Assembly: GCF_002795845.1 (NCBI RefSeq)
Contig: NZ_CP011797.1
Coordinates: 3,200,001-3,264,000 of the forward strand
DNA: 64,000 bases
Direction of reading: 5' to 3'
From: Reinekea forsetii
GTDB taxonomy: Bacteria > Pseudomonadota > Gammaproteobacteria > Pseudomonadales > Natronospirillaceae
A model generated the notes under the pieces. The model was given only the letters and a program-made list of their open reading frames with translations, had not been told where the DNA came from and searched no databases. Positions 1 to 64,000 of the stretch are shown in pieces. How positions within the stretch are numbered: position 1 is the first letter of the stretch; every line of letters begins with the position of its first letter. A program made the position numbers and the translations under genes.

Positions 1-438
1 GCCTGCCGCAGTGGGGTCCAGTGGAATACGATACAGACCATAACTGGCACCAGGCCGATAGAGATAATAGCTGTTTTCAGTTAAGGCGATATCACCAACA
101 TAGAAACCCATATTGGGTAACCCCGTTAACCACAGCGGAGAAACCGCAAGTTGGGCGTCAATCGTTACGATGGTGCCGTAATGGTAATTGTACGCGTACA
201 GATAACGGTCGTGAATGTTAAAGGCCAAAGCATTCATCTTTGCCTCACCCCAGTCATGCGGTGATTCTTTCTGGTAGTAGCCGGTCGCCAATTGGACGCC
301 ATACAGATTGGCGACCTTATCTTGAATCAAAAATGCCTCCGTCGGACACTCGCCAAAGGCCTCTGCCGAGACCTGCGCCGACCAAGTTGCCAAGGCCGAC
401 ATTAAGAATAGTAATAATTTATTTTTAAATCTTTTCAT
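1..438 (-). CDS. Secreted protein, N-terminal part (runs off left edge)
   Basis: An open frame of 146 codons runs from an ATG at 438 to the window edge. The first 24 or so residues (basic KRFKNK, hydrophobic LLLFLMSALATW, then AQVSA) form a Sec signal peptide. The exported part begins GECPTEAFLIQDKVANLYGVQLATG and continues with aromatic-rich stretches, resembling secreted beta-rich proteins of marine gammaproteobacteria that begin with a GECP-x-AFL motif. That comparison is from memory and gives no function. A ribosome site AAGG lies about 10 bases upstream on the minus strand, and a sigma-54-like promoter at 486-501 is well placed. The gene is missing from a list of ORFs starting inside the window because it has no stop here. 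Confidence 0.7.
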   Translation of the reverse strand, partial: MKRFKNKLLLFLMSALATWSAQVSAEAFGECPTEAFLIQDKVANLYGVQLATGYYQKESPHDWGEAKMNALAFNIHDRYLYAYNYHYGTIVTIDAQLAVSPLWLTGLPNMGFYVGDIALTENSYYLYRPGASYGLYRIPLDPTAAG

Positions 439-485
439 AAAGAAACCTTAAAGAATTACAGTTAATTTCGTGCTGCATAGGTCTA

Positions 486-501
486 TACAATATTCGGGCC
501 A
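486..501 (-). promoter_or_regulatory. Candidate sigma-54 promoter for the left-edge secreted gene
   Basis: On the minus strand the 16 bases read TGGCCCGAATATTGTA. Against TGGCACGN4TTGCA the -24 GG and the spacing are right, but the -12 GC is GT. The predicted start would leave a leader of about 35 bases before the ATG at 438, similar to the better site at 3150-3165. It is weaker than that one. Confidence 0.4.
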
Positions 502-648
502 CAATGGCCGACCCCTTTAGTTTTCAACAGGTCGTAGACAAGAGTGCAAAAAAAAGCCCGTTCCGCCGCTGTGCTTTCGCGAAATGAAAAATCATTATTG
601 TAACGATTCAAACGATGCTCCATTGCCAGAGGGATGGCTTGGGTAGCC

Positions 649-1383
649 TTAGGGAGTCTGAAAGAGGGGGTATCGGTGCAGTGTGCTGGCGGTTAAGGTA
701 GCCAATTGGGGACTTAGACTCGCACTGGCAGGGCATATAAAATGGTTCAGGCGCGTATAGGCCGCCAAACCATAGTGGCAAAGAATGTAAGCTAGGCGAG
801 CCGGCCAGCTCACTTTGAAATGGCGACGCATAGGGCCCGCACTGTAGTGGCGGATATAATCGCGCAACTCCGGATCACTATTATTATTCCACCGCTGGTC
901 CAAAATTTCGAGCAATGGGAATTGTCGACTGAAGTGAATCACATGGCCATTTTCACCCCAGCCAACATCGTCCTGCGCAGGCAGACTCATGTTCCGATGG
1001 CGCAGTATTGTTTCGAGCAGTTGAATGCTGTCAGTACAGCGTTTAAAAACCATCACCCCTGAATTGATGCGTGCTGAATACCCATGGGCGGCAAAAAATG
1101 CTTTCCGTGTGTCAATGCACTCCAGAATGTTTGGCGCCTCGGTGGCTATAGCGGCATCGGCGTCGACAAAGATAACCCAATCGTAACCGGCCCGTAACGC
1201 CGCCAAGATAAGACTGAGCTTGAGCCATGCGACCTCTATACCCAGCGCGGTAAAGTGCGGCCGAGTCACAATCACTCGACTAAAGTTTAGTCTATCAGCG
1301 TACTGAACAATCGATTTGAGATTGGCAGAGTATTGCAGGTTATAACCGTTTACAGCTATGGAAAAAATTAACGTTTTTGGCAT
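649..1383 (-). CDS. Putative glycosyltransferase (GT-A fold, GT34-like)
   Basis: This 244-residue protein has no signal peptide or membrane segment. Residues around 70-80 read DWVIFVDADAAI, with a DxD metal-binding motif (VDAD) of GT-A glycosyltransferases. Later RINSGVMVFKR and the QDDVGWGENG segment match the nucleotide-sugar and acceptor regions of the GMA12/MNN10-type galactosyl/mannosyltransferase group. It probably transfers a hexose onto a surface glycan from the cytoplasm. The ATG at 1383 has AGAGG upstream. It is divergent from the sigma-54 response regulator at 1452, and the flippase and GT2 gene beyond suggest one polysaccharide locus. Family assignment is from motifs only; donor and acceptor cannot be told. 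Confidence 0.65.
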   Translation of the reverse strand: MPKTLIFSIAVNGYNLQYSANLKSIVQYADRLNFSRVIVTRPHFTALGIEVAWLKLSLILAALRAGYDWVIFVDADAAIATEAPNILECIDTRKAFFAAHGYSARINSGVMVFKRCTDSIQLLETILRHRNMSLPAQDDVGWGENGHVIHFSRQFPLLEILDQRWNNNSDPELRDYIRHYSAGPMRRHFKVSWPARLAYILCHYGLAAYTRLNHFICPASASLSPQLATLTASTLHRYPLFQTP

Positions 1384-1451
1384 CTAATTTAACCTCTTTA
1401 GCACACACCCACTATAGTTATTAAAACAACCGTAAACGGCAGGAAGAACAA

Positions 1452-3017
1452 ATGTCTACTGGCTCGACTCACTCCGTTCGAATTCTGTTCGTGGACGATG
1501 AACCGTCCATACTGAATAGCCTGCAACGGGTAGTACGCAACTTTCATGCCGAGTGCAGCTTTGTCGCCCAGGGCCGCAAAGCATTGGAGATGATGGCCGA
1601 GGAGCCGTTTGATTTGATCGTATCGGATATGCGAATGCCCGATATGGACGGCCTTGAATTGCTCTCTGAGGTGGCCGAACTGTACCCGGAGACGGTGCGC
1701 ATTGTGCTCACTGGTTACTCCGATGAGGAGTCGGTCTTAAAGGCGATCAATCAGGGCCGTGTCTGGGGCTTCGTGCACAAACCATGGCAACAAAACGATT
1801 TACTGAGCACTATTCAACAAGCATTGACCACGCAACAATTGATGGCCGAACGAGCCTTATTGCGGCGTACCGTGGCCAGCTATGCCAAAGATCGTAAGGA
1901 CAACTTCATGGGCTTTAAGGGCAATTCCATGGCGATGCAGCTGGTCTACAACACGATCCAACGGTGTGCCGGTAGCGATGCCTCGGTGTTTATCACCGGT
2001 CCGAGCGGCTCCGGCAAGGAAGTCGCCGCCTTGGCATTGCACCAGCTGAGTAGGCGCCAAGCCAAGGCCTTTGTCGCTCTAAACTGTGCCGCCATTCCGC
2101 GTGACCTGATCGAGTCGGAAATCTTTGGTCATATTAAGGGTGCCTTTAGTGGCGCGATCGGTAATAGAATCGGCGCGGCCAGTAAGGCCGATGGTGGCAC
2201 CCTATTTTTAGATGAGGTGGGGGAATTGGATATTGATTTGCAGTCGAAATTACTGCGCTTTATCCAGACCGGTGTCATCCAAAAAGTTGGCAGCGACAAG
2301 CTGGAAACGGTCGATATCCGCTTTATTTGTGCCACCAATCGAAATCCACTAGAAGCCATTGCGGCCAAGCTATTGCGGGAAGATCTGTATTACCGGTTGA
2401 ATGTAATTGCCCTGGCTATGCCACCGTTGTGCGAACGCGGTTCAGATGCCATCCAGCTGGCGCAGTATTTTCTCGATCAATTCTCCGACCAAGAAGCCAA
2501 GGGCTTTGTCGGCTTCAGTCGCAACGCCGAACGACTGTTGGTGGCCTACCGCTGGCCGGGTAATGTTCGGCAGTTACAAAATTGCATTCATAACGCCGTC
2601 ATTATGTCCGAAGGCCCCCTCATAACCGAAGTCACCCTCGCGGCCAGCCTGCAACTTGATAGCCCTACCCTGGCAACGCTAATCACCACACCGTTTGAAA
2701 GACCGGTGTCGGACAGCTTATCGATCGGCAATGGCGCGCCAGCTCTCTCGCTAGGTCATGCAATATCGGTTGCTTCTGATCGAATGGGCAGCACCAGCCC
2801 AAGCCCTATCACCTCGTTGGACTTTGCCGAAGACCCTGTCTCGAGCCCAGACAATGGGCTCGGTCCCGGCCATGGCACAATTTACCCATTGAGCGAGATT
2901 GAGCGCATAACCATCGAACGCGCGATCGGCCTGTGCAATGGCAATGTGGTCAATGCCGCCAATGCATTGGAGGTAAGCCCGTCCACGCTCTATCGAAAAA
3001 TAAAAGATTGGGCCTAA
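1452..3017 (+). CDS. Sigma-54-dependent response regulator (REC-AAA+-Fis HTH)
   Basis: At 521 residues this has the full NtrC-type layout. The receiver domain (1-125) has acidic pocket D15-D16, phospho-acceptor D59 (SDMRMP), T87 and K110. The AAA+ domain has Walker A GPSGSGKE at 183-190, the sigma-54 contact loop as GAFSGA at 230-235 (Ser for the usual Thr), and Walker B GGTLFLDEVGEL. A Fis-type helix-turn-helix (NVVNAANALEVSPSTLYRKI) closes the C-terminus. The receiver resembles the HupR/RpfG kind. A proline/serine-rich stretch of about 70 residues separates AAA+ and HTH. A sigma-54 promoter lies just downstream before the flippase gene, a likely target. The orphan H-NOX-coupled kinase at 6134 is the nearest candidate sensor partner. 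Confidence 0.93.
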   Translation: MSTGSTHSVRILFVDDEPSILNSLQRVVRNFHAECSFVAQGRKALEMMAEEPFDLIVSDMRMPDMDGLELLSEVAELYPETVRIVLTGYSDEESVLKAINQGRVWGFVHKPWQQNDLLSTIQQALTTQQLMAERALLRRTVASYAKDRKDNFMGFKGNSMAMQLVYNTIQRCAGSDASVFITGPSGSGKEVAALALHQLSRRQAKAFVALNCAAIPRDLIESEIFGHIKGAFSGAIGNRIGAASKADGGTLFLDEVGELDIDLQSKLLRFIQTGVIQKVGSDKLETVDIRFICATNRNPLEAIAAKLLREDLYYRLNVIALAMPPLCERGSDAIQLAQYFLDQFSDQEAKGFVGFSRNAERLLVAYRWPGNVRQLQNCIHNAVIMSEGPLITEVTLAASLQLDSPTLATLITTPFERPVSDSLSIGNGAPALSLGHAISVASDRMGSTSPSPITSLDFAEDPVSSPDNGLGPGHGTIYPLSEIERITIERAIGLCNGNVVNAANALEVSPSTLYRKIKDWA

Positions 3018-3050
3018 GCACTTCGCTTATTTGTCCTTGCCTTTGCAGAA

Positions 3051-3069
3051 TGAAAAAACCATTTTTTCA
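3051..3069 (+). terminator. A/T hairpin after the response regulator gene
   Basis: TGAAAAAA and TTTTTTCA form a perfect 8-bp stem around CCA, 34 bases after the stop codon. It is A/T-rich and weak, and may act as a terminator separating the regulator from the sigma-54 promoter downstream. Confidence 0.4.
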
Positions 3070-3149
3070 ACCTGCTAAAAAAAACGTCCAAAAGGTCGCC
3101 TAGCTAACCCTGCAGCGTTAAATTCATACTGTCACGCCCTGTATTAGAT

Positions 3150-3165
3150 TGGTGCGCTCCTTGCA
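3150..3165 (+). promoter_or_regulatory. Sigma-54 promoter upstream of the flippase operon
   Basis: The site TGGTGCGCTCCTTGCA matches TGGCACGN4TTGCA with invariant GG (-24) and GC (-12) at exact spacing. It leaves a short leader with AGAAGG before the ATG at 3198. The activator gene immediately upstream is itself sigma-54-specific, which strengthens the call. Confidence 0.75.
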
Positions 3166-3197
3166 ATCCACTGGTAACAAACGTAGAAGGTTACTCG

Positions 3198-4472
3198 ATG
3201 CAGGTGTTGAATAAATTTCGTCAGACAAATCGGTTATTCCAAAACACCAGTTGGATGATGTTGTCAGAGGGCCTGTCGAAAATCAGCCGAATTGTCACCG
3301 TGATTGCCATGGCCAGCCTGCTGGCACCCTTTGATTATGGCATCGCCACTCTGGCCTTGGCCTGTCATGAACTTATTAGGGTCTTTGGCCGCGCCGGTTC
3401 CGGTGCTCGAGTAATTCAATGTGCGGAGCATGAACTGGAACGCATTTCGCGTAACGCGTCACTGCTGCAGTGGCTGGTATGCGGCCTAATCACCGGGCTA
3501 CAAATGGCCTTTTCAAGTTCGATTGCCCGCTTTTATCAGCACCCAGAGCTGGCCCCCTTGCTCAGCCTTATGGCTCTGACCTATCTGTTCTATCCGATGG
3601 TGTCGATTAAGATATTTATGTTGCAGCGTTTGAACCGGATGAAATACTTTGGCCTCGCCAATGCCGCCTGCGTCAGCATCGACAACCTGGCCATCGTGCT
3701 CTTTTTAGTCATGGGCCATGGCGTCTTCGCGGTGGCCTATGCCAAGGTAATTACCGCCTGCGCTTGGGTGCTGCTATTTGGCCTAGCCAAGGTCCCCACG
3801 GTGCGGCCGGGCTACCAGGCGGATGTTTTTTGGCCACTGGCCGCCTATTCCGGAAAAATATTTGGCAGCGAAACCCTCAGGGTTTTGCGTACCCAAGCCG
3901 ATGTGTTGATTGCCGGCCGACTGTTAGCGCCAGACCTGATGGGCCTATACAGCTTTGCGAAAAATGCCGGAGTGGGTTTAGGTCAGTCGGTGATCAACGC
4001 CTTTTTAAGCGGTCTTTATCCCTATATCTGCGAACAGATACGTCAGGGCAATGAACAGCTTGCCGCGCGCAGATCACTGCGCTATGCGTTCGCCATCTCC
4101 TCTGTCTTTGTGCTCCAGGCTTTAGCCGCGCCCCTCTATGTGACGATTTTATTTGGTGATCGCTGGCACGGAGCGGCATATCTGGTGTCGATACTTTGCA
4201 TCAGCGCCATCCCGGCCCTGTTAGTCGATACTCGCAGCTTTTTTTATCGCGCTAACAATAGGCCCAGCGCTGAGACCAAACTCACCCTTGCCTGTGTCGT
4301 TGTGAGCCTAATCGCCGTGCTTGTCGTGGCGCCGGAATCGCCGCAAGCACTGGCTTGGTGCACCACCCTGGCCAGTCTTTTCTGGTTATTTTTTATCGCC
4401 AAGTTCTTACTGCGACACCTATTAAAAGTAGCGTCGACAACCACTGGCCCCTTAGTGAGGATTAACTTATGA
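3198..4472 (+). CDS. Polysaccharide flippase (MOP/Wzx-type)
   Basis: This 424-residue inner-membrane protein has about a dozen hydrophobic segments. The N-terminus (TSWMMLSEGLSKISRIVTVIAMASLLAPFDYGIATLALA) is characteristic of the polysaccharide-export branch of the MOP superfamily, which moves lipid-linked saccharides to the periplasmic face. It lies 33 bases downstream of a sigma-54 promoter and overlaps the following glycosyltransferase by ATGA, so the two are translated together. The substrate is probably the product of the neighbouring glycosyltransferases, though this is inferred from position. No polymerase gene is visible here. Confidence 0.85.
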   Translation: MQVLNKFRQTNRLFQNTSWMMLSEGLSKISRIVTVIAMASLLAPFDYGIATLALACHELIRVFGRAGSGARVIQCAEHELERISRNASLLQWLVCGLITGLQMAFSSSIARFYQHPELAPLLSLMALTYLFYPMVSIKIFMLQRLNRMKYFGLANAACVSIDNLAIVLFLVMGHGVFAVAYAKVITACAWVLLFGLAKVPTVRPGYQADVFWPLAAYSGKIFGSETLRVLRTQADVLIAGRLLAPDLMGLYSFAKNAGVGLGQSVINAFLSGLYPYICEQIRQGNEQLAARRSLRYAFAISSVFVLQALAAPLYVTILFGDRWHGAAYLVSILCISAIPALLVDTRSFFYRANNRPSAETKLTLACVVVSLIAVLVVAPESPQALAWCTTLASLFWLFFIAKFLLRHLLKVASTTTGPLVRINL

Positions 4473-5485
4473 CGATTAGCAAGCCGGTTTTCAGTGTCGT
4501 TATGCCGATGTATAACGTCGAGAAATACATCCATCAAGCCATCAGTTCGGTCTTAGCACAGAGCTACCAACATTTTGAATTGCTCTGTATCGACGATGGC
4601 AGTAGCGATGGCACCCTGGCCATAGCTCAGTCCTTTTCCGACCACCGAATTCGCATCGTGCGGCAAAAAAATCGCGGTTTGTCGGGCGCGCGCAACACCG
4701 GCATTAACCATGCGAGCGGCTTGTATGTAGCGTTCTTGGATTCGGACGATTTTTGGCACTCGGATAAGCTGCGCAGCCACTTCGAGCACTTTCGCACCAA
4801 TCCCAACCTGGGGGTAAGCTATTCGGCATCGGCCTTTGTCGATGAAGCGGGCCAGTCGATGGGCATCGGGCAGAATCCCAAAACCGACCAGGTCAGTGCA
4901 CAGGATATCTTTTGCCGTAATCCCATTGGCAACGGCTCGGCCGCGGTGATCCGGCGCAGTGTGCTGATGCAAACCGGACAAGGCGAATTTAAAGGCGGCG
5001 ATTGGGTAATGTCCTATTTTGACGAGACCATGCGTCAGTCTGAAGATGTTGAGTTCTGGTTACGTATTGCCCTCACCACACACTGGACCTTTGGCGGTAT
5101 CGCCAAGCCGCTCACCTTTTACCGCGTCAACGCCAATGGCCTGTCGGCCAACTTGGACAACCAGTTTAACGCTTGGCGCTATGCGGTTGAAAAGAACAGA
5201 GTGAACTTCCCCGACTTTTACAACAGATGGCATCGCCTGGCGGCGGCCTATCAGAAGCGTTATTTGGCACGTCGTGCTATTCGCTCGGGCAATGGCATGG
5301 CCGCCCTCAAGCTCATCAACTCAGCCCTATGGACCGACCCCAGAATACTGCGTGACGAACCGAGCCGAACACTGATCACCTATGGTTGCGCCCTACTGTG
5401 CCTGTTACCAAATAGCCTGTATGAACCGATGGAACGTTTTGCCATGCGAGTTGCGGGTCGCCGCAGCCGTATCGCCACCCAATAG
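4469..5485 (+). CDS. Family 2 glycosyltransferase
   Basis: A GT-A family 2 enzyme of 338 residues. The N-terminal domain starts FSVVMPMYNVEKYIHQAISSVLAQSYQ, then has ELLCIDDGSSDGT for the nucleotide-sugar and AFLDSDDFWH with the metal-binding DSDD. A further ED lies in QSEDVEFWLR. The last 120 residues are a helical tail. No membrane segment is evident, so it probably acts at the cytoplasmic face on lipid-linked precursors for the flippase encoded just upstream (4-bp ATGA overlap). Sugar specificity is not readable. Confidence 0.9.
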   Translation: MTISKPVFSVVMPMYNVEKYIHQAISSVLAQSYQHFELLCIDDGSSDGTLAIAQSFSDHRIRIVRQKNRGLSGARNTGINHASGLYVAFLDSDDFWHSDKLRSHFEHFRTNPNLGVSYSASAFVDEAGQSMGIGQNPKTDQVSAQDIFCRNPIGNGSAAVIRRSVLMQTGQGEFKGGDWVMSYFDETMRQSEDVEFWLRIALTTHWTFGGIAKPLTFYRVNANGLSANLDNQFNAWRYAVEKNRVNFPDFYNRWHRLAAAYQKRYLARRAIRSGNGMAALKLINSALWTDPRILRDEPSRTLITYGCALLCLLPNSLYEPMERFAMRVAGRRSRIATQ

Positions 5486-5598
5486 GAATAGCAAACCGGC
5501 CATTGACTACTTTAGTGGATTCTTGACTACACTTTTGCATAAGGCCTCAATCTGACTAAGGTCTAGATTGAGCACACCCTGAGGAATCGGAGCACAGT

Positions 5599-6141
5599 AT
5601 GTTAGGTATAATTTTTACCGAGTTAGCGGAATACAGTATCGATAAGGTCGGCCTTGAGCAGTGGAACAGGGCCTTGGCTGAACTCCAGTTGTCGAGTCAT
5701 GGCGCCTATACCACGGGTCAACGGTACAATGATGACGAGGCCATGCGAGTATTTGGCTGGTTGCATGCAACCACCGGTCAAACCGTCCGGGGGCTGCTCA
5801 ATGAGTTTGGCTGTAGATTGTTCGACACGCTGCGGCAACGCACCTTGAACAATTATATGGTCGATACCGACTTTGCCAACTTTCTCAAACACATCGACAA
5901 GACCACACACGACAAGGTGCGCTCCTATTTTCCTGGGTCGTCCCCACCGAACTTTCAGGTACTTGATACCGAGGGCGGATTGGTCATGCACTATCAATCG
6001 GATCGTAGGCTGTGTTTTTTGGCCGAAGGCTTGATTGAAGCGTCGGCCGAATTTTACAAAAAAAATATCACCCTTAACCACACTATTTGTATGCATGAGG
6101 GCGCAGACCATTGCGAAATTATTGTGCTGATCGATGACTGA
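5599..6141 (+). CDS. H-NOX haem gas sensor
   Basis: This 180-residue protein matches the haem-NO-binding (HNOB) family over its whole length. The proximal haem ligand is H104 (HIDKTTHDKV) and the propionate-binding Y-x-S-x-R motif is Y132/S134/R136 (HYQSDRRLC). Stand-alone bacterial H-NOX proteins bind NO and control an adjacent kinase or cyclic-di-GMP enzyme. Here the next gene is a histidine kinase overlapping by 8 bp, the canonical pairing. The distal pocket shows no obvious Tyr-based oxygen ligand, consistent with an NO rather than O2 sensor, but this was judged without a structure. GGAG precedes the ATG. Confidence 0.9.
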   Translation: MLGIIFTELAEYSIDKVGLEQWNRALAELQLSSHGAYTTGQRYNDDEAMRVFGWLHATTGQTVRGLLNEFGCRLFDTLRQRTLNNYMVDTDFANFLKHIDKTTHDKVRSYFPGSSPPNFQVLDTEGGLVMHYQSDRRLCFLAEGLIEASAEFYKKNITLNHTICMHEGADHCEIIVLIDD

Positions 6142-7159
6142 TGCTAATCCCTATAAGGCCGCTTACGAACGCGAACGCGAGGCGCGCAAGTCGGCTGAGG
6201 TGGCATTGGAAAAAAAATCCATGGAAATATTTACCGCCTTGCAACTGCTGAGGAACCAAACCGATGAATTGCGAGTACAAAAAAACGACATAGACGAACG
6301 CAATCAACAACTGCATGCAACCCAATTACAGCTTTTTCAAAGTGAAAAAATGGCATCCTTGGGCTTGATGGCGGCCGGCGTGGCACACGAAATCAACAAC
6401 CCGCTTAGCTTTATCAAAAGCAATTTTGAAACCTTGCGCGGCTATATCGGCCATTACGACAGCCTACTCGCACTGTATCAACAGGCAGACCCGCTTATAC
6501 CCGAGGCAGTGCGGATGACGCTGAGGGATACTCGCCAATCGCTCGAGATCGATTTTATTCAACGCGACCTGGCCATGCTGTTGACAGAAAGTGTGGTCGG
6601 TATGGACCGTATTGTTGAGATCGTCAACCATTTGCAGGCCTACAATCGACGCGAGTATGCCGAAAAAACCCTTGCCCAGATTAATCAATCGATCGAGACG
6701 GCCATCAAGATGACCAAACCCAAGTATCAACACCGGGTGGAATTTCGTTCGCACTTGGCAGAGGACTTACCCGAATTGCTGTGTTACCCGAACAACCTTA
6801 CTCAGGTGTTTATTAACCTTTTGATCAATGCGGCCCAAGCTATCGATGTTGGCTCACGAAAAGGCACAGTTTCAATTCGTTCCAGTGTGGCAGCGGATCA
6901 TCTTATTGTGTCGGTGACCGACAACGGGCAAGGCTTAAGCGAGGAGGCGAAGGATAAGATTTTTGATCCGTTTTACACGACCAAGGCGATCGGTGATGGT
7001 ACCGGCCTTGGTCTATCGGTGGTGTACAATATAATGCAGGCACACAATGGCACCATAGGGGTGGACAGTGAGCAGGACAAAGGCTCTATCTTTACCCTAA
7101 GGATCCCACTCAAGGCACCGGAAGACGTTAGCCCAGCCCTCAAGCGGCCTATCAGTTAG
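6134..7159 (+). CDS. Soluble H-NOX-associated histidine kinase
   Basis: A kinase of 341 residues without membrane segments. Residues 1-70 are a charged coiled coil, an apparent docking or signalling helix in place of PAS or HAMP domains. The dimerisation box holds phospho-acceptor H85 (GVAHEINNPLS). The ATPase domain has the N box (QVFINLLINAAQAI), G1 (VTDNGQGLS), F (DPFYTT) and G2 (GTGLGLSVVYNI). Overlap with the H-NOX gene points to a fixed-ratio complex in which NO-bound H-NOX inhibits autophosphorylation, as known for other H-NOX/kinase pairs. No receiver gene is adjacent. The REC-AAA+ protein at 1452 is the only response regulator in the window and the likely partner (inference). Confidence 0.9.
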   Translation: MTDANPYKAAYEREREARKSAEVALEKKSMEIFTALQLLRNQTDELRVQKNDIDERNQQLHATQLQLFQSEKMASLGLMAAGVAHEINNPLSFIKSNFETLRGYIGHYDSLLALYQQADPLIPEAVRMTLRDTRQSLEIDFIQRDLAMLLTESVVGMDRIVEIVNHLQAYNRREYAEKTLAQINQSIETAIKMTKPKYQHRVEFRSHLAEDLPELLCYPNNLTQVFINLLINAAQAIDVGSRKGTVSIRSSVAADHLIVSVTDNGQGLSEEAKDKIFDPFYTTKAIGDGTGLGLSVVYNIMQAHNGTIGVDSEQDKGSIFTLRIPLKAPEDVSPALKRPIS

Positions 7160-7174
7160 ATCGCAGCGACGGTT

Positions 7175-7462
7175 CTAGACCTGGTGCACAACCTTTTTGG
7201 CCAAGGACAAACGCTCTTTTACCGTAAGGGTGATCACGGCCATCGCCAAGGCAAAGGTAATTAGGTTGGCGAAAAAAACCGCCATGTCCCGAATTAAGAA
7301 ACCGTACAGCATCCACAAACCAACCCCAGTGGTTAAAATCCCGTACATAGATAATGAAATGCCGGAGACATTACGGGTTTTTTGGATCTGAATAACTTGG
7401 GGCACAAAGGAAATGGTGGTGCAGGTAGCGGCAACTACGCCAATAAGGGTGATCATTGTCAT
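7175..7462 (-). CDS. SemiSWEET-type PQ-loop transporter
   Basis: A small membrane protein with three hydrophobic helices and the PQ motif ISFVPQVIQIQKT after helix 1, followed by VSGISLSMYGILTTGVGLWMLYG. This is the arrangement of bacterial SemiSWEETs, which dimerise to carry sugars passively. About 95 residues is normal for the family. The ATG at 7462 is preferred over a TTG 12 bases further upstream; the ribosome site is weak. It converges with the kinase gene and has no evident operon partner. Substrate unknown. Confidence 0.8.
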   Translation of the reverse strand: MTMITLIGVVAATCTTISFVPQVIQIQKTRNVSGISLSMYGILTTGVGLWMLYGFLIRDMAVFFANLITFALAMAVITLTVKERLSLAKKVVHQV

Positions 7463-7636
7463 GGTTTTTCTCAAGGGACCTCGTATTTGAATTGCACCTT
7501 ACCGAGCGGCAAGGCGCCTTTGAATCGCGTGCATCATAAGGCCTTCGATAGGCTTTGCCATTAGATCAATTTGCCTTAAACTAGTCTTATTTTACCCAGT
7601 TATTGAATCTTACCTATATATAGGGGCAATACGATC

Positions 7637-8476
7637 TTGAGAGCCTATTTGGAGCAGGTTGGCTTGGCACAAGTAAAGGCCAGCCTAAAGGTCTTTACCA
7701 AGCATCAGCTGCCCAAGGACAGCAGCTGGCATTTTCACCCGGAAATTGAGTTTGTGCTGGTCTTGGCCGGCCACGGTCAAGCCCTGATCGGGGATTCGGT
7801 CGGGGCTTATCAAACTGGTGACCTCTTTATGACCGGACGCAATCTTCCCCATCACTATGTGACCCGTGAGACAGAGCGGGTTCACTTTTTGATTGTGCAA
7901 TTCAATGGCCGGATATTCGACCATTTGCCGGAGTTCGAAACGATTCGGCAGCAATTGCAGCTCGCCCAAAAAGGCCTATTGTTCAGCGCCTTGCCGATTG
8001 CCATTCGCGATCGTCTGATTGAGATGCCAAGCTTACAGCCAACCGAGGCCCTGTTTGCCCTGTTTGAAGTCATGCACGCCTGTAGCAGCCAACCGAGTTT
8101 GGCCGTAAGCAGCCTGAGTTCGGCGACGGGGAGCCATTTCAATCGCTATCAGGTGCGCTTGCAAAAGGTCCTAGACTACATCAATCGCAATATGGCCTCG
8201 CCCATCTCGGCCAAGGCCATCGCCGATCAGTGCGCCATGACCCTGCCCTCCTTCAGCCGCTGGTTCCGCCAAACCCTAAACACCACCTTCTCCGACTACC
8301 TCAAGATTTGCCGAATGGAACAGGCCTGCCATTACCTAATGACCACCGATCTACCAGTGAACCGCATCGGCCCGCTGGTCGGCTATGAAACGCTCAGCCA
8401 CTTCAATCGAACCTTCAAGGCAGCCAAGCAATGCAGTCCATTGGCTTACCGGAAACGGGCGATGCACCCGGACTGA
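7637..8476 (+). CDS. AraC-family transcriptional regulator
   Basis: 279 residues. The N-terminal half is a cupin-like sensor (SSWHFHPEIEFVLVLAGHGQALIGDSVGAYQTGDLFMTGRNLPHHYV) with the His-rich pattern of sugar-binding AraC proteins. The C-terminal 100 residues are the paired HTH domain (PISAKAIADQCAMTLPSFSRWFRQ and VNRIGPLVGYETLSHFNRTFK). It probably starts at TTG 7637 with AGGGG about 10 bases upstream, as no ATG lies near. Its target is not evident; the SemiSWEET gene is divergent and sugar-related, so a link is possible but unproven. Confidence 0.85.
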   Translation: MRAYLEQVGLAQVKASLKVFTKHQLPKDSSWHFHPEIEFVLVLAGHGQALIGDSVGAYQTGDLFMTGRNLPHHYVTRETERVHFLIVQFNGRIFDHLPEFETIRQQLQLAQKGLLFSALPIAIRDRLIEMPSLQPTEALFALFEVMHACSSQPSLAVSSLSSATGSHFNRYQVRLQKVLDYINRNMASPISAKAIADQCAMTLPSFSRWFRQTLNTTFSDYLKICRMEQACHYLMTTDLPVNRIGPLVGYETLSHFNRTFKAAKQCSPLAYRKRAMHPD

Positions 8477-8717
8477 AAACGCATTAACAAACTGATTTCC
8501 GATACCAGACGTTCACCGGTTGAGGAGTTTGGCAAGCCAGAACCCTCAAAGGGAATTAGGCCAGCTTTTGGTCCCGCAGAATCGATGAGACCAATCGGAA
8601 GTGTATGCGCTTGAGAAGCAGACATTGACACATATTTGGGAAATTCCTTTTTACCCGAGCAACCGCCTGGGCTACTATCGGCCCACTATTAATCCACTAC
8701 CCCAAACGACTTGAACT

Positions 8718-9053
8718 ATGCGGCCTTTGCTTATCCTGATCTTGACAGCAGTCAGCCTATTCAACACCCCTGTGTTGGCGGCATCTATTGTGCAAGGAGG
8801 CTGTGCGCTCGCCCAGATGCCCATGCAAGCGGCGCACGATGTCAGCATGGCCGACTCGACTGACGACTGCCAAAGCATGCCCAACTGCGACCTGGCCTGG
8901 GCACATTGCCATATCGGCACTGGCAGCGCGCTAATCGCTACCAGTGGCCTGCCCACACTCAATCCGGTTGCGCGTCAGACCTTTACCCGAGCAAAAGATG
9001 CCCTGAGCCAAGGTTACTATTCCGTACTGAAGCCCCCTCCTATTTTCGCTTAA
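8718..9053 (+). CDS. Small secreted Cys/Met/His-rich protein (copper-associated?)
   Basis: 111 residues with a signal peptide (MRPLLILILTAVSLFNTPVLA) and a short mature region rich in Cys, Met and His: GGCALAQM, DDCQSMPNCDLAWAHCH. The layout resembles small periplasmic proteins found beside copper genes, which often carry C-x(n)-H/M clusters. That fits the c-type cytochrome and multicopper oxidase remnant downstream. No enzyme motif is visible. The ribosome site before the ATG is poor. Function unknown; metal binding is inferred. Confidence 0.55.
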   Translation: MRPLLILILTAVSLFNTPVLAASIVQGGCALAQMPMQAAHDVSMADSTDDCQSMPNCDLAWAHCHIGTGSALIATSGLPTLNPVARQTFTRAKDALSQGYYSVLKPPPIFA

Positions 9054-9194
9054 TCAACTACCGGCCGACCAACGCCTCTGCGCCAGACGGATCTTCGCGA
9101 ACCGAAGCCTTTTTCCCCATGGCACATGATTGCTGCGACAGCCCCAAATAGGCCGTACAGCACTTTGATTAGATTAGAAAACAATGGAAGCCCT

Positions 9195-9590
9195 ATGAAA
9201 AAACTACTCGCCTTACTCAGTATCACGGTCGCCGCAAGTGCCTTTGCCGATCACAACAGGGCCCACGTCGACGTTCAGATCGGTGTTCTGTCACCGCGCG
9301 CTGCCGCCGGGCAAGTGACGTTCAATAACAACTGTGCCGCCTGCCACGGCGTTAACGGCCAAGGCAGTCGGGTGGGCCCGCCGCTGATACACGACATCTA
9401 CAATCCCGGCCATCACGACGCGGCCTCGTTCTCGCGCGCAGTCCTTAAGGGCGTACAACAGCACCATTGGCAGTTCGGCAATATGCCGCCTCAGCCGCAA
9501 ATCGGCTTCTCGGCCGTCAGCAATATCATGGCCTTTATCCGGGAGGTGCAGCACACCAATGGTATTCAACGCCAGGAGCACAAAATGTGA
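9195..9590 (+). CDS. Periplasmic c-type cytochrome
   Basis: A single-haem class I cytochrome c of 131 residues. It has a signal peptide (MKKLLALLSITVAASAFA), haem site CAACH in NNNCAACHGVNGQGSRVGPPL, and a probable Met ligand in FGNMPPQP. The ATG at 9195 with GGAAG just upstream is preferred to an upstream start that would place 23 non-signal residues first. Its stop overlaps the ATG of the multicopper oxidase remnant (ATGTGATG), so the two formed an operon. It could accept electrons from that oxidase or feed a terminal oxidase; the partner is now damaged. Confidence 0.85.
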   Translation: MKKLLALLSITVAASAFADHNRAHVDVQIGVLSPRAAAGQVTFNNNCAACHGVNGQGSRVGPPLIHDIYNPGHHDAASFSRAVLKGVQQHHWQFGNMPPQPQIGFSAVSNIMAFIREVQHTNGIQRQEHKM

Positions 9591-10688
9591 TGACCCTTAG
9601 CCGACGCACCCTATTTAAGACGATCCCAGCCGGGTGAAAGCTTCGACTACCGCATTACCCCCAGTGATGCCGGCACCTTTTGGGCCCACGCGCACCATCA
9701 AACCTATCTGCAACTCGCCTTGGGTCTCTACACCCCCATTGTAGTCGCCGAGGCGCAGCCCTACCCCGTTGACCGGGATCTGCTCTTTGTCGCCGATGAC
9801 TGGCTGCTCACCTCACAGGACCAGCTCGATACCGCGTCGCTGGAAGACACACACGCTTGGGCGCATGCCGGGCGCATGGGTAATGTTTTAACCGTCAATC
9901 GCCTGCGCCTGCCTGAACTGGCGGTTAAGGCCGGCGACCGAGTACGGCTGCGGGTGATGAATACCGCCAACAGTCGCATCATGAGATTCGGCTTTCCCGG
10001 CCTGACCCCGTACATCATTGCCAAAGACGGCCAGCCATTGAGCCAGCCTATGGCGCATAAGGGTGTGCTGACCCTAGCGCCCGCCGAGCGCTATGACCTG
10101 GTGCTGGATATCCCCCAAGACTGGGCCGGCCTGTACCCAATTAACGAACGCAGCGGCAAGCAACCCTTCCTGGCCGCCCAGTGGCAGGTAACGGCTGCTG
10201 CGGGTTCGCGCTCACTCGAGGCCGTTGTGGCCCTGCCGGCCAACCCCTTACCCAAGGCGGAATTTAAAACCCAGCAAAAACTCACCCTGGCAATGCAAGG
10301 CGGTGCGATGGGCAATTTAACAACGGCCCTGTACCAGGGCAAGAGGCTATCGGTTCAGGAACTGATCGCCAACAAACAGGTCTGGACGCTCAACGGCGTG
10401 GCCAATATGCCCCAGGCCCCGCTGCTCACCGCCAAGGTCGGCGAGGGCATTGAAATCGCACTGCACAACACCACCCAATGGCCGCACGCCATGCACCTGC
10501 ACGGCCAACATTTTCGGGCCTTTAACGAGGTGACTCAACAAGAGCTTTGGCAAGATACTCTGCTGGTGCAAGCCGGCGACACCCAGACGATCCGCTTCCT
10601 GGCCATGACACCGGGCAAATGGCTGTTGCATTGCCATATGATCGAACATCAGGTGTCTGGCATGGTGACCTTTGTTGAGGTGGTTTGA
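9590..10688 (+). pseudogene. Multicopper oxidase, internally deleted and frameshifted
   Basis: The ATG at 9590 begins a twin-arginine leader (MTLSRRTLFK) that hits TGA at 9635. The following frame, open from 9594 to 10688, resumes in the middle of the first cupredoxin domain (QPGESFDYRITPSDAGTFWAHAHH). Compared with CopA/CueO-like oxidases, the segment carrying the first trinuclear-site motif (HxHG) and the mature N-terminus, about 80-100 codons, is gone and the frame has shifted. The second motif (HAHH), the third (HAMHLHG) and the fourth (LHCHMIEHQVSGM) remain. It cannot assemble the full copper site and lacks its signal peptide in frame, so it is a remnant of a periplasmic copper oxidase. 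Confidence 0.85.
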
Positions 10689-10734
10689 ATAAGGAGTTGA
10701 GGTGGTTTGAATAAGGAGTTGAGGTGGTTTGAAT
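10675..10734 (+). repeat. 22-bp tandem repeat at the oxidase 3' end
   Basis: Two full copies (10675-10696, 10697-10718) and a 16-base partial copy (10719-10734) of a 22-bp unit beginning TTGAGGTGGTTTGAA. The first copy contains the codons for the oxidase C-terminus (VEVV) and its stop, so the array duplicated the end of the gene without extending it. Confidence 0.9.
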
Positions 10735-10780
10735 GATGGCTGGCTCAGAATTTTGAACACCCTGAATTAAAATCAGCGCA

Positions 10781-10806
10781 ATAAAAAGCCGATCGGTTGA
10801 TCGGCT
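10781..10806 (-). terminator. Rho-independent terminator of the RTX operon
   Basis: AGCCGATC and GATCGGCT pair around GGTT. On the minus strand the stem is followed by a T run (complement of the A run at 10783-10787). It lies about 25 bases beyond the stop of the RTX gene. Confidence 0.8.
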
Positions 10807-10831
10807 AATTTAGTGTTTAGATCCAACTCTT

Positions 10832-13800
10832 TTAGCTTGGCTGCCACGTAGAGGCCAAAATTGGCCGCAGCTCATTTTCTATTTCTTGTGTAATGACCCC
10901 ACCGACGCCTTGCGGGACATCGAATGCCGACATGGCAATAACCAACTGCTGAACCTTGTCGTTGTCTAAAGCGAAGCCTTCTGTTTCAAGAACATCAACC
11001 TGATACACCGAACTGCTAAACCAGTGCGCAACCGTAACCTGATCTTCAGTACCCACTACATTGATCAACAGGTCATTGCCTTCTTGACCAAACCATAATT
11101 CATTATAGTTTATGTCTTCAAACCGGAGCGTGTCGGTATAGCTGCTGGCGGCCGAGGGGTCGTATTGGGTAATAATGTCGTGCCCGGCGCCGGCGCCGAA
11201 GACATACACATCGTCGCCGTACCCGCCGTCCAGTGTGTCGTCCCCGGTACCGCCGATCAGGGTGTCGTTGCCCGAGCCGCCGTTCAGGGTGTCGGCACCG
11301 GTGCCGCCGATGAGCACGTCGGCATCGTTGTCACCGTTCAAGGTATCCGCGCCCGCGCCACCGATGAGGGTGTCGTTGCCACTGCTACCGTTCAGGGTGT
11401 CGCCACCCAGGCCGCCGAGCATGAGGTCCTCGCCGGCATAGCCGGTCGCGGTCACGCCCTCAGTCTGATCGGTCAGGTCGGTGATCACCGGTAACGCGGT
11501 CAACAGCTCGGCGCTGCTATAGAGGGTGCCGTCGGCAAACTCAAACCGATCGATCTGGTAGACCGGACTGGCAAACCAGTTGGTGAAGGTGACCCGGTCG
11601 TCACTACCCGCCAGTTCAACGATCAAGTTATTACCGTCCTTAACCAAGCGCAGATCGTTCAAGCCAATACCGTCGTCAAACCGGAGCGTGTCGGTATAGC
11701 TGCTGGCGACCGAGGGGTCGTATTGGTTGATGGTGTCGTGGCCGGCACCGGTGCCAAAGACGAACACATCATCGCCGTATCCGCCCTTGAGGGTGTCATC
11801 CCCGACGCCACCGATCAGGGTGTCGTTGCCATTGCCGCCGTTCAAGGTATCCGCGCCCGCGCCACCGATGAGGGTGTCGTTGCCACTGCTACCGTTCAGG
11901 GTGTCGCCACCCAGGCCGCCGAGCATGAGGTCCTCGCCGGCATAGCCGGTCGCGGTCACGCCCTCAGTCTGATCGGTCAGGTCGGTGATCACCGGTAACG
12001 CGGTCAACAGCTCGGCGCTGCTATAGAGGGTGCCGTCGGCAAACTCAAAGCGATCAATCTGGTAGACCGGGCTGGCAAACCAGTTGGTGAAGGTGACCCG
12101 ATCGTCACTGCCCGCCAGTTCAGCGATCAAGTTATTACCGTCCTTAACCAAGCGCAGATCGTCCAGGCTAATGCCGTCTTCAAAGCGGAGCGTGTCGGTA
12201 TAGCTGCTGGCGACCGAGGGGTCGTATTGGTTGATGGTGTCGTGGCCGGCGCCGGTGCCAAAGACGAACACATCATCGCCGTATCCGCCCTTGAGGGTGT
12301 CATCCCCGACGCCACCGATCAGGGTGTCGTTGCCATTGCCGCCGTTCAAGGTATCCGCGCCCGCGCCACCGATGAGGGTGTCGTTGCCACTGCTGCCGTT
12401 CAGGGTGTCGTTACCGCTGCCGCCGAGCAGGAGGTCCTCGCCGGCATAGCCGGTCGCGGTCACGCCCTCAGTCTGATCGGTCAGGTCGGTGATCACCGGT
12501 AACGCGGTCAACAGCTCGGCGCTGCTATAGAGGGTGCCGTCGGCAAACTCAAACCGATCGATCTGGTAGACCGGGCTGGCAAACCAGTTGGTGAAGGTGA
12601 CCCGGTCGTCACTACCCGCCAGTTCAACGATCAAGTTATTACCGTCCTTAACCAAGCGCAGATCGTTCAGGCCAATACCGTCGTCAAACCGGAGCGTGTC
12701 GGTATAGCTGCTGGCGGCCGAGGGGTCGTATTGGTTGATGGTGTCGTGGCCGGCGCCGGTGCCGAAGACATACACATCGTCGCCGTACCCGCCATTGAGG
12801 GTGTCATCCCCGACGCCACCGATCAGGATGTCATCGCCGTTGCCGCCGTTCAGGGTGTCGGCACCGCTGCCGCCGATGAGCAGGTCGGCATCGTTGTCAC
12901 CGTTCAAGGTATCCGCGCCCGCGCCACCGATGAGGGTGTCGTTGCCACTGCTACCGTTCAAGGTGTCGTTACCGCTGCCGCCGAGCAGGAGGTCCTCGCC
13001 GGCATAGCCGGTCGCGGTCATGCCCTCAGTCTGATCGGTCAGGTCGGTGATCACCGGTAACGCGGTCAACAGCTCGGCGCTGCTGTAGAGGGTGCCGTCG
13101 GCAAACTCAAACCGATCGATCTGGTAGACCGGGCTGGCAAACCAGTTGGTGAAGGTGACCCGGTCGTCACTACCCGCCAGTTCAACGATCAAGTTATTAC
13201 CGTCCTTAACCAAGCGCAGATCGTTCAGGCCAATACCGTCGTCAAAGCGGAGCGTGTCGGTATAGCTGCTGGCGACCGAGGGGTCGTATTGGTTGATGGT
13301 GTCGTGGCCGGCGCCGGTGCCGAAGACATACACATCGTCGCCGTACCCGCCCTTGAGGGTGTCATCCCCGACGCCACCAATCAGGGTGTCGTTGCCCGAG
13401 CCGCCGTTCAGGGTATCGGCACCGCTGCCGCCGACGAGCGTGTCATTGCCATTAGCGCCGTTCAGGGTGTCGCCACCCAGACCGCCGAGCATGAGGTCCT
13501 CGCCGGCATAGCCGGTCGCGGTCACGCCCTCAGTCTGATCGGTCAGGTCGGTGATCACCGGTAACGCGGTCAACAGCTCGGCGCTGCTATAGAGGGTGCC
13601 GTCGGCAAACTCAAACCGATCGATCTGGTAGACCGGGCTGGCAAACCAGTTGGTGAAGGTGACCCGATCGTCACTGCCCGCCAGTTCAGCGATCAAGTTA
13701 TTACCGTCCTTAACCAAGCGCAGATCGTCCAGGCTAATGCCGTCTTCAAAGCGGAGCGTGTCGGTATAGCTGCTGGCGACCGAGGGGTCGTATTGGTTGA

Positions 13801-16800
13801 TGGTGTCGTGGCCGGCGCCGGTGCCAAAGACGAACACATCATCGCCGTATCCGCCCTTGAGGGTGTCATCCCCGACGCCACCGATCAGGGTGTCGTTGCC
13901 ATTGCCGCCGTTCAAGGTATCCGCGCCCGCGCCACCGATGAGGGTGTCGTTGCCACTGCTGCCGTTCAGGGTGTCGTTACCGCTGCCGCCGAGCAGGAGG
14001 TCCTCGCCGGCATAGCCGGTCGCGGTCACGCCCTCAGTCTGATCGGTCAGGTCGGTGATCACCGGTAACGCGGTCAACAGCTCGGCGCTGCTATAGAGGG
14101 TGCCGTCGGCAAACTCAAACCGATCGATCTGGTAGACCGGACTGGCAAACCAGTTGGTCAAGGTGATCGTGTCATCCGTGCCCGCCAGTTCAACGATCAA
14201 GTTATTACCGTCCTTAACCAAGCGCAGATCGTTCAGGCCAATACCGTCGTCAAACCGGAGCGTGTCGGTATAGCTGCTGGCGGCCGAGGGGTCGTATTGG
14301 TTGATGGTGTCGTGCCCGCCGCCGGTGCCGAAGACATACACATCGTCGCCGTACCCGCCGTCCAGTGTGTCGTCCCCGGTACCGCCGATCAGGGTGTCGT
14401 TGCCCGAGCCGCCGTTCAGGGTGTCGGCACCGGTACCGCCCAATAGCAGATCATCGTCATTACCGCCCTCTAACTGATCATCGCCTGCCCCGCCTGACAA
14501 AAGGTCATCTCCACTACTCCCACTGAGTGTGTCTTGACCTGCACCCCCTACCATTAGATCGACACCAACATAGCCACTGGCAGTGTGATCGGCGTCAGAT
14601 TCGGTGAAATTTGTCACCACATACTTGATTGCAAACAGTTCATCAGCAGAATAAACGGCGCCGTTCGCAAACTCGAACTGATCAACTTGGTAGGCCGTAC
14701 TGGCAAACCAGTTTGTAACCGTCAGCTGGTCATCACTACCGTTCAACTGAATCACTAAATCATTACCCGACTTGCCCAGCGTCAGGTCATCTAGCTTGAT
14801 GCCGGCGGCAAAACGAATGGTGTCTGTATAGGTGCCGGTCGCAGTGGCGTCATACTGGCTTAGCGTATCTTGGCCAGAGCCAACACCAAACAGGATAGCG
14901 TCATTACCATAACCCGCGTCCAGGGTGTCGTTTCCGGCGCCACCGACTAGCGTATCGTCACCTGCCCCTCCGTTTAGATTATCGTTGCCTGTGCCTCCGT
15001 GTAATAGATCGTTTCCATTACCGCCAACCAGCCTGTCATCGCCCGCCGACCCGATAATAATATCATTCCCAGCCGACCCGACCACTTCATCGATATCATC
15101 TGAACCCCGTTGTATTGATACATTCAATAATGAAAAAGATGCATTTTCAAAGGTAAGCAATAATTCGTCCGTGAGGTTGGTTTCAGCTAAAGCCGCTGCA
15201 ATGCTACTTTCAATCTCGTTTTCCAAGCCTGGCGACAGTTCGCCCAGTGCTGCCAGTGCCAGCCAGTGCTCTGACACCAAGGTCGCGTCCGTTGGGTTGG
15301 CAAACAAACTCGAAACTAATGAACCAACCAGCCCCGCATCAACAGCGCGGGGGTAAGACAACAGGTCCGTTTCGGCGTTGTAGGTCAGCCCTGGACAAAC
15401 TTCGCTTAGCAATCCATTGGCCACTGCAAACTTAACCAACAGATTTCGGTACAGGTCATTGTAGGCGTCCCGATAATAGCCCCCGGTGGTCACAATCTGG
15501 CCATTCTCACGCCATTGTCCATCGCCCAGATTGAGTTCATCCAGTCCAGTATATTTCTTCAATATCCCTAACTGTTCAAGGCTAAAGGATTCACCGGCCA
15601 AATTAAATTCGACTAGACCGGTTGCAGAATTAACATTCAGACGATGATCAGGGTCTATATCCTCAATGGCGATGTTTTCGACGTTTGCCCAACTAATCAG
15701 TATGGCTTCAAAGTCGGCGCTGAGCGACTCTACAGTCGCATTCGCCAAATAGGTTAAAACATCGTCCTTTAAATTCTCATCCAGGCTCATTGCCGTGTGC
15801 AAATCCGGCATCTGGCCATAGCCTTTGATATCTGCAACGGCCAATACGTCAGGATCAATTTCCACGTTACCAACATAGCGGGTAAAGGTTGGATCAGAGG
15901 CCAACAGAACATCTGCAGCAATGCCCGTGGTTTCGGCCGCAACACCTTGTGACCCGTCTGCCCAAGTAAATGAACCCTCACGAGCAATCTGAGCATTGGC
16001 ACCCAGCTCTGAGTCTACATCGGCATAATCTAGGCTGATGCTGGCAATACCTGCGTCACTCAATGATTTCAGTTCAGTGCTTTGGCTAACACCGTCGCCG
16101 TTTAAATCTTGCCAAACCTTCAGGTCTGAAAACTGCTCGTCCAGTGCATCGATAACGCCATCGGCATTGGAGTCTAAATCACTGAGCTCGTCATAACCGG
16201 TGCGCTCGGGGCTGCCAAATAATTCAGAAATATCGTTGATGGTGCCATCGGCATTGCGATCGATTGCGAGGAACGCATCATCGCCGCTTAACCAAGAGGT
16301 TTTATTGGCGAAGCCATCACCATCCAGATCAAAATAAGCGTCACTTTGATCGAGCGACATCAGTTCAATTCCATCCCCGTCTAGGTCAAGGACCAGAGGG
16401 TCGCGAGGAATGTTCTCATTCGAACCGCCACTGCCGGCGGCGGCTCCTGGGCCAGCAGTGCCGCCGGTGCCACCTTCTGAGCCTGCATCACCTTCGCCGT
16501 CTCCGGTACCGCCATCTCCGGTACCACCGTCTCCGGTACCGCCATCTCCGGTACCGCCATCTCCGGTACCGCCATCTCCGGTACCACCATCTCCGGTACC
16601 GCCATCTCCGGTACCGCCATCTCCGGTACCGCCGTCTCCGGTACCACCATCTCCGGTACCGCCATCTCCGGTACCACCGTCTCCGGTACCACCGTCTCCG
16701 GTACCACCGCCTCCGGTACCACCGTCTCCGGTACCGCCATCTCCGGTACCACCACCGCCACCACCACCGCCTGCTTCGACTGCCTTTTGAAGTGCATTCA

Positions 16801-17224
16801 ATCGCTTAACCTCAGTCCAGACGGTTTGAGGTGTTGAGTATCCTTGGAAGTCGAAAATTCCAGCCGCCTGTAACAAAGCATCTGACATGGTGACACAGTT
16901 CATATCTCCATTATTTTTGGTTGCTTCAGGCGCTATATGATACTCCGGCGAGTTTTCGGCCTTAGAAATATTATTAAACTCGAATATAATAGAGTTATAT
17001 GCCTCTTCATCAATTTCATAGGTTATACTTGCGTCAACGCGCTCTGGCTTTTCATTCTTATTCCATTTCCCTGGGCTTCCCCCAAATATGCCCCCTATAG
17101 ACGCTGCGCCAAAACTCATTACCACTTTCTCCCCGTCGCTGCCGGAAACCTCTAGCCAGGTATGAACAATTCCCTTAAAGTCCAGCATTTCTTGGTCTGT
17201 GTATATCGTAACTGAATATCCCAT
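10832..17224 (-). CDS. Giant RTX protein with an N-terminal peptidase-like head
   Basis: 2130 residues. The head (1-150) has VHTWLEV with H21 and later [18 protein letters not shown] with C110, a His-then-NC order like circularly permuted papain/NlpC folds (inference). Next is a Gly-rich linker of about 17 GGTGD units, then EF-hand-like DLDGDG/DRNADG loops, then a helical region. The last 1400 residues contain blocks of RTX nonapeptides (GGxGxDxLx) alternating with the haemolysin-related calcium-binding domain ([20 protein letters not shown]...). There is no Sec signal; export must be by the type I system encoded upstream. Its ATG abuts the stop of the membrane-protein gene (TAAATG). It could be a toxin, a contact-dependent effector or an adhesin. 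Confidence 0.9.
11160..14450 (-). repeat. Seven near-identical 504/558-bp coding repeats in the RTX gene
   Basis: Equivalent points recur at about 11165, 11723, 12227, 12731, 13289, 13793 and 14297. Spacings are 504 or 558 bp; the 54-bp difference equals two extra RTX nonapeptides. Each unit encodes one calcium-binding-related domain plus one RTX block. Copies differ at few positions, so they are recent or homogenised by recombination, and short-read assemblies could collapse them. Confidence 0.9.
16490..16755 (-). repeat. 15-bp tandem repeat encoding a GGTGD linker
   Basis: About 17 copies of a 15-bp unit containing CTCCGGTACC (plus strand), from 16501 to about 16750. They encode GGTGD repeats linking the head to the calcium-binding body of the RTX protein. 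Flanking poly-Gly (CCACCGCCACC) extends it. Slippage would change linker length in steps of five residues without breaking frame. Confidence 0.92.
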
Positions 17225-17893
17225 TTAAAATAGCTCCTTAATTTCTTCAATAGCATTGATCAATATAAATTCAGCATAGGTCCCTAAAACCCCAAAAATA
17301 ATATATAAAGCAACGAATATCTTGTAAATTATATTTTCTCTAATATCGAGCCCAAAAATCATATCACCTTGATCAACTACAACCCGCGCCTTACTGAAAA
17401 GCTCCTCTGACATTAATTCCGAGTATATAATGCCGACGCCCTTACAATTCTTCTTCTTCCACTCACCTAGTAGAACTTCTTTAATTCTCGTTCTGTTTTT
17501 TTCAAGCCTCTGAGATTTCAATGGAAATGCAACATCTAAACCCTGATTATCGTCACACAAAATATTAATTTTAATTCGCTCACCCTCAGTAGCACCATCA
17601 ACCTGCATGTATGGTGAATACAAAATACTAACTTCATTCTCCGTCAAACCATCAAATATCAAAGAAACTTCTCTATAGTTCTTTTTAGGTAGATTAAATT
17701 CAAAACCGAACTCCGCTTCTGATATTATATATTTACTATAATCAATGTCCTTGTACTCTTTCTCGTTAATGTTTGCGACAGTTACAATACAATAAGGCGT
17801 GACCCCTATAATGCATAAAATGGTAATCGGCGTTAATATGCTTCTAATTTTCGAAATAACATAAGTGAATTTTTTATTAGCACTCATCCTCAT
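17225..17893 (-). CDS. Two-TM membrane protein paired with the RTX protein (copy 2)
   Basis: 222 residues with a basic N-terminus, one membrane helix near residues 18-40 (ITILCIIGVTPYCIVTVANI), a periplasm-sized central domain, and a second hydrophobic segment near 190-215. No known family is recognised. It is a clear paralogue of the protein at 18141-18809: both share EYKDIDY-KYIIS, EFGFEF-LPKKNYREVSL and SQRLEKNRTRIK. The stop is directly followed by the RTX start codon (TAAATG), so the two are translationally linked. Position and tandem duplication suggest an immunity or accessory role for the head domain of the RTX protein; this is inference. Confidence 0.75.
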   Translation of the reverse strand: MRMSANKKFTYVISKIRSILTPITILCIIGVTPYCIVTVANINEKEYKDIDYSKYIISEAEFGFEFNLPKKNYREVSLIFDGLTENEVSILYSPYMQVDGATEGERIKINILCDDNQGLDVAFPLKSQRLEKNRTRIKEVLLGEWKKKNCKGVGIIYSELMSEELFSKARVVVDQGDMIFGLDIRENIIYKIFVALYIIFGVLGTYAEFILINAIEEIKELF

Positions 17894-17939
17894 AAACCTC
17901 TAAAGCTATATTCGATAAATGAACCGGCTCCAACCACAC

Positions 17940-18140
17940 TCAAGACTCTATTAAAACTGTAAAATCAGCTTCTCGCCACTCTATGTCACTCAGACCAAAC
18001 CAGAAAATTCCTACCGAAACCGCATAAAAACTCATGGCCATCTTATCCCCCTCATTGTCGGAAACTTCCAGCCAGGTATGAACAAAGTTTTTCATTCCTA
18101 GTATTTCTTGATCTGTATAAATCGTAACTGAATATCCCAT
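17940..18140 (-). CDS. Orphan truncated copy of the RTX head domain
   Basis: 66 residues beginning [19 protein letters not shown] and [14 protein letters not shown], closely matching residues 1-40 of the 2130-residue RTX protein. It diverges after about residue 45 and stops well before the region carrying the NC motif (C110 in the full protein). It follows the upstream paralogous membrane protein with TAAATG, exactly as the full head follows its own partner, so [membrane protein + head] has been duplicated as a unit and this head has decayed. It may be non-functional or an inactive decoy that still retains H21. Confidence 0.75.
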   Translation of the reverse strand: MGYSVTIYTDQEILGMKNFVHTWLEVSDNEGDKMAMSFYAVSVGIFWFGLSDIEWREADFTVLIES

Positions 18141-18809
18141 TTAAAAAACCTCCTTTATTGTTTCAAATAAACCAAAAAAATAATAAATAAAGTAAATCCG
18201 TATTAATGTGAAAATATAAAAAAGCGCAGCAAATACCCCATAGATGAAATTACCTCTAAGATCGAGACCAAGAACCATATCGCCGCGATCCACAACAACC
18301 CGCATCTTATTGAAAAGTCCCTCTGACATTGCATCTGAATATATGACACCCGATCCCTTACACCTCTTCTTCTTCCATTCCCCAACTAAAATATGCTTTA
18401 TTCTTGTTCGATTTTTTTCCAATCTTTGAGACCGCATTGAGAACGTTTCATCTAGGCCATGACCAACATCACAAATCACCTGAGCCTGAATCCTATCCCC
18501 CTCAAAAACCCTATTACTCCTCATGTATGGCGAATATAAAACATCAATATCCCTCTCAGTCAGGCCATCAAACAGTAACGAAACCTCTCTATAGTTTTTC
18601 TTAGGAAGGTCAAATTCGAAGCCGAATTCTGATGGCGAAATAATGTACTTCTTATAATCAATATCCTTATATTCCTGTTCATTTATATTCGCGACCATCA
18701 CAACACAGTAGGGCGTGAACGCTATGACGCATAAAATAATAACGAATTTTAGTATGCTTTTGATTTTCTCCAGAGCAGGAGCCCATTTTCGGTTCATATT
18801 TTCTGCCAT
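18141..18809 (-). CDS. Two-TM membrane protein paired with the orphan head (copy 1)
   Basis: 222 residues, the same length and topology as its paralogue at 17225-17893: N-terminal helix (FVIILCVIAFTPYCVVMVANI), soluble middle, C-terminal hydrophobic segment rich in Phe/Tyr. The ATG at 18809 overlaps the adaptor stop as TGATG; a GTG one codon upstream is the alternative. The central domain differs most from the paralogue around residues 80-110 (MRSNRVFEGDRIQAQVICD versus MQVDGATEGERIKINILCD), as expected if each copy recognises a different partner. No family recognised; immunity function is inferred from context. Confidence 0.75.
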   Translation of the reverse strand: MAENMNRKWAPALEKIKSILKFVIILCVIAFTPYCVVMVANINEQEYKDIDYKKYIISPSEFGFEFDLPKKNYREVSLLFDGLTERDIDVLYSPYMRSNRVFEGDRIQAQVICDVGHGLDETFSMRSQRLEKNRTRIKHILVGEWKKKRCKGSGVIYSDAMSEGLFNKMRVVVDRGDMVLGLDLRGNFIYGVFAALFYIFTLIRIYFIYYFFGLFETIKEVF

Positions 18810-20191
18810 CACCTTTCCCTCAACGATTCCATACGCGTACGCATTAACGGCGACAAGAAAAACTCAATTAACCTTCGCTCACCGGTTTGAATTTCAGCCG
18901 TTACCGCCATACCCGGTTTAAATTCAACCGCCCGGGCATCCGCAAGCAGTGAACTCCTGTCCAGCCTCAACAGCATGCTGAACACCAGGCCGCGCTCCTC
19001 ATCAATTATTGCGTCATGCGAGATCGACAATATTTCTGCGTCAACCACGCCATATTTGGTGAAGGGTAGCGTGTGTATTTTGACTTCCGCGGCCATACCT
19101 TCCTCTATAAAACCAATGTCTGTATTGTCGATAAAAACCTCTACTTCAACGGCCTTGCCCTCGGGAATAACACTCATCAACAGTTCAGCATCTGTTACAA
19201 CGCCGCCCAAGGTATTGATGTTTATTTGCTGCACCACACCATCTACGGGTGAATAGAGTGTGAAGTAGCTCAGGCGTTGCTCCACCTTATGTTTTTCTTC
19301 AAGCAGGCTACTCAACTGCCTTTGCAGCTCCACAATCTCATCCAGGCGGCCAGACCGAACCTGTGCGGTTAGGGTCTCAATTTTCTGTTCTGCCTCGTCT
19401 TCACTCGCCGATAATTGCTGGCTGCGTTCTTGCTCGAGTTCTAAGGAGTAGGTAGCTGACAATAGGGCCTGCTGGGCGTTTAACATTTCAATTTGGGTTG
19501 TGCCGCCCGTTTCAAACAGCGCTTTAATACTGTTGTAGCGTTGCTGCTCCAGCGGCAGGCTATGCTGCAGGCTCTTCAGGGTAATGCGGTTCATTTGCTG
19601 TTCGGCATGGATGCGGGCCACGGCACTGTCCAGTTCGTTGACCGTCGCTCGGAATTCCCGCCAGTACCCTTCGAGCAGTTGGGCATCGAACTCCGTGCCC
19701 GGGTCGTTTGGGTATTCAACCGCGATAGCAGTGGGCAACTGTTTCGCCTCTGCCACTTGGGTAAGGGTAAAGTTCACGACCCGTCCATAGAAGCGCTCAC
19801 GCACTCGGAGGCTACGCTCTGTTGCATGTTGGTCATTGGTGATGCGATTGAGGTCTGCTTCTGCGCTCGCCCTGTCGAGTTCTACTAACGCCTGGCCCTT
19901 GCTGACCCTATCGCCGTTACGCACATAAATTTTTGACACCGTGCCCTTTTCAAAGGGTTGAATAAACTGCACACGCTGGGTTGGTAATATCTTGCCATCT
20001 GCACTGACCACTATATTAACGTTGCCGATATAGGCCCAAGCCAGAGCAAGAAATATAAGCGCAATCAGGCCGTAAGCGAGCCATCGCGCCAACGGGTTTG
20101 GTGGTGTGGCCTGAACCGATAAGGCCGCCGGCATGAATTCATACAGGTCGGTCGCGCCTGAGTTCGCTGGGTTCAGCAGTGCTGGCTTCAT
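18809..20191 (-). CDS. Type I secretion membrane-fusion adaptor (HlyD family)
   Basis: 460 residues. After a cytoplasmic tail of about 40 residues comes one membrane helix (WLAYGLIALIFLALAWAYIG), then the lipoyl half-motif VVSADGKILPTQRVQFIQPFEKGTVSKIYVRNGDRVSKGQALVELD, a long alpha-hairpin coiled coil (about 100-290), the second lipoyl half (SPVDGVVQQININTLGGVVTDAELLMSVIPEG) and a C-terminal beta domain. It bridges the inner-membrane ABC protein to a TolC-type channel, not encoded nearby. ATGA overlap with the ABC gene and TGATG with the next gene show one operon. Confidence 0.93.
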   Translation of the reverse strand: MKPALLNPANSGATDLYEFMPAALSVQATPPNPLARWLAYGLIALIFLALAWAYIGNVNIVVSADGKILPTQRVQFIQPFEKGTVSKIYVRNGDRVSKGQALVELDRASAEADLNRITNDQHATERSLRVRERFYGRVVNFTLTQVAEAKQLPTAIAVEYPNDPGTEFDAQLLEGYWREFRATVNELDSAVARIHAEQQMNRITLKSLQHSLPLEQQRYNSIKALFETGGTTQIEMLNAQQALLSATYSLELEQERSQQLSASEDEAEQKIETLTAQVRSGRLDEIVELQRQLSSLLEEKHKVEQRLSYFTLYSPVDGVVQQININTLGGVVTDAELLMSVIPEGKAVEVEVFIDNTDIGFIEEGMAAEVKIHTLPFTKYGVVDAEILSISHDAIIDEERGLVFSMLLRLDRSSLLADARAVEFKPGMAVTAEIQTGERRLIEFFLSPLMRTRMESLRER

Positions 20192-22419
20192 TCCGATGAC
20201 CCTCGGACCGACACTGTGGGCACTCTGTCGAGTGTGATCTTGCGCTTGCCAGAGGCCACAATGTGCGGTTTCTCGTCCATCGTATTAGTGAACGGGGCTT
20301 GGCGTTGATGGGCAAATAACTCAGAGAACCGGCCGCCGCTGCGAAGCAGGTCTCTGCTTGCGCCCATCTCCACAACCGAGCCCTTTTCGACCACCATAAT
20401 CTGGTTACAAAATGCGACAGCGGACAGCCTGTGTGCGATCACCAAAACGGTCCGGTTTTTACAGATGGCCTGCATATTCTCCTGTATCACCTTTTCAGAT
20501 TCATAATCCAGGGCACTGGTCGCTTCGTCGAAGATGAGGATCTTGGGGTTATTAATCAGCGCTCGAGCAATCGCAATGCGCTGCCGTTGCCCTCCCGACA
20601 GGTTCGTGCCCTGCTCCTCAATCAGGGTGTCGTAGCCATTGGGTAACTCGGCGATAAAGGAGTGAGCGCCCGATAACTTGGCAACGGCGATCACCCGATC
20701 CATTGAAATGCCTGGATTGACCAAGGCGATATTTTCTCGAATTGTGCGATTGAAGAGAAAACTGTCTTGCAGCACCACGCCTATTTGGCGCCGTAAGACA
20801 CTGGGATCGAGCGACGCTATATCGATACCGTCGACCGTTATGCGACCGGACTCAGGGATGTACAGCCGCTGAAGTAGCTTGGCGATGGTGCTCTTGCCTG
20901 AGCCAGAACTGCCCACAATGCCAATGGCCGTCCCGACTGCAACCGTAAAACTCACCCGGTTGAGTATTTTGCGGCCCTCAATGGCATACCGAAAATCAAT
21001 ATCCGTAAAGGTGACTTCGCCGTGAATATGCTCCACAGACGCCCGCGTGTTCTGGGCATTAAACTCTCTTGGCGCGTTTAGAATGTCACCGAGCCGCGCG
21101 ATCGATATGCCTGCTTGTTGGAAGTCCTGCCACAGCTGCACCAACTTTAAAACCGGCCCACTCACCCGGCCTGCGATCATATTCACCGCAATCAGCTGGC
21201 CAACGCTGATTTCGCCCCTTATGACCAGATGCGCGCCAAACCACACGATACCCAGGGTCATCAATTTATTAATTAGGCCGGATGCCTGGCTGGCGATATT
21301 AGACAGATTGCTGCTTTTAAAGGAGGCCGAGACATAGCTGGATAGGTTGTCTTCCAGTCGACGTTGCATTTGGGGTTCGGCGGCCAATGCCTTGACGGTT
21401 TCAATACCGCTAATGGATTCCGTTAAGAACGACGTATTGGCGGCACTGTATTTGAACTTCTCATTCAGGCGAGACCTGAGGAGGGGTGTTATGGCAATGG
21501 ACAACACGATATAGCAAGGAATGGTCGCCAGTATTACCCAGGTTAGGGTTGGGCTGTAGTACCACAGCACTGAAATAAAGATAAATACAAAAAACAGATC
21601 GATAATAAGGGTCAGCGCGGTGCCGGTAATAAAGTTGCGGATCGTATCCAATTCTTTTACCCGCGCCACATTCTGACCAATCTGCCTGGATTCGAAATAC
21701 GACAATGGCAGTGCCAGCAAATGGTTGTAGAGTCTTGCGCCGAGCTCGACATCGACTCGATTGGTTGTGTGGCTAAAGAGGTAATTTCGAAACCCGCCGA
21801 TAAACGCTTCGAAGAGGGCCACAATAAAAAACCCAACGGCGAGCACGTCTAGGGTAGAGAAGCCCCGATGCACAACAACCTTATCCATAACAACCTGAAA
21901 GAAGAATGGCGTGACCAGCGCAAAAAGTTGCAACACGAAGGATGCGACTAAGACTTCGGTAAATAATTTTCGGTATTTTACCAGGGAGGGCACGAACCAA
22001 GCTATATTGAATTGGCGCGTCATGGCTTCGGACAGACTGACACGTTTTGTTACAACCAGGAATTCACCGATTGCGCGCTGATTGAATTCATTCAGGCTAA
22101 TGATCTCTGGCGCTTTTTGCGATAGGTCGTGAATGAGTACGCTGTCAATTTTTAGGTCTTTGCTGCGCGCTATCTTCGCGACCACAAAATATTGTCCATC
22201 CTGCCCCTTAGCCATGCATGGCAAATTGACATTCTTGAATCTAGCCAAGTCGGTGCGAACAAACTTCGCCTTTAACGACAGATGCTCAGCGGCCTGGAGC
22301 AACTGAATATCGGAGAATAGCTCTCCCTCTACCCCATATAGATGCTGCACCTGCGCTGGGCTTGCGGGTAATTGATGGAAGTTAGCAATTGAAATTAACG
22401 CTAATAGGCCTGAATCCAT
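20188..22419 (-). CDS. Type I secretion ABC transporter (HlyB-like)
   Basis: 743 residues from the ATG at 22419 (AAGGA upstream; a TTG at 22449 is the alternative). Residues 1-130 are a C39-like domain without the catalytic Cys, the substrate-docking form found in RTX exporters. Next come six membrane helices (about 150-440) and the nucleotide-binding domain with Walker [11 protein letters not shown] loop, signature LSGGQRQR, Walker B ILIFDEATSALD and the H loop AHRLS. It exports the RTX protein encoded at the other end of the same operon, recognising its uncleaved C-terminus. First gene of the operon. Confidence 0.94.
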   Translation of the reverse strand: MDSGLLALISIANFHQLPASPAQVQHLYGVEGELFSDIQLLQAAEHLSLKAKFVRTDLARFKNVNLPCMAKGQDGQYFVVAKIARSKDLKIDSVLIHDLSQKAPEIISLNEFNQRAIGEFLVVTKRVSLSEAMTRQFNIAWFVPSLVKYRKLFTEVLVASFVLQLFALVTPFFFQVVMDKVVVHRGFSTLDVLAVGFFIVALFEAFIGGFRNYLFSHTTNRVDVELGARLYNHLLALPLSYFESRQIGQNVARVKELDTIRNFITGTALTLIIDLFFVFIFISVLWYYSPTLTWVILATIPCYIVLSIAITPLLRSRLNEKFKYSAANTSFLTESISGIETVKALAAEPQMQRRLEDNLSSYVSASFKSSNLSNIASQASGLINKLMTLGIVWFGAHLVIRGEISVGQLIAVNMIAGRVSGPVLKLVQLWQDFQQAGISIARLGDILNAPREFNAQNTRASVEHIHGEVTFTDIDFRYAIEGRKILNRVSFTVAVGTAIGIVGSSGSGKSTIAKLLQRLYIPESGRITVDGIDIASLDPSVLRRQIGVVLQDSFLFNRTIRENIALVNPGISMDRVIAVAKLSGAHSFIAELPNGYDTLIEEQGTNLSGGQRQRIAIARALINNPKILIFDEATSALDYESEKVIQENMQAICKNRTVLVIAHRLSAVAFCNQIMVVEKGSVVEMGASRDLLRSGGRFSELFAHQRQAPFTNTMDEKPHIVASGKRKITLDRVPTVSVRGSSE

Positions 22420-22761
22420 GGCAACCGTCGTCCTTAGAGCTCGTCGCAAATTACCTAAACGGTAGCAAAATACTGAACTTAAAGACTGCAGAACTATAAG
22501 ATTAATGCCAGATATAGTACTTTAAAATGTAACCAACACGCTGGGCTGAATCAAGTAAATTTTTCGTTCGAATTGAGAAGTTGTTCACATGAAATAATTA
22601 TTTTATTACTCTAAATGACCAATACAACTTAACGCTGCACAGGGGTGGGACGGGTAGCGCTGAGAACGGGGGTGTGCGATTAATACAGGCCAAGTAGAAC
22701 ATCCATATGGGAACCTTTACTGATATTTGGGCACCCTAAAAGGCATCCGAAACCGAATTAC
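22420..22761 (-). promoter_or_regulatory. Leader/promoter region of the type I secretion operon
   Basis: These 342 bases hold no gene. The part nearest the operon is A/T-rich (22480-22620) and should contain its promoter, although no clear -35/-10 pair stands out. The IS element begins at 22762, so any control region further upstream has been displaced by about 1.3 kb. Confidence 0.4.
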
Positions 22762-22811
22762 TGACCCGTCCTAATATATGTTGACGGTTTTTATTGAGCC
22801 AACTGAGCATC

Positions 22812-23630
22812 TCAGTTGGCTTTTTCATGCACGCTTGCTGGGGTTAGCATCCCCAAACTGCTGTGCGGTCGTTTGTGATTATACGCATCGATTGACTCTT
22901 TCACGACCTGCTCCAGCTCCTCTTTGTCTTTGTATTGATGGATTAAGAACTCGTGTTTTAGAATGCCGTTAATCCTCTCTGCCAACGCATTCTGGTAACA
23001 ATCGTAGCCTGTGGTCATTGAAGGCGTGATACCTTGTGACGCCAAGCGTGATTGATACAGCTCAGAACAGTATTGTAGTCCTCGGTCCGAATGATGAATG
23101 GCCCGTTCTCTGCTCTGTCGTTCGATAAGCATTTGGTCTAATGCCTTTACCACGGATTTCGCTGACAGATCATCACTGACGTGATGACCTACAATCTTTC
23201 GAGAATACGCATCGGTCACCAACGAGAGGTAATGCACCCCCTCTCGACTTTCCAAGTATGTGATATCGCTCACATAGGCCTGCTCTGGTCGGTCAATGGC
23301 CATTCCCTGGTATAGGTTTGGGTATTTTCGCATCCAATGCTTACTGTGCGTGGTTTTACGGTACTGACGTGCCGGCATGATTAAGAGACGATGCTGCCTT
23401 AATAGCGTAAACAAACCATCCCGCCCCAGTTTAATCTGTTGCCGTTGGAGCTCCGGCTGCAAAAGGTGGTAGAGCTTCCGGCCACCTAAGCGCGGCAAGT
23501 CACGACGTATCGTATATACCCAGTCCAGTACGGGTGATAGCGCCGTTGATTTTTGGCGTTTTCGAGCAAGCTCTTGATACATGGCTTGTCGAGAAATACC
23601 TATCAAACGACAGCTTCGAGCCAGTGTCAT
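22812..23630 (-). CDS. IS3-family transposase OrfB (DDE integrase)
   Basis: 272 residues. A helical HTH_21-like N-terminus is followed by the rve catalytic core with the three acidic residues in YVSDITYLES (D), HHSDRGLQY (D) and NALAERINGILKHE (E), then YNHKRPHSSLGMLTPASVH. It starts with the ATGA overlap to orfA. IS3 enzymes usually act as an OrfAB fusion made by -1 frameshifting; no A6G slippery run was seen near the junction, so coupled reinitiation is the simpler reading here. Confidence 0.93.
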   Translation of the reverse strand: MTLARSCRLIGISRQAMYQELARKRQKSTALSPVLDWVYTIRRDLPRLGGRKLYHLLQPELQRQQIKLGRDGLFTLLRQHRLLIMPARQYRKTTHSKHWMRKYPNLYQGMAIDRPEQAYVSDITYLESREGVHYLSLVTDAYSRKIVGHHVSDDLSAKSVVKALDQMLIERQSRERAIHHSDRGLQYCSELYQSRLASQGITPSMTTGYDCYQNALAERINGILKHEFLIHQYKDKEELEQVVKESIDAYNHKRPHSSLGMLTPASVHEKAN

Positions 23631-24016
23631 TCGTCCTCTTGCTTGAGCTTCTCGGGCAACAACTCTAAGAACTTTTTTCGGAAAGAGGTCCCCTTAATCT
23701 GGTCGACTCGCTTGATCGTTTCATCCATCAGGTAAATGTAATCTTCTTTGTCTTCGAGGGCTTTCTCGAGCCGTTTAATTTTTTGTTCTGGGGTTTCTTT
23801 ATTCATGAGGGGTTTTACACGTTGAGAGGTCCAGTCCAAGGTACCATGCTTACGAAGCCACACCAAAACGGTTGATCGGCCTTGAATGCCGTAGCGCTTT
23901 TGAGCCTGTTTGTAGGTGAGTTCGCCTTTTTCAACTTGGTCGACCACTGACAATTTAAAGGCCAGGGTGTAATCACGCTGAGTGCGCTTTCGGCCTGTGT
24001 TAGAACAGGATTCCAT
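23627..24016 (-). CDS. IS3-family transposase OrfA (HTH protein)
   Basis: 129 residues. A helix-turn-helix (KLSVVDQVEKGELTYKQAQKRYGIQGRSTVLVWLRKHG) binds the terminal repeats. The C-terminal half is a leucine-zipper-like coiled coil (EQKIKRLEKALEDKEDYIYLMDETI) used for dimerisation and OrfB contact. ATG at 24016; TGA overlaps the OrfB ATG. Confidence 0.92.
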   Translation of the reverse strand: MESCSNTGRKRTQRDYTLAFKLSVVDQVEKGELTYKQAQKRYGIQGRSTVLVWLRKHGTLDWTSQRVKPLMNKETPEQKIKRLEKALEDKEDYIYLMDETIKRVDQIKGTSFRKKFLELLPEKLKQEDE

Positions 24017-24157
24017 AAATAAGTCTCCAAGGTGTCAACTTATTTCAGGACGGGTCATACTCCAGACAAAAGGCCGACACATAAGCCTGACCGATATCAA
24101 GTTTCCAAGGGGCCTTGACGCGACAATGACCCCATCGAATCCCTAAGGACCCTTGAT

Positions 24158-24763
24158 GTGACCACTTACCCGAGACTAACCCAGGAAAACCCACCCCATG
24201 ACTACAGCAGCCCTTATCGCTGGCTGCATTGGACCATTGCCACCGGCTGTATCACTCTCCTCATTGCCGGGCAGCAATTTAACCTGCCGCTGTCAAATGC
24301 CTACCGCAGTGCCGGTTTGCGCTACCATTCCACTATCGGCACAGTGGTGTTGGTCTGCGCGCTCTACCTCTTTTTTAAACGCTTTATCCGCCGCGACACT
24401 CGACCGAATCACAACCTGCCCATGCTGAAAAGACTCATCGCGACCGGCGTGCATCTTGCGCTCTACTCCCTCGCCATTCTCATTCCCCTGACTGGCCTAC
24501 TAACCGCCTATTATGCCGAACTGCCTGTTTTACTCCTTGGCCTATTCGATATCTCTGGTTATGCCACTGACAATGCCCTCTATACCCAGATCCGACGGGT
24601 CCACGAGCTGGCGACCTTGCTTGCCATGGCACTGTTAGTGGCCCACGTCGGGGCCGCCATCTATCACCACCGAATTCAGAAAGACCGGGTACTCAGCGCT
24701 ATGGTGGATATCGATTATTATGCCGAAAAGTGGCGGGTGCTGCGCCGTAAATTGCGACGCTGA
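24158..24763 (+). CDS. Cytochrome b561 family protein
   Basis: 201 residues with four membrane helices and the b561 pattern: RWLHWTIATG (haem His), GLRYHSTIGTVVL, VHLALYSLAILIPLTGLL and RVHELATLLAMALLVAHVGAAIYHH. It shuttles electrons from quinol across the inner membrane, typically to superoxide or a periplasmic acceptor. It begins at GTG 24158 with AAGGA at 24145-24149; the overlapping ATG at 24156 is out of frame. It stands alone beside the IS element, which may have separated it from former neighbours. Confidence 0.88.
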   Translation: MTTYPRLTQENPPHDYSSPYRWLHWTIATGCITLLIAGQQFNLPLSNAYRSAGLRYHSTIGTVVLVCALYLFFKRFIRRDTRPNHNLPMLKRLIATGVHLALYSLAILIPLTGLLTAYYAELPVLLLGLFDISGYATDNALYTQIRRVHELATLLAMALLVAHVGAAIYHHRIQKDRVLSAMVDIDYYAEKWRVLRRKLRR

Positions 24764-25006
24764 TACGGGCCTTGATTGCGTCAAGCAAGATCATTGACCA
24801 AAATGTGCTGCTAGTACAGGCCGCCATTAAGCGCCCCGCTCTATAGCGAAGGGTCTCTGCCGGATAGTCTAGTCAGTTTTATGCGCCCTATGCTCGTGCA
24901 CCTATGCATTGGCGTAACCGCGCCAATACTAATCTCATTGACAACTGTCTGTGATCTGGTTATAACGCTATAACTTCAGATTAACTACCAAAAAGTGGAA
25001 TTCCTT

Positions 25007-25690
25007 ATGATCCTTAATCGTTCAAGCGTCTTGTCGGCAGCAATAATATTGGGTGCGTTTTCTTTGAGCGCCTGTAACCTGGAGGATGCGGCGACTACGG
25101 TGGTCACAGCTGTGGTCGCAGCAACTGCTGCCACCCCAGAAGAGGCGGTCGTGGTACCCACAGAGCCGGTAACGAGCTTAGAATCAATCGTTGGTGTCTA
25201 TTTGATTACGGAAGATTATGGTACCGATGGCATAGACGAAGGTTATATGGTGATCGATGATGCGGGCAATGTGACCTGGTATGATGATCAATCTGACACC
25301 TTTGACAAGGGAGGCAATTGCTATGTCGTCGATGATGACTATTATAACTTTGTCTTCCTGTCTGAAAACCGCTTTGATACCGATTTAGGTACGGCCACTA
25401 TTACCGATAACGCGGGGGCAGGCCTGATCATTGAATTTGACGATTCGATGGAGTCCGATATAACGCTTGGCAACAGATCAAATTTGCTGGAATCTTATTT
25501 CAACACCTTAGTGTGCCCTGCAGCGTCTGAGAATCCATCGGCCAGTGATGATGGTGAGAAAACTCCGAAACAGCAAGAGAAGGAAGACAAGAAGGATTCG
25601 CAAAAAGAGAAGAAAGATTCTCACGAGAACGCAAACGACTCGGATTTTCAAGACAAGAAGGAGTCTGCCAAAGATAAGGGCGGTAAGTAA
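25007..25690 (+). CDS. Hypothetical lipoprotein with acidic body and Lys-rich tail
   Basis: 227 residues from the ATG at 25007. The signal ends in a lipobox (GAFSLSAC), so the mature protein starts at the Cys and is lipid-anchored. Residues about 55-165 are acidic and aromatic (SIVGVYLITEDYGTDGIDEGYMVIDDAGNVTWYDDQSD), resembling small beta-sandwich or lipocalin-like domains of unknown role. The last 45 residues are a low-complexity Lys/Asp/Glu/Ser tail (EDKKDSQKEKKDSHEN). No family recognised. It is monocistronic, with a terminator 30 bases after the stop. Confidence 0.7.
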   Translation: MILNRSSVLSAAIILGAFSLSACNLEDAATTVVTAVVAATAATPEEAVVVPTEPVTSLESIVGVYLITEDYGTDGIDEGYMVIDDAGNVTWYDDQSDTFDKGGNCYVVDDDYYNFVFLSENRFDTDLGTATITDNAGAGLIIEFDDSMESDITLGNRSNLLESYFNTLVCPAASENPSASDDGEKTPKQQEKEDKKDSQKEKKDSHENANDSDFQDKKESAKDKGGK

Positions 25691-25720
25691 GCTCAACACC
25701 TAAGCTTTGGTGATTCCAAG

Positions 25721-25757
25721 AGCCCTACTGAGAACCCTTCCAGTAGGGCTTTGTTTC
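25721..25757 (+). terminator. Rho-independent terminator of the lipoprotein gene
   Basis: AGCCCTACTG pairs with CAGTAGGGCT around AGAACCCTTC, followed by TTGTTT. It is 30 bases past the stop codon. Confidence 0.8.
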
Positions 25758-26287
25758 GACCCCATAAAGACATTCGCTAAGTCTGGGGAGGCATGCTGTA
25801 TTCCAGGCGGCGCGATTCCATTGCCCAACTCCCAACCAATCTCAAGCCCCACTGCTGCCAAGCTCGCTCGGTATTTTAACTGAGCCATTAAGCTGTTAAT
25901 CACCCCTTAAGATTTTTAAAATTACAAACAAAACAACAACGTCATTTTTATGACGAAAATTAACCAACAATGCGCCGGAATTAATTTCTGCATTAGCAGG
26001 ATTGCCCCCTAATAAAACTGCAATGCCCTGTTGCGAATAACGGGGTATTGCGCAGCCGCCTGCTTAGGGCCTCAACCGGATGGCGCGCGTTAAGCTGTAA
26101 AATAAATACTGCAAGGCCTGAGGTATTAGTACAAAATCGGGGCATCCATAATTTTTGCAGGCAATTGAATAGGCGGCGCGCGGGTCGAGCCCCTAGGGAA
26201 GACCGGCGGATGCAACATCGACCGCTATGGCAGCCACCTTTGCCGGTAATAACCGATACTGCACTTTTTAACTAACCGAGAAGCCCT
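25758..26287 (+). promoter_or_regulatory. Long folded leader before the sulfhydrylase gene
   Basis: 530 bases hold no convincing gene. A 12-bp stem with two G-U pairs and the loop GCGAAT lies at 26021-26050, and ACCGGC (26202-26207) can pair with GCCGGT (26242-26247) around an inner hairpin (GGCAG...). The region upstream of 25980 is A/T-rich and suits a promoter. I do not recognise a SAM, SAH or cobalamin riboswitch consensus, nor MetJ boxes, so its role as a regulatory leader is inferred from length and structure. Confidence 0.35.
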
Positions 26288-27559
26288 ATGAAACTTGAAT
26301 CCATTGCTTTGCATGAAGGCTACACGTCAGAAGACACCACCAAGGCTGCAGCCGTCCCGATCTACCTAACAACCTCCTTCACCTTTGATGATACCCAGCA
26401 CGGTGCCGACCTGTTTGATCTGAAGGTCGCGGGTAATATCTACACGCGCATAATGAATCCAACGACAGACGTCTTGGAAAAGCGCGTCGCGGCGATGGAA
26501 GGCGGCATCGGTGCCCTCTGTGTGGCGTCCGGTATGGCGGCCATTACCTATGCGATTCAATGCATCACCGAAGCGGGCGACAATATTGTTAGCACCAGCC
26601 AATTGTATGGCGGCACCTATAATTTCTTTGCCCACTCACTGCCGCGACAAGGCGTTCAAACGCGCATGGTATCGCACGATGACTTTGCCGGTTTCGAACA
26701 AGCCATCGATGACAAAACCAAGGCCATTTTTTGCGAGTCTATCGGTAACCCCGCCGGCAATATTGTCGACATCGCGCGTTTGGCTGAAATCGCCCATAAA
26801 CACGGTGTGCCGCTAATAGTCGACAACACCGTAGCCACGCCTTATCTGTGCCGCCCGTTTGAGCTCGGTGCTGATATTGTAGTGCATTCACTGACCAAAT
26901 ATATTGGTGGCCACGGCACCGCCATTGGCGGGGTCATTGTTGACTCGGGCAAGTTTGACTGGGTGGCCAATAAGGCGCGTTTCCCGGTTATGAATGAACC
27001 CGATCCGTCCTATCATGGTGTTGTCTACACTGAAGCACTGGGCGAGGCCGCCTATATCGGGCGCTGCCGTGTTGTGCCGTTGCGCAATACCGGCGCGGCG
27101 ATTTCACCGATGAATTCATTTCAAATCCTTCAGGGCCTCGAAACACTGGGCTTGCGTATGGATCGCCATTGCGACAACGCGGAAAAATTGGCTGCCTATC
27201 TGCAAAAGCACGACAAGGTGGAATGGGTCAACTATGCCGCGCTGCCCGATAGCCCGTACTATGCAACCTGCCAGAAAATCACCCACGGCAAGGCATCGGG
27301 TATTTTAAGCTTTGGGTTGGTCGGCGGCATCGACGCCTGTGCGCGCTTTATCGATGGGCTGGAAATGATCTTGCGCCTGGTTAATATCGGCGATGCAAAG
27401 TCCTTAGCCTGCCACCCGGCGTCCACTACACACCGCCAGTTGAATGCAGAGGAATTGGCAGCCGCCGGTGTTAGCGCCGATCTGATCAGAATATCGGTTG
27501 GCATCGAACACATTGATGACATTATTGCCGACGTCGCCCAGGCGCTAGATAAGGCCTAA
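26288..27559 (+). CDS. metY: O-acetylhomoserine aminocarboxypropyltransferase
   Basis: A PLP-dependent Cys/Met-metabolism enzyme of 423 residues. It joins O-acetylhomoserine to sulfide to give homocysteine, by direct sulfhydrylation in methionine synthesis. Family marks are YTRIMNPTTDVLEKRVAAMEGG, the PLP-stacking region GTYNFFAHS, VDNTVATPYLCRPFELGADIVVHSLTKYIGGHG with the Schiff-base Lys in SLTK, and the C-terminal SLACHPASTTH. Its length fits the longer OAH-sulfhydrylase branch rather than MetB/MetC (about 385). It starts 6 bases after CGAGAAG. Monocistronic with strong hairpins downstream. Confidence 0.93.
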   Translation: MKLESIALHEGYTSEDTTKAAAVPIYLTTSFTFDDTQHGADLFDLKVAGNIYTRIMNPTTDVLEKRVAAMEGGIGALCVASGMAAITYAIQCITEAGDNIVSTSQLYGGTYNFFAHSLPRQGVQTRMVSHDDFAGFEQAIDDKTKAIFCESIGNPAGNIVDIARLAEIAHKHGVPLIVDNTVATPYLCRPFELGADIVVHSLTKYIGGHGTAIGGVIVDSGKFDWVANKARFPVMNEPDPSYHGVVYTEALGEAAYIGRCRVVPLRNTGAAISPMNSFQILQGLETLGLRMDRHCDNAEKLAAYLQKHDKVEWVNYAALPDSPYYATCQKITHGKASGILSFGLVGGIDACARFIDGLEMILRLVNIGDAKSLACHPASTTHRQLNAEELAAAGVSADLIRISVGIEHIDDIIADVAQALDKA

Positions 27560-27566
27560 TAACATA

Positions 27567-27665
27567 GGGTAACGAACTATAGTTCGACTACCCGCAGAGG
27601 GGGGTGTTTTTCAGCGAAACACCCTAGCCACTCATTAGAGGCCCTGCAAAAGGGTCTTTTTTTTT
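27567..27665 (+). terminator. Three consecutive hairpins ending in a T9 terminator
   Basis: First hairpin 27567-27593 (GGGTA...TACCC enclosing the palindrome CGAACTATAGTTCG). Second 27602-27624 (GGGTGTTT/AAACACCC). Third 27637-27665 (AGGCCCT/AGGGTCT then a run of nine T). The last is a standard intrinsic terminator; the first two may protect the 3' end or act as extra stops. Confidence 0.75.
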
Positions 27666-28144
27666 ACTGTATGCCCGCCCCCAAGACCCATAAAAACGCC
27701 CCATTTAACACACCTAGCAGGACCAAGCTTGCAACAAATCAGGTGGCAGTGTAGCTTAATCCCTGTTCAAAGGACTCGCCCAGAGGCGATAGAGCCGATA
27801 GGTTTACTCTTAAAAACTGCAGGTTTTTGCGACAAGGTGCACCCCAGGCCGGCAAAACGTAAAACCGTCTAAACCTATTGACTCTAAATATTTGGCAAAC
27901 TTTAAACGGATCGTAAGACATCACACTGAAAAATAAATAGAAATGGAGCTTCTTTTATTATTTGACTCTAAAGTAGAGGATTGAAAAATAAGATCTACGA
28001 ATTATTTCTGATTGGCTTTCCTAAAAAAGACACTCAGCTATTCCGAATCGCGTCTTATTTTTGCGAACTTCGTCGTAAGCTTTTTTGTTACCCTTGTTGT
28101 TATTAGAGGCATTTTTTCTTCCTTAATCGACTATTGGAGAAATT
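27666..28144 (+). promoter_or_regulatory. Upstream region of the RND pump operon
   Basis: 479 bases without a supported gene. The last 200 are A/T-rich and end in GGAGA nine bases before the ATG at 28145, so the pump promoter is probably here. A short inverted repeat AAAAACTGCAGGTTTTT lies near 27813. Open frames crossing this stretch have no ribosome site or recognisable product. Confidence 0.35.
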
Positions 28145-31100
28145 ATGTTAACTTGGATTATTTCCCTCAGCCTGCGTATGCGCACCGTTATGATGGCCTT
28201 GGCACTCATATTATTGGTTGGCGGCGTTATGCAAATTCGCACTGTCCCGCTTGATCTCGTACCCGAGTTTTCACCCTTGTCACTAGATGTTCATACTGAG
28301 GCGCTGGGCCTGTCAACCACCGAGGTTGAGTCATTAATCACGGTGCCGCTTGAGGCTGACTTGCTCAATGGAGTGCCCTGGTTAGACTCGATCGAGTCAG
28401 AATCGATTACCAGTTTGTCGGCCATCGAGATGTTTTTCGCACCCGGGACCGACCTCATGCAAGCCCGCCAAATGGTGCAAGAACGGCTCACCCAGGCCCA
28501 TGCCCTGCCAAATGTATCCAACCCGCCGGTGATGCTGCAACCGGTCTCGTCCTCTAGTCGGGTGATGAATATCGGCCTGAATTCAAAAACCGTATCGCTT
28601 ATCGACATGTCGGTCCTGGCACGCTGGAATATCGTACCGCGCCTTGTCGGGGTGCCCGGCGTCGCTAACGTGTCGGTTTGGGGATTGCGCAACAAACAGG
28701 TCCAGGTACAGGTGAATCCGGCAACCTTACACGCTAATAATATTACCCTAGAGCAAATTATTAAGACCGCAGGGGAATCGGTCTGGGCCTCACCGCTGAC
28801 CTATCTTAATTCGTCAACGCCCGGTTCCGGTGGCTTCATCGATACGCCCAACCAGCGTCTCGGGGTTCGCCATATTTCGCCCACCGCCACGCCGGAAAGT
28901 TTTTCTCAGGTCCCGGTGTTTGGCACCGCCATCCCGCTGCATCAGGTCGCCCATGTAATTGAGGCCAATCAACCACTTATCGGCGATGCGATTTTCAAAA
29001 CCGGTAGTGGCTTACTGCTGGCGATCGACAAGTTTCCCGGGGCCAATACCATAGAGGTCACACACGGTGTCGAGGCCGCGTTACTTGAGCTGAGCCCCGG
29101 CATGCAGGGTATTGAGGTCGACAGCCATATTTACCGACCCGCCAGTTTTATAGAGCGGGCGGCTGAGAACCTGGGCACAGGTATCGCCGTTGCCTATATG
29201 CTGCTGCTGATTGCGTTTGCGAGTCTATTCGCCAACTGGCGCGTTACCCTGATCGCAGCGGTGGTGGTACCGCTGTCAGGTTTTTCGGCCATTTGGGCCC
29301 TCAATGCGTGGGGCGCCGATACCAATATGATGATGATTGCCGGCCTGACCCTTGCTATTGCCGTAATAGTCGGCGATGCGGTCCTGAGCCTAGACACTAT
29401 CGTTCGACGACTCGGGGCGGCAGACGGCATTGCAAACAAGAAGACCGACTTTGCCATCATCGTTACGGCAGCCCGGGAGGCTTGCAGCCCGCTCTTGTAT
29501 GCCACCCTGATGCTACTGCTCGCGGTTGTGCCGCTGTTATTTATGCACGGCACAATGGCACCATTTTTTAAACCCATGATCTGGGCCTACGCCGTCGCGG
29601 TATTGGCGTCACTGACTGTCGCATTGGTTTTGACACCTGCGCTGTGTCTTTTGCTATTAGGCGGCGCTCCGGTAGCGGAACGCACTTACTCAAGGTTGAT
29701 GGACAAATTAAATGGCCTGTCCGAGGTGCTCGTGAATGCAACGTTGGCTAAACTCTGGCCAACGATCTTACTGGCAGTGGTCGGCCTGGGCGTGGGTCTA
29801 TTCGTCTGGAACCAGGCTGAACACGCTTACCTGCCGATCTTTAATGAAACCGATATAGTGGTTGAGATTGACGCGCCGGCTGGTACCTCGCTGCCAGCTA
29901 TGAGCCAGATCACCCAAGACCTGATTAACGAAATCCTTGCCATTCCGGGGGTCCGAAATGCTGCTGCACAGGTGGGTCGTGCCGTCTTTTCCGCCGAGGT
30001 GTCAGATGTCGACTCCGCCGAAATCTGGGTCAGTATCGACCTGGATGCCCAGTACGAAGAGACTCTCGCTAAAATTCAATCGGTCGCGAACGCTCGGCCA
30101 AATATTAGCGCCGAAGTCAGCTCATTTTTATCAAAGCGAATATTGGAAACCCTGACCGGGGATGATGAAACCATCAGCGTACGAGTGTTTGGTCACGACT
30201 ATGCCATCCTCCAAGCCAAGGCGGAAGAAATACGCACCCTACTTGAAAAAATCGAGGGCATAACCAACCCTCTGATCGAGGCGCATGCGGAAAAAACCAC
30301 GATTGAGGTTGTGGTCGATCTCGACCGCGCCCGGCAATACGGTTTAAAGCCAGGCGATGTCCGGCGCGCTGCCTCGACTCTGGTGCAAGGCATTACCGTA
30401 GGGGCATTGTTTGAAGACCAAAAGGTATTTGATGTGGTCGTGGTCGGTAGTGACACTATTCATACCAATTTAGACGACGTGCGTAATTTGCTAATCGATG
30501 CGGTGACCGGTGAACAGGTTCGTTTGGGCGACGTAGCCGATGTCAGAGTCGTGTCGGCACCTAGCGTCATTCTACGCCAAGGGGTGTCACGCAGACTCGA
30601 TATAGTGGCTGATATTAGCGGCCGAGATGTTGGTGCAGTGTCGCGCGAAGTCGCGCGTACTATTCAAGGCATGTCATTTCCATTTGAATACCACGCCCAT
30701 GTTTTGGGTGAATACTTTCAACAAAAAACGGCTCTGCAATCCTTATACAGAAATTTTTTCGCGGTGGCGTTGATTATATTTTTATTGCTGCAGGCGGCCT
30801 TTGGCAGTTGGAAAATGGCTCTATTGAGCATGGTGGGTATCCCCATAACGCTACTGGGCGGATTTTTGGTGGTGATGCCCAGTGGCTATTTCTCACTCGG
30901 CTCGATGGTCGGCCTGGGCATTGCTTTGAGCTTCAGCGTGCGCAATGGCGTAACGCTAATACGCGCGTTTCAATGGCGGCAGTTGCAAGGTACGCCCTTT
31001 GGTGCGCTCTTAGTGCGCTCGGTTATAGCTGAGCGAATGCCGGCTCTGCTGATCAGCGCGCTGGTTCTGGCGGCCCTGTCTTTTCCCTTCATCGTCTTGG

Positions 31101-31315
31101 GCAATATAGCCGGCCTGGAAATTCTCCACGCTTCGGCCAGTGTCATGCTGGGTGGGTTGGTCAGTGCACTGGTGCTGGTCTTATGTTGCATCCCGGCACT
31201 TTACCTACGCTTTGGCGCCGACGCCGGTCGGGACACGCTGGGCTTGGGCGACTTGGCGCAGAATACGTCCGCTAACACATCAACCCCTTCGCTTGAGTCG
31301 GGAGCATCGTTATGA
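28145..31315 (+). CDS. RND efflux permease, subunit 1 (divergent proton relay)
   Basis: 1056 residues with the RND plan: TM1, a large periplasmic loop, six helices, a second loop, six helices. It is closest in style to heavy-metal-type/uncharacterised RND proteins ([37 protein letters not shown]). In TM4, where active pumps have VDDA...EN, it reads VIVGDAVLSLDTI: the first Asp of the pair is Gly and the Glu is Asp. In the TM10 region SVRNGVTLIRAF replaces the usual K/R-N motif with Arg. This suggests a regulatory or partner subunit. ATG at 28145 after GGAGA; ATGA overlap with the next gene. No adaptor or outer-membrane gene is adjacent. Confidence 0.9.
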   Translation: MLTWIISLSLRMRTVMMALALILLVGGVMQIRTVPLDLVPEFSPLSLDVHTEALGLSTTEVESLITVPLEADLLNGVPWLDSIESESITSLSAIEMFFAPGTDLMQARQMVQERLTQAHALPNVSNPPVMLQPVSSSSRVMNIGLNSKTVSLIDMSVLARWNIVPRLVGVPGVANVSVWGLRNKQVQVQVNPATLHANNITLEQIIKTAGESVWASPLTYLNSSTPGSGGFIDTPNQRLGVRHISPTATPESFSQVPVFGTAIPLHQVAHVIEANQPLIGDAIFKTGSGLLLAIDKFPGANTIEVTHGVEAALLELSPGMQGIEVDSHIYRPASFIERAAENLGTGIAVAYMLLLIAFASLFANWRVTLIAAVVVPLSGFSAIWALNAWGADTNMMMIAGLTLAIAVIVGDAVLSLDTIVRRLGAADGIANKKTDFAIIVTAAREACSPLLYATLMLLLAVVPLLFMHGTMAPFFKPMIWAYAVAVLASLTVALVLTPALCLLLLGGAPVAERTYSRLMDKLNGLSEVLVNATLAKLWPTILLAVVGLGVGLFVWNQAEHAYLPIFNETDIVVEIDAPAGTSLPAMSQITQDLINEILAIPGVRNAAAQVGRAVFSAEVSDVDSAEIWVSIDLDAQYEETLAKIQSVANARPNISAEVSSFLSKRILETLTGDDETISVRVFGHDYAILQAKAEEIRTLLEKIEGITNPLIEAHAEKTTIEVVVDLDRARQYGLKPGDVRRAASTLVQGITVGALFEDQKVFDVVVVGSDTIHTNLDDVRNLLIDAVTGEQVRLGDVADVRVVSAPSVILRQGVSRRLDIVADISGRDVGAVSREVARTIQGMSFPFEYHAHVLGEYFQQKTALQSLYRNFFAVALIIFLLLQAAFGSWKMALLSMVGIPITLLGGFLVVMPSGYFSLGSMVGLGIALSFSVRNGVTLIRAFQWRQLQGTPFGALLVRSVIAERMPALLISALVLAALSFPFIVLGNIAGLEILHASASVMLGGLVSALVLVLCCIPALYLRFGADAGRDTLGLGDLAQNTSANTSTPSLESGASL

Positions 31316-31749
31316 AACGACCGACTACCACCCAATCCATCGTGCTGCGGCTCCCGGCACTGCTCTTAGCTTTTTGGTCGCTGGCTGCTGCGAGCGCAGA
31401 CTCGGGCACCACGGCAGTCAGCATCACTGAGACTATTGACGGGTCCGATGGCAAAAAAATTACCCTTATACAACACGCCGTTGACCGGCTCGATATTCAG
31501 TTGAGTGAAATTCGCAGCGATGCTTTGGGTCAATTAACCATGCCTTATGCAGCGCTGTGGTATGACCAATGGGGGGCAACTTGGGTTTATATCAATCCGG
31601 AACCGCGTGTCTTTTTACGCGCCGCAGTAGAGGTCGTATCGATTTCCGATGATGTGGTTTTTTTAGCATCCGGGCCGTCAGTCGGCACCCCGGTGGTCAT
31701 CGTCGGCGCAGCTGAATTGCACGGCATCGAAAGCGGTGTTGGACACTAA
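31312..31749 (+). CDS. Periplasmic adaptor C-terminal-domain protein of the RND operon
   Basis: 145 residues with a signal peptide (LPALLLAFWSLAAASA). The rest resembles only the membrane-proximal domain of an RND adaptor: MPYAALWYDQWGATWVYINPEPRVFLRAAVEVVSISDDVVFLASGPSVGTPVVIVGAAELHGIESGVGH. The GAAELxGxExGVGH ending is shared with full-length adaptors. It lacks the lipoyl and hairpin domains and so cannot bridge to an outer-membrane channel alone. ATGA coupling to the permease and immediate proximity to the second pump gene suggest it docks on the periplasmic face of the pump pair. Confidence 0.75.
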   Translation: MKRPTTTQSIVLRLPALLLAFWSLAAASADSGTTAVSITETIDGSDGKKITLIQHAVDRLDIQLSEIRSDALGQLTMPYAALWYDQWGATWVYINPEPRVFLRAAVEVVSISDDVVFLASGPSVGTPVVIVGAAELHGIESGVGH

Positions 31750-31777
31750 CCGTCAAAACCTATCAGAGGATAATATT

Positions 31778-34700
31778 ATGATGGCATGGATCATAGGAAC
31801 CAGTTTGCGCTTTCGTTTTGTCGTTATCGCATTGGGTATTTGTTTAATGTATTTCGGTGTACTGCGCCTGCGCGATATGCCGGTCGATGTATTTCCAGAA
31901 TTTGCGCCGGCGAAAGTCGAAATTCAAACCATAGCGCTCGGCCTATCGCCGGCAGAGGTTGAGTCGCTCATCACCGTACCGCTGGAAAACGCCTTGGCAG
32001 GCGTACCCGGTGTAACCACCTTGCGTTCGAAATCGGTGCCGCAACTGTCTTCGGTGGTGGCTATTTTTGAAGCCGGTGTGGATGAGTTATTAACCCGCCA
32101 GTTGGTTGCCGAGCGTGTGGCAATGGCAACGCCCAACTTACCCAGATGGGCCGCGCCGCCGTTTATGATGCCCCCGCTATCGTCCACAAGTCGGGTGATA
32201 AAAATAGGCATTACCTCGCCGGACCATTCGGTTATGGATCTGTCCATGCTAGCGTATTGGACCATTCGCGCCCGTTTACTAGGGGTGCCCGGTGTTGCCA
32301 ATATCGCGATCTGGGGTGAACAGCTAAAAATGGTGCAAGTGCAGGTCGACTTAGCACGCATGGCCGCAGTGGATGTGACCCTGGATGAAATTCAGGAAGC
32401 CGTCTCCGACAGCCTGGATGTCGGTCTGCTGCGTTACTCCGATGGAGCCCATATTGGCACGGGTGGTTTTATCGAGACAGCCGACCAGCGCTTTGAAATA
32501 GTGCTGACCTCGGCCAGTCAGACGCCTGAAACCCTGGCGCAAGTGCCAATCACCATAAAAAGTGGCCAGCCCATTTTATTAGGCGATGTGGCCGATATTG
32601 TCTTTGGACCCCAAGCACCCATTGGTGACGCCGTAATCAATGACGGTCCCGGGTTGATGTTAATTGTCGAGAAGTTTCCATGGGGCAATACCTTGGCGGT
32701 AACACTCGGGGTTGAGGCCGCACTCGAGGAGATGAAACCGGGTTTGCCCGGCGTCGAGCTCGATACGCAGATATTCCGCCCAGCAACCTTTATCGAAGAC
32801 TCCATCGACAACCTGTCCAATGCGCTGCTACTGGGGTGTGTGTTGGTGATCTTGGTAATGATCCTATTCTTATATGAATGGCGGGCGGCATTGATTGCCA
32901 CAGCCGCCATTCCCCTATCTCTGCTGACCGCAGGCTGGGTGATTGCTGCCACCGGCGTGTCGATGAATACCATGGTCTTGGCGGGTTTTGTCATTGCGAT
33001 TGGCGCGGTGGTCGACGACGCCATTATCGACATCGAAAATATTTTGCGTCGGGTCCGTTTGGAACACGCCGCCGGCAGCTCCCGTTCGCTTGCGCGCATT
33101 GTGCTTGATGCATCGTTGGAAGTGCGCCGACCCATTGTCTATGCGACCTTTATCGTGGTGATGGCAGTGATGCCGGTACTTTTTATGGAGGGCTTGTCGG
33201 GCGCTTTTTTCAAACCCTTAGTGCTGTCCTATGTGCTGGCCATCCTCTCCTCCCTGGTAGTTGCCATAACCGTCACACCGGCAATGGGTTTAATCTTGCT
33301 GCGCAAGGCGCCGCTGACCGGCCGGCAATCCCCGCTGGTGACATGGCTGTCGACCGGCTATCGGGCAATCTTAGAAAAAACCACCCGCGGTCCCGCCTTT
33401 GCGCTCAGCCTGGTCGCAATTGTCACGGTCGGCGGTGCCGCCCTTTGGCCTCTGCTGGGCCATTCCCTATTGCCATCCTTTAAGGAACGCGACTTTCTCA
33501 TGCACTGGGTCACCCCACCGGCTACCTCTCATGGTGAAATGGTGCGCATTACCACTCGTGCCAGCACAGAGTTACGCTCAATCCCCGGCGTGCGTAATTT
33601 TGGCGCCCATATCGGCCAAGCATTTGCCGCCGATGAAGTAGTGGGCATTAATTTTGGCGAAAATTGGATCAGCATTTCACCCGATGTCGATTATGCGGCA
33701 ACGGTTGCTGCGGTTGATGAGGTGGTGAAGGGCTATCCGGGGCTCTATCGTGATCTACAGACCTATCTAAAAGAGCGCATCCGAGAAGTACTGACCGGAT
33801 CCGGCGAAGCCATAGTGGTCCGGCTCTTTGGGACTGACCTAGAGATTTTGCGGGACAAAGCCGAGGAAGTCCGCCTGGCGATGTCGACCGTCGAGGGTAT
33901 GGAGCATTTGCATAAAGAGCTAATCGTGGAGGTGCCCGAAATTCAGGTGCGCTTGAAACTGGCCGAGGCACGCCGCTATGGCCTTAAACCGGGCGATGTC
34001 CGGCGTGCCTCGGCGGCCTTCTTGGCAGGCGAGGAGGTGGGGGATATTTTCAACACTGGCCGGACCTACGACGTCCAGGTTTGGACCCTACCCAAGTGGC
34101 GCAATAGCCTAACCGCATTACAGGACATGCTAATCGACACCCCAACCGGCGCACGCGTCCGCTTGGTCGACGTGGCCGACATACGGATTGCGCCGAGCCC
34201 GAATGTTATAAAGCGCGAAGGCGGTTCGCGGCGCATCGATGTGCAGGCCAATGTCACCGGCCGCGACCTGGAGTCGGTCGCCCAGGATGTGCAAACCCGT
34301 CTTGATAAGATTGACTTCCCCATTGGCTATCGAGCCGTTCTGCAGGGGGAGTACGTTGAACTCAAGGCAGCTCGCACGCGCATATTGCTGTTCTCCGGTT
34401 TTGCGCTCATCGCTATTTTATTGCTCTTGCAGCTGACCTTTAGGAGTTGGCGATTGGCATGGCTGTCCATCCTAACCTTACCCTTCGCGCTGGTCGGCGG
34501 TGTGGCGGCGGCCTATATAGCCGGGGGTGTTGTGTCGCTGGGATCCCTGGTTGGCTTCCTCACGGTGCTCGGCATCGCCGCCCGAAACGGCATCATGCTG
34601 TTATGCCATTTTCAGCACTTGGAGCGCCATGAAGGTCAACCGTTCGGCATCCAACTGGTACTGCGCGGCGCGCAGGAGCGCTTGTCGCCGATCTTAATGA

Positions 34701-34918
34701 CTGCGGGTGCCTCAGGGTTGGCTGTATTACCCCTGGTGTTGTTCGGCAACCTACCCGGTCATGAAATTGAGTATCCGATGGCAGTGGTCATTCTGGGCGG
34801 CCTATTGACCTCGACCCTGCTCAATCTCTTTATTGTGCCCACGCTCTATTTACGCTTCGGCGAAGGGACGGCTAGTGGACCAGAGGAGGAGAACAAAGCA
34901 CTGCTGGCATCAGCGTGA
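31778..34918 (+). CDS. RND efflux permease, subunit 2 (complete proton relay)
   Basis: 1046 residues from ATG 31778 (AGAGGA eight bases upstream; a GTG at 31736 overlapping the previous gene lacks a site). It has full RND topology with [37 protein letters not shown]4 carries the intact relay [21 protein letters not shown] and TM10 reads [14 protein letters not shown]. With its diverged neighbour at 28145 it may form a mixed trimer, as MdtB/MdtC do, or act alone. The substrate is unknown: the extra Asp typical of CzcA-type metal pumps before the DD pair is absent here. Confidence 0.9.
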
Positions 34919-35335
34919 AATAACAGAACGGCCATCATCACCTTCTTCGATAGACCCATGTCTCCACATTTGGGCATCGCCGCGGTGGCGGTCATACTGC
35001 CGATTTTCGATGTATTCATCGCCCTCTGGCCGGTCAAAGGAGGGCCGTGAAGGCACCAAATGGCTGGGCGCAGCGCCAATTTTCGATTGCATATCGGAAT
35101 CCCACTTGTCCAGATATAGCTCCAAACCATACATCCAAAAGAAATCCATCCAAATATTTTGGCAGGGTGCTCCTTCAATTCTCGTTTAATAACATAAAAC
35201 ATAGGGAAAGTATTATTTAAATCCACTGCATATGGAATTCATAGGTGGGGCTTGAATTCTATATTTCATTCACATCAGGCAGATCCATAGAAGTAAATTA
35301 CCCATAAGGTTTGCAATAACGTTCAGGGATTATTA
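34919..35335. other. Gene-free stretch; start of a duplicated upstream block
   Basis: 417 bases without a convincing gene. From about 35150 the sequence (TTTTGGCAGGG-, CTCGTTTAAT) resembles the block beginning near 36265, and both blocks precede a copy of the adaptor gene. The duplicated unit therefore includes the control region. Earlier, 34959-35050 could encode a short hydrophobic peptide from an ATG, but it has no ribosome site. Confidence 0.4.
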
Positions 35336-35593
35336 ATGCCTGCGAATAGCACCAGGAAAAATCAAGGAGAATGCCATGGACTATATCGGGTACTTGCCAT
35401 TGTGAAACAGAACGACCAACTAATAGGTGATGAATTTTTTAGCCAACCGACAGCGTATTCGCTAATTACAGCAACAGTTATCGTATTTATTGTCGCCGCC
35501 ATTGTTTTATTCGTAGATGGGGGCTATGCATATGAAGACCACATACAGAGCTATTCGGTGCCAGATAATGAAGCAATAAGTATATACATCTAA
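35336..35593 (+). pseudogene. Truncated duplicate of the microcin adaptor N-terminus
   Basis: 85 codons from the ATG at 35336 match the first 87 or so residues of the adaptor at 36441: xQGECHGLYR/QEERHGLFR, KQNDQLIGDEF/KQQDRLLGDVL, a membrane helix (SLITATVIVFIVAAIVLFVDGGYA) and VQGFLVPDQG-like SYSVPDNEAIS. It ends where the lipoyl domain should begin. It could insert in the membrane but cannot form a channel bridge. It records a tandem duplication of the adaptor gene followed by loss of its 3' part. Confidence 0.75.
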
Positions 35594-35914
35594 ACCAATA
35601 TTAGTCTTGAAAAATACGAATGTAAATTATAGATATTTAAAAAAAATGTAGGTCTTAATAAATAACAACCAAGGCTGCATGCAGAGGTCATTCAGTCCTA
35701 GTTCGACCGGATAGATATTTAGCAAAGACATGATTCGGTGGCCCAGAAATTCGTATTGAAAGTATTGCAGTACCAACAGATCACCATGAAGGTGATAGAA
35801 GCGGAGCGCCCCCTGAGAATCCGGCAAGATGACCGAGGGCACTCCATACCAACACTCGAAAGGATCGATTGAGGTTCTTTGAGTTTAGCAACTAAACTTG
35901 GGAAAGGAAATATT
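35594..35914. other. Gene-free stretch between truncated adaptor and first precursor
   Basis: 321 bases. No gene is supported. About 35740-35870 reads openly on the plus strand (QKFVLKVLQYQQ, VIEAERPLRIRQDD...RID) without a start, perhaps the 3' remnant of a lost gene. The last 30 bases supply the ribosome site GGAAAGGA for the precursor. Confidence 0.3.
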
Positions 35915-36070
35915 ATGAATATCATAACCAGTCAAGATGAGAAGCTGACAACGATAGTGGGTGGCATTGCCGCAGGCGATGGCGGATGTGTTCGTCCAAT
36001 AATCATTAGAAAGGGGCGCCCCGTAAAACCTCCGTTTATCTTGCCAGTGCCAGGCCCGGTAATTTACTAA
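35915..36070 (+). CDS. Double-glycine microcin precursor A (proline-rich)
   Basis: 51 residues from the ATG at 35915, with GGAAAGGA upstream. The leader MNIITSQDEKLTTIVGG has Gly at -1/-2, Ile at -4 and Leu at -7, the pattern cut by C39 peptidases. The mature part begins IAAGDGGCVRP and continues IIIRKGRPVKPPFILPVPGPVIY: cationic, seven prolines, one Cys. Cutting after the second GG (before CVRP) is possible. The RP/KPP/PVPGP pattern resembles proline-rich antimicrobial peptides that bind ribosomes. No immunity gene is recognisable next to it. The leader matches three others in this locus. Confidence 0.75.
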   Translation: MNIITSQDEKLTTIVGGIAAGDGGCVRPIIIRKGRPVKPPFILPVPGPVIY

Positions 36071-36440
36071 TAAATATATCAGGTTAGAAGACAGTCGAGT
36101 TCGTTGTTTGTTGTGTGCTCGCCAGTTGAACATTAAGCACTTCAGAATTAAGACAACCTGCATAGGGTTCGTTTTCCCATAAATGAATGTAAAAATAATA
36201 CTTTGATATGGGTATTAATCCGTTCTTCACAAAACCGTCAACCTCAAAAATAGATCGAAGTATATTGGCAGGATTCCCCTTCCTTTCTCGTTTACTAGTA
36301 TAAGAGAACGAAAAATATATTTGAAACCTAATAGGTATCGACTTCAAAGGTTCAATTGACATTCTGGGCTATATTCATGGCAGTCAGGCCAATTGAACAA
36401 AAGTATCAGTACAGCATGAAATAGTATTCAAGGACGATTT
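36071..36440. other. Gene-free stretch with the second copy of the duplicated block
   Basis: 370 bases. From about 36255 (ATATTGGCAGGATTCC, CTCGTTTACT) it resembles 35150 onward, the control region of the truncated adaptor copy. Open frames on the minus strand here and in the first block share KRE-K-x-PA-I, which probably reflects the DNA duplication rather than a gene. AAGGACG before 36441 is the adaptor ribosome site. Confidence 0.4.
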
Positions 36441-37723
36441 ATGACCACAAATATGGCCGGGCCAACGCAAGAAGAACGCCATGGACTGTTTCGCAAACAG
36501 GCCGTTGAAAAGCAGCAAGACCGTTTACTGGGCGATGTCTTGGTTGTACCGCCGCTGTCCTATTTGCTAATTACCTTTGTCATCTTAATCTTCGTCGTTG
36601 CGGCCGGTCTATTGCTGTTACATGGCAGCTATGCGCGCAAAGAAACCGTGCAGGGTTTTTTGGTACCCGACCAGGGCGTGATAAAGGTCTATGCATCCAC
36701 TACCGGGATAGTACGCCAAGTGTTAGTGCAAGACCGAGCCATGGTAACCGAGGGGCAAGCGCTATTTATGATCAATGGTGATCGCATCCTCACCAGCGGT
36801 GAGCACCTAGAAACCGTGCTGCTCGATGAATACCAAAGCCAGCTACAGATCCTTGAAAGTCAACTCACTCGACTGCCATCCCTGTTCAGCAACAAACAGC
36901 TGGATTTGGAACAAACCATTGCCGCAACAGATCGCCCATCGTCCATATTCAAACCCAGCAAAAGCTACTAAGCCAACAGCTGGCCCTGGCCGAACGGCAA
37001 AAGGCCAACATAGACACCCTGAGCCGCCAGGGATTGGCCTCGGATGCAGACCTTGGCAGTGCCTCCGAGAAGTTACTCAGCCTACAGGCCCAATATCAGG
37101 AACTGGCGCGTAACCTTGACGCGCAGCGCGATCTCGTTAAATCGCTAGCCCTGCAGCAAGCCGGTTTGGGTTTCGAGGAACTCAATCGTCAGGGTGAACT
37201 GCAAAACAGCCTGTCTGGTCTGGCGCAAAGCATTGCCCAGCTACATGGCGAGCGCGCCTACATCGTCAAGGCTAACCGCGCCGGCATGGTGAGCAATATC
37301 CAAGTTAGCGAAGGGCAGGAAGTGCAAAGCAGTGTGCCGCTGCTCACCATTACCCCACAGGGTAGCGAGTTGGAAGCCGAGCTACTGGTGCCGGCCCGAG
37401 CCATTGGCTTTGTCGAAGTCGGCCAGACGGTAAAGATGCGCTATTCCGCCTTTACCTTCCAAAAATTTGGCCTATATAGCGCGACCATTACCGGAGTCTC
37501 ACAAACGGTATTGTTGCCCAGTGAGCTGAGCGGTGTGGCGATTAACGCGCAAGAGCCGATGTATCGCGTCACGGCCAGTTTGGAGCAGCAGACCGTCGAT
37601 GCCTATGGCAAAACGTTCCCGTTGAAGGAGGGCATCTCGTTGGAGGCTGATATCAAACTGGCTGAACGGAGTCTTTTGGAGTGGTTGTTTGAGCCGTTGT
37701 TTAGTTTGAGAGGAAGACTCTAA
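36441..37723 (+). pseudogene. Microcin export adaptor (HlyD/CvaA family), frameshifted
   Basis: The N-part (36441-36971) has a cytoplasmic tail, one helix (YLLITFVILIFVVAAGLLLLHGSYA), lipoyl half VQGFLVPDQGVIKVYASTTGIVRQVLVQDRAMVTEGQAL and the first hairpin helix, then leaves frame near 36930 and stops at 36971. The C-part (37034-37723, readable back to about 36940 as HIQTQQKLLSQQLALAERQ) has the second helix, lipoyl half SNIQVSEGQEVQSSVPLLTI and the C-terminal domain. One small indel in the coiled coil separates them. Together they make a normal adaptor of about 425 residues for the peptidase-ABC exporter. Either the exporter is crippled, or the base call is wrong. Confidence 0.8.
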
Positions 37724-37787
37724 ATAAATTAATAAGGCCTAGGCAGCCTCAAAATACTAAAAGCGGTGAATAAAATACTTAAACCAA

Positions 37788-37833
37788 ATTTGCTCATATG
37801 AGCAAATCATGTACGTACAGAGGTATGTACATG
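37788..37833. promoter_or_regulatory. Perfect 20-bp palindrome and second inverted repeat before the precursors
   Basis: ATTTGCTCATATGAGCAAAT (37788-37807) is a perfect 20-bp palindrome. It is followed by CATGTAC (37807-37813) facing GTACATG (37827-37833). Both lie in A/T-rich DNA about 100 bases upstream of the microcin precursor at 37909. The symmetry and size suit a dimeric repressor or activator operator; the binding protein is not identified. Confidence 0.55.
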
Positions 37834-37890
37834 TCACCCCCAACAACCACCGAGGAAATCAACAAGATGACCAGTGTTGTTGGTATTTAA
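37831..37890 (+). pseudogene. Possible decayed double-glycine leader
   Basis: A 19-codon frame after AGAGG reads MSPPTTTEEINKMTSVVGI and stops. Its end (EEINKMTSVVGI) resembles the leaders MNIITSQDEKLTTIVGGI and NEEMQDINGGV, with one Gly missing and nothing after. It could be a remnant precursor or a short regulatory peptide, or chance. Confidence 0.25.
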
Positions 37891-37908
37891 ACTTGAAAGG
37901 AAATTAAA

Positions 37909-38082
37909 ATGAATATATTAACCAATGAAGAAATGCAAGATATCAATGGTGGGGTTTGGGGTTTTGTAGCAAGAGGAGCCAGGTATGTTTATAAGGCCGC
38001 TAAGAAGGTCTTAACCTCCAAAAAAACTCTGGCTGCCGAGGCCGTATATGAAACGTCCAATACATTGTCACCCGATCAGTAG
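37909..38082 (+). CDS. Double-glycine microcin precursor B
   Basis: 57 residues, too short for a 60-residue cut-off. Leader MNILTNEEMQDINGG (Ile at -4, Met at -7). The mature part of 42 residues starts VWGFVARGARYVYKAAKKVL: aromatic and cationic, with amphipathic-helix spacing, then a polar tail. AAAGG precedes the ATG. The bases around the start (ACTTGAAAGGAAATTAAAATGAATAT) closely resemble those of precursor A, as expected of duplicated precursor cassettes. The small membrane ORF 55 bases downstream is the likely immunity gene. Confidence 0.75.
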   Translation: MNILTNEEMQDINGGVWGFVARGARYVYKAAKKVLTSKKTLAAEAVYETSNTLSPDQ

Positions 38083-38137
38083 TTTCAACTTAGTAATAAG
38101 TCTGAAATATTTAATCATTAATTGAGAAACTAATATT

Positions 38138-38314
38138 ATGAATGAAATGCTTTATCTTTTTATATGTATTATTGCTCTAATTATTTTAATATTTAATTTT
38201 AGTGATCTTGGAATTAGTAAGGCGACATTTATATTAATTTCTATCCACTTCTTATTGCCACGGATGGAGAGTGTTCTTGTGTTGATTAAAAACAAATTTA
38301 TATCTTCAAAATAG
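38138..38314 (+). CDS. Small two-TM protein, candidate microcin immunity
   Basis: 58 residues: hydrophobic helix 1 (MLYLFICIIALIILIFNF), short SDLGISK turn, helix 2 (ATFILISIHFLLP) and a basic tail (LIKNKFISSK). This size and layout are typical of immunity proteins for class II bacteriocins and microcins. It follows precursor B and precedes C and D. The ribosome site is weak (GAGAAAC). Very A/T-rich. No family can be assigned; the immunity role rests on position and topology. Confidence 0.5.
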   Translation: MNEMLYLFICIIALIILIFNFSDLGISKATFILISIHFLLPRMESVLVLIKNKFISSK

Positions 38315-38550
38315 ATGTCGGATATTTATTCAGATTCTATTTAAGTGCAAAAGCGTAAGTTGTTGATTAAACTATATAGCCTTACGGGTGCCTTTAAAGG
38401 TAAACAGTAGTTTTATGGGCCGGAGTAGGCTCGTTGAAGGGGCTTATACTAGCTTCCAGCTTTATCAAAAGTAACAATATATGCGATTATAATTTGTTAC
38501 AAATAAATTTTTATTTTATTATATTATATTAAAATTTTAAGGGGTTGAAT

Positions 38551-38742
38551 ATGAAAGAATTAAGTGTTGGTCAATGTAACCTTGTAAATGGCGGATGGAT
38601 TTCTGCACTTGTGAAATCAGTAAAAAAGGTGATCAAATACGTGGCGAAGTCCAATCAAAAAACCACAACTGTTAATATCACAGCCGCTTCTGCCGGAGCT
38701 GGAGCTGGCGTCGGAACTATAGTTGGCAGTAATGAAAATTAA
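38551..38742 (+). CDS. Double-glycine microcin precursor C
   Basis: 63 residues from ATG 38551, chosen over a TTG six bases upstream because AAGGGG sits 7 bases before it. Leader MKELSVGQCNLVNGG. The mature peptide (48 residues) has a cationic amphipathic segment (WISALVKSVKKVIKYVAKS), a Thr/Asn stretch and a Gly/Ala-rich end (AGAGAGVGTIVG) with GxxxG spacing. It may act with precursor D, 103 bases downstream, as a two-peptide pair; this is inferred from adjacency and GxxxG motifs. Confidence 0.75.
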   Translation: MKELSVGQCNLVNGGWISALVKSVKKVIKYVAKSNQKTTTVNITAASAGAGAGVGTIVGSNEN

Positions 38743-38845
38743 GAACTCTTACTAAATTAAACCCGCCATATTGCAAGTTTTAACTGTACTTTTATTATCT
38801 GCAACATGGCGCATTTTTTTAGTCAATAATCAAAAAGGACAATTT

Positions 38846-39004
38846 ATGAATACTTTAAGCAATGATCAAATGAATCAGGTTTCTGGTGGCGCACTGGTTA
38901 CTTTATTCAAGGCTGTTATAAAAGGCGCAGGATACGTAGGCACAGCAATTACAGTCTCCTATAACTCATATAAGGCTGCCAAAAAAAAGGCCTCAAGAAA
39001 ATAG
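38846..39004 (+). CDS. Double-glycine microcin precursor D
   Basis: 52 residues from ATG 38846 (AAAAAGGAC upstream). Leader MNTLSNDQMNQVSGG with Val at -4 and Met at -7. The mature part (37 residues) begins ALVTLFKAVIKGAGYVGTAIT and ends in a strongly basic KAAKKKASRK. No Cys, so no disulfide. Cationic tail plus hydrophobic helix fits a membrane-active peptide. Confidence 0.75.
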   Translation: MNTLSNDQMNQVSGGALVTLFKAVIKGAGYVGTAITVSYNSYKAAKKKASRK

Positions 39005-39082
39005 TAAACTGAAATCTTGAAGTAATTTGAAGTTATGCTGTTAATATTAGGTAAGATAGCTATATATTTTTTTAAGTATTAA

Positions 39083-39115
39083 AAAATTCCAAGCATTAGC
39101 TTGCTTGGGGTTTAT
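39083..39115 (+). terminator. Hairpin terminator after the precursor genes
   Basis: CCAAGC (39089-39094) and GCTTGG (39103-39108) pair, with an A run before and GGTTTATT after. It probably ends the precursor transcript 80 bases after precursor D, separating peptides from the protease/exporter genes. Confidence 0.55.
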
Positions 39116-39319
39116 TCCATTATCTACCCTTGGGTATCCTAAGGTTTATTTTCAGAGCCCAAACCACAGAGAATAGTATATTTTGAAGATACTGATATAA
39201 AGGAGAAATCGATCTGCACGATATATTGAGGGCAACTACAAATACTGAAAATCGATACATAGAAACGCTTTATAACCAATAAAGCTAACTTATCTTGAAA
39301 TTACATTGGAATTACCATT
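39116..39319. other. Intergenic region before the CPBP protease gene
   Basis: With the preceding 110 bases this makes 315 bases without an assigned gene. AAAGGAG near 39201 is followed by a frame of about 20 codons lacking an ATG. Nothing else is evident; a promoter for the protease-exporter pair is expected here. Confidence 0.3.
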
Positions 39320-40159
39320 ATGCAAATATCCAATATTTTGAAGTTTAATTTCTGGCACGCTATCGCATACTTTATAGTTTGCACTTTTTTTTCGGTCTTT
39401 TTGTTGGATTATTTTGTAGAGTCAGAGGCCAGTTTAGACGCTTTATTTGGATTGGTTTTCTATGGTTTGATACTCTTACTAGTAACAATAAAGTATAATA
39501 TTGTAGCTGAATTTTTTAAAATAAGAACAAAAATAAACGCTTACATCGATATTCTTGGGCTTACAGGAATTCTGATTACATCTAGCATTCTGATGGCTTT
39601 TTATATTTTATATATTTCCAAATATTTTAGTATTGACCTAATCGTCGGGCTATATTCAGATTTGGATATGTATCATCAAACAGATGGAAGCTACTTTTTA
39701 TGGCAGAATATTATTATTTTTCTATCTATTTCTATTCTTACACCAGTGGTAGAGGAGCTTTTTTTTAGGGGCCTACTAATAGACTTACTATATAGAAAAT
39801 TTACTAAATATAGTTCCGTCATTCTGAGTTCTATCGTGTTCGCAATATTGCATGTTGATTTATTAGGAGCACTAATATTTGGGATTATTTTAGGATTTAT
39901 ATATATTCGAACCGAGTCCTTAAGCATCCCAATATTCATTCACATCGCTAACAATACGATTGTATCTATTATTGCTGCTATTGATGAAATGGGAATATAT
40001 GATATTGAAAAGGAAATTAATCACCTATTTGCGGCCAACTCTTTAATCTTTTTACTGCTCACCTCGGTACTTCTAATTATTTCATATTTTTTATTATTAA
40101 AATCATATAAAAAATTTGTATCTATTTACTCAGTTGACACTGAGAAATCAAGAATATGA
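39320..40159 (+). CDS. CPBP-family intramembrane metalloprotease
   Basis: 279 residues with about eight hydrophobic helices. The three CPBP (Abi) motifs are present: EELFFR (E145, E146, R150), FAILH (H178) and HIANN (H208, N211/N212). In bacteriocin loci this family provides self-immunity or helps maturation; elsewhere it processes membrane substrates. It overlaps the peptidase-ABC gene by ATGA, so the two are made together. Its DNA is far more A/T-rich than that exporter gene, a mosaic origin. Immunity to one of the precursors upstream is the favoured role, by position. Confidence 0.85.
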   Translation: MQISNILKFNFWHAIAYFIVCTFFSVFLLDYFVESEASLDALFGLVFYGLILLLVTIKYNIVAEFFKIRTKINAYIDILGLTGILITSSILMAFYILYISKYFSIDLIVGLYSDLDMYHQTDGSYFLWQNIIIFLSISILTPVVEELFFRGLLIDLLYRKFTKYSSVILSSIVFAILHVDLLGALIFGIILGFIYIRTESLSIPIFIHIANNTIVSIIAAIDEMGIYDIEKEINHLFAANSLIFLLLTSVLLIISYFLLLKSYKKFVSIYSVDTEKSRI

Positions 40160-42225
40160 AAATACTTCTTCAAACAGAAATCGCCGAATGCGGCCTTGCC
40201 TGTGTCGGCATGGTCGCAGGCCACTACGGCTACGTTTCAGATCTCTCCATGTTGCGCAACCAATTTAAGATCTCATCGCAAGGCACCAACCTCAAGCAGC
40301 TGATGGATATAGCCGCCAAACTCGAATTGGCCGGGCGGGCACTGCAACTCGATTTGGAACACCTGTCGCAACTGCAGTTACCCTGTATTTTGCATTGGGA
40401 TATGAACCATTTCGTGGTGCTAAAGGCGGTCGGCAAAAATAAGGTCGTCCTATTGGATCCCGCTATCGGCGAGGTGACCTACAGCCACGACGAATTTGCC
40501 AAGCACTTTACCGGCATTGCCTTGGAACTCACCCCAACCGCCAAATTCGAGAAGAAAGAGGTGCGCCAAAGACTGAGCTTGTCCCATTTTTGGCAACGGA
40601 TATTTGGCCTAAAGCGCAACCTGATCACCATTATAGTGCTGTCGTTTTTACTGCAGATATTTGCTGTGGTCGCACCCTTTTACATGCAAACGGTGGTCGA
40701 TGACGTGTTATTGCGCCAGGACAGCAGTTTGCTACTGGTGCTGGCCCTGGGTTTTGGTTTGCTGATGCTGATACAAACCGCGACCAATACGCTGCGCGGT
40801 TTTATTATTTTGCACCTGTCGACCAAATTAAACTATCAGATGGCGGCCAATCTATTCCGGCACCTGATACGCCTACCGCTCGACTATTTCCAAAAACGCC
40901 ACATCGGCGATGTGGTGTCTCGCTTTGGGTCCCTGCAACAGGTGAAGGATCTGCTTACCACAGGCCTGGTCAGCTCTATTGTCGATGGTGTGATGGCCCT
41001 TATTACCCTTACCGCCATGTTTATCTATTCCGTTAAGGTGGCCTTTGTCGTGCTTTTTGTGGTCGCACTGTACACGCTGCTGCGCTTTGCGCTGTATCGG
41101 CCCTTTCGCAGGCTGTCCGAAGAAAGCATCGTGGCCCATGCCAAGGAGGATTCTAACTTTATGGAGACGGTACGGGCGATCCAAACGGTTAAGCTGTTCC
41201 AACGTGAGAACGACCGGCAGAATCTCTGGCAGAATCGATACACCGAGGCCTTGAATACCGATGTCTCGTTGGCCAAATGGGGTATTGGCTACCAGACCAT
41301 CAATCAACTGCTCTTTGGTATTGAAAACGTTATCGTAATCTATCTATTGGCCACGAGTGTTATGGGCAATCTGATGTCACTCGGCATGCTCTATGCCTTT
41401 ATGAGCTACAAAAACCAGTTCGTCGACCGCATGGACGGCCTGATTGATATGTTGATCGAATTCAAGATGATCGGCCTACACCTGGACCGCCTGGCCGACA
41501 TTACCTTTACCGACGCCGAAGATGTCGACCGCCATACGGCCAACCTACAACATCTGCCCGACATGATCGGCAAGCTGGAAGTGAAAAACCTAACCTTCCG
41601 CTATTCTGCAACCGACGATCCTATCTTCGAAAACATCAGCTTTTCCATTGCAGCCGGTCAGTCGGCCGCCATCGTCGGCCCGAGCGGTTGTGGCAAAACC
41701 ACCCTGTTGAAGGTCATGATGGGCTTGCTGAAGGCAGACAGCGGCCAGGTACTGATCGATGGCGTGGACATAAATAAGCGGGACGATTACCGCACCCAGA
41801 TCGCAGCGGTGATGCAGGACGACCAGCTCTTGTCGGGCTCGGTTGCAGAGAACATCGCCTGCTTTGATCCAAAATTGGATTTCGAGCGGATCGGCGCCTG
41901 CGCTGTGGCCGCTGCGGTGCACGAGGATATTCTCAAGTTTGGCATGCAGTACAACACCCTGGTCGGCGATATGGGCACCTCTCTTAGTGGCGGCCAGAAA
42001 CAGCGAGTCATCTTAGCGCGTGCCCTGTACCGCGATCCCAAGCTGTTGTTCCTCGACGAAGCGACCAGCCATTTGGACTTGGACAACGAGTCGATCGTTA
42101 ACGCGAATGTTAAACAGATGAATATTACCAGAGTGTTGGTGGCGCACCGGACGGAAACCGTTAAGAGTGCGGATGTGGTGATTGATTTGGGTAGGCTTAA
42201 CAGTGCAAAAGATGGTAGAGACTGA
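40156..42225 (+). CDS. Peptidase-containing ABC transporter (C39) for microcins
   Basis: 689 residues. The C39 domain is active: C12 in TEIAECGLACVGMVAGHYG, H85 in MNHFVVL, D101 in LLDPAIG. It would cut the double-glycine leaders of the peptides upstream during export. Six helices follow (about 155-430), then the nucleotide-binding domain with GPSGCGKTT, LSGGQKQR, FLDEATSHLD and AHRTE. It contrasts with the type I exporter at 20188, whose C39-like domain lacks the Cys. It needs an adaptor; the local one at 36441 is frameshifted. Confidence 0.95.
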   Translation: MKILLQTEIAECGLACVGMVAGHYGYVSDLSMLRNQFKISSQGTNLKQLMDIAAKLELAGRALQLDLEHLSQLQLPCILHWDMNHFVVLKAVGKNKVVLLDPAIGEVTYSHDEFAKHFTGIALELTPTAKFEKKEVRQRLSLSHFWQRIFGLKRNLITIIVLSFLLQIFAVVAPFYMQTVVDDVLLRQDSSLLLVLALGFGLLMLIQTATNTLRGFIILHLSTKLNYQMAANLFRHLIRLPLDYFQKRHIGDVVSRFGSLQQVKDLLTTGLVSSIVDGVMALITLTAMFIYSVKVAFVVLFVVALYTLLRFALYRPFRRLSEESIVAHAKEDSNFMETVRAIQTVKLFQRENDRQNLWQNRYTEALNTDVSLAKWGIGYQTINQLLFGIENVIVIYLLATSVMGNLMSLGMLYAFMSYKNQFVDRMDGLIDMLIEFKMIGLHLDRLADITFTDAEDVDRHTANLQHLPDMIGKLEVKNLTFRYSATDDPIFENISFSIAAGQSAAIVGPSGCGKTTLLKVMMGLLKADSGQVLIDGVDINKRDDYRTQIAAVMQDDQLLSGSVAENIACFDPKLDFERIGACAVAAAVHEDILKFGMQYNTLVGDMGTSLSGGQKQRVILARALYRDPKLLFLDEATSHLDLDNESIVNANVKQMNITRVLVAHRTETVKSADVVIDLGRLNSAKDGRD

Positions 42226-42744
42226 ATAGTTGGTGGGTGGTGATTGGGTCCGAAGTTGGTGCCTTTGCCAGAATTTAACCATGTCGATGAGAGTGGGCAC
42301 GCTGAATGATGTCACTTGCCCGGCTGAACAGAGCTAGACTAGCGTCGGTTTGGTCTCTAACTCCTTAACCATCCAGGCTTCACAACCTAGGCAAATACTC
42401 CGACCTATTTGTACCTGTTAGCTTCTAGTGATTAATGAACTTAAGGCGAAGATGGGTTTGATACCAAAGGAAAATATCAAATTGTTCAGTCTTTTAAAAT
42501 AGGGGGATAACCAACAGACTCAGCAAAAAATTATTTTCACTCAGATGGCAGTGATATAATTTTAATATTTATCAGTATATTTCTATATCGACAAATTTTT
42601 ATCAGCCATTGTCACATTGACATGTTAAAGGATAATCTGCAGTTCAAGGGGTGGATATACAAAAAACCCATTAAATCAGTCAATTTCAATCTTAAAGAAT
42701 ATATTTGCGAAACGGTAATATATGCAAAAGGGAAATTAAATAAT
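42226..42744. other. Gene-free region before the ECF sigma factor
   Basis: 519 bases. No gene supported. From about 42470 it becomes A/T-rich (TGATATAATTTTAATATTTATCAG at 42550 contains a TATAAT), so the sigma-factor promoter is probably there. The frame of the sigma gene stays open back to 42622 but no family similarity is seen in that extension. Confidence 0.35.
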
Positions 42745-43308
42745 ATGAATTTTGCATTAGATAATCTAAAACTAATGGGCGAAACTAGACAGCCTCATAT
42801 AGACTACCTAATAGTTGAGGCCTATGAACGCCTACATGGTTTAGCGAAATCCGCCCTAGGATACTCCCGCAACAGCACAGCAATCCAAGCCACTGAACTG
42901 GTAAACGAACTCTATTTGTATTTGCGCCAAAGAGAACATCTCAATTTTAACGATAGTGCTCATTTCTTTGCAACAGTCTCTTTGAAGCTAAGGCATATAT
43001 TAAACGACAAATACAAAAGCAGGTGCGCTCAGAAACGAGACTTTGGCATACGGGTTCACGAGTTCGATCTAGAAGGTATTGCATGTACTGAAAAGACGAT
43101 GCTTGAAGAAATCGTTATGAAAAATCTTATTGAACAGCTAGAGCAACACGATGAGGTTTCGGCGCGAGTGACCGAATTGTTGATATTTTGGGAGTTTAGC
43201 TACCCGGAAGTGGCGAACTTACTTGGTATTAGCGAAAGGACTGCGCATCGAAAATGGCAATGGGCCATTGCTTGGTTTAAGACAGAGATTGGCCACCTAG
43301 GGAGATAG
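42745..43308 (+). CDS. ECF sigma factor of the kinase-linked group
   Basis: 187 residues from ATG 42745 (AAGGG ten bases upstream). An upstream ATG at 42622 would add 41 residues not typical of the family. Region 2 is AYERLHGLAKSALGY...IQATELVNELYLYLRQ, region 4 is LLIFWEFSYPEVANLLGISERTAHRKWQWAIAWFK. The pattern fits the TIGR02999-type ECF factors that sit before Ser/Thr kinases with TPR repeats, exactly the gene order here. Being next to the microcin exporter, it might control that locus, but no cognate promoter motif was found. Confidence 0.88.
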   Translation: MNFALDNLKLMGETRQPHIDYLIVEAYERLHGLAKSALGYSRNSTAIQATELVNELYLYLRQREHLNFNDSAHFFATVSLKLRHILNDKYKSRCAQKRDFGIRVHEFDLEGIACTEKTMLEEIVMKNLIEQLEQHDEVSARVTELLIFWEFSYPEVANLLGISERTAHRKWQWAIAWFKTEIGHLGR

Positions 43309-43312
43309 GGTC

Positions 43313-43486
43313 ATGGAAGATGAAGGTCGGATCCTAAGAGCCCAGGAGATATTTCTCAGTTTAATAGATACCCCACGGGATGAAATTGAACGTTATTTGA
43401 AGATTCAATGCGGTGATGACCTGGTACTAACGGACTATTGTCGGCACCTAATCTTAAACAATATTCGCGATACAAGTACCGTTTAA
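43313..43486 (+). pseudogene. Ser/Thr kinase gene, N-terminal fragment before in-frame stop
   Basis: 57 codons, MEDEGRILRAQEIFLSLIDTPRDEIERYLKIQCGDD..., match the helical domain that opens kinases of this group (x-RAxEIFxxxLDxPxxERxxxLxxxCGDD). The frame ends in TAA at 43484 and continues directly, in the same frame, into the kinase domain. If CAA (Gln) is restored, the reading is continuous. ATG four bases after the sigma factor stop. Confidence 0.75.
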
Positions 43487-43489
43487 CTT

Positions 43490-44782
43490 TTGTATGGCAA
43501 GGAGAAGATTGCACCAATTGAAAGTGGCAAAGTTGGTGATACTTTAGGCTCTTACTACATCCGCGAAAAAATAGGTCAGGGAGGAATGGCTGAAGTCTAT
43601 TTAGCTAACCGATCGGATGGAGTTCATGGTGCCGACGTAGCATTAAAGATTATTCACTGCACCGGAAATCAGGATAGACTAATAACGCGTTTTCACAGCG
43701 AAAGGAATATCCTCGCCAATCTAAAACATCCAAATATCGCCCAATTATTGGACGGAGGTACCACAGAACAGGGTCTTCCTTACTTCGTTATGGAATACAT
43801 TGCAGGCGAACCCATCGACAAATATTGCCGCTCCCACCAACTATCTTTCGATGAAATATTGGCGATATTTATCAAGGTCTGTACCGCCATCGAATTTGCG
43901 CATCAAAATTTAGTTATCCACCGAGACATTAAGCCTGCAAATATTGTCGTCAATGCCAAAGGCGAGCCTATGCTATTGGACTTTGGCATCGCTAAAGTTT
44001 TACAGCCTACACCGCCAGACAATGACACTTCGACTATGTTGGCGCTCACAACTGATTATGCAAGCCCTGAGCAAATTTTAGGCGCTAATCTTACAACAGC
44101 GACAGATGTCTATTCTTTGGGAATTCTGTTATATGAACTACTTTGCGGTGTCCGACCACCACGACCTCAATTTAGAGTTTCAAATTCCGCCCTAAATTCA
44201 GTTGATTCAGGCGATAACCTAGCACCGAGTAAGTTTCTCGAAATAATACTAAAAGATGGAATTCCTTCAAGACTTGACACTAATACTTTGCATGAGCATA
44301 GGCGTAAATTAAAAGGAGATATAGATTCAATCCTAGTCAAAGCTCTTGAAAATAGTCCCGAAAATAGGTTTGTATCTGTTCAGGATTTTTCCAGAGATAT
44401 TGATCGCCATTTAAGGAACTTACCCGTATCAGCCAACAACAATACGTTTATATATCGCACGAGTCGCTTCATACGGCGCAATAGACTTACCATATTACTA
44501 TCTGTCATTGCTAGCACCTTGTTTTTCTCAGGTATCGGCATCCAACAGTACCGTGTTGTGTCTGAACGTGACATCGCTATTCAACAGAGAGATAAACAAC
44601 AAATCACCAAGGACTTCTTGTTAAGTCTATTTGAGTCCTCGCACCCAGAGGAATTTACCGGCGAACAATTAACTGCCAAGGACATTATTGATCGAGGCTT
44701 GGCAAAAATTGAGCACGAGTTCGACTCCGAGCCAGCATTAAAAGCAGAAATAATGACCACTATGGGGGTAGACTATCGATAA
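43490..44782 (+). pseudogene. Ser/Thr protein kinase domain (middle fragment)
   Basis: 430 codons in frame with the fragments on both sides. Hanks-type kinase: glycine loop IGQGGMAEVYLA, Lys in VALKII, HRDIKPANIVV catalytic loop, DFGIAK, and APE-like YASPEQ. A membrane helix follows (LTILLSVIASTLFFSGIGIQQY), then a region leading to TPRs. The only starts are TTG 43490 or later ones, with no ribosome site. All catalytic residues are intact. A second in-frame TAA at 44780 cuts it from the TPR part. Confidence 0.8.
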
Positions 44783-45919
44783 CTCAACGCAACCGATGTC
44801 GCCTCTACTCTTCTAAATGATGCTCTAGAATTGCGGCGCACCCTGTTTCCAGAGATCAGCAAAGAGGTCGGTGAGTCCTTGTTAGAGCTAGGAATATTAG
44901 AGTATAGACGATCGAATGCAAAGGATGCGCAAATATATCTTGAACAATCTATCCTAATCTACCAAGCCCTTGATGTTGAATATACCGAAAAACTCGCGGA
45001 CGGATACCATTTGCTAGGGTATTCGCTAAGTATTCTAGGTCAGACAGAAGATGCATTGACCTCATTTGAAACGGCGAAAGTAATTCGCATTGAATATTTC
45101 GGCTCCCAACATTCAAAGATTGCCGATTCCATAAGTGCTATCGGAAGTGTGTTCAGAAAGAATCAGGATTATCAACGCAGTTTAGATTTTCAACTTGAGG
45201 CTTTTGAAATACGACAAAAATCCTTACCCCCAAGCCACCCACATTTGGCCCGAAGTTACCACTCGGTTGGTCTGGACTACTTTTCTTTAGGTGATCTGGT
45301 GAAAGCAAGGGACTATTTAGAAAAAGGCTTAGATATTTGGAAAAACGTCCATGGAGATGGGCACGAACTTTTAGGCGAATTTTATTTTCCTCTCAGCCAT
45401 ATTGATTATTATAATGGAAAATACGAAGAAGCTTTAGATAAGTTAAGTATAGCGAGAGAATTAAACCTCAAAAATGATGGCACTGAAGGTGTTAAGATTA
45501 ACAGTCTGACTGGATTGATATATGAGGCCACGGGTGATCTAGAGCAGGGTTTGGTATACAAAGAAAAAGCTCTGGAACTCAGTCTAGAATATTATGGATC
45601 AATTCATGCACAAACGGCGAGAGAATATAATAATGTAGCGATCATCTACTCTAAATTAGGGCGCTACGATGACGCCATTTCATCCTTGACCGAGGCAATC
45701 AGCGTTAATATTAATTTATTCGGCGAATTGAACCCCAGAGTTGCCAATAATTATGATAGCTTTGGTGAAATATACTTAGACAAAGGTGACTTTGAGTTAG
45801 CATTACAGTATTACGCCAAAGCAAGGGCAGACTTTACCGCACTGTTTGGTGAAGATCACCCCGGTGTCAAGACTGCAGACAAGGGTATCGCTAAGGCACG
45901 GGAACAGTTGGATATTTAG
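44783..45919 (+). pseudogene. TPR domain of the Ser/Thr kinase (C-terminal fragment)
   Basis: Continues in the kinase frame right after TAA 44780-44782 (LNATDVASTLLNDALELRRTLFPE...). It holds about eight tetratricopeptide repeats of the 42-residue kind (ADGYHLLGYSLSILGQTEDALTSFETAKVIR; AREYNNVAIIYSKLGRYDDAISSLTEAISV). No ATG with a ribosome site near its start. As an isolated product it would be a soluble scaffold; in the intact protein it is the periplasmic or partner-binding part after the membrane helix. Confidence 0.75.
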
Positions 45920-46408
45920 TGTGGATGGACGCCTAATCAGGCGTTCCATAGTCCAAGCTTAAGGCAAAAATTTGAATTACTGGGTAATCCCCCCATTTTA
46001 ACCGATGTTAAAAGTAGGTCCTGTTCAGCTAACGCCATCAACTCTGAATTCTTCAGACCTGTTTCAATGGAAAATTGGTATAGGTTCCTTTCGACACCCT
46101 CCATGGCAGCCAAGATGCGATCCACTTCGGTCTGACCAAAGGGTTGTGACTCCCGGAGGGCATATCTACGGGTATCGCCACACCGCTGGCCGCCACACCC
46201 AAGGCCCTGCCAATATGAGGGCGCGACAATGGTCCGTTGATCGGGCTTTATAGAGCTTTAGCGCTTCCAGTACGCTGTCCATACCGAGCTTGGGTCTAAA
46301 CTTAAACCAGTCTGCGAGCGTCTTTTGGAACAGCCAGTGATCCATTGACAAACGTTATGACCAATACTACTGCTTGTATATTTATTGTACCTACAGCTGG
46401 AGATCCCT
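45920..46408 (-). other. Region with decayed minus-strand coding fragments
   Basis: 489 bases. The minus strand shows short open pieces in different frames: MDHWLFQKTLADWFKFRPKL and GMDSVLEALKLYKARSTDH (46351-46170), IGRALGVAASGVAIP (about 46215-46170), MDRILAAMEGVERNLYQFSI (46125-46060). They look like one gene broken by several indels. I could not name it. TTGACA at 46345-46350 may belong to the toxin-antitoxin promoter. Confidence 0.35.
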
Positions 46409-46675
46409 ATGCGGGTTGCTGCAATCAATTTACGGGCCTTACCGGAGCAGCGTGACCTTATTGATCACGCCGCAACCTTACTTGGCAAAACTCGTTCCGA
46501 CTTTATGCTAGAGGCCTCTTGTGACCGAGCCCAGTCCGTCGTGCTGGATCAGTTTCATTTCACGCTCGATGCAGATAATTTCCAACAGTTCGTCGATCTG
46601 TTAGACGCGCCACCTAAAGACAACTCGGGCCTTGAGCGCCTATTCGCAGTCAAAACGCCGTGGCACAAGGCATGA
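46409..46675 (+). CDS. tacA: DUF1778/TacA-type antitoxin
   Basis: 88 residues. A ribbon-helix-helix N-terminus (AINLRALPEQRDLIDHAATLLGKTRSDFMLEASCDRAQSVVLD) binds its own promoter. The C-terminal tail (NSGLERLFAVKTPW) wraps the acetyltransferase toxin. The ATG at 46409 follows TGGAGA; an upstream TTG is unlikely. It overlaps the toxin by ATGA. The protein appears intact although its toxin is not. Confidence 0.88.
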   Translation: MRVAAINLRALPEQRDLIDHAATLLGKTRSDFMLEASCDRAQSVVLDQFHFTLDADNFQQFVDLLDAPPKDNSGLERLFAVKTPWHKA

Positions 46676-47151
46676 GCTTTGAACTCAAGGCCCCACAGCC
46701 ACTCACTGTGGACCATTACTGCGATGATTTTTCATGCGGCGAACCGACACTGGAGGATTGGCTCAAACGCAGGGCCTTGCTCAATCAGATGAGTGGTGCG
46801 AGCCGATCAGGCGAACCGCGTATACGGCCATTACGCGCTGGTGGCGAGTGCTGTTTCACATCGAGTGGCAACCGGGAAGGTCCGCCGCAACATGCCAGAG
46901 CCAATACCGGTAATGGTCTGGCGCGTCTAGCCGTTGATCGTCAAGCACAGGGGATCAGGCTCGGCGCAGCCATGCTGCGGGATGCAGTCTATCGGGCGGT
47001 GGCCGTATCGGAGCACGCTGGCGTGTCCGCCTTACTCGTTCACGCTTTTCATGACCGAGCCAAATCCTTTTACCAACACTTTGGCTTCCAGACGTCGCCC
47101 ATCAAGCCATTGGTTTTAATGTTGCCGCTTAATAGGGCTAAAATCGGATAG
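46672..47151 (+). pseudogene. tacT: TacT-type acetyltransferase toxin with out-of-frame core
   Basis: Reads open for 159 codons, but only the ends match the family: CDDFSCGEPTLEDWLKRRAL...SGASR at the start, and LARLAVDRQAQGIRLGAAMLRDAV...HDRAKSFYQHFGFQTSP at the end. Between about 46808 and 46920 the family sequence appears in another frame (NRVYGHYALVASAVSH, ATGKVRRNMPEPIPVMV), so a deletion near 46808 that also removes a few codons and a compensating indel near 46920 scramble about 37 residues. Family toxins acetylate charged tRNA. This one lacks the central strands and should be inactive. Confidence 0.8.
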
Positions 47152-47194
47152 AGCGGCCGGAGCTTTGCGTAGCCCTGTAGAAGTTCAAAGACAT

Positions 47195-47230
47195 AAAAAA
47201 GCCCCGAAACCTAATAATTTCGGGGCTTTC
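47195..47230 (-). terminator. Terminator of ssrA (bidirectional)
   Basis: GCCCCGAAA and TTTCGGGGC form a 9-bp stem. Its minus-strand copy is followed by T6 (complement of the A run at 47195-47200). It lies 33 bases beyond the tmRNA 3' end and may also stop the toxin-antitoxin transcript. Confidence 0.85.
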
Positions 47231-47262
47231 AGGGCTTTCCAGATGGTCTTGAAATGCCGTAT

Positions 47263-47640
47263 TGGTGGAGGCGGCGGGAATCGAACCCGCGTCCGCAAAT
47301 CCGCCACTCGCGGTCCTACATGCTTAGTCTCTTCTTTAATTTACCCTTGCCGTTACCGAAGGACAGGTGCGACTCGGGGAGCCTGGGATTAAATTGTCGG
47401 CGATCCGGCCTAGGCAACCTTTGCGCTTATCCTGATTTATTGACAGTCAGTAGGCTCGTTCAGGCACAAGCCAGTGACCGCCGGGCCTAGGCCCAGTTTG
47501 AAGATTATGCGGCTAGCGCGTAACCTTCGTAGTTGTCATCATTTGCAACTATGGTTTTGCAGCTTTGGTTTAACGTAATTGGCTACCATTACGACATGCA
47601 CCTGGAGCTTTGTAATCCGCGTCGAAGCCAGGTCGCCCCC
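47263..47640 (-). ncRNA. ssrA: tmRNA
   Basis: 378 bases on the minus strand. The 5' GGGGGCG and 3' CGCCTCC-ACCA pair as the acceptor stem, and the 3' part has the T arm GCGGGTTCGATTCCCGC. The internal frame, read from GCA at about 47554, is ANDDNYEGYALAA then TAA, giving the tag AANDDNYEGYALAA with the charged Ala. This resembles the E. coli tag with an EGY insertion. CCA is encoded. It rescues stalled ribosomes with SmpB, encoded 360 bases upstream on the same strand. Confidence 0.97.
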
Positions 47641-48002
47641 ATTAAACTTGTCCTGGGTGACAGCCCGATAGCGCTAGTCTGTCACGGCCCACCATAAAGA
47701 GGGGCACACCAGTGGAAATTTGCAGGCTCTTTTGCAAGAGTGGCTCGGCGTACAAATCAACCGATAAGGCTATGGGTGCGAACCCCATAACCAATACGCA
47801 GTATAACGAACTGCAGCGGCTTTGCCTATGACGATTTTAGCTTCAGCGTAGGCAGGGGAGCATCCGACCAAAGGGTCGAAATAGCTCGAAAGGCTAATGA
47901 ATTGAGGCCCATTGGAACGGCCAGGCAAACTGACTCGCCCTCACCCGTTAGGGCGAGGCCGGTGTTTGCGGTCGGCTTGGAGGGTGGAGGTTTTTTGTGG
48001 CC
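47641..48002 (-). promoter_or_regulatory. ssrA upstream region, with hairpin after smpB
   Basis: 362 bases. CTCGCCCT/AGGGCGAG (47934-47957) is a hairpin about 45 bases beyond the smpB stop and may end that transcript, though it lacks a T run. The ssrA promoter should lie within 100 bases of 47640; no consensus stands out. A T-arm-like TATGGGTGCGAACCCCATA at about 47771 has no tRNA around it. Confidence 0.4.
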
Positions 48003-48488
48003 TTAGCGGTTATAGGCCTTGACGATGCGTAACTTATCCCGGCTCCATTCCTTGTCTTTCTCGGCGGCGCGCTTGTCGTGATCTTGCTTGCCTTTGGCCA
48101 GCGCTATCTCGGCCTTGATCTTGTTGCCTTTCCAGTACACGGCCAAACAAACGGCAGTGAAGCCACTCTGGTGCACATTGCGCTCCAGCTTGTCGATTTC
48201 CTTACGGTTCAACAATAGCTTGCGGGTCCGGGTCGGCTCGGCGATCACGTGAGTCGAGGCGGTATTTAGCGGGGTAATGTGGGCGCCGATTAAGAAGGCT
48301 TCGGCGTCCTTAAAAATCACATAGCTATCGATCAGCTGCAACTTGCCAGCACGCATGCTTTTTACTTCCCAGCCCATAAGCGATAAGCCGGCTTCGTATT
48401 TATCTACTATCAGATAATCGTGCCGAGCTTTCTTGTTTAGGGCGATGGTGCCACCAGAGGTGGACTTCTTCTTTTTATCTTTACTCAT
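48003..48488 (-). CDS. smpB: SsrA-binding protein SmpB
   Basis: 161 residues. The beta-barrel core has [43 protein letters not shown] and [10 protein letters not shown], and the basic C-terminal tail ([21 protein letters not shown]) becomes helical in the decoding centre. It binds tmRNA and mimics a codon-anticodon pair during ribosome rescue. Adjacent to ssrA on the same strand. ATG at 48488. Confidence 0.97.
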
Positions 48489-48570
48489 GGTCGCGATTAT
48501 AAGGCTTTTTGCCGGCGCTGCATCTTAAAACTAGACAAAGGCATGATTATCAAAGGATTAAATAGAGGTT

Positions 48571-48978
48571 ATGCTAACGAACATCTTGGGCAAAGTGCTC
48601 GATCCATCGTATGCTCCCTTTTTGACAGGTAGGCAAACTCACGTGTTAGGCATCTTTGTGCTCTTATTATTCTGGCTGCTCGGTTCGGCCTTGGTGGCCG
48701 TTCTGGCTTGGCCCATTCCCGGCAGCGTGGTCGGCCTGCTCGGACTTTGGCTGGCCTTGGTAGTCAACGGTGGTGTGCCCGACTGGCTGAAGAAGCCCTC
48801 TAGCCTGCTGATCCGCTATCTGACGCTATTGTTTGTGCCAGCCGGTGTCGGCTTGATCGACCACTGGGACCGGCTTATGAGTCACGGCATTGCCATGTTG
48901 GTCATTATCGCCATCAGCTCGGTACTGACCGCCGTTGTTATGGTGCTGATCTTTAGAGCGGGGCGGGCCAGCTCATGA
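48571..48978 (+). CDS. lrgA: LrgA/CidA family holin-like protein
   Basis: 135 residues with four membrane helices. It has the family pattern ILLLFWLLGSALVAVLAWPIPGSVVGLLGLWLAL and LLIRYLTLLFVPAGVGLIDHW. Family members influence murein hydrolase activity or carry pyruvate and similar acids with their LrgB partner, which overlaps by ATGA. ATG at 48571 after AGAGG. Confidence 0.88.
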   Translation: MLTNILGKVLDPSYAPFLTGRQTHVLGIFVLLLFWLLGSALVAVLAWPIPGSVVGLLGLWLALVVNGGVPDWLKKPSSLLIRYLTLLFVPAGVGLIDHWDRLMSHGIAMLVIIAISSVLTAVVMVLIFRAGRASS

Positions 48979-49688
48979 CCGATGCCATCCGCATGCTGCT
49001 GGCGCTGGTCGGCACAATCGGCTTCTACCTCTTGGCCGAGCAGCTTTACATCAGGCTGCACCGTTCGCCGCTGGTGCACCCGGTGTTGGTGAGCATCTTC
49101 GGCCTGATCGGGGTCTTAACCTGGCTCGACTGGGACTATGCCACCTATCAACAAGACACCTTTTTTATTCATTTTTTGCTCGGGCCGGCCACCGTGGCCT
49201 TAGCCATCCCGCTTTACGAACAGATGGCGCTGGTGCGCAAAATGGCCGTGCCGCTACTGATCGCGGCCTTGGTGGGCGCATTGGTCGCCGGCGCCAGTGC
49301 CGCCTTGCTCAGTGCGCTCTGGACGGGCGACACATTGCTGAGCCTGAGTTTGATCGCCAAGTCTGTAACCACGCCTATTGCGATGGATATCTCGGCAGTC
49401 TCCGGGGGCAGCCCGTCGCTCACCGCCGGTATTGTACTGTTTACCGGGGCGATCGGCTGTTTGTTGATTCCCTTAGTGTTGCGCCTGATGCGCGTTCACG
49501 ATGATGCCATTCATGGCTTTGTCTTGGGCCTTACCGCACACGGCTTCGGCACCGCCCAGGCGTTTGATCGGTCGGTTACCTGTGGCGCCTTTGCAGGTCT
49601 GGCGATGAGCCTGACCGGGGTAATCAGCGCCTTTGTGATCCCGGTGACGCCCTTGGCCGATTGGGTGCGAGTTATCATCGGGCTTTAG
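48975..49688 (+). CDS. lrgB: LrgB family membrane protein
   Basis: 237 residues and about seven helices. The family signature is the central SLIAKSVTTPIAMDISAVSGGSPSLTAGIVLFTGAIGCLL followed by HGFVLGLTAHGFGTAQAFD. It works as a pair with LrgA. Its stop is directly followed by a 15-bp tandem repeat. Confidence 0.9.
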   Translation: MTDAIRMLLALVGTIGFYLLAEQLYIRLHRSPLVHPVLVSIFGLIGVLTWLDWDYATYQQDTFFIHFLLGPATVALAIPLYEQMALVRKMAVPLLIAALVGALVAGASAALLSALWTGDTLLSLSLIAKSVTTPIAMDISAVSGGSPSLTAGIVLFTGAIGCLLIPLVLRLMRVHDDAIHGFVLGLTAHGFGTAQAFDRSVTCGAFAGLAMSLTGVISAFVIPVTPLADWVRVIIGL

Positions 49689-49692
49689 GTGC

Positions 49693-49752
49693 GGGCTCTT
49701 TGGTTGTGGGCTCTTTGGTTGTGGGCTCTTTGGTTGTGGGCTCTTTGGTTGT
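49693..49752 (+). repeat. 15-bp tandem repeat after lrgB
   Basis: Four exact copies of GGGCTCTTTGGTTGT start at 49693, 49708, 49723 and 49738; a diverged fragment (GGGCGCTTT) follows. They begin four bases after the lrgB stop, between convergent genes, in no recognised gene. Confidence 0.92.
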
Positions 49753-49876
49753 GGGCGCTTTACCTGAGGGGGTTGGCTGAGGCCTGGGGTTTTAATCGCA
49801 ACAGGCCGCATTGGTTCCAGCTTGCCGGGCGAAGGGCCGGCACGGTTAAACCCCTCGCGAGCGGATACCTCTTGCG

Positions 49877-50881
49877 CTAACTCAGCTTGCGTAACATTAA
49901 CCCAGCGCGTTGGCCGATCGGCACCTGTCCATTGGGAAAAACCAGGTATTCAGGTTCATCGCCGACCCGATATTCGTGCTCCCCGTCCTGCCAAATCAAT
50001 TGACCGGGTAGAAATTCGGCGAAGTTGGCGCTCTCATCGGCCACCAGAAACTGCCACTGCTCGCTGGTGCGTTCAATTTCATGGCATACGCTAAAGCAAT
50101 CGACCGGCCGCGCCGATCGGTTGGGCAAGGCATCCCCACTGATCAACTTGCGCAACGCCCCGTCAATGCCGCTGAACTGGCTTAGGTCGTTTTCTCCGAA
50201 GGGCTTTACCTTGCCCAGCTCAAGGGTAAAGCTCTGCGCCTGCTGGGTGCTCGCGCTGAACGAGCTAAAGGTATTGCCGGCACGTTGCTGCAACAACAGG
50301 GTCTGAATATCGGCTTGGTCGAGAAAGGCTTTCTGGCTGTCGGGTATCTTGCGGTCGGCGACGAAGGGGTATAGTGCAAAGCGCGCGCGGGCACTGTCCT
50401 TGATAGCGGTGTGGCAGTCATAGTGAAAGCGCTGCGTCACGGTGACCGGCTCTTCGGCATAGAAGTTCGCTACATAGGCTTCCAGCTTGGCCGCACGCTT
50501 AACTTCCTTAAGCGTCAGATCCTGGTGTTGCCATTGGCCGCAAAACAGTCGATTCATATTCAGGTCGACAAAGCGCTCGGCGGCGACCATTGACCAGGGG
50601 TTAGCGAGAATAAACAGGATCCGCTGACCACACTTCTGCTCTTCGGCTAATAGGTCATCGATAATCCGGCTGATAATTTCGATCGGGGCGGTCTCGTTGC
50701 CGTGCACGGCACAGGAAATAACCAGTGAGGTGTCGCACGCGGTATTGGGTTCGAACTTAATCACCCCGGTATCGAGAAAGGTCACCTCGGTGCCGGCCGT
50801 TAAAAAGTCGTGTTGGCGGACGTGCGGTGCATCGGCGTTGGCTAGGGTGTGCGAAATAATACTGCTGTGCGTGTCGAACAT
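49877..50881 (-). CDS. astE: Succinylglutamate desuccinylase/aspartoacylase family (AstE/AotO-like)
   Basis: 334 residues, a zinc carboxypeptidase-like deacylase. The zinc site is H and E of SCAVHGNETAPIEII plus a later His in FHYDCHTAI; DLNMNRLFCGQ is the substrate Arg loop. AstE removes succinate from succinylglutamate, the last step of the AST arginine pathway. It closes an arginine/ornithine transporter operon, the position of aotO in pseudomonads, so its role is tied to that uptake system. Either name may apply; no other ast genes are in view. Confidence 0.85.
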   Translation of the reverse strand: MFDTHSSIISHTLANADAPHVRQHDFLTAGTEVTFLDTGVIKFEPNTACDTSLVISCAVHGNETAPIEIISRIIDDLLAEEQKCGQRILFILANPWSMVAAERFVDLNMNRLFCGQWQHQDLTLKEVKRAAKLEAYVANFYAEEPVTVTQRFHYDCHTAIKDSARARFALYPFVADRKIPDSQKAFLDQADIQTLLLQQRAGNTFSSFSASTQQAQSFTLELGKVKPFGENDLSQFSGIDGALRKLISGDALPNRSARPVDCFSVCHEIERTSEQWQFLVADESANFAEFLPGQLIWQDGEHEYRVGDEPEYLVFPNGQVPIGQRAGLMLRKLS

Positions 50882-50908
50882 GCGGACTCCGAAAAATAGT
50901 GGCCTGGA

Positions 50909-51610
50909 CTATCGGGGCTGCAAGTGCCCCAACATTCTCTTTTCAATCTGTTTAAAGATGGCCAGTATGCCAAAGGTAATACAGAGGTAGACCAGACCAA
51001 TGGAAATAAAGGCTTCGAACGGGGCGTAGTAGCGCGCGTAAATATCGCGCGCCGCGCCCAACAGATCTATCAAGGTGACCAGCGAGGCGATCGAGCTGGC
51101 ATGCAGCATAAAGATCACCTCGTTGCTGTAAGCAGGAATGGCTCGACGAAAGGCGCTCGGCAGTATGATCCGGCGCATTCGCTTGGCCCAGCTCATGCCA
51201 TAGGCCTTGGCGGCCTCGATCTCACCGCGCGGGGTTGCTTCTATGGCGCCGCGGAAGATTTCGGTGGTGTAAGCGGCGGTGTTCAAGGCAAAAGCGATCA
51301 AGGCGGGATAGAAAGCCCCCTCGAAAATCACCCACCAGATAGAGTCCTGGAAACCCTCGATCAGGGTCACACCGTAGTAGATCATATAGAGCTGAATCAA
51401 TAACGGCGTGCCACGGAATATGTAGGTAAAGAACCAAACGGGCCAATTGATAAAGCGGTTTTTCGAGGTGCGCATAATCGCCAAGGGCACCGCCAATAGG
51501 CCGCCTACCAAGAGCGAGAGGAACACCAGCTGAACCGTGGTGACAAGTCCGTCCCAGTAGTGATACCAGGTCTCGGGATTACTGAAAATTGAAATGGCCG
51601 ATTCAATCAT
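50909..51610 (-). CDS. aotM: Basic amino acid ABC permease (HisM/AotM-like)
   Basis: 233 residues, five helices, with the inner-membrane binding-protein-dependent motif EAAKAYGMSWAKRMRRIILPSAFRRAIPAYSNE contacting the ATPase. The N-terminus (WYHYWDGLVTTVQLVFLSLLVGGLLA) is typical of HisM-type subunits. It pairs with the permease gene three bases upstream. Arginine/ornithine specificity comes from the operon, not from this protein. Confidence 0.85.
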   Translation of the reverse strand: MIESAISIFSNPETWYHYWDGLVTTVQLVFLSLLVGGLLAVPLAIMRTSKNRFINWPVWFFTYIFRGTPLLIQLYMIYYGVTLIEGFQDSIWWVIFEGAFYPALIAFALNTAAYTTEIFRGAIEATPRGEIEAAKAYGMSWAKRMRRIILPSAFRRAIPAYSNEVIFMLHASSIASLVTLIDLLGAARDIYARYYAPFEAFISIGLVYLCITFGILAIFKQIEKRMLGHLQPR

Positions 51611-51613
51611 TAT

Positions 51614-52324
51614 CTATCCCCTCTCCAGGCCGGCGCTGTAGCGCACATTCAAATGTTTGAACACCAGATCCGACAGGGCCGATATGGCTAAATAGACCAG
51701 GGCCGCCGGCAATAAAAACTTAAAGGGTTGACCGGTGCTCTTCGACGCTTCACTGGCCAAGCGGACCATATCGGCCAGACCAATGACACTGACCAGAGCC
51801 GTGGTCTTGAGTAGCACCTGCCAATTGTTGGCCAAACCGGGTATGGCGTGGCGCATCATCTGCGGAAACAAAATCCGCCGAAAGACCTTCATCGAACTCA
51901 TTCCATAGGCTTTCCCGGCTTCAATCTGGCCCACGTCGACAGCCATAATGGCACCGCGAAAGGTCTCTGACATATAGGCCCCAAAGATAAAGCCGATGGT
52001 CAGAACGCCGGAGGTGAATTCGTTAAAGGGCAGGAAGATGTCGATCTGCCCGTCGGACACATTGTAGAGCATATCGAAGAAGGCATTGACCATGATCTGG
52101 CCGCCGTAAAACAGCAACATCATCCAGACCAAGTCGGGTACGCCGCGAATCAGGGTGGTGTAAAAGATTGAAACACCCTTGGCCAGTCTATTATTCGACA
52201 TTCTACCCAAGGCGCCAAATAGGCCGAGAATGAAAGCCAACACCAGCGACAACAGCGCCAGTTCAATGGTTAGAATTGCGCCACCGAAAATACCGGGGCC
52301 ATAACCTTGAAAGTCAAACATCAA
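51614..52324 (-). CDS. aotQ: Basic amino acid ABC permease (HisQ/AotQ-like)
   Basis: 236 residues. HisQ-type permease with YGPGIFGGAILTIELALLSLVLAFILGLFGAL and the EAGKAYGMSSMKVFRRILFPQMMRHAIPGLANNW coupling loop. It forms the heterodimeric channel with the next gene. A terminator-like hairpin lies between it and the binding-protein gene upstream, so it is probably made in lower amounts. Confidence 0.85.
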   Translation of the reverse strand: MMFDFQGYGPGIFGGAILTIELALLSLVLAFILGLFGALGRMSNNRLAKGVSIFYTTLIRGVPDLVWMMLLFYGGQIMVNAFFDMLYNVSDGQIDIFLPFNEFTSGVLTIGFIFGAYMSETFRGAIMAVDVGQIEAGKAYGMSSMKVFRRILFPQMMRHAIPGLANNWQVLLKTTALVSVIGLADMVRLASEASKSTGQPFKFLLPAALVYLAISALSDLVFKHLNVRYSAGLERG

Positions 52325-52431
52325 TGGTTCTCTCTATAGCGCTCTGCAGACATGAGTATTCCGCTCTGTATTGACTGTTTAGGATCAACAATTAATAGAG
52401 AGCGTAACAAAACTGAATAGATTGGGGCTGT

Positions 52432-52472
52432 AAAAACAGCGCCCCGCGACCTGCTCGTGCAGGAAGGGGGCA
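52432..52472 (-). terminator. Attenuating hairpin between aotJ and aotQ
   Basis: On the minus strand GCCCCC...CCTGC pairs with GCAGG...GGGGC around ACGA, followed by a short stem end and T5. It is about 10-50 bases past the binding-protein stop. Partial termination here would give excess binding protein, as is common for importers. Confidence 0.65.
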
Positions 52473-52481
52473 CAGTCGCTA

Positions 52482-53234
52482 TTACATTTTGATGCTATAG
52501 CTGAAATAACGGTACATTATTTCGTCATAGGTACCATCTTGCTTGAGCTTATCCAGTGCCTTGGCAACGGCTGCTTGCAGATCGACATCACGCTTACGGA
52601 ACGCAGCACCGGCGCCTTCACCGAAGATGCGCACCGGATCTTTCATCATTTCGCCCACCTGAACCACATCAGAACCTTCACCGAGCATTTCCATGCCCAC
52701 TGGCGCGTCGATAAACATCGCGTCCAAACGGCCGCCTTTGATATCGACGATCATGTCGTCGGCCGTGGTGTAACGGACCACTTCGGCGTCGGTAACAAAT
52801 TCAGTCACGTAGGTGTCTTGCACTGTTGCACGCTGCACACCGACACGCTTACCGGCTGAGTTGGTTGGGTCAAAGTTGGTCGATGAGAAGAAGGCCGACG
52901 GTGTGGTGTAATAGCCCGGCGTAAACAGGACGCGCTTCTGGCGCTCGGCGTTGATCGACATAGAAGAGAAGATCATGTCGTATTTACGGGCTAGCAGGCC
53001 AGGAATAATGCCGTCCCATGCTTGGATAATCCAATCACATGCCTTACCGGTCACTTCCATACAGACCTTGTCGCCCAGCTCAATTTCAAAACCGGTCAGG
53101 CTGCCGTCCGGTGCCTTATATTCAAACGGTGGATAAGGCGCATCGACACCGACTCGAATGGAGTCCCAATCTTTTGCGTCAACGGCTGAAACAACAGCCA
53201 ATACAGTTGCCAGGGCTAAAAGCGTTTTTTTCAT
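52482..53234 (-). CDS. aotJ: Basic amino acid-binding protein (AotJ/HisJ-like)
   Basis: 250 residues with a signal peptide (MKKTLLALATVLAVVSAVDA). Cluster 3 family: IRVGVDAPYPPFEYKAPDGSLTGFEIELG, VQRATVQDTYV, and FGEGAGAAFRKRDVDLQAAVAKALDKLKQDGTYDEIMYRYF. The DWIIQAWDGIIPGLLARKYDMIFSSMSI segment matches lysine/arginine/ornithine-binding proteins. Captures substrate in the periplasm and delivers it to AotQM. Confidence 0.9.
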   Translation of the reverse strand: MKKTLLALATVLAVVSAVDAKDWDSIRVGVDAPYPPFEYKAPDGSLTGFEIELGDKVCMEVTGKACDWIIQAWDGIIPGLLARKYDMIFSSMSINAERQKRVLFTPGYYTTPSAFFSSTNFDPTNSAGKRVGVQRATVQDTYVTEFVTDAEVVRYTTADDMIVDIKGGRLDAMFIDAPVGMEMLGEGSDVVQVGEMMKDPVRIFGEGAGAAFRKRDVDLQAAVAKALDKLKQDGTYDEIMYRYFSYSIKM

Positions 53235-53372
53235 TGTGTGTGCTCCGTCATTATGTGTCTGAGTCGAGCCTTAGGGCTCTGTTCTTTTTTGTGTAAACCG
53301 GATAGATCGGGGTACTGCATCGGCCTGGCCAAAAGAGGCCAGACCTTCTTTTTTTCACTCTACCACTAACCG

Positions 53373-54146
53373 CTAGTATTTGGGTGAAAGAAACTGTTTC
53401 ATACGCTCGGAACTGGGGTTGGCAAAGACGTCTTGCGGGTTACCCTGCTCCTCGATACGCCCCTCATGCAGATAGACTACATGGTTGGAGACGTCCCGAG
53501 CGAAGGACATCTCATGGGTCACGACGATCATGGTACGGCCTTCTTCAGCTAGGCCGCGCATCACCTTGAGGACTTCACCGACCAATTCTGGGTCGAGTGC
53601 CGAGGTCGGCTCATCGAACAACATAACCGTTGGGTTCATCGCCAAGGCGCGGGCGATGGCGGCACGTTGTTGCTGGCCACCAGACAGATGGGCGGGATAA
53701 TAGTCCCGGCGATCGAATAGACCGACTCGGTTTAAGTGCTCCTCCGCCCGCTCAATAGCCTCGGCCTTGCTGATGCCGAGAACATTGATCGGCGCTTCAA
53801 TAATATTTTCCATCACGGTCATATGCGACCAGAGGTTAAAGCTTTGGAACACCATGGCCAGCCGAGCCCGAATCTGCTCGACTTGGCGAATATTGGCCGG
53901 CACACGCAATCCGCGCTTATCGGTTTTGAACTCGATCGTCTCGCCGTGTACCTGAATATCGCCCGACGTGGGCACTTCGAGTAGATTGATGCAGCGCAAA
54001 AAGGTCGACTTACCCGAGCCCGAAGAGCCTATCAGTGAGATCACGTCCCCTTTGTGAGCGCGCATCGAGATACCCTTAAGCACCTCATGGTCACCGAACT
54101 GTTTGTGGATGTCGGTCGTCACTAACGCCGGGGCGTCTACTGCCAT
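53373..54146 (-). CDS. aotP: Basic amino acid ABC ATPase (HisP/AotP-like)
   Basis: 257 residues. Walker [11 protein letters not shown]-loop [13 protein letters not shown], signature [10 protein letters not shown], Walker [16 protein letters not shown]-loop VTHEMSFA. The [12 protein letters not shown] and [11 protein letters not shown] pieces are typical of polar amino acid importers. Powers AotQM. First gene of the operon; ATG 54146 after AGAGGAAAG. Confidence 0.9.
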
Positions 54147-54598
54147 GGGGCTTTCCTCTTTATGCCTAAGATCAGCCCGGGTAAGGGAAACTTAGTCTTT
54201 AGGGCTGTTATTGTTTTTCTATCAGTCATTCTGACCAATCTTAGCATGAATTGTAAACCACAATATCACCCGGCATTTTTGCCTGTGCGACATCTGATGC
54301 TGTTGTTTAGGTCATTTGAGCTCGGCACCATGAACCCTGCAACGGTTCCCCGTGCCACGTCATAACGATACGCAGGGGTATAAAAAAGCTGCGCGCTTGG
54401 ACAAAATATTCAGTTGGATCCATTTCACATCTTGCCCTCCGGATTCGCCTGCACTATTGTGTTCGCACTCAGCCGGCAAACTGCAATACAGTCTTGCCAA
54501 ATAAAAAAAGAGGCGCGTATCACGCTTTTACGCAAGCCTTAAACTCAATGATGTCGCTTCTGCATAAATTGCAGACGACTCAAAGGAGCACTCTACTG
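54147..54598. promoter_or_regulatory. Divergent control region between aotP and dppA
   Basis: 452 bases with no gene. It must hold the leftward aot promoter and the rightward dpp promoter. No ArgR-box pair or clear consensus was recognised. AAAGGAG near 54582 is the dppA ribosome site. Confidence 0.45.
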
Positions 54599-56194
54599 AT
54601 GAACAAAAGCATATCTCTATTCGCCACCGCAACCCTAGCTGCGACCCTTGCAGCTGGCGCTATGGCCGCACCGAAAACCTTTGTGTATTGCTCTGAGGCG
54701 AGCCCCGAAGGTTTCAACCCGGCATTTTACTCCTCCGGCACCACCTTTGATGCCTCCGCAAAAACCTTATTCAACCGTCTGGTAGAGTTCGAGCGGGGCG
54801 CCACCAATATCGTGCCGGGCCTGGCCGAGAGCTGGACCGTGTCAGACGATGGCAAAACCTATACCTTTAATCTGCGCAAGGGTGTGAAATTCCACCAACG
54901 CAATGATTTCCGTGCCTCGCGTGACTTTAACGCCGACGACGTGCTGTTCAGCATCAACCGTCAGCTGAAGGAGAGCCACCCGTACCATGCTGTCAGCGGT
55001 AAGTCATATGCCTACTTCGGCTACATGGATATGGCCAACATCATCGCCTCGGTCGAAAAACTGAATGACTATTCAGTGCGCTTTAATCTGAATTCAGCCG
55101 ATGCAACCTTCCTGGCCAACATGGCGATGGATTTTGCGTCCATTAACTCGTCTGAATACGCCGATGCCATGATGTCAGCCGGAACACCTGAACAGTTCGA
55201 TAAGACGCCCATCGGCACTGGCCCGTTCATCCTGGCGCAGTATAAGAAAGATTCGGTCATCCGGTATGTTGCCCACAACGCCTATTGGGAAGGTAAGTCT
55301 GCTCTGGATCGCCTGGTGTTCTCCATCACCCCAGACGCCAGCGTACGCTATGCCAAGTTGCAGAAAGGCGAGTGTCATATGATGCCGTACCCGAATCCGG
55401 CTGACGTAGCGGCGATGAAGCAAGACAGCGACATCACGGTATTGGAGTCCAATGGTCTTAACGTCGGTTACTTGGCGTTTAACGTCCAAAAAGCCCCATT
55501 CGACAACCAATTAGTGCGTCAGGCATTGAACATGGCAACTAACAAAGAAGCCATCTTAGAAGCGGTTTATCAGGGTGCCGGTGCGGTTGCCAAGAACCCA
55601 ATTCCACCAACTATGTGGTCTTACAACGACAACGTTGTTGACTACGCTTACGATCCATTAGAGGCCAAGGCTTTGTTAAGCGAAGCGGGCTTCCCGAACG
55701 GTTTTGAAACCGACATTTGGGCTATGCCAGTGCAGCGTCCATACAATCCGAATGCCCGTCGAATGGCGGAAATGATGCAGGAAGATTGGGCCAAAATCGG
55801 TGTGACGGCTAATATCGTCTCATACGAATGGGCTGAGTACCTAGAGCGCACTAAGAAGGGTGAGCACCAGACGGCCATGTTGGGCTGGACGGGCGACAAT
55901 GGTGATCCGGATAACTTCCTTTATGTACTCTTAGGCTGTGATTCCGGCGGTGGTAACATCGCGTCCTGGTGCAACCAGGAATTCCAGGGTTTGATCGAAG
56001 AAGCCAAGGTCACTGCAGACATCGCTGTCCGCACCTCGCTCTATGAAGAAGCTCAGGTTATCTTCAAGGAAGACGCGCCATGGATCACTGTTGCCCACTC
56101 GGTGGTATTTGAACCGATGCGCAAAGAAGTCACCGGTTACAAGATGAGCCCATTCGGTGCTCACGATTTCTACAGTGTTGATCTAGCCGAGTAA
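54599..56194 (+). CDS. dppA: Dipeptide-binding protein
   Basis: 531 residues from ATG 54599 (AAAGGAG ten bases before; a frame start at 54494 would precede the signal peptide). Signal MNKSISLFATATLAATLAAGAMA. SBP family 5 features: FVYCSEASPEGFNPAFYSSGTTFDASAKTLFNRLVEFERG, GPFILAQYKKDSVIRYV, GWTGDNGDPDNFLYVLLGCD (the DppA-specific segment). Binds di- and tripeptides, possibly haem or 5-aminolevulinate as in E. coli, and hands them to DppBC. First gene of dppABCDF. Confidence 0.93.
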   Translation: MNKSISLFATATLAATLAAGAMAAPKTFVYCSEASPEGFNPAFYSSGTTFDASAKTLFNRLVEFERGATNIVPGLAESWTVSDDGKTYTFNLRKGVKFHQRNDFRASRDFNADDVLFSINRQLKESHPYHAVSGKSYAYFGYMDMANIIASVEKLNDYSVRFNLNSADATFLANMAMDFASINSSEYADAMMSAGTPEQFDKTPIGTGPFILAQYKKDSVIRYVAHNAYWEGKSALDRLVFSITPDASVRYAKLQKGECHMMPYPNPADVAAMKQDSDITVLESNGLNVGYLAFNVQKAPFDNQLVRQALNMATNKEAILEAVYQGAGAVAKNPIPPTMWSYNDNVVDYAYDPLEAKALLSEAGFPNGFETDIWAMPVQRPYNPNARRMAEMMQEDWAKIGVTANIVSYEWAEYLERTKKGEHQTAMLGWTGDNGDPDNFLYVLLGCDSGGGNIASWCNQEFQGLIEEAKVTADIAVRTSLYEEAQVIFKEDAPWITVAHSVVFEPMRKEVTGYKMSPFGAHDFYSVDLAE

Positions 56195-56224
56195 CCATCC
56201 GGCTTTGCTCTATAGCAAACTAAA

Positions 56225-56261
56225 CGGCGCCTGCAGACTGTCTGCCGGCGTCGTCTTTTTT
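56225..56261 (+). terminator. Intrinsic terminator/attenuator between dppA and dppB
   Basis: CGGCGCCTGCAGA pairs with TCTGCCGGCGTCG (one G-U, one mismatch) around CTG, followed by TCTTTTTT. It lies 30 bases after dppA and 17 before dppB, so readthrough sets permease levels below those of the binding protein. Confidence 0.85.
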
Positions 56262-56277
56262 CCGTTCAGGATCTCTC

Positions 56278-57288
56278 ATGTTTCAATTTATTCTCCGTCG
56301 CTTGACCATGGTCATTCCAACCTTTGTTGGCGTCTCCATACTCACTTTTTCGCTTATCCACATGATTCCAGGCAATCCCGTTACGGTAATGGGTGGCGAA
56401 CGTGGATTTTCGGCTGAACAGACCGCCGAGATCACCGCCATGCTGGGCTTGGATAAGCCGCTTTGGCAACAGTATTTTGTCTACGTTGGCAATGTCTTGC
56501 AGGGTAATTTAGGCACTTCCTTTATCACCCGCGAACCGGTCTTGGATGAGTTTTTAACCCTCTTCCCGGCCACAATCGAACTATCATTCTTTGCCGCCCT
56601 ATTTGCCCTATCGATCGGCTTGCCGCTGGGCATTATCGCAGCCACCAAACGCGGCAGTTTCTTCGATCACAGCGTAATGACCATCTCATTGACCGGCTAT
56701 TCGATGCCGATCTTTTGGTGGGGCCTGCTGTTAATACTCTTGGTCTCGATCAACCTCGACCTGACCCCTGTCGCGGGTCGCATCGATGTGCTCTATTGGG
56801 TCGATGAGGTGACCGGTTTTATGCTGATCGACGCTTGGTTGTCGGGTGAAGCAGGCGCGGTGAAATCTGCCGCAGCGCACCTGGTGCTGCCCAGTATCGT
56901 CTTGGGCACCATCCCGATGGCGGTGATCGCTCGGATGACCCGATCCTCCATGCTCGAAGTGCTCGGCGAGGACTATATTCGCACCGCCCGTGCCAAAGGC
57001 CTGTCGCCCTTTCGGGTCACCATGAAGCACGCCTTGCGCAATGCCTTGATTCCGGTCGTGACCGTGATCGGGCTGCAGGTTGGTACCCTGCTCAGTGGTG
57101 CCATCCTAACCGAGACCATCTTTGCCTGGCCCGGCATCGGCAAATGGTTAATCGAGGCGATCGGCCGGCGCGACTATCCAGTGGTTCAAGGCGGTCTGTT
57201 GATGATTGCGAGCATCGTGATTGTCGTCAATCTGTTGGTCGACCTGACCTATGGCATCATCAATCCACGTGTACGACACAGCAAATAG
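56278..57288 (+). CDS. dppB: Dipeptide ABC permease DppB
   Basis: 336 residues, six helices. MFQFILRRLTMVIPTFVGVSILTFSLIHMIPGNPV is the standard DppB/OppB start; EDYIRTARAKGLSPFRVTMKHALRNALIPVVTVIG is the ATPase-coupling loop. Forms the channel with DppC, whose ATG lies eight bases after its stop. Confidence 0.93.
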   Translation: MFQFILRRLTMVIPTFVGVSILTFSLIHMIPGNPVTVMGGERGFSAEQTAEITAMLGLDKPLWQQYFVYVGNVLQGNLGTSFITREPVLDEFLTLFPATIELSFFAALFALSIGLPLGIIAATKRGSFFDHSVMTISLTGYSMPIFWWGLLLILLVSINLDLTPVAGRIDVLYWVDEVTGFMLIDAWLSGEAGAVKSAAAHLVLPSIVLGTIPMAVIARMTRSSMLEVLGEDYIRTARAKGLSPFRVTMKHALRNALIPVVTVIGLQVGTLLSGAILTETIFAWPGIGKWLIEAIGRRDYPVVQGGLLMIASIVIVVNLLVDLTYGIINPRVRHSK

Positions 57289-57296
57289 GAGTCGTC

Positions 57297-58217
57297 ATGA
57301 CACAGGCTGATCCAACCACCACAGTCCCACACCAATCGGTATCGACCGCCCCGGCGCCGCGTGCGCCATGGGCCGAGTTCTGGTTCTACTTCAAACAAAA
57401 TAAGGGCGCCGTGATCGGCTTCGCCTATATCTGCTTTGTGGTCTCGATTGCCCTGCTGGCCGATCTGCTGGCACCGCACTCTTCCACCGAACAGTTTCGC
57501 GACTTTATTCTTACCCCGCCGGCCTTTTCCGACGGCGGCCAGATGCAATTTCTGCTCGGCACCGATGGGGTTGGGCGCGATATATTGTCTCGGCTAATGC
57601 ACGGCGCTCGTCTCTCGCTCTTTATCGGCCTGGTGATTGTCAGCATCTCACTGGTACTCGGCATCTGCTTTGGCCTCATCGCGGGTTACTTCGGCGGCCT
57701 GCTCGATACCACTATTATGCGCCTGAGCGATATACTGCAATCCTTGCCGGCCCTGCTGCTGGCGATTGCGGTGGTAGCGGTACTCGGACCGAGCATCGTC
57801 AATGCTGCTCTGGCCTTGTCCTTGGTCTATTTACCGCACTATGTCCGCCTGACCCGGGCGTCGGTCTTGGCCGAGCGGCATCGCGACTATGTCGTCGCCT
57901 CCAGCGTCGCCGGCGCCAGTGCATGGCGTCTGATGTTTATTACCATCCTACCCAATTGCTTGGCCCCGCTGATCGTGCAGGCCACCCTAGGCTTTTCCAA
58001 TGCCATCTTGGATATGGCCGCACTCGGTTTTCTCGGCCTGGGCGCCCAACCGCCGCTACCGGAATGGGGCACTATGCTCGCCACCGCGCGGGAATTTATT
58101 CAGAGTGCTTGGTGGGTGGTGACCTTCCCAGGCTTGGCCATCCTGACCACGGTGTTGGCCTTTAATCTAATGGGTGATGGCTTGCGTGATGCCCTCGACC
58201 CCAAACTGAAACAATAG
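57297..58217 (+). CDS. dppC: Dipeptide ABC permease DppC
   Basis: 306 residues from ATG 57297 with AGGAG immediately before. A GTG-started longer frame overlapping dppB is a shadow. Pattern [50 protein letters not shown] and the coupling loop [32 protein letters not shown]. Partner of DppB. Confidence 0.93.
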
Positions 58218-58225
58218 GCTGCCGT

Positions 58226-59206
58226 ATGAGTTTGTTATCTGTACAAGAATTATCGGTTACCTTCGGCACCAAAGAGCGCCCCTTTCGGGCCGTCGATCGA
58301 CTCAGTTACACCGTGGAAGCGGGCGAAGTGCTGGGTATTGTTGGCGAGTCTGGCTCGGGCAAGTCGGTTAGCTCTTTAGCGCTGATGGGTCTGATCGACT
58401 TCCCCGGCAAGGTGTCGGCGCAACAGCTTGAGTTTGAAGGCCAAGATTTGAGCGCGATGTCCGATCGGGCCCGACGCAAGATAACCGGCGATCAGATCGC
58501 GATGATCTTTCAGGACCCGATGACCGCGCTCAACCCCTGTTTTACCGTCGGCAACCAAATTATGGAAGCCATCGCAGTACACCAGGGTGGCTCTAAGAAG
58601 GAACGTCGGCTCAAGACCATCGAATTGCTGCGCCAGGTCGGCATACCGGCGCCGGAATCGCGCATTGGCTCCTATCCGCATCAGCTCTCAGGTGGCATGA
58701 GTCAACGCGTTATGATTGCCATGGCGATCGCCTGCGATCCCAAGCTGTTGATCGCCGATGAACCGACCACGGCGCTCGATGTTACCATTCAGGCCCAAAT
58801 CATCGACCTGTTGCTCGAACTGCAGCGCAAAAAAAATATGGGTCTGATCCTGATTACCCACGATCTGGCGCTGGTCGCCGAATCGGCCGATCGCGTGGTG
58901 GTACTCTACGCTGGCCAAGTGGTGGAGATGGGGCCAGCCAGTGAGGTGTTTCGCAATCCGCAACATCCTTACACCGAAGCGCTGATGAAATCGTTGCCCG
59001 AATCCGGCAAAGGCCAGGCCCGGCTCAATGCCTTGGCGGGCGTCGTGCCCGGTGCGAATGATCGACCCAATGGCTGCCTATTAAATCCGCGCTGCCCCTA
59101 TGCTATGGATCGCTGCCGGACAGAAGAGCCGGAATTGATTACCAGCCAAAACCATGCCGTGCGCTGTTTTATCCCGCTCGGCGCAACCCCAGAGGTGGCC
59201 CAATGA
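58226..59206 (+). CDS. dppD: Dipeptide ABC ATPase DppD
   Basis: 326 residues. Walker [27 protein letters not shown], signature LSGGMSQRV, Walker [15 protein letters not shown], and the C-terminal cysteine cluster ([16 protein letters not shown]...AVRCF) which in DppD/OppD proteins can hold an iron-sulfur cluster. Works with DppF, which overlaps by ATGA. Confidence 0.93.
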
Positions 59207-60225
59207 CCGACCGTGAACAGGGCCCCATGCTGGCCGGTAAGGGCCTGAAACAACATTATGAAATCAGTCTCGGCGCCTTTAAACCCAAAGGCATCGTAAA
59301 GGCCGTCGATGGTGTCGATTTCAGCGTTCAGGCCGGCAAAACCCTGGCCGTGGTCGGTGAGTCCGGCTGCGGCAAGTCAAGCCTGGCGCGCCAACTGACC
59401 CTAATCGAAAGTCCGACGGCCGGCACCCTGACCTTCGACGGTCAGGATATTCTCAGCCTAAGCCCGGCGGAGAAGCGCTTGGCTCGGCAACGTATCCAGA
59501 TTATCTTCCAGAACCCCTATGGCTCGCTCAATCCGCGCAAAAAGGTTGGCCAGATCCTCGAAGAGCCACTGGTGATCAATACCAATGTCGGCGCCGCCGA
59601 ACGCAAGGAACGGGCGCTGTCTTTGTTGGCCAAGGTTGGCTTGAAGGCCGAGCATTACGATCGCTACCCGCATATGTTTTCCGGCGGTCAGCGCCAACGG
59701 ATCGCTATTGCGCGCGGCCTGATGATGAATCCGCGGGTCGTGGTGGCCGATGAGCCGGTGTCGGCCTTGGATGTCTCGGTCCAGGCGCAGGTGTTAAATC
59801 TGATGATGGACCTGCAGCAGGAATTTGGTCTGGCCTATGTCTTTATTTCCCACGATCTCAGTGTGGTCGAACACATAGCCGATGATGTGCTGGTGATGTA
59901 TCTGGGTAAGGTGGTGGAAAGTGGCACCACCGAACAGATTTTTAACCGGCCTCAGCATCCCTATACCCGCGCCCTGCTCTCGTCGACACCGCGTATCGAT
60001 CCGGCCAATCGGATTGAGAAGATCCGTCTGCCGGGTGAGCTACCGTCGCCGTTGAATCCGCCGTCTGGCTGCGCCTTTCACGGCCGCTGCCAATACGCCA
60101 ACGCCCGTTGTCAAAACGAAACGCCAGCCTTAGATCAAGCCGGGCACGATAGCGCCGTCGCCTGTTTCGCGGTCGAGGAACAACGTTTGGACTATCTAAC
60201 AAACCGCGCAGGTTTAACCGAATAG
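59203..60225 (+). CDS. dppF: Dipeptide ABC ATPase DppF
   Basis: 340 residues. Begins with the second-ATPase pattern ([28 protein letters not shown]), Walker [45 protein letters not shown], and the C-terminal [16 protein letters not shown]...AVACF cysteine cluster. Last gene of the operon. Confidence 0.93.
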
Positions 60226-60268
60226 GACAAGGGGTTGGCAAACAGGAAGGGGGCTGAGCGGGCCACCA

Positions 60269-60285
60269 GCCGGTCTTCGACCGGC
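60269..60285. terminator. G/C hairpin between convergent dppF and nusB
   Basis: GCCGGTC and GACCGGC pair perfectly around TTC. No T run on either side, so termination may need Rho. Located between the two stop codons. Confidence 0.45.
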
Positions 60286-60298
60286 GGTAGCTGCGATC

Positions 60299-60754
60299 TT
60301 AGGGCTCTTGTTTGTTATGCTTCACTTCGGGCATACGCAGCTCTTGAGCGAGCTGATCGAGCACACCGTTGACAAAACGGTGTGCTTCGTTGGCGCCGAA
60401 GATCTTTGATAGCTCGACACCCTCATTGATCACCACCTTGTAGGGCACATCGATGCGATGGATCAGTTCATAGGTACCGATGCGCAGAATGGCCAATTCG
60501 ATCGGCGTCATCTGGCTGTTGGTACGGTCGGTATACTTGCCGATTAGATCGTCAAATTCCGATTTAAACTTGGGTACGCCGCGCAACAACTCACAAAAAT
60601 ACTCTTTATCGACCTTGGTCATATCGTTGTCGGTTAAAAACTCCGCTTCGATCTGGGTCACTGGCGTTTCCGCGACCTGCCATTGATACAGCGCCTGGAT
60701 CGCCAGTCGGCGCGCCTTGCGACGCTGTCCGGGGTTGGCTTTTTGCTGCGTCAT
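60299..60754 (-). CDS. nusB: Transcription antitermination factor NusB
   Basis: 151 residues, all-helical. [30 protein letters not shown] and [55 protein letters not shown] are hallmark segments. With NusE/S10 it binds boxA RNA in rRNA operons. ATGA overlap with ribH, the usual arrangement. Confidence 0.97.
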
Positions 60755-61239
60755 TCTGCTGCCTCTCCCGTACCGATCTGGGTCAGGAGGTTAACCATTT
60801 CGATGGCCACCAACGCTGATTCCGCACCCTTATTGCCGGCTTTGGTACCACTGCGCTCAATAGCCTGTTCAATCGAGTCAACAGTCAGCACACCAAATAC
60901 CACGGGAATGTCGAAGGTCAGGGCTACGCTGTTTAAGCCACCAGCCGCTTCGCCGGCAACATATTCAAAATGGGGTGTCCCACCTCGAATCACGGCACCC
61001 AGAGCGATCAGGGCGTCGTACTGACCGGTATCGGCCAAACGCTGGCAAACCAGCGGCAATTCATAGGCACCGGGGACCTTGATCACGGTGATCTGTTCGT
61101 CGCTGATACCATGACGCTTCAATGCATCGATAGCACCGGACTGCAGATGATCGACCACAAAGCTGTTCCAGCGTGTGACCACTATGGCGTAGCGGCCCTG
61201 ATTGGCCGAGAAATCACCTTCAATTGTATTAATAGTCAT
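60751..61239 (-). CDS. ribH: 6,7-dimethyl-8-ribityllumazine synthase
   Basis: 162 residues. [79 protein letters not shown] and [25 protein letters not shown] are active-site loops, with the catalytic His in TPHFEY. Joins the RibA/RibD pyrimidine and RibB butanone-phosphate products. Coupled to nusB. Confidence 0.97.
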
Positions 61240-61297
61240 AAATAATCCTGTGCGTTTTGTGCGAACCTGCCCGCTCGGTGCCGGCAGCGCTGCCTAC

Positions 61298-62413
61298 TTA
61301 AGTGGGTTCAACAAATTCGACGACTTCCAGATCAAAGCCTGAAATGCCCCCGAAACGAATCGGCGAACTCAATAGGCGCATTTTCTGAATGCCCAGCTCG
61401 CGCAATATCTGCGAACCGGTGCCAATGAAATTGTAGGTGCCGTACTTGTCGATATTGGGATTTTTAGCGCGTTTGTTATTGCCTGACAGCAGTGCCAATT
61501 CAGTTTCGACATCGAGTGACTGCTCCACATCAAGCAAGACCACTACGCCGGAACCGGCTTCGGCCACAGCCTGCATGGCCGCTTCAAGGGTCCAGCTCTT
61601 GCGTTCGGCGCCAGTGACACCAAGCAGATCCTTTAGGGTCGAGGTAACGTGCACGCGCACCAGAGTCGGCTCTTCTGCGGTAAAGGGCTCGCCCTTGGTC
61701 AACGCTAGGTGGGTGCCACCGGTGATATTGTCGCGATAGACCCGTACATCGAAGTCACCAGCCTTGGTCGGTAAGCACTGTACCTCAACCTGTTCAATGG
61801 TGCGTTCGTTCAAGATGCGGTAATGGATCAGGTCGGCGATGGTGCCGATCTTCAAGCCATGCAGCTCGGCAAAGACCTTCAAATCGGGCAGTCGGGCCAT
61901 CGTGCCGTCGTCATTCATGATTTCGACAATGGCGGCAGCCGGCATCAGGCCGGCCATCCGGGCCAGATCACAGCCCGCTTCGGTATGGCCGGCACGGCTC
62001 AACACGCCACCGGGCTGGGCCCGCAATGGAAAGATATGGCCCGGCTGTACAATATCGTCGGGTGACGATAGAGGGTCGACGGCGACTCGAATAGTGCGTG
62101 CTCGATCGGCCGCTGAAATGCCGGTCGTGACGCCTTCACTGGCTTCGATCGACACCGTAAAGGGGGTGCCATGGGCCGCCTGATTACTCGGTACCATGGG
62201 TGGCAGACCTAGAAACTCACAGCGTTCACCGGTCAGCGTCAGGCAGATCAGCCCACGTGCCTTGGAGGCCATGAAGTTGATGATTTCCGGGGTCACCTTC
62301 TCGGCGGCGACAATCAAATCACCCTCATTTTCTCGGTCTTCATCGTCTAACAAAACCACCATTTTGCCCTGGCGGATATCTTCGATAATTTCCTCGGTAC
62401 TGTTTAACGACAC
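61298..62413 (-). CDS. ribBA: DHBP synthase with degenerate GTP cyclohydrolase II-like domain
   Basis: 371 residues from GTG 62413. The N-terminal 200 are a complete 3,4-dihydroxy-2-butanone 4-phosphate synthase ([61 protein letters not shown]). The C-terminal 165 have the RibA fold outline but read [14 protein letters not shown] where active RibA has the Cys-rich zinc site; no Cys-x-Cys pattern exists. So only RibB activity is expected, the RibBX type known in gammaproteobacteria. A separate ribA must be elsewhere. Confidence 0.92.
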
Positions 62414-62516
62414 GGATTCTACCTTTACCAGATGGGGTTTCGACGGGCCACCGCGGCCAATCGGATACTGTTTATGAAAACTGTGCGGATTATGGAGCTA
62501 ATTGGTGCAAATTCAA

Positions 62517-62540
62517 GCAAAAACGGGCTAATTAGCCCGC
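62517..62540 (-). terminator. Terminator after ribD
   Basis: A 16-bp palindrome CGGGCTAATTAGCCCG (62524-62539), with T5 following on the minus strand. It starts at the base after the ribD stop codon and separates ribD from ribBA, which must have its own promoter in 62414-62516. Confidence 0.85.
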
Positions 62541-63643
62541 TAATCGTGAATTGGCCGTAAGCGCATCCGAACATCCTGGCCGATCATGCGCCTATCGAGC
62601 ACCGAGAAGCGCACGCCATCGGCCAGGCTGTGCCATTGATTGGCCAGCATCGGGCGCGTTTGCGCGCCGAGAAATAGGGGTGCCTGATAGAGCATCACTT
62701 CATCGGTGTTGCCCGACCCGATCAGGGCACCGGCCAGGGTTGCTCCAGCCTCAACCCAAAGCTGATTGAGCTGCTCGTGCCCGGCCCAGTCGAGCAGTGC
62801 ATTCAAATCGATCCGGTTGTCGACTAGGGGCAACCCCACGGGGCGATAGCCCGCCTGTTGCAGCGCGGCAACCCGTTCGGCCGCCAGATGCTCGCCATGC
62901 AACACCAGGGTTGTGCCGGGCATACGCAAGAGTTGCGCATCGAGCGGAATTCGTCCGTGGCTGTCGAGCACCAGACGCAGCGGTTGGCGACTGCAGTCGG
63001 GCAAGCGCACGGTCAGCGCCGGGTCATCGGCAAGCACCGTATCGACACCGGTCAAGATAGCGCAGGACTGGGCGCGCCAGCGCTGCACATCGGCGCGCGC
63101 CTCAGGTCCGGTAATCCATTGACTCTCGCCACTGGCCATGGCGGTTGCACCATCTAAGCTGGCGGCCAGTTTGACGATCACGCGCGGCCGGCCAGTGCGC
63201 ATGCGCTTGAGGAAACCCAGATTTAACTGCTCTGCCGCGCTGGCCAAAACACCGTGTTCGGTGGCAATGCCCGCGGCACGCAACGCCGCCAAACCTTTGC
63301 CGGCAACTTGCGGATTCGGGTCCACCAGGGCACAGACTACGCGCGCCACGCCGGCGGCAATCAGGGCATCGGCACAAGGTGGGGTTTTGCCCTGATGGCT
63401 ACAGGGTTCGAGCGTGACGTACGCGGTCGCGCCGGTCGCCGCCGACCCGGCTTGCAGCAGCGCATGCACTTCGGCGTGCGGGCCACCGGCACGCTGATGG
63501 TAGCCGGCGCCGATCAGCTGATCGTCTTTCACGATCACACAGCCGACATTCGGGTTGGGCGTGGTGGTGGTGCGCCCCTGTTCGGCCAGCTTGAGGGCCT
63601 CGGCCATCCAGAAGGCATCGCGGGCGGGCAATGGCTCGCTCAA
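62540..63643 (-). CDS. ribD: Riboflavin biosynthesis deaminase/reductase
   Basis: 367 residues from TTG 63643, overlapping the nrdR stop (TTGA). The N-terminal deaminase has the zinc site [11 protein letters not shown] and [16 protein letters not shown]. The C-terminal reductase has [32 protein letters not shown] and [14 protein letters not shown]. Converts the GTP cyclohydrolase product in two steps. An ATG at codon 13 is possible but would cut a conserved start. Confidence 0.95.
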
Positions 63644-64000
63644 TCGTCTTTCTCCAGTCGATCGATTTCACTGCGAAACTCGTTGAGATCCTGAAAGCTG
63701 CGATACACCGACGCGAAGCGCACGTAGGCGACGGGGTCGAGCAGGCGCAGCTCCGCCATAACAAATTCACCCAGCTGGCGCGAGGGCAATTCCCGCTCAC
63801 CGGTGCCGCGCAGCGTCTGCTTAATGCGGGTCAAGGCCGCTTCGATAGCTTCGACCGAAACCGGACGTTTTTCCAGCGAGCGCAGGAGACCGGAACGTAA
63901 CTTGTTTTCATCGAAGGGTTCGCGATTACCGTTCTGTTTAATCACGCGCGGCATCACCAGCTCGGCGGTTTCATAGGTGGTATACCGTTCTCCGCAGCTA
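63640..64000 (-). CDS. nrdR: Transcriptional repressor NrdR (N-terminus beyond window)
   Basis: The frame continues to the right edge; visible are 120 residues of about 150. [47 protein letters not shown] is the end of the zinc ribbon and the start of the ATP-cone. NrdR senses dATP/ATP and represses ribonucleotide reductase genes. Linked to ribD as in many gammaproteobacteria. Confidence 0.96.

Follow-up and report, generated by a model that had tools for sequence, protein, structure and literature searches.

Does the cluster of small genes beside a peptidase-containing exporter in the marine genus Reinekea represent a new kind of system, or new cargo behind a familiar one? In the window, the whole 64-kb stretch of DNA analysed, four small open reading frames (ORFs) with double-glycine leaders adjoin a CPBP protease gene and an intact exporter of the C39 peptidase-ABC type. 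The overall kind of locus is already known. What looks undescribed is its peptides, together with a hairpin-like leader that is conserved in front of two of them. The initial annotation had called this the best candidate for a previously undescribed system. That holds for the peptides, which look new, but was too strong for the system, because exporter, adaptor and double-glycine peptides are the standard arrangement of class II microcins (PMC9746304, in part) and relatives of the exporter are numerous (560 stretches in the genome collection). The 80 stretches that were kept come mostly from marine Gammaproteobacteria. Among the titles found by searches of the open-licence PubMed Central literature, none is about either the Reinekea peptides or the leader element. 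One paper found there mentions both Reinekea and bacteriocin, once each.

Peptide precursors and their exporter

All features described here lie on the plus strand. A purine-rich stretch precedes the start of each of the four peptide ORFs, which are present as first annotated, with one imperfect leader. The precursor of peptide 1 (35915-36070, 51 aa) carries the imperfect leader, with S at position -12; the expected cut after GG17 would release a cationic, proline-containing mature part of 34 aa. Peptides 2 (37909-38082, 57 aa) and 3 (38551-38742, 63 aa) have amphipathic, cationic mature parts, whose helical moments of 0.69 and 0.68 were each reached by none of 500 shuffles; the amphipathicity of peptides 1 and 4 lies within that of their shuffles (284/500 and 105/500). 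Peptide 4 (38846-39004, 52 aa) matches the 15-position leader model TIGR01847 at 16.6 bits, over the cut-off of 15.7, and peptide 2 reaches 20.3 bits with TIGR03949, under its cut-off of 21.5. Peptides 1 and 3 have no match above curated cut-offs in Pfam or NCBIfam, with no family at all matched by peptide 1; no mature-peptide family in either database, including the bacteriocin families in Pfam, passes its cut-off for any of the four peptides. The mature parts carry net charges of +4, +4, +5 and +8 (peptides 1 to 4), in agreement with their earlier description as cationic. Their supposed lack of relationship to each other stands only in part, since just 3 of 1000 shuffles score at least as well as the alignment of peptides 2 and 4 (uncorrected, with 26 pairs tested).

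At the position of peptide 1, five further copies from three Reinekea genomes each encode a cationic peptide that contains proline and is about 50 residues long. A family profile built without the window's peptide 1 did not recover it, and the family profile found just two weak matches in the PDB (best E 0.21). A relative of peptide 4 was found in G011, 4.4 kb upstream of the exporter there. Under the strict leader pattern the whole window contains two ORFs, both inside the peptide locus. A survey of 86 exporter loci placed 78 leader ORFs close by on the same strand as the exporter, against 2 in antisense and 9 in far parts, so that their density on that strand near the exporter is 24 to 39 times that elsewhere; strict rules gave none at 46 of the 86 loci.

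The exporter (40156-42225, 689 aa) contains PF03412 (E 8.1e-37), PF00664 and PF00005, and aligns across almost its whole length with both solved HlyB and the bacteriocin transporter 4ry2. Q6, C12, H85, D101, Walker A and LSGGQ, which we take to be the catalytic and ATPase residues, are in place; a Cys/His/Asp triad is named for the class II microcin exporter peptidase in part of PMC9746304. The preceding gene, whose end overlaps the exporter start by 4 bases, encodes a CPBP (Rce1-like) membrane protease (39320-40159, 279 aa; PF02517, E 1.6e-20) with the motif residues E145, E146, R149, H178, H208 and N212. Beside peptide 2 lies an ORF for a hydrophobic protein of 58 aa (38138-38314, gravy 1.31), a candidate immunity protein by its place and hydrophobicity, for which no relative was found at E<=0.05 among the fetched loci.

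We consider it probable, on the anatomy of the locus, that this is a multi-peptide export locus of the class II microcin/bacteriocin type, whose cargo is exchangeable and presumed to be antibacterial. A single exporter serving several cargoes fits these observations, and the earlier proposal of one exporter for a cocktail remains the best reading. The small precursors would be cut after GG by the C39 domain, and the exporter, working with an adaptor and a TolC-like channel, would pump the mature peptides out. Membrane action is our best guess for peptides 2 and 3, because both carry amphipathic cationic stretches; the most likely target of these two, and perhaps of peptide 4, would be the membranes of related bacteria, with the producer probably protected by the 58-aa protein, the CPBP protease or both.

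Some double-glycine peptides are known to have roles in communication or biofilm (PMC10233263 and PMC4997328, each in part), and the cargo might likewise be non-toxic, secreted for signalling, for biofilm or for some other purpose, leaving by the same export route and killing nothing. The shuffle-like amphipathicity of peptides 1 and 4 is consistent with this, as is the candidate status of the immunity protein. We nonetheless regard a non-toxic cargo as unlikely, given the cationic amphipathic stretches of peptides 2 and 3 and the speed with which these loci change and swap their cargo. Fast change and exchange of this kind is commoner for weapons than for signals.

Adaptor copies and the route of export

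The peptide genes had been described as lying between adaptor genes and an active exporter. The exporter is borne out by its domains and motif residues, but the adaptor genes proved to be a fragment and a frameshifted copy. The first adaptor (HlyD) copy (35336-35593) retains the N-terminal part only, matching residues 20-90 of an intact 433-aa paralogue at 44%. The second (36441-37723) is frameshifted near residue 169 and so occupies two frames, with PF13437 in its second part; residues 1-169 and 169-433 match the intact paralogue at 78% and 87% respectively, in different frames. The segment 35142-35417, which covers the beginning of the truncated copy and the region before it, is duplicated at 36248-36522 (blastn, 65% over 277 columns, E 1e-11). 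L089, L105, L106 and L110 also contain incomplete copies of adaptor or exporter, with both genes split in L110. Cargo units would have been duplicated in tandem along with pieces of adaptor and exporter, and later eroded to the present fragments. Near the locus lies a kinase gene with two in-frame stops. A downstream ECF sigma factor and kinase were considered as local regulators and set aside, the sigma factor being unmatched at E<=0.05 across 94 fetched loci.

A second locus of the same genome encodes an intact adaptor and an exporter 73% identical to that of the window, and PF02321, marking a TolC-like channel, is matched in two frames of the genome outside the peptide locus. Because the local adaptor is broken, export would depend on one encoded elsewhere; the simplest candidate is the intact second-locus protein, which probably serves in trans.

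With both adaptor copies broken, the locus could instead be decaying, its adaptor already lost and its small ORFs relics without selection; the stops in the nearby kinase gene and the split genes of L110 point the same way. However, the reading frames of all four peptides, the CPBP protease and the 689-aa exporter are open with motifs in place, and the genome has its intact adaptor elsewhere, which makes decay improbable in our assessment.

A conserved leader element before two of the peptides

Four Reinekea genomes contain 14 copies of a non-coding element in which complementary arms enclose an invariant AAGATGAC. In the window, a type 1 element precedes peptide 1 (35790-35914; hairpin core 35797-35847; 61.9 bits with model R1) and a type 2 element precedes peptide 2 (37834-37885; 53.0 bits), the latter with a single-sequence fold z of -2.95 over 37840-37892. 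The type 1 element is conserved in L110, L106 (twice), L107 and L089. No other strong match was found among the 22 family and 293 order genomes searched. Most copies sit a short way upstream of a ribosome site, and the invariant part is the loop, while the arms vary yet tend to keep their complementarity. Covariation is strong between the two subclasses and weak within each (six distinct sequences per class), and the stem tested was picked by eye from the very sequences tested, which somewhat favours it; RNAalifold proposed no consensus structure for the copies.

The Rfam 15 covariance models gave no match in the window at 35000-39400 (E<=5), and at E<=1 in L089, L106 and L107 they gave just two tRNAs and one sub-threshold match elsewhere in L107. 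Plasmids yielded no match to 35780-36070 of the window. Occurrence of the element in phages was discarded: the loop pattern is present in 22 viral contigs, scoring at most 28.4 bits with model R1 against 44.6-74.1 for the Reinekea copies. We likewise rejected a coding remnant or upstream ORF as the explanation of the element; an in-frame reading (..EEIAKMTG..) is possible for several copies, but in the window type 1 element and both L110 copies the loop is shorter than in the others. A short upstream ORF may begin at the loop AUG. In 35000-42700, promoter-like sites (22 vs 18.5) and terminator-like sites (11 vs 7.7) are about as frequent as in shuffled sequence and were not used.

The leader element may be a cis-regulatory RNA, and it probably controls the expression of peptides 1 and 2. 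More tentatively, and with some doubt, we propose that the elements form a new structured class of cis-regulatory RNA for bacteriocin-type cargo, in which the stem varies while the loop (UGAG...AAGAUGAC) is fixed. Type 1 would add two mutually exclusive helices by the ribosome site, and the elements would switch production of the first two peptides, with the cargo changing at each duplication and the control element being kept. That they are instead DNA sites of cargo exchange, folded as single-strand recombination sites, would suit their position at cargo unit boundaries, the repeated duplication and deletion of the loci, and their resemblance to attC sites, whose arms also vary while complementarity tends to persist, but seems very unlikely given the invariant loop, the placement upstream of ribosome sites and the detection by model R1 of no element beyond the last cargo gene.

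Significance and comparison with known systems

If the reading of exchangeable cargo under a conserved control element is correct, the 5' leader stays fixed and the exporter is shared while bacteriocin-type cargo is repeatedly exchanged within a single marine genus. New cargo could then be found through the leader instead of the fast-changing peptide, and the leader would itself be a new RNA control element open to testing. The peptides are candidates for marine antibacterials with a narrow spectrum. Thanks to the defective adaptor, export in trans through a paralogous system can be tested directly.

Peptide 1, cationic with prolines towards its C-terminus, resembles animal proline-rich antimicrobial peptides such as oncocin and apidaecin in composition only; shuffles match its best score in 229 of 1000 cases and its summed score in 217 of 1000. 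The sources of such peptides described in the consulted part of PMC5960728 are arthropods and mammals. SbmA (PF05992) is unmatched in 22 of 22 family genomes, a result that weighs neither way. With Gram-positive class II bacteriocins the locus shares its leader type, peptide 4 passing TIGR01847 and peptide 2 coming near TIGR03949, but it differs in its Gram-negative host, its adaptor, and the lack of any mature-peptide family above cut-off.

MceF is a member of the CPBP family. Compared by description, the product of the CPBP gene and MceF/McmM-type accessory proteins are alike in being multi-span membrane proteins of microcin-type clusters, as stated for MceF in part of PMC6795089. Class IIb microcins have a Gly/Ser-rich C-terminal region for siderophore attachment (PMC10233263, in part), whereas the four Reinekea mature sequences, on reading, have none. 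The class II layout of microcin V type comprises a PCAT, a membrane fusion protein, TolC and double-glycine peptides (PMC9746304, in part). Unlike class II microcin systems, the Reinekea locus lies outside Enterobacterales, has four cargo ORFs and two defective local adaptors, and possesses an extra conserved leader element. It shares with them the double-glycine leaders, a C39-ABC exporter with its motif residues, an adjoining adaptor gene and a small hydrophobic ORF beside a cargo gene.

Gene content of the locus and state of the adaptors

The four small ORFs with double-glycine leaders claimed in the initial annotation are all present on the plus strand (peptides 1 to 4: 35915-36070, 37909-38082, 38551-38742 and 38846-39004). 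Their mature parts of 34, 42, 48 and 37 residues are cationic, as also claimed, with net charges of +4, +4, +5 and +8 and pI values of 9.8-10.4. Peptide 4 exceeds the curated cut-off of the TIGR01847 leader model (16.6 vs 15.7), peptide 2 falls under it (13.7) and slightly under that of TIGR03949 (20.3 vs 21.5), and peptides 1 and 3 have no model match above cut-off; position -12 of the peptide 1 leader carries no hydrophobic residue. The C39 peptidase-ABC exporter (40156-42225, plus strand), proposed to be active, has its motif residues all in place, and nearly the entire protein can be aligned both with the solved HlyB structure and with 4ry2, a bacteriocin transporter. The CPBP protease (39320-40159, plus strand) likewise keeps its motif residues, and its four-base overlap with the exporter start suggests that the two genes form a single operon.

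The intact adaptor genes expected beside the peptides were not found. Measured against the genome's own intact HlyD-type paralogue (433 aa, 5488-6789 of L089, the second locus of this genome), both copies at this locus are defective: the fragment at 35336-35593 covers residues 20-90 only (44% identity), and the longer copy at 36441-37723 is split between two reading frames, the first matching residues 1-169 (78%) and the second residues 169-433 (87%). Their upstream regions also resemble each other (35142-35417 vs 36248-36522, 65%, E 1e-11), which together with the partial matches indicates a tandem duplication of an adaptor unit, both copies of which are now defective. The high completeness of the genome (99.99%; a single contig of 3,660,060 bases) mildly favours a real frameshift over a sequencing error.

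The second locus (bases 1254000-1272000 of the same genome) contains the intact adaptor, an exporter 73% identical to the one at 40156-42225, its own leader peptides and a second, shortened exporter copy. In that locus a protein of 488 aa, matching no Pfam family at E<=0.01, stands where the CPBP gene would be (L089:7637-9103). Partial copies also occur elsewhere: of the adaptor in locus L105, of an exporter running into an adaptor-like tail in L106, and of both genes, split, in L110. Within L106:6690-10500, residues 1-181 of an exporter come first, then an adaptor-like C-terminal tail and a second cargo unit, likely the trace of a tandem duplication and subsequent deletion.

Elsewhere in the window, a serine/threonine kinase-TPR gene (43313-45919) adjoins an ECF sigma factor gene (42622-43308); its single reading frame is interrupted only by TAA codons at 43484-43486 and 44780-44782. 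A second type I secretion set lies on the minus strand within 10832-22449, comprising a C39-like ABC exporter (20191-22449), an adaptor (18809-20191) and a 2130-aa ORF (10832-17224); an insertion-sequence type integrase (PF00665) is found at 22812-23630, also on the minus strand.

Cargo peptides and their relatives

We counted leader-type ORFs with a ribosome-site pattern at 86 exporter loci (81 also had an adaptor match), skipping loci without a match of at least 45% identity to the exporter and dropping L003, L004, L006, L007, L008, L090 and L108 beforehand as other ABC proteins or a duplicate. In the stretch from 4.5 kb before the exporter to 2.5 kb behind it, leaving out the exporter and adaptor genes themselves, 78 such ORFs lie on the exporter's strand and 2 antisense, against 9 in the far parts; the respective densities are 1.69, 0.043 and 0.071 per 10 kb. 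These loci are not independent, many being from Pseudoalteromonas and Rheinheimera. Under the same rules, 46 of the 86 loci have no leader ORF. The GC content of the window's cargo stretch is 30-36%, against about 50-57% in the flanking adaptor and exporter; in five further Reinekea loci the gap has 34-40%. Two Pseudoalteromonas loci contain four near-identical tandem small ORFs 3' of the exporter (L025:11110-11622 and L026:11115-11628), bearing double-glycine-type leaders (MKELNAIQMNAINGAGG...).

The peptide 1 family comprises small ORFs of 47-50 residues in L089, L106 (twice), L107 and L110, located behind an adaptor or adaptor tail. Each has basic residues and a GG-like leader (AA in L110, GA in the other four), and its C-terminus contains proline. 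L107 and L108, which score equally, lie close to opposite ends of a single 3.5-Mb contig (C1 of genome G006), probably through the self-overlap of an unclosed circular contig, and this locus was counted once. Against 22 family genomes, the six-copy profile gave seven matches at E<=1.2e-17, which are there by construction, and a next best of 0.02. Leave-one-out profiles recovered the first L106 copy (L106a) and L107 at E<=1.5e-10, L089 at 0.0085 and L110 at 0.24 (rank 8), and failed to recover the window's peptide 1 (E 5.3, rank 29 of 16,163 ORFs). Its assignment therefore derives from its place, the preceding leader element and one tblastn match, the sole one at E<=0.05 in 94 loci, at the corresponding place in L110 (0.048).

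Close to their mature N-termini, peptides 2 and 3 have strongly amphipathic cationic stretches (moments 0.69 and 0.68, each reached by 0/500 shuffles); peptides 4 and 1 are not strongly amphipathic (105/500 and 284/500). The mature regions had been described as mutually unrelated, which holds less well for peptides 2 and 4, whose alignment was matched by 3/1000 shuffles. This is one of five among 26 peptide pairs under 30/1000 (raw counts, uncorrected for 26 tests), alongside peptide 4 with L105 8686 (1/1000), peptide 3 with L107 8179 (3/1000) and L110 7699 (22/1000), and peptide 2 with L107 8179 (10/1000). Genome G011 has a relative of peptide 4 (E 0.005), located 4.4 kb before its own exporter. 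Judged from their sequences, these cargo features would fit membrane-active bacteriocins.

A conserved leader element before the cargo genes

Fourteen copies of a 52-base element, 12 of them distinct in sequence, come from the window, L089, L106, L107, L109 and L110; each cargo unit has two, and AAGATGAC is invariant across them. Behind every copy except the first of L109 lies a small cargo-type ORF, ahead of the next element; these 13 ORFs have GG or GA (11), AA (one, L110) or GS (one, L106) leaders. The type 1 leader, which precedes peptide 1, is non-coding, yet more conserved than the gene 3' of it: identities in leader and aligned codons are 111/137 and 73/141 bases for the window and L110, 131/135 and 108/150 for L106a and L107, and 102/130 and 80/141 for L106a and L089.

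A covariance model found 16 strong matches (44.6-74.1 bits; 14 by construction, two the G006 duplicate) in the 22 family genomes. Every one lies in an exporter locus of the window's genome (G000), of its congeners G004 and G005, or of G006. The next best match scored only 24.5 bits, with nothing near the Reinekea copies, and 17.9 bits in the window's own genome. Under stricter filters, 293 genomes of the order gave matches at E<=5e-4 in G000 and G004 only; G005 and G006 were presumably not in that sample. A search of 53 sources, with 43 of the 77 loci L012-L088 among them, gave 14 matches, every one in a Reinekea locus. Rfam had no counterpart for the copies of the window, L089, L106 and L107, the loci searched. 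The conservation of the element and its exclusive placement are firm.

Its structure is a plausible hypothesis. An 11-bp stem has 78.0% of cells paired (63.9% in shuffles) and a covariation score of 0.503 (0.289 in shuffles; at most 0.242 when slid 1-3 columns), both reached by 0/500 shuffles. Two-sided changes (7 pairs, 242/500) and further pair types (19, 56/500) are unexceptional, and scores within type 1 (55/500) and type 2, which precedes peptide 2 (338/500), are weak, so most of the covariation signal sits between the types. RNAalifold returned no consensus structure, and single-sequence folds of nine copies (z -3.48 to -0.10) were clearly better than shuffles for some only. Type 1 has two further helices that share a strand and are therefore mutually exclusive: the second has 93.8% of its cells paired and 5/8 pairs invariant, while the third, which ends near the ribosome site, has 95.0% paired and a score that 81/500 shuffles reached.

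Proposed mechanism and comparison with known systems

We propose that the peptides would be exported and matured as in class II microcins, whose export components are treated in PMC9746304 and PMC10233263. The second locus would provide the adaptor for the exporter at 40156-42225, the leader element most likely controls expression of the first cargo genes, and the exported peptides would be membrane-active. Producer immunity would probably come from the small hydrophobic protein encoded beside peptide 2 and/or the CPBP protein. CPBP-like genes lie in or beside 9 of 94 fetched loci (E<1e-5; two of the nine are the G006 duplicate), and PF02517 was confirmed for those of L105 and L107. MceF is a CPBP-family protein. 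For microcin E492, PMC6795089 reports MceF as a negative regulator of immunity; PMC6071977 mentions mceF only in a list of constructs.

The likeness of the window's peptide 1 to oncocin and apidaecin is compositional only, its best score being reached by 229/1000 shuffles; for the L110 and L106a peptides the summed score was reached by 30/1000 and 19/1000. The initial observation is partly confirmed, and its interpretation partly supported: the locus is a known kind of export system whose cargo is new. What is genuinely novel here, and most deserves testing, is the conserved leader element.
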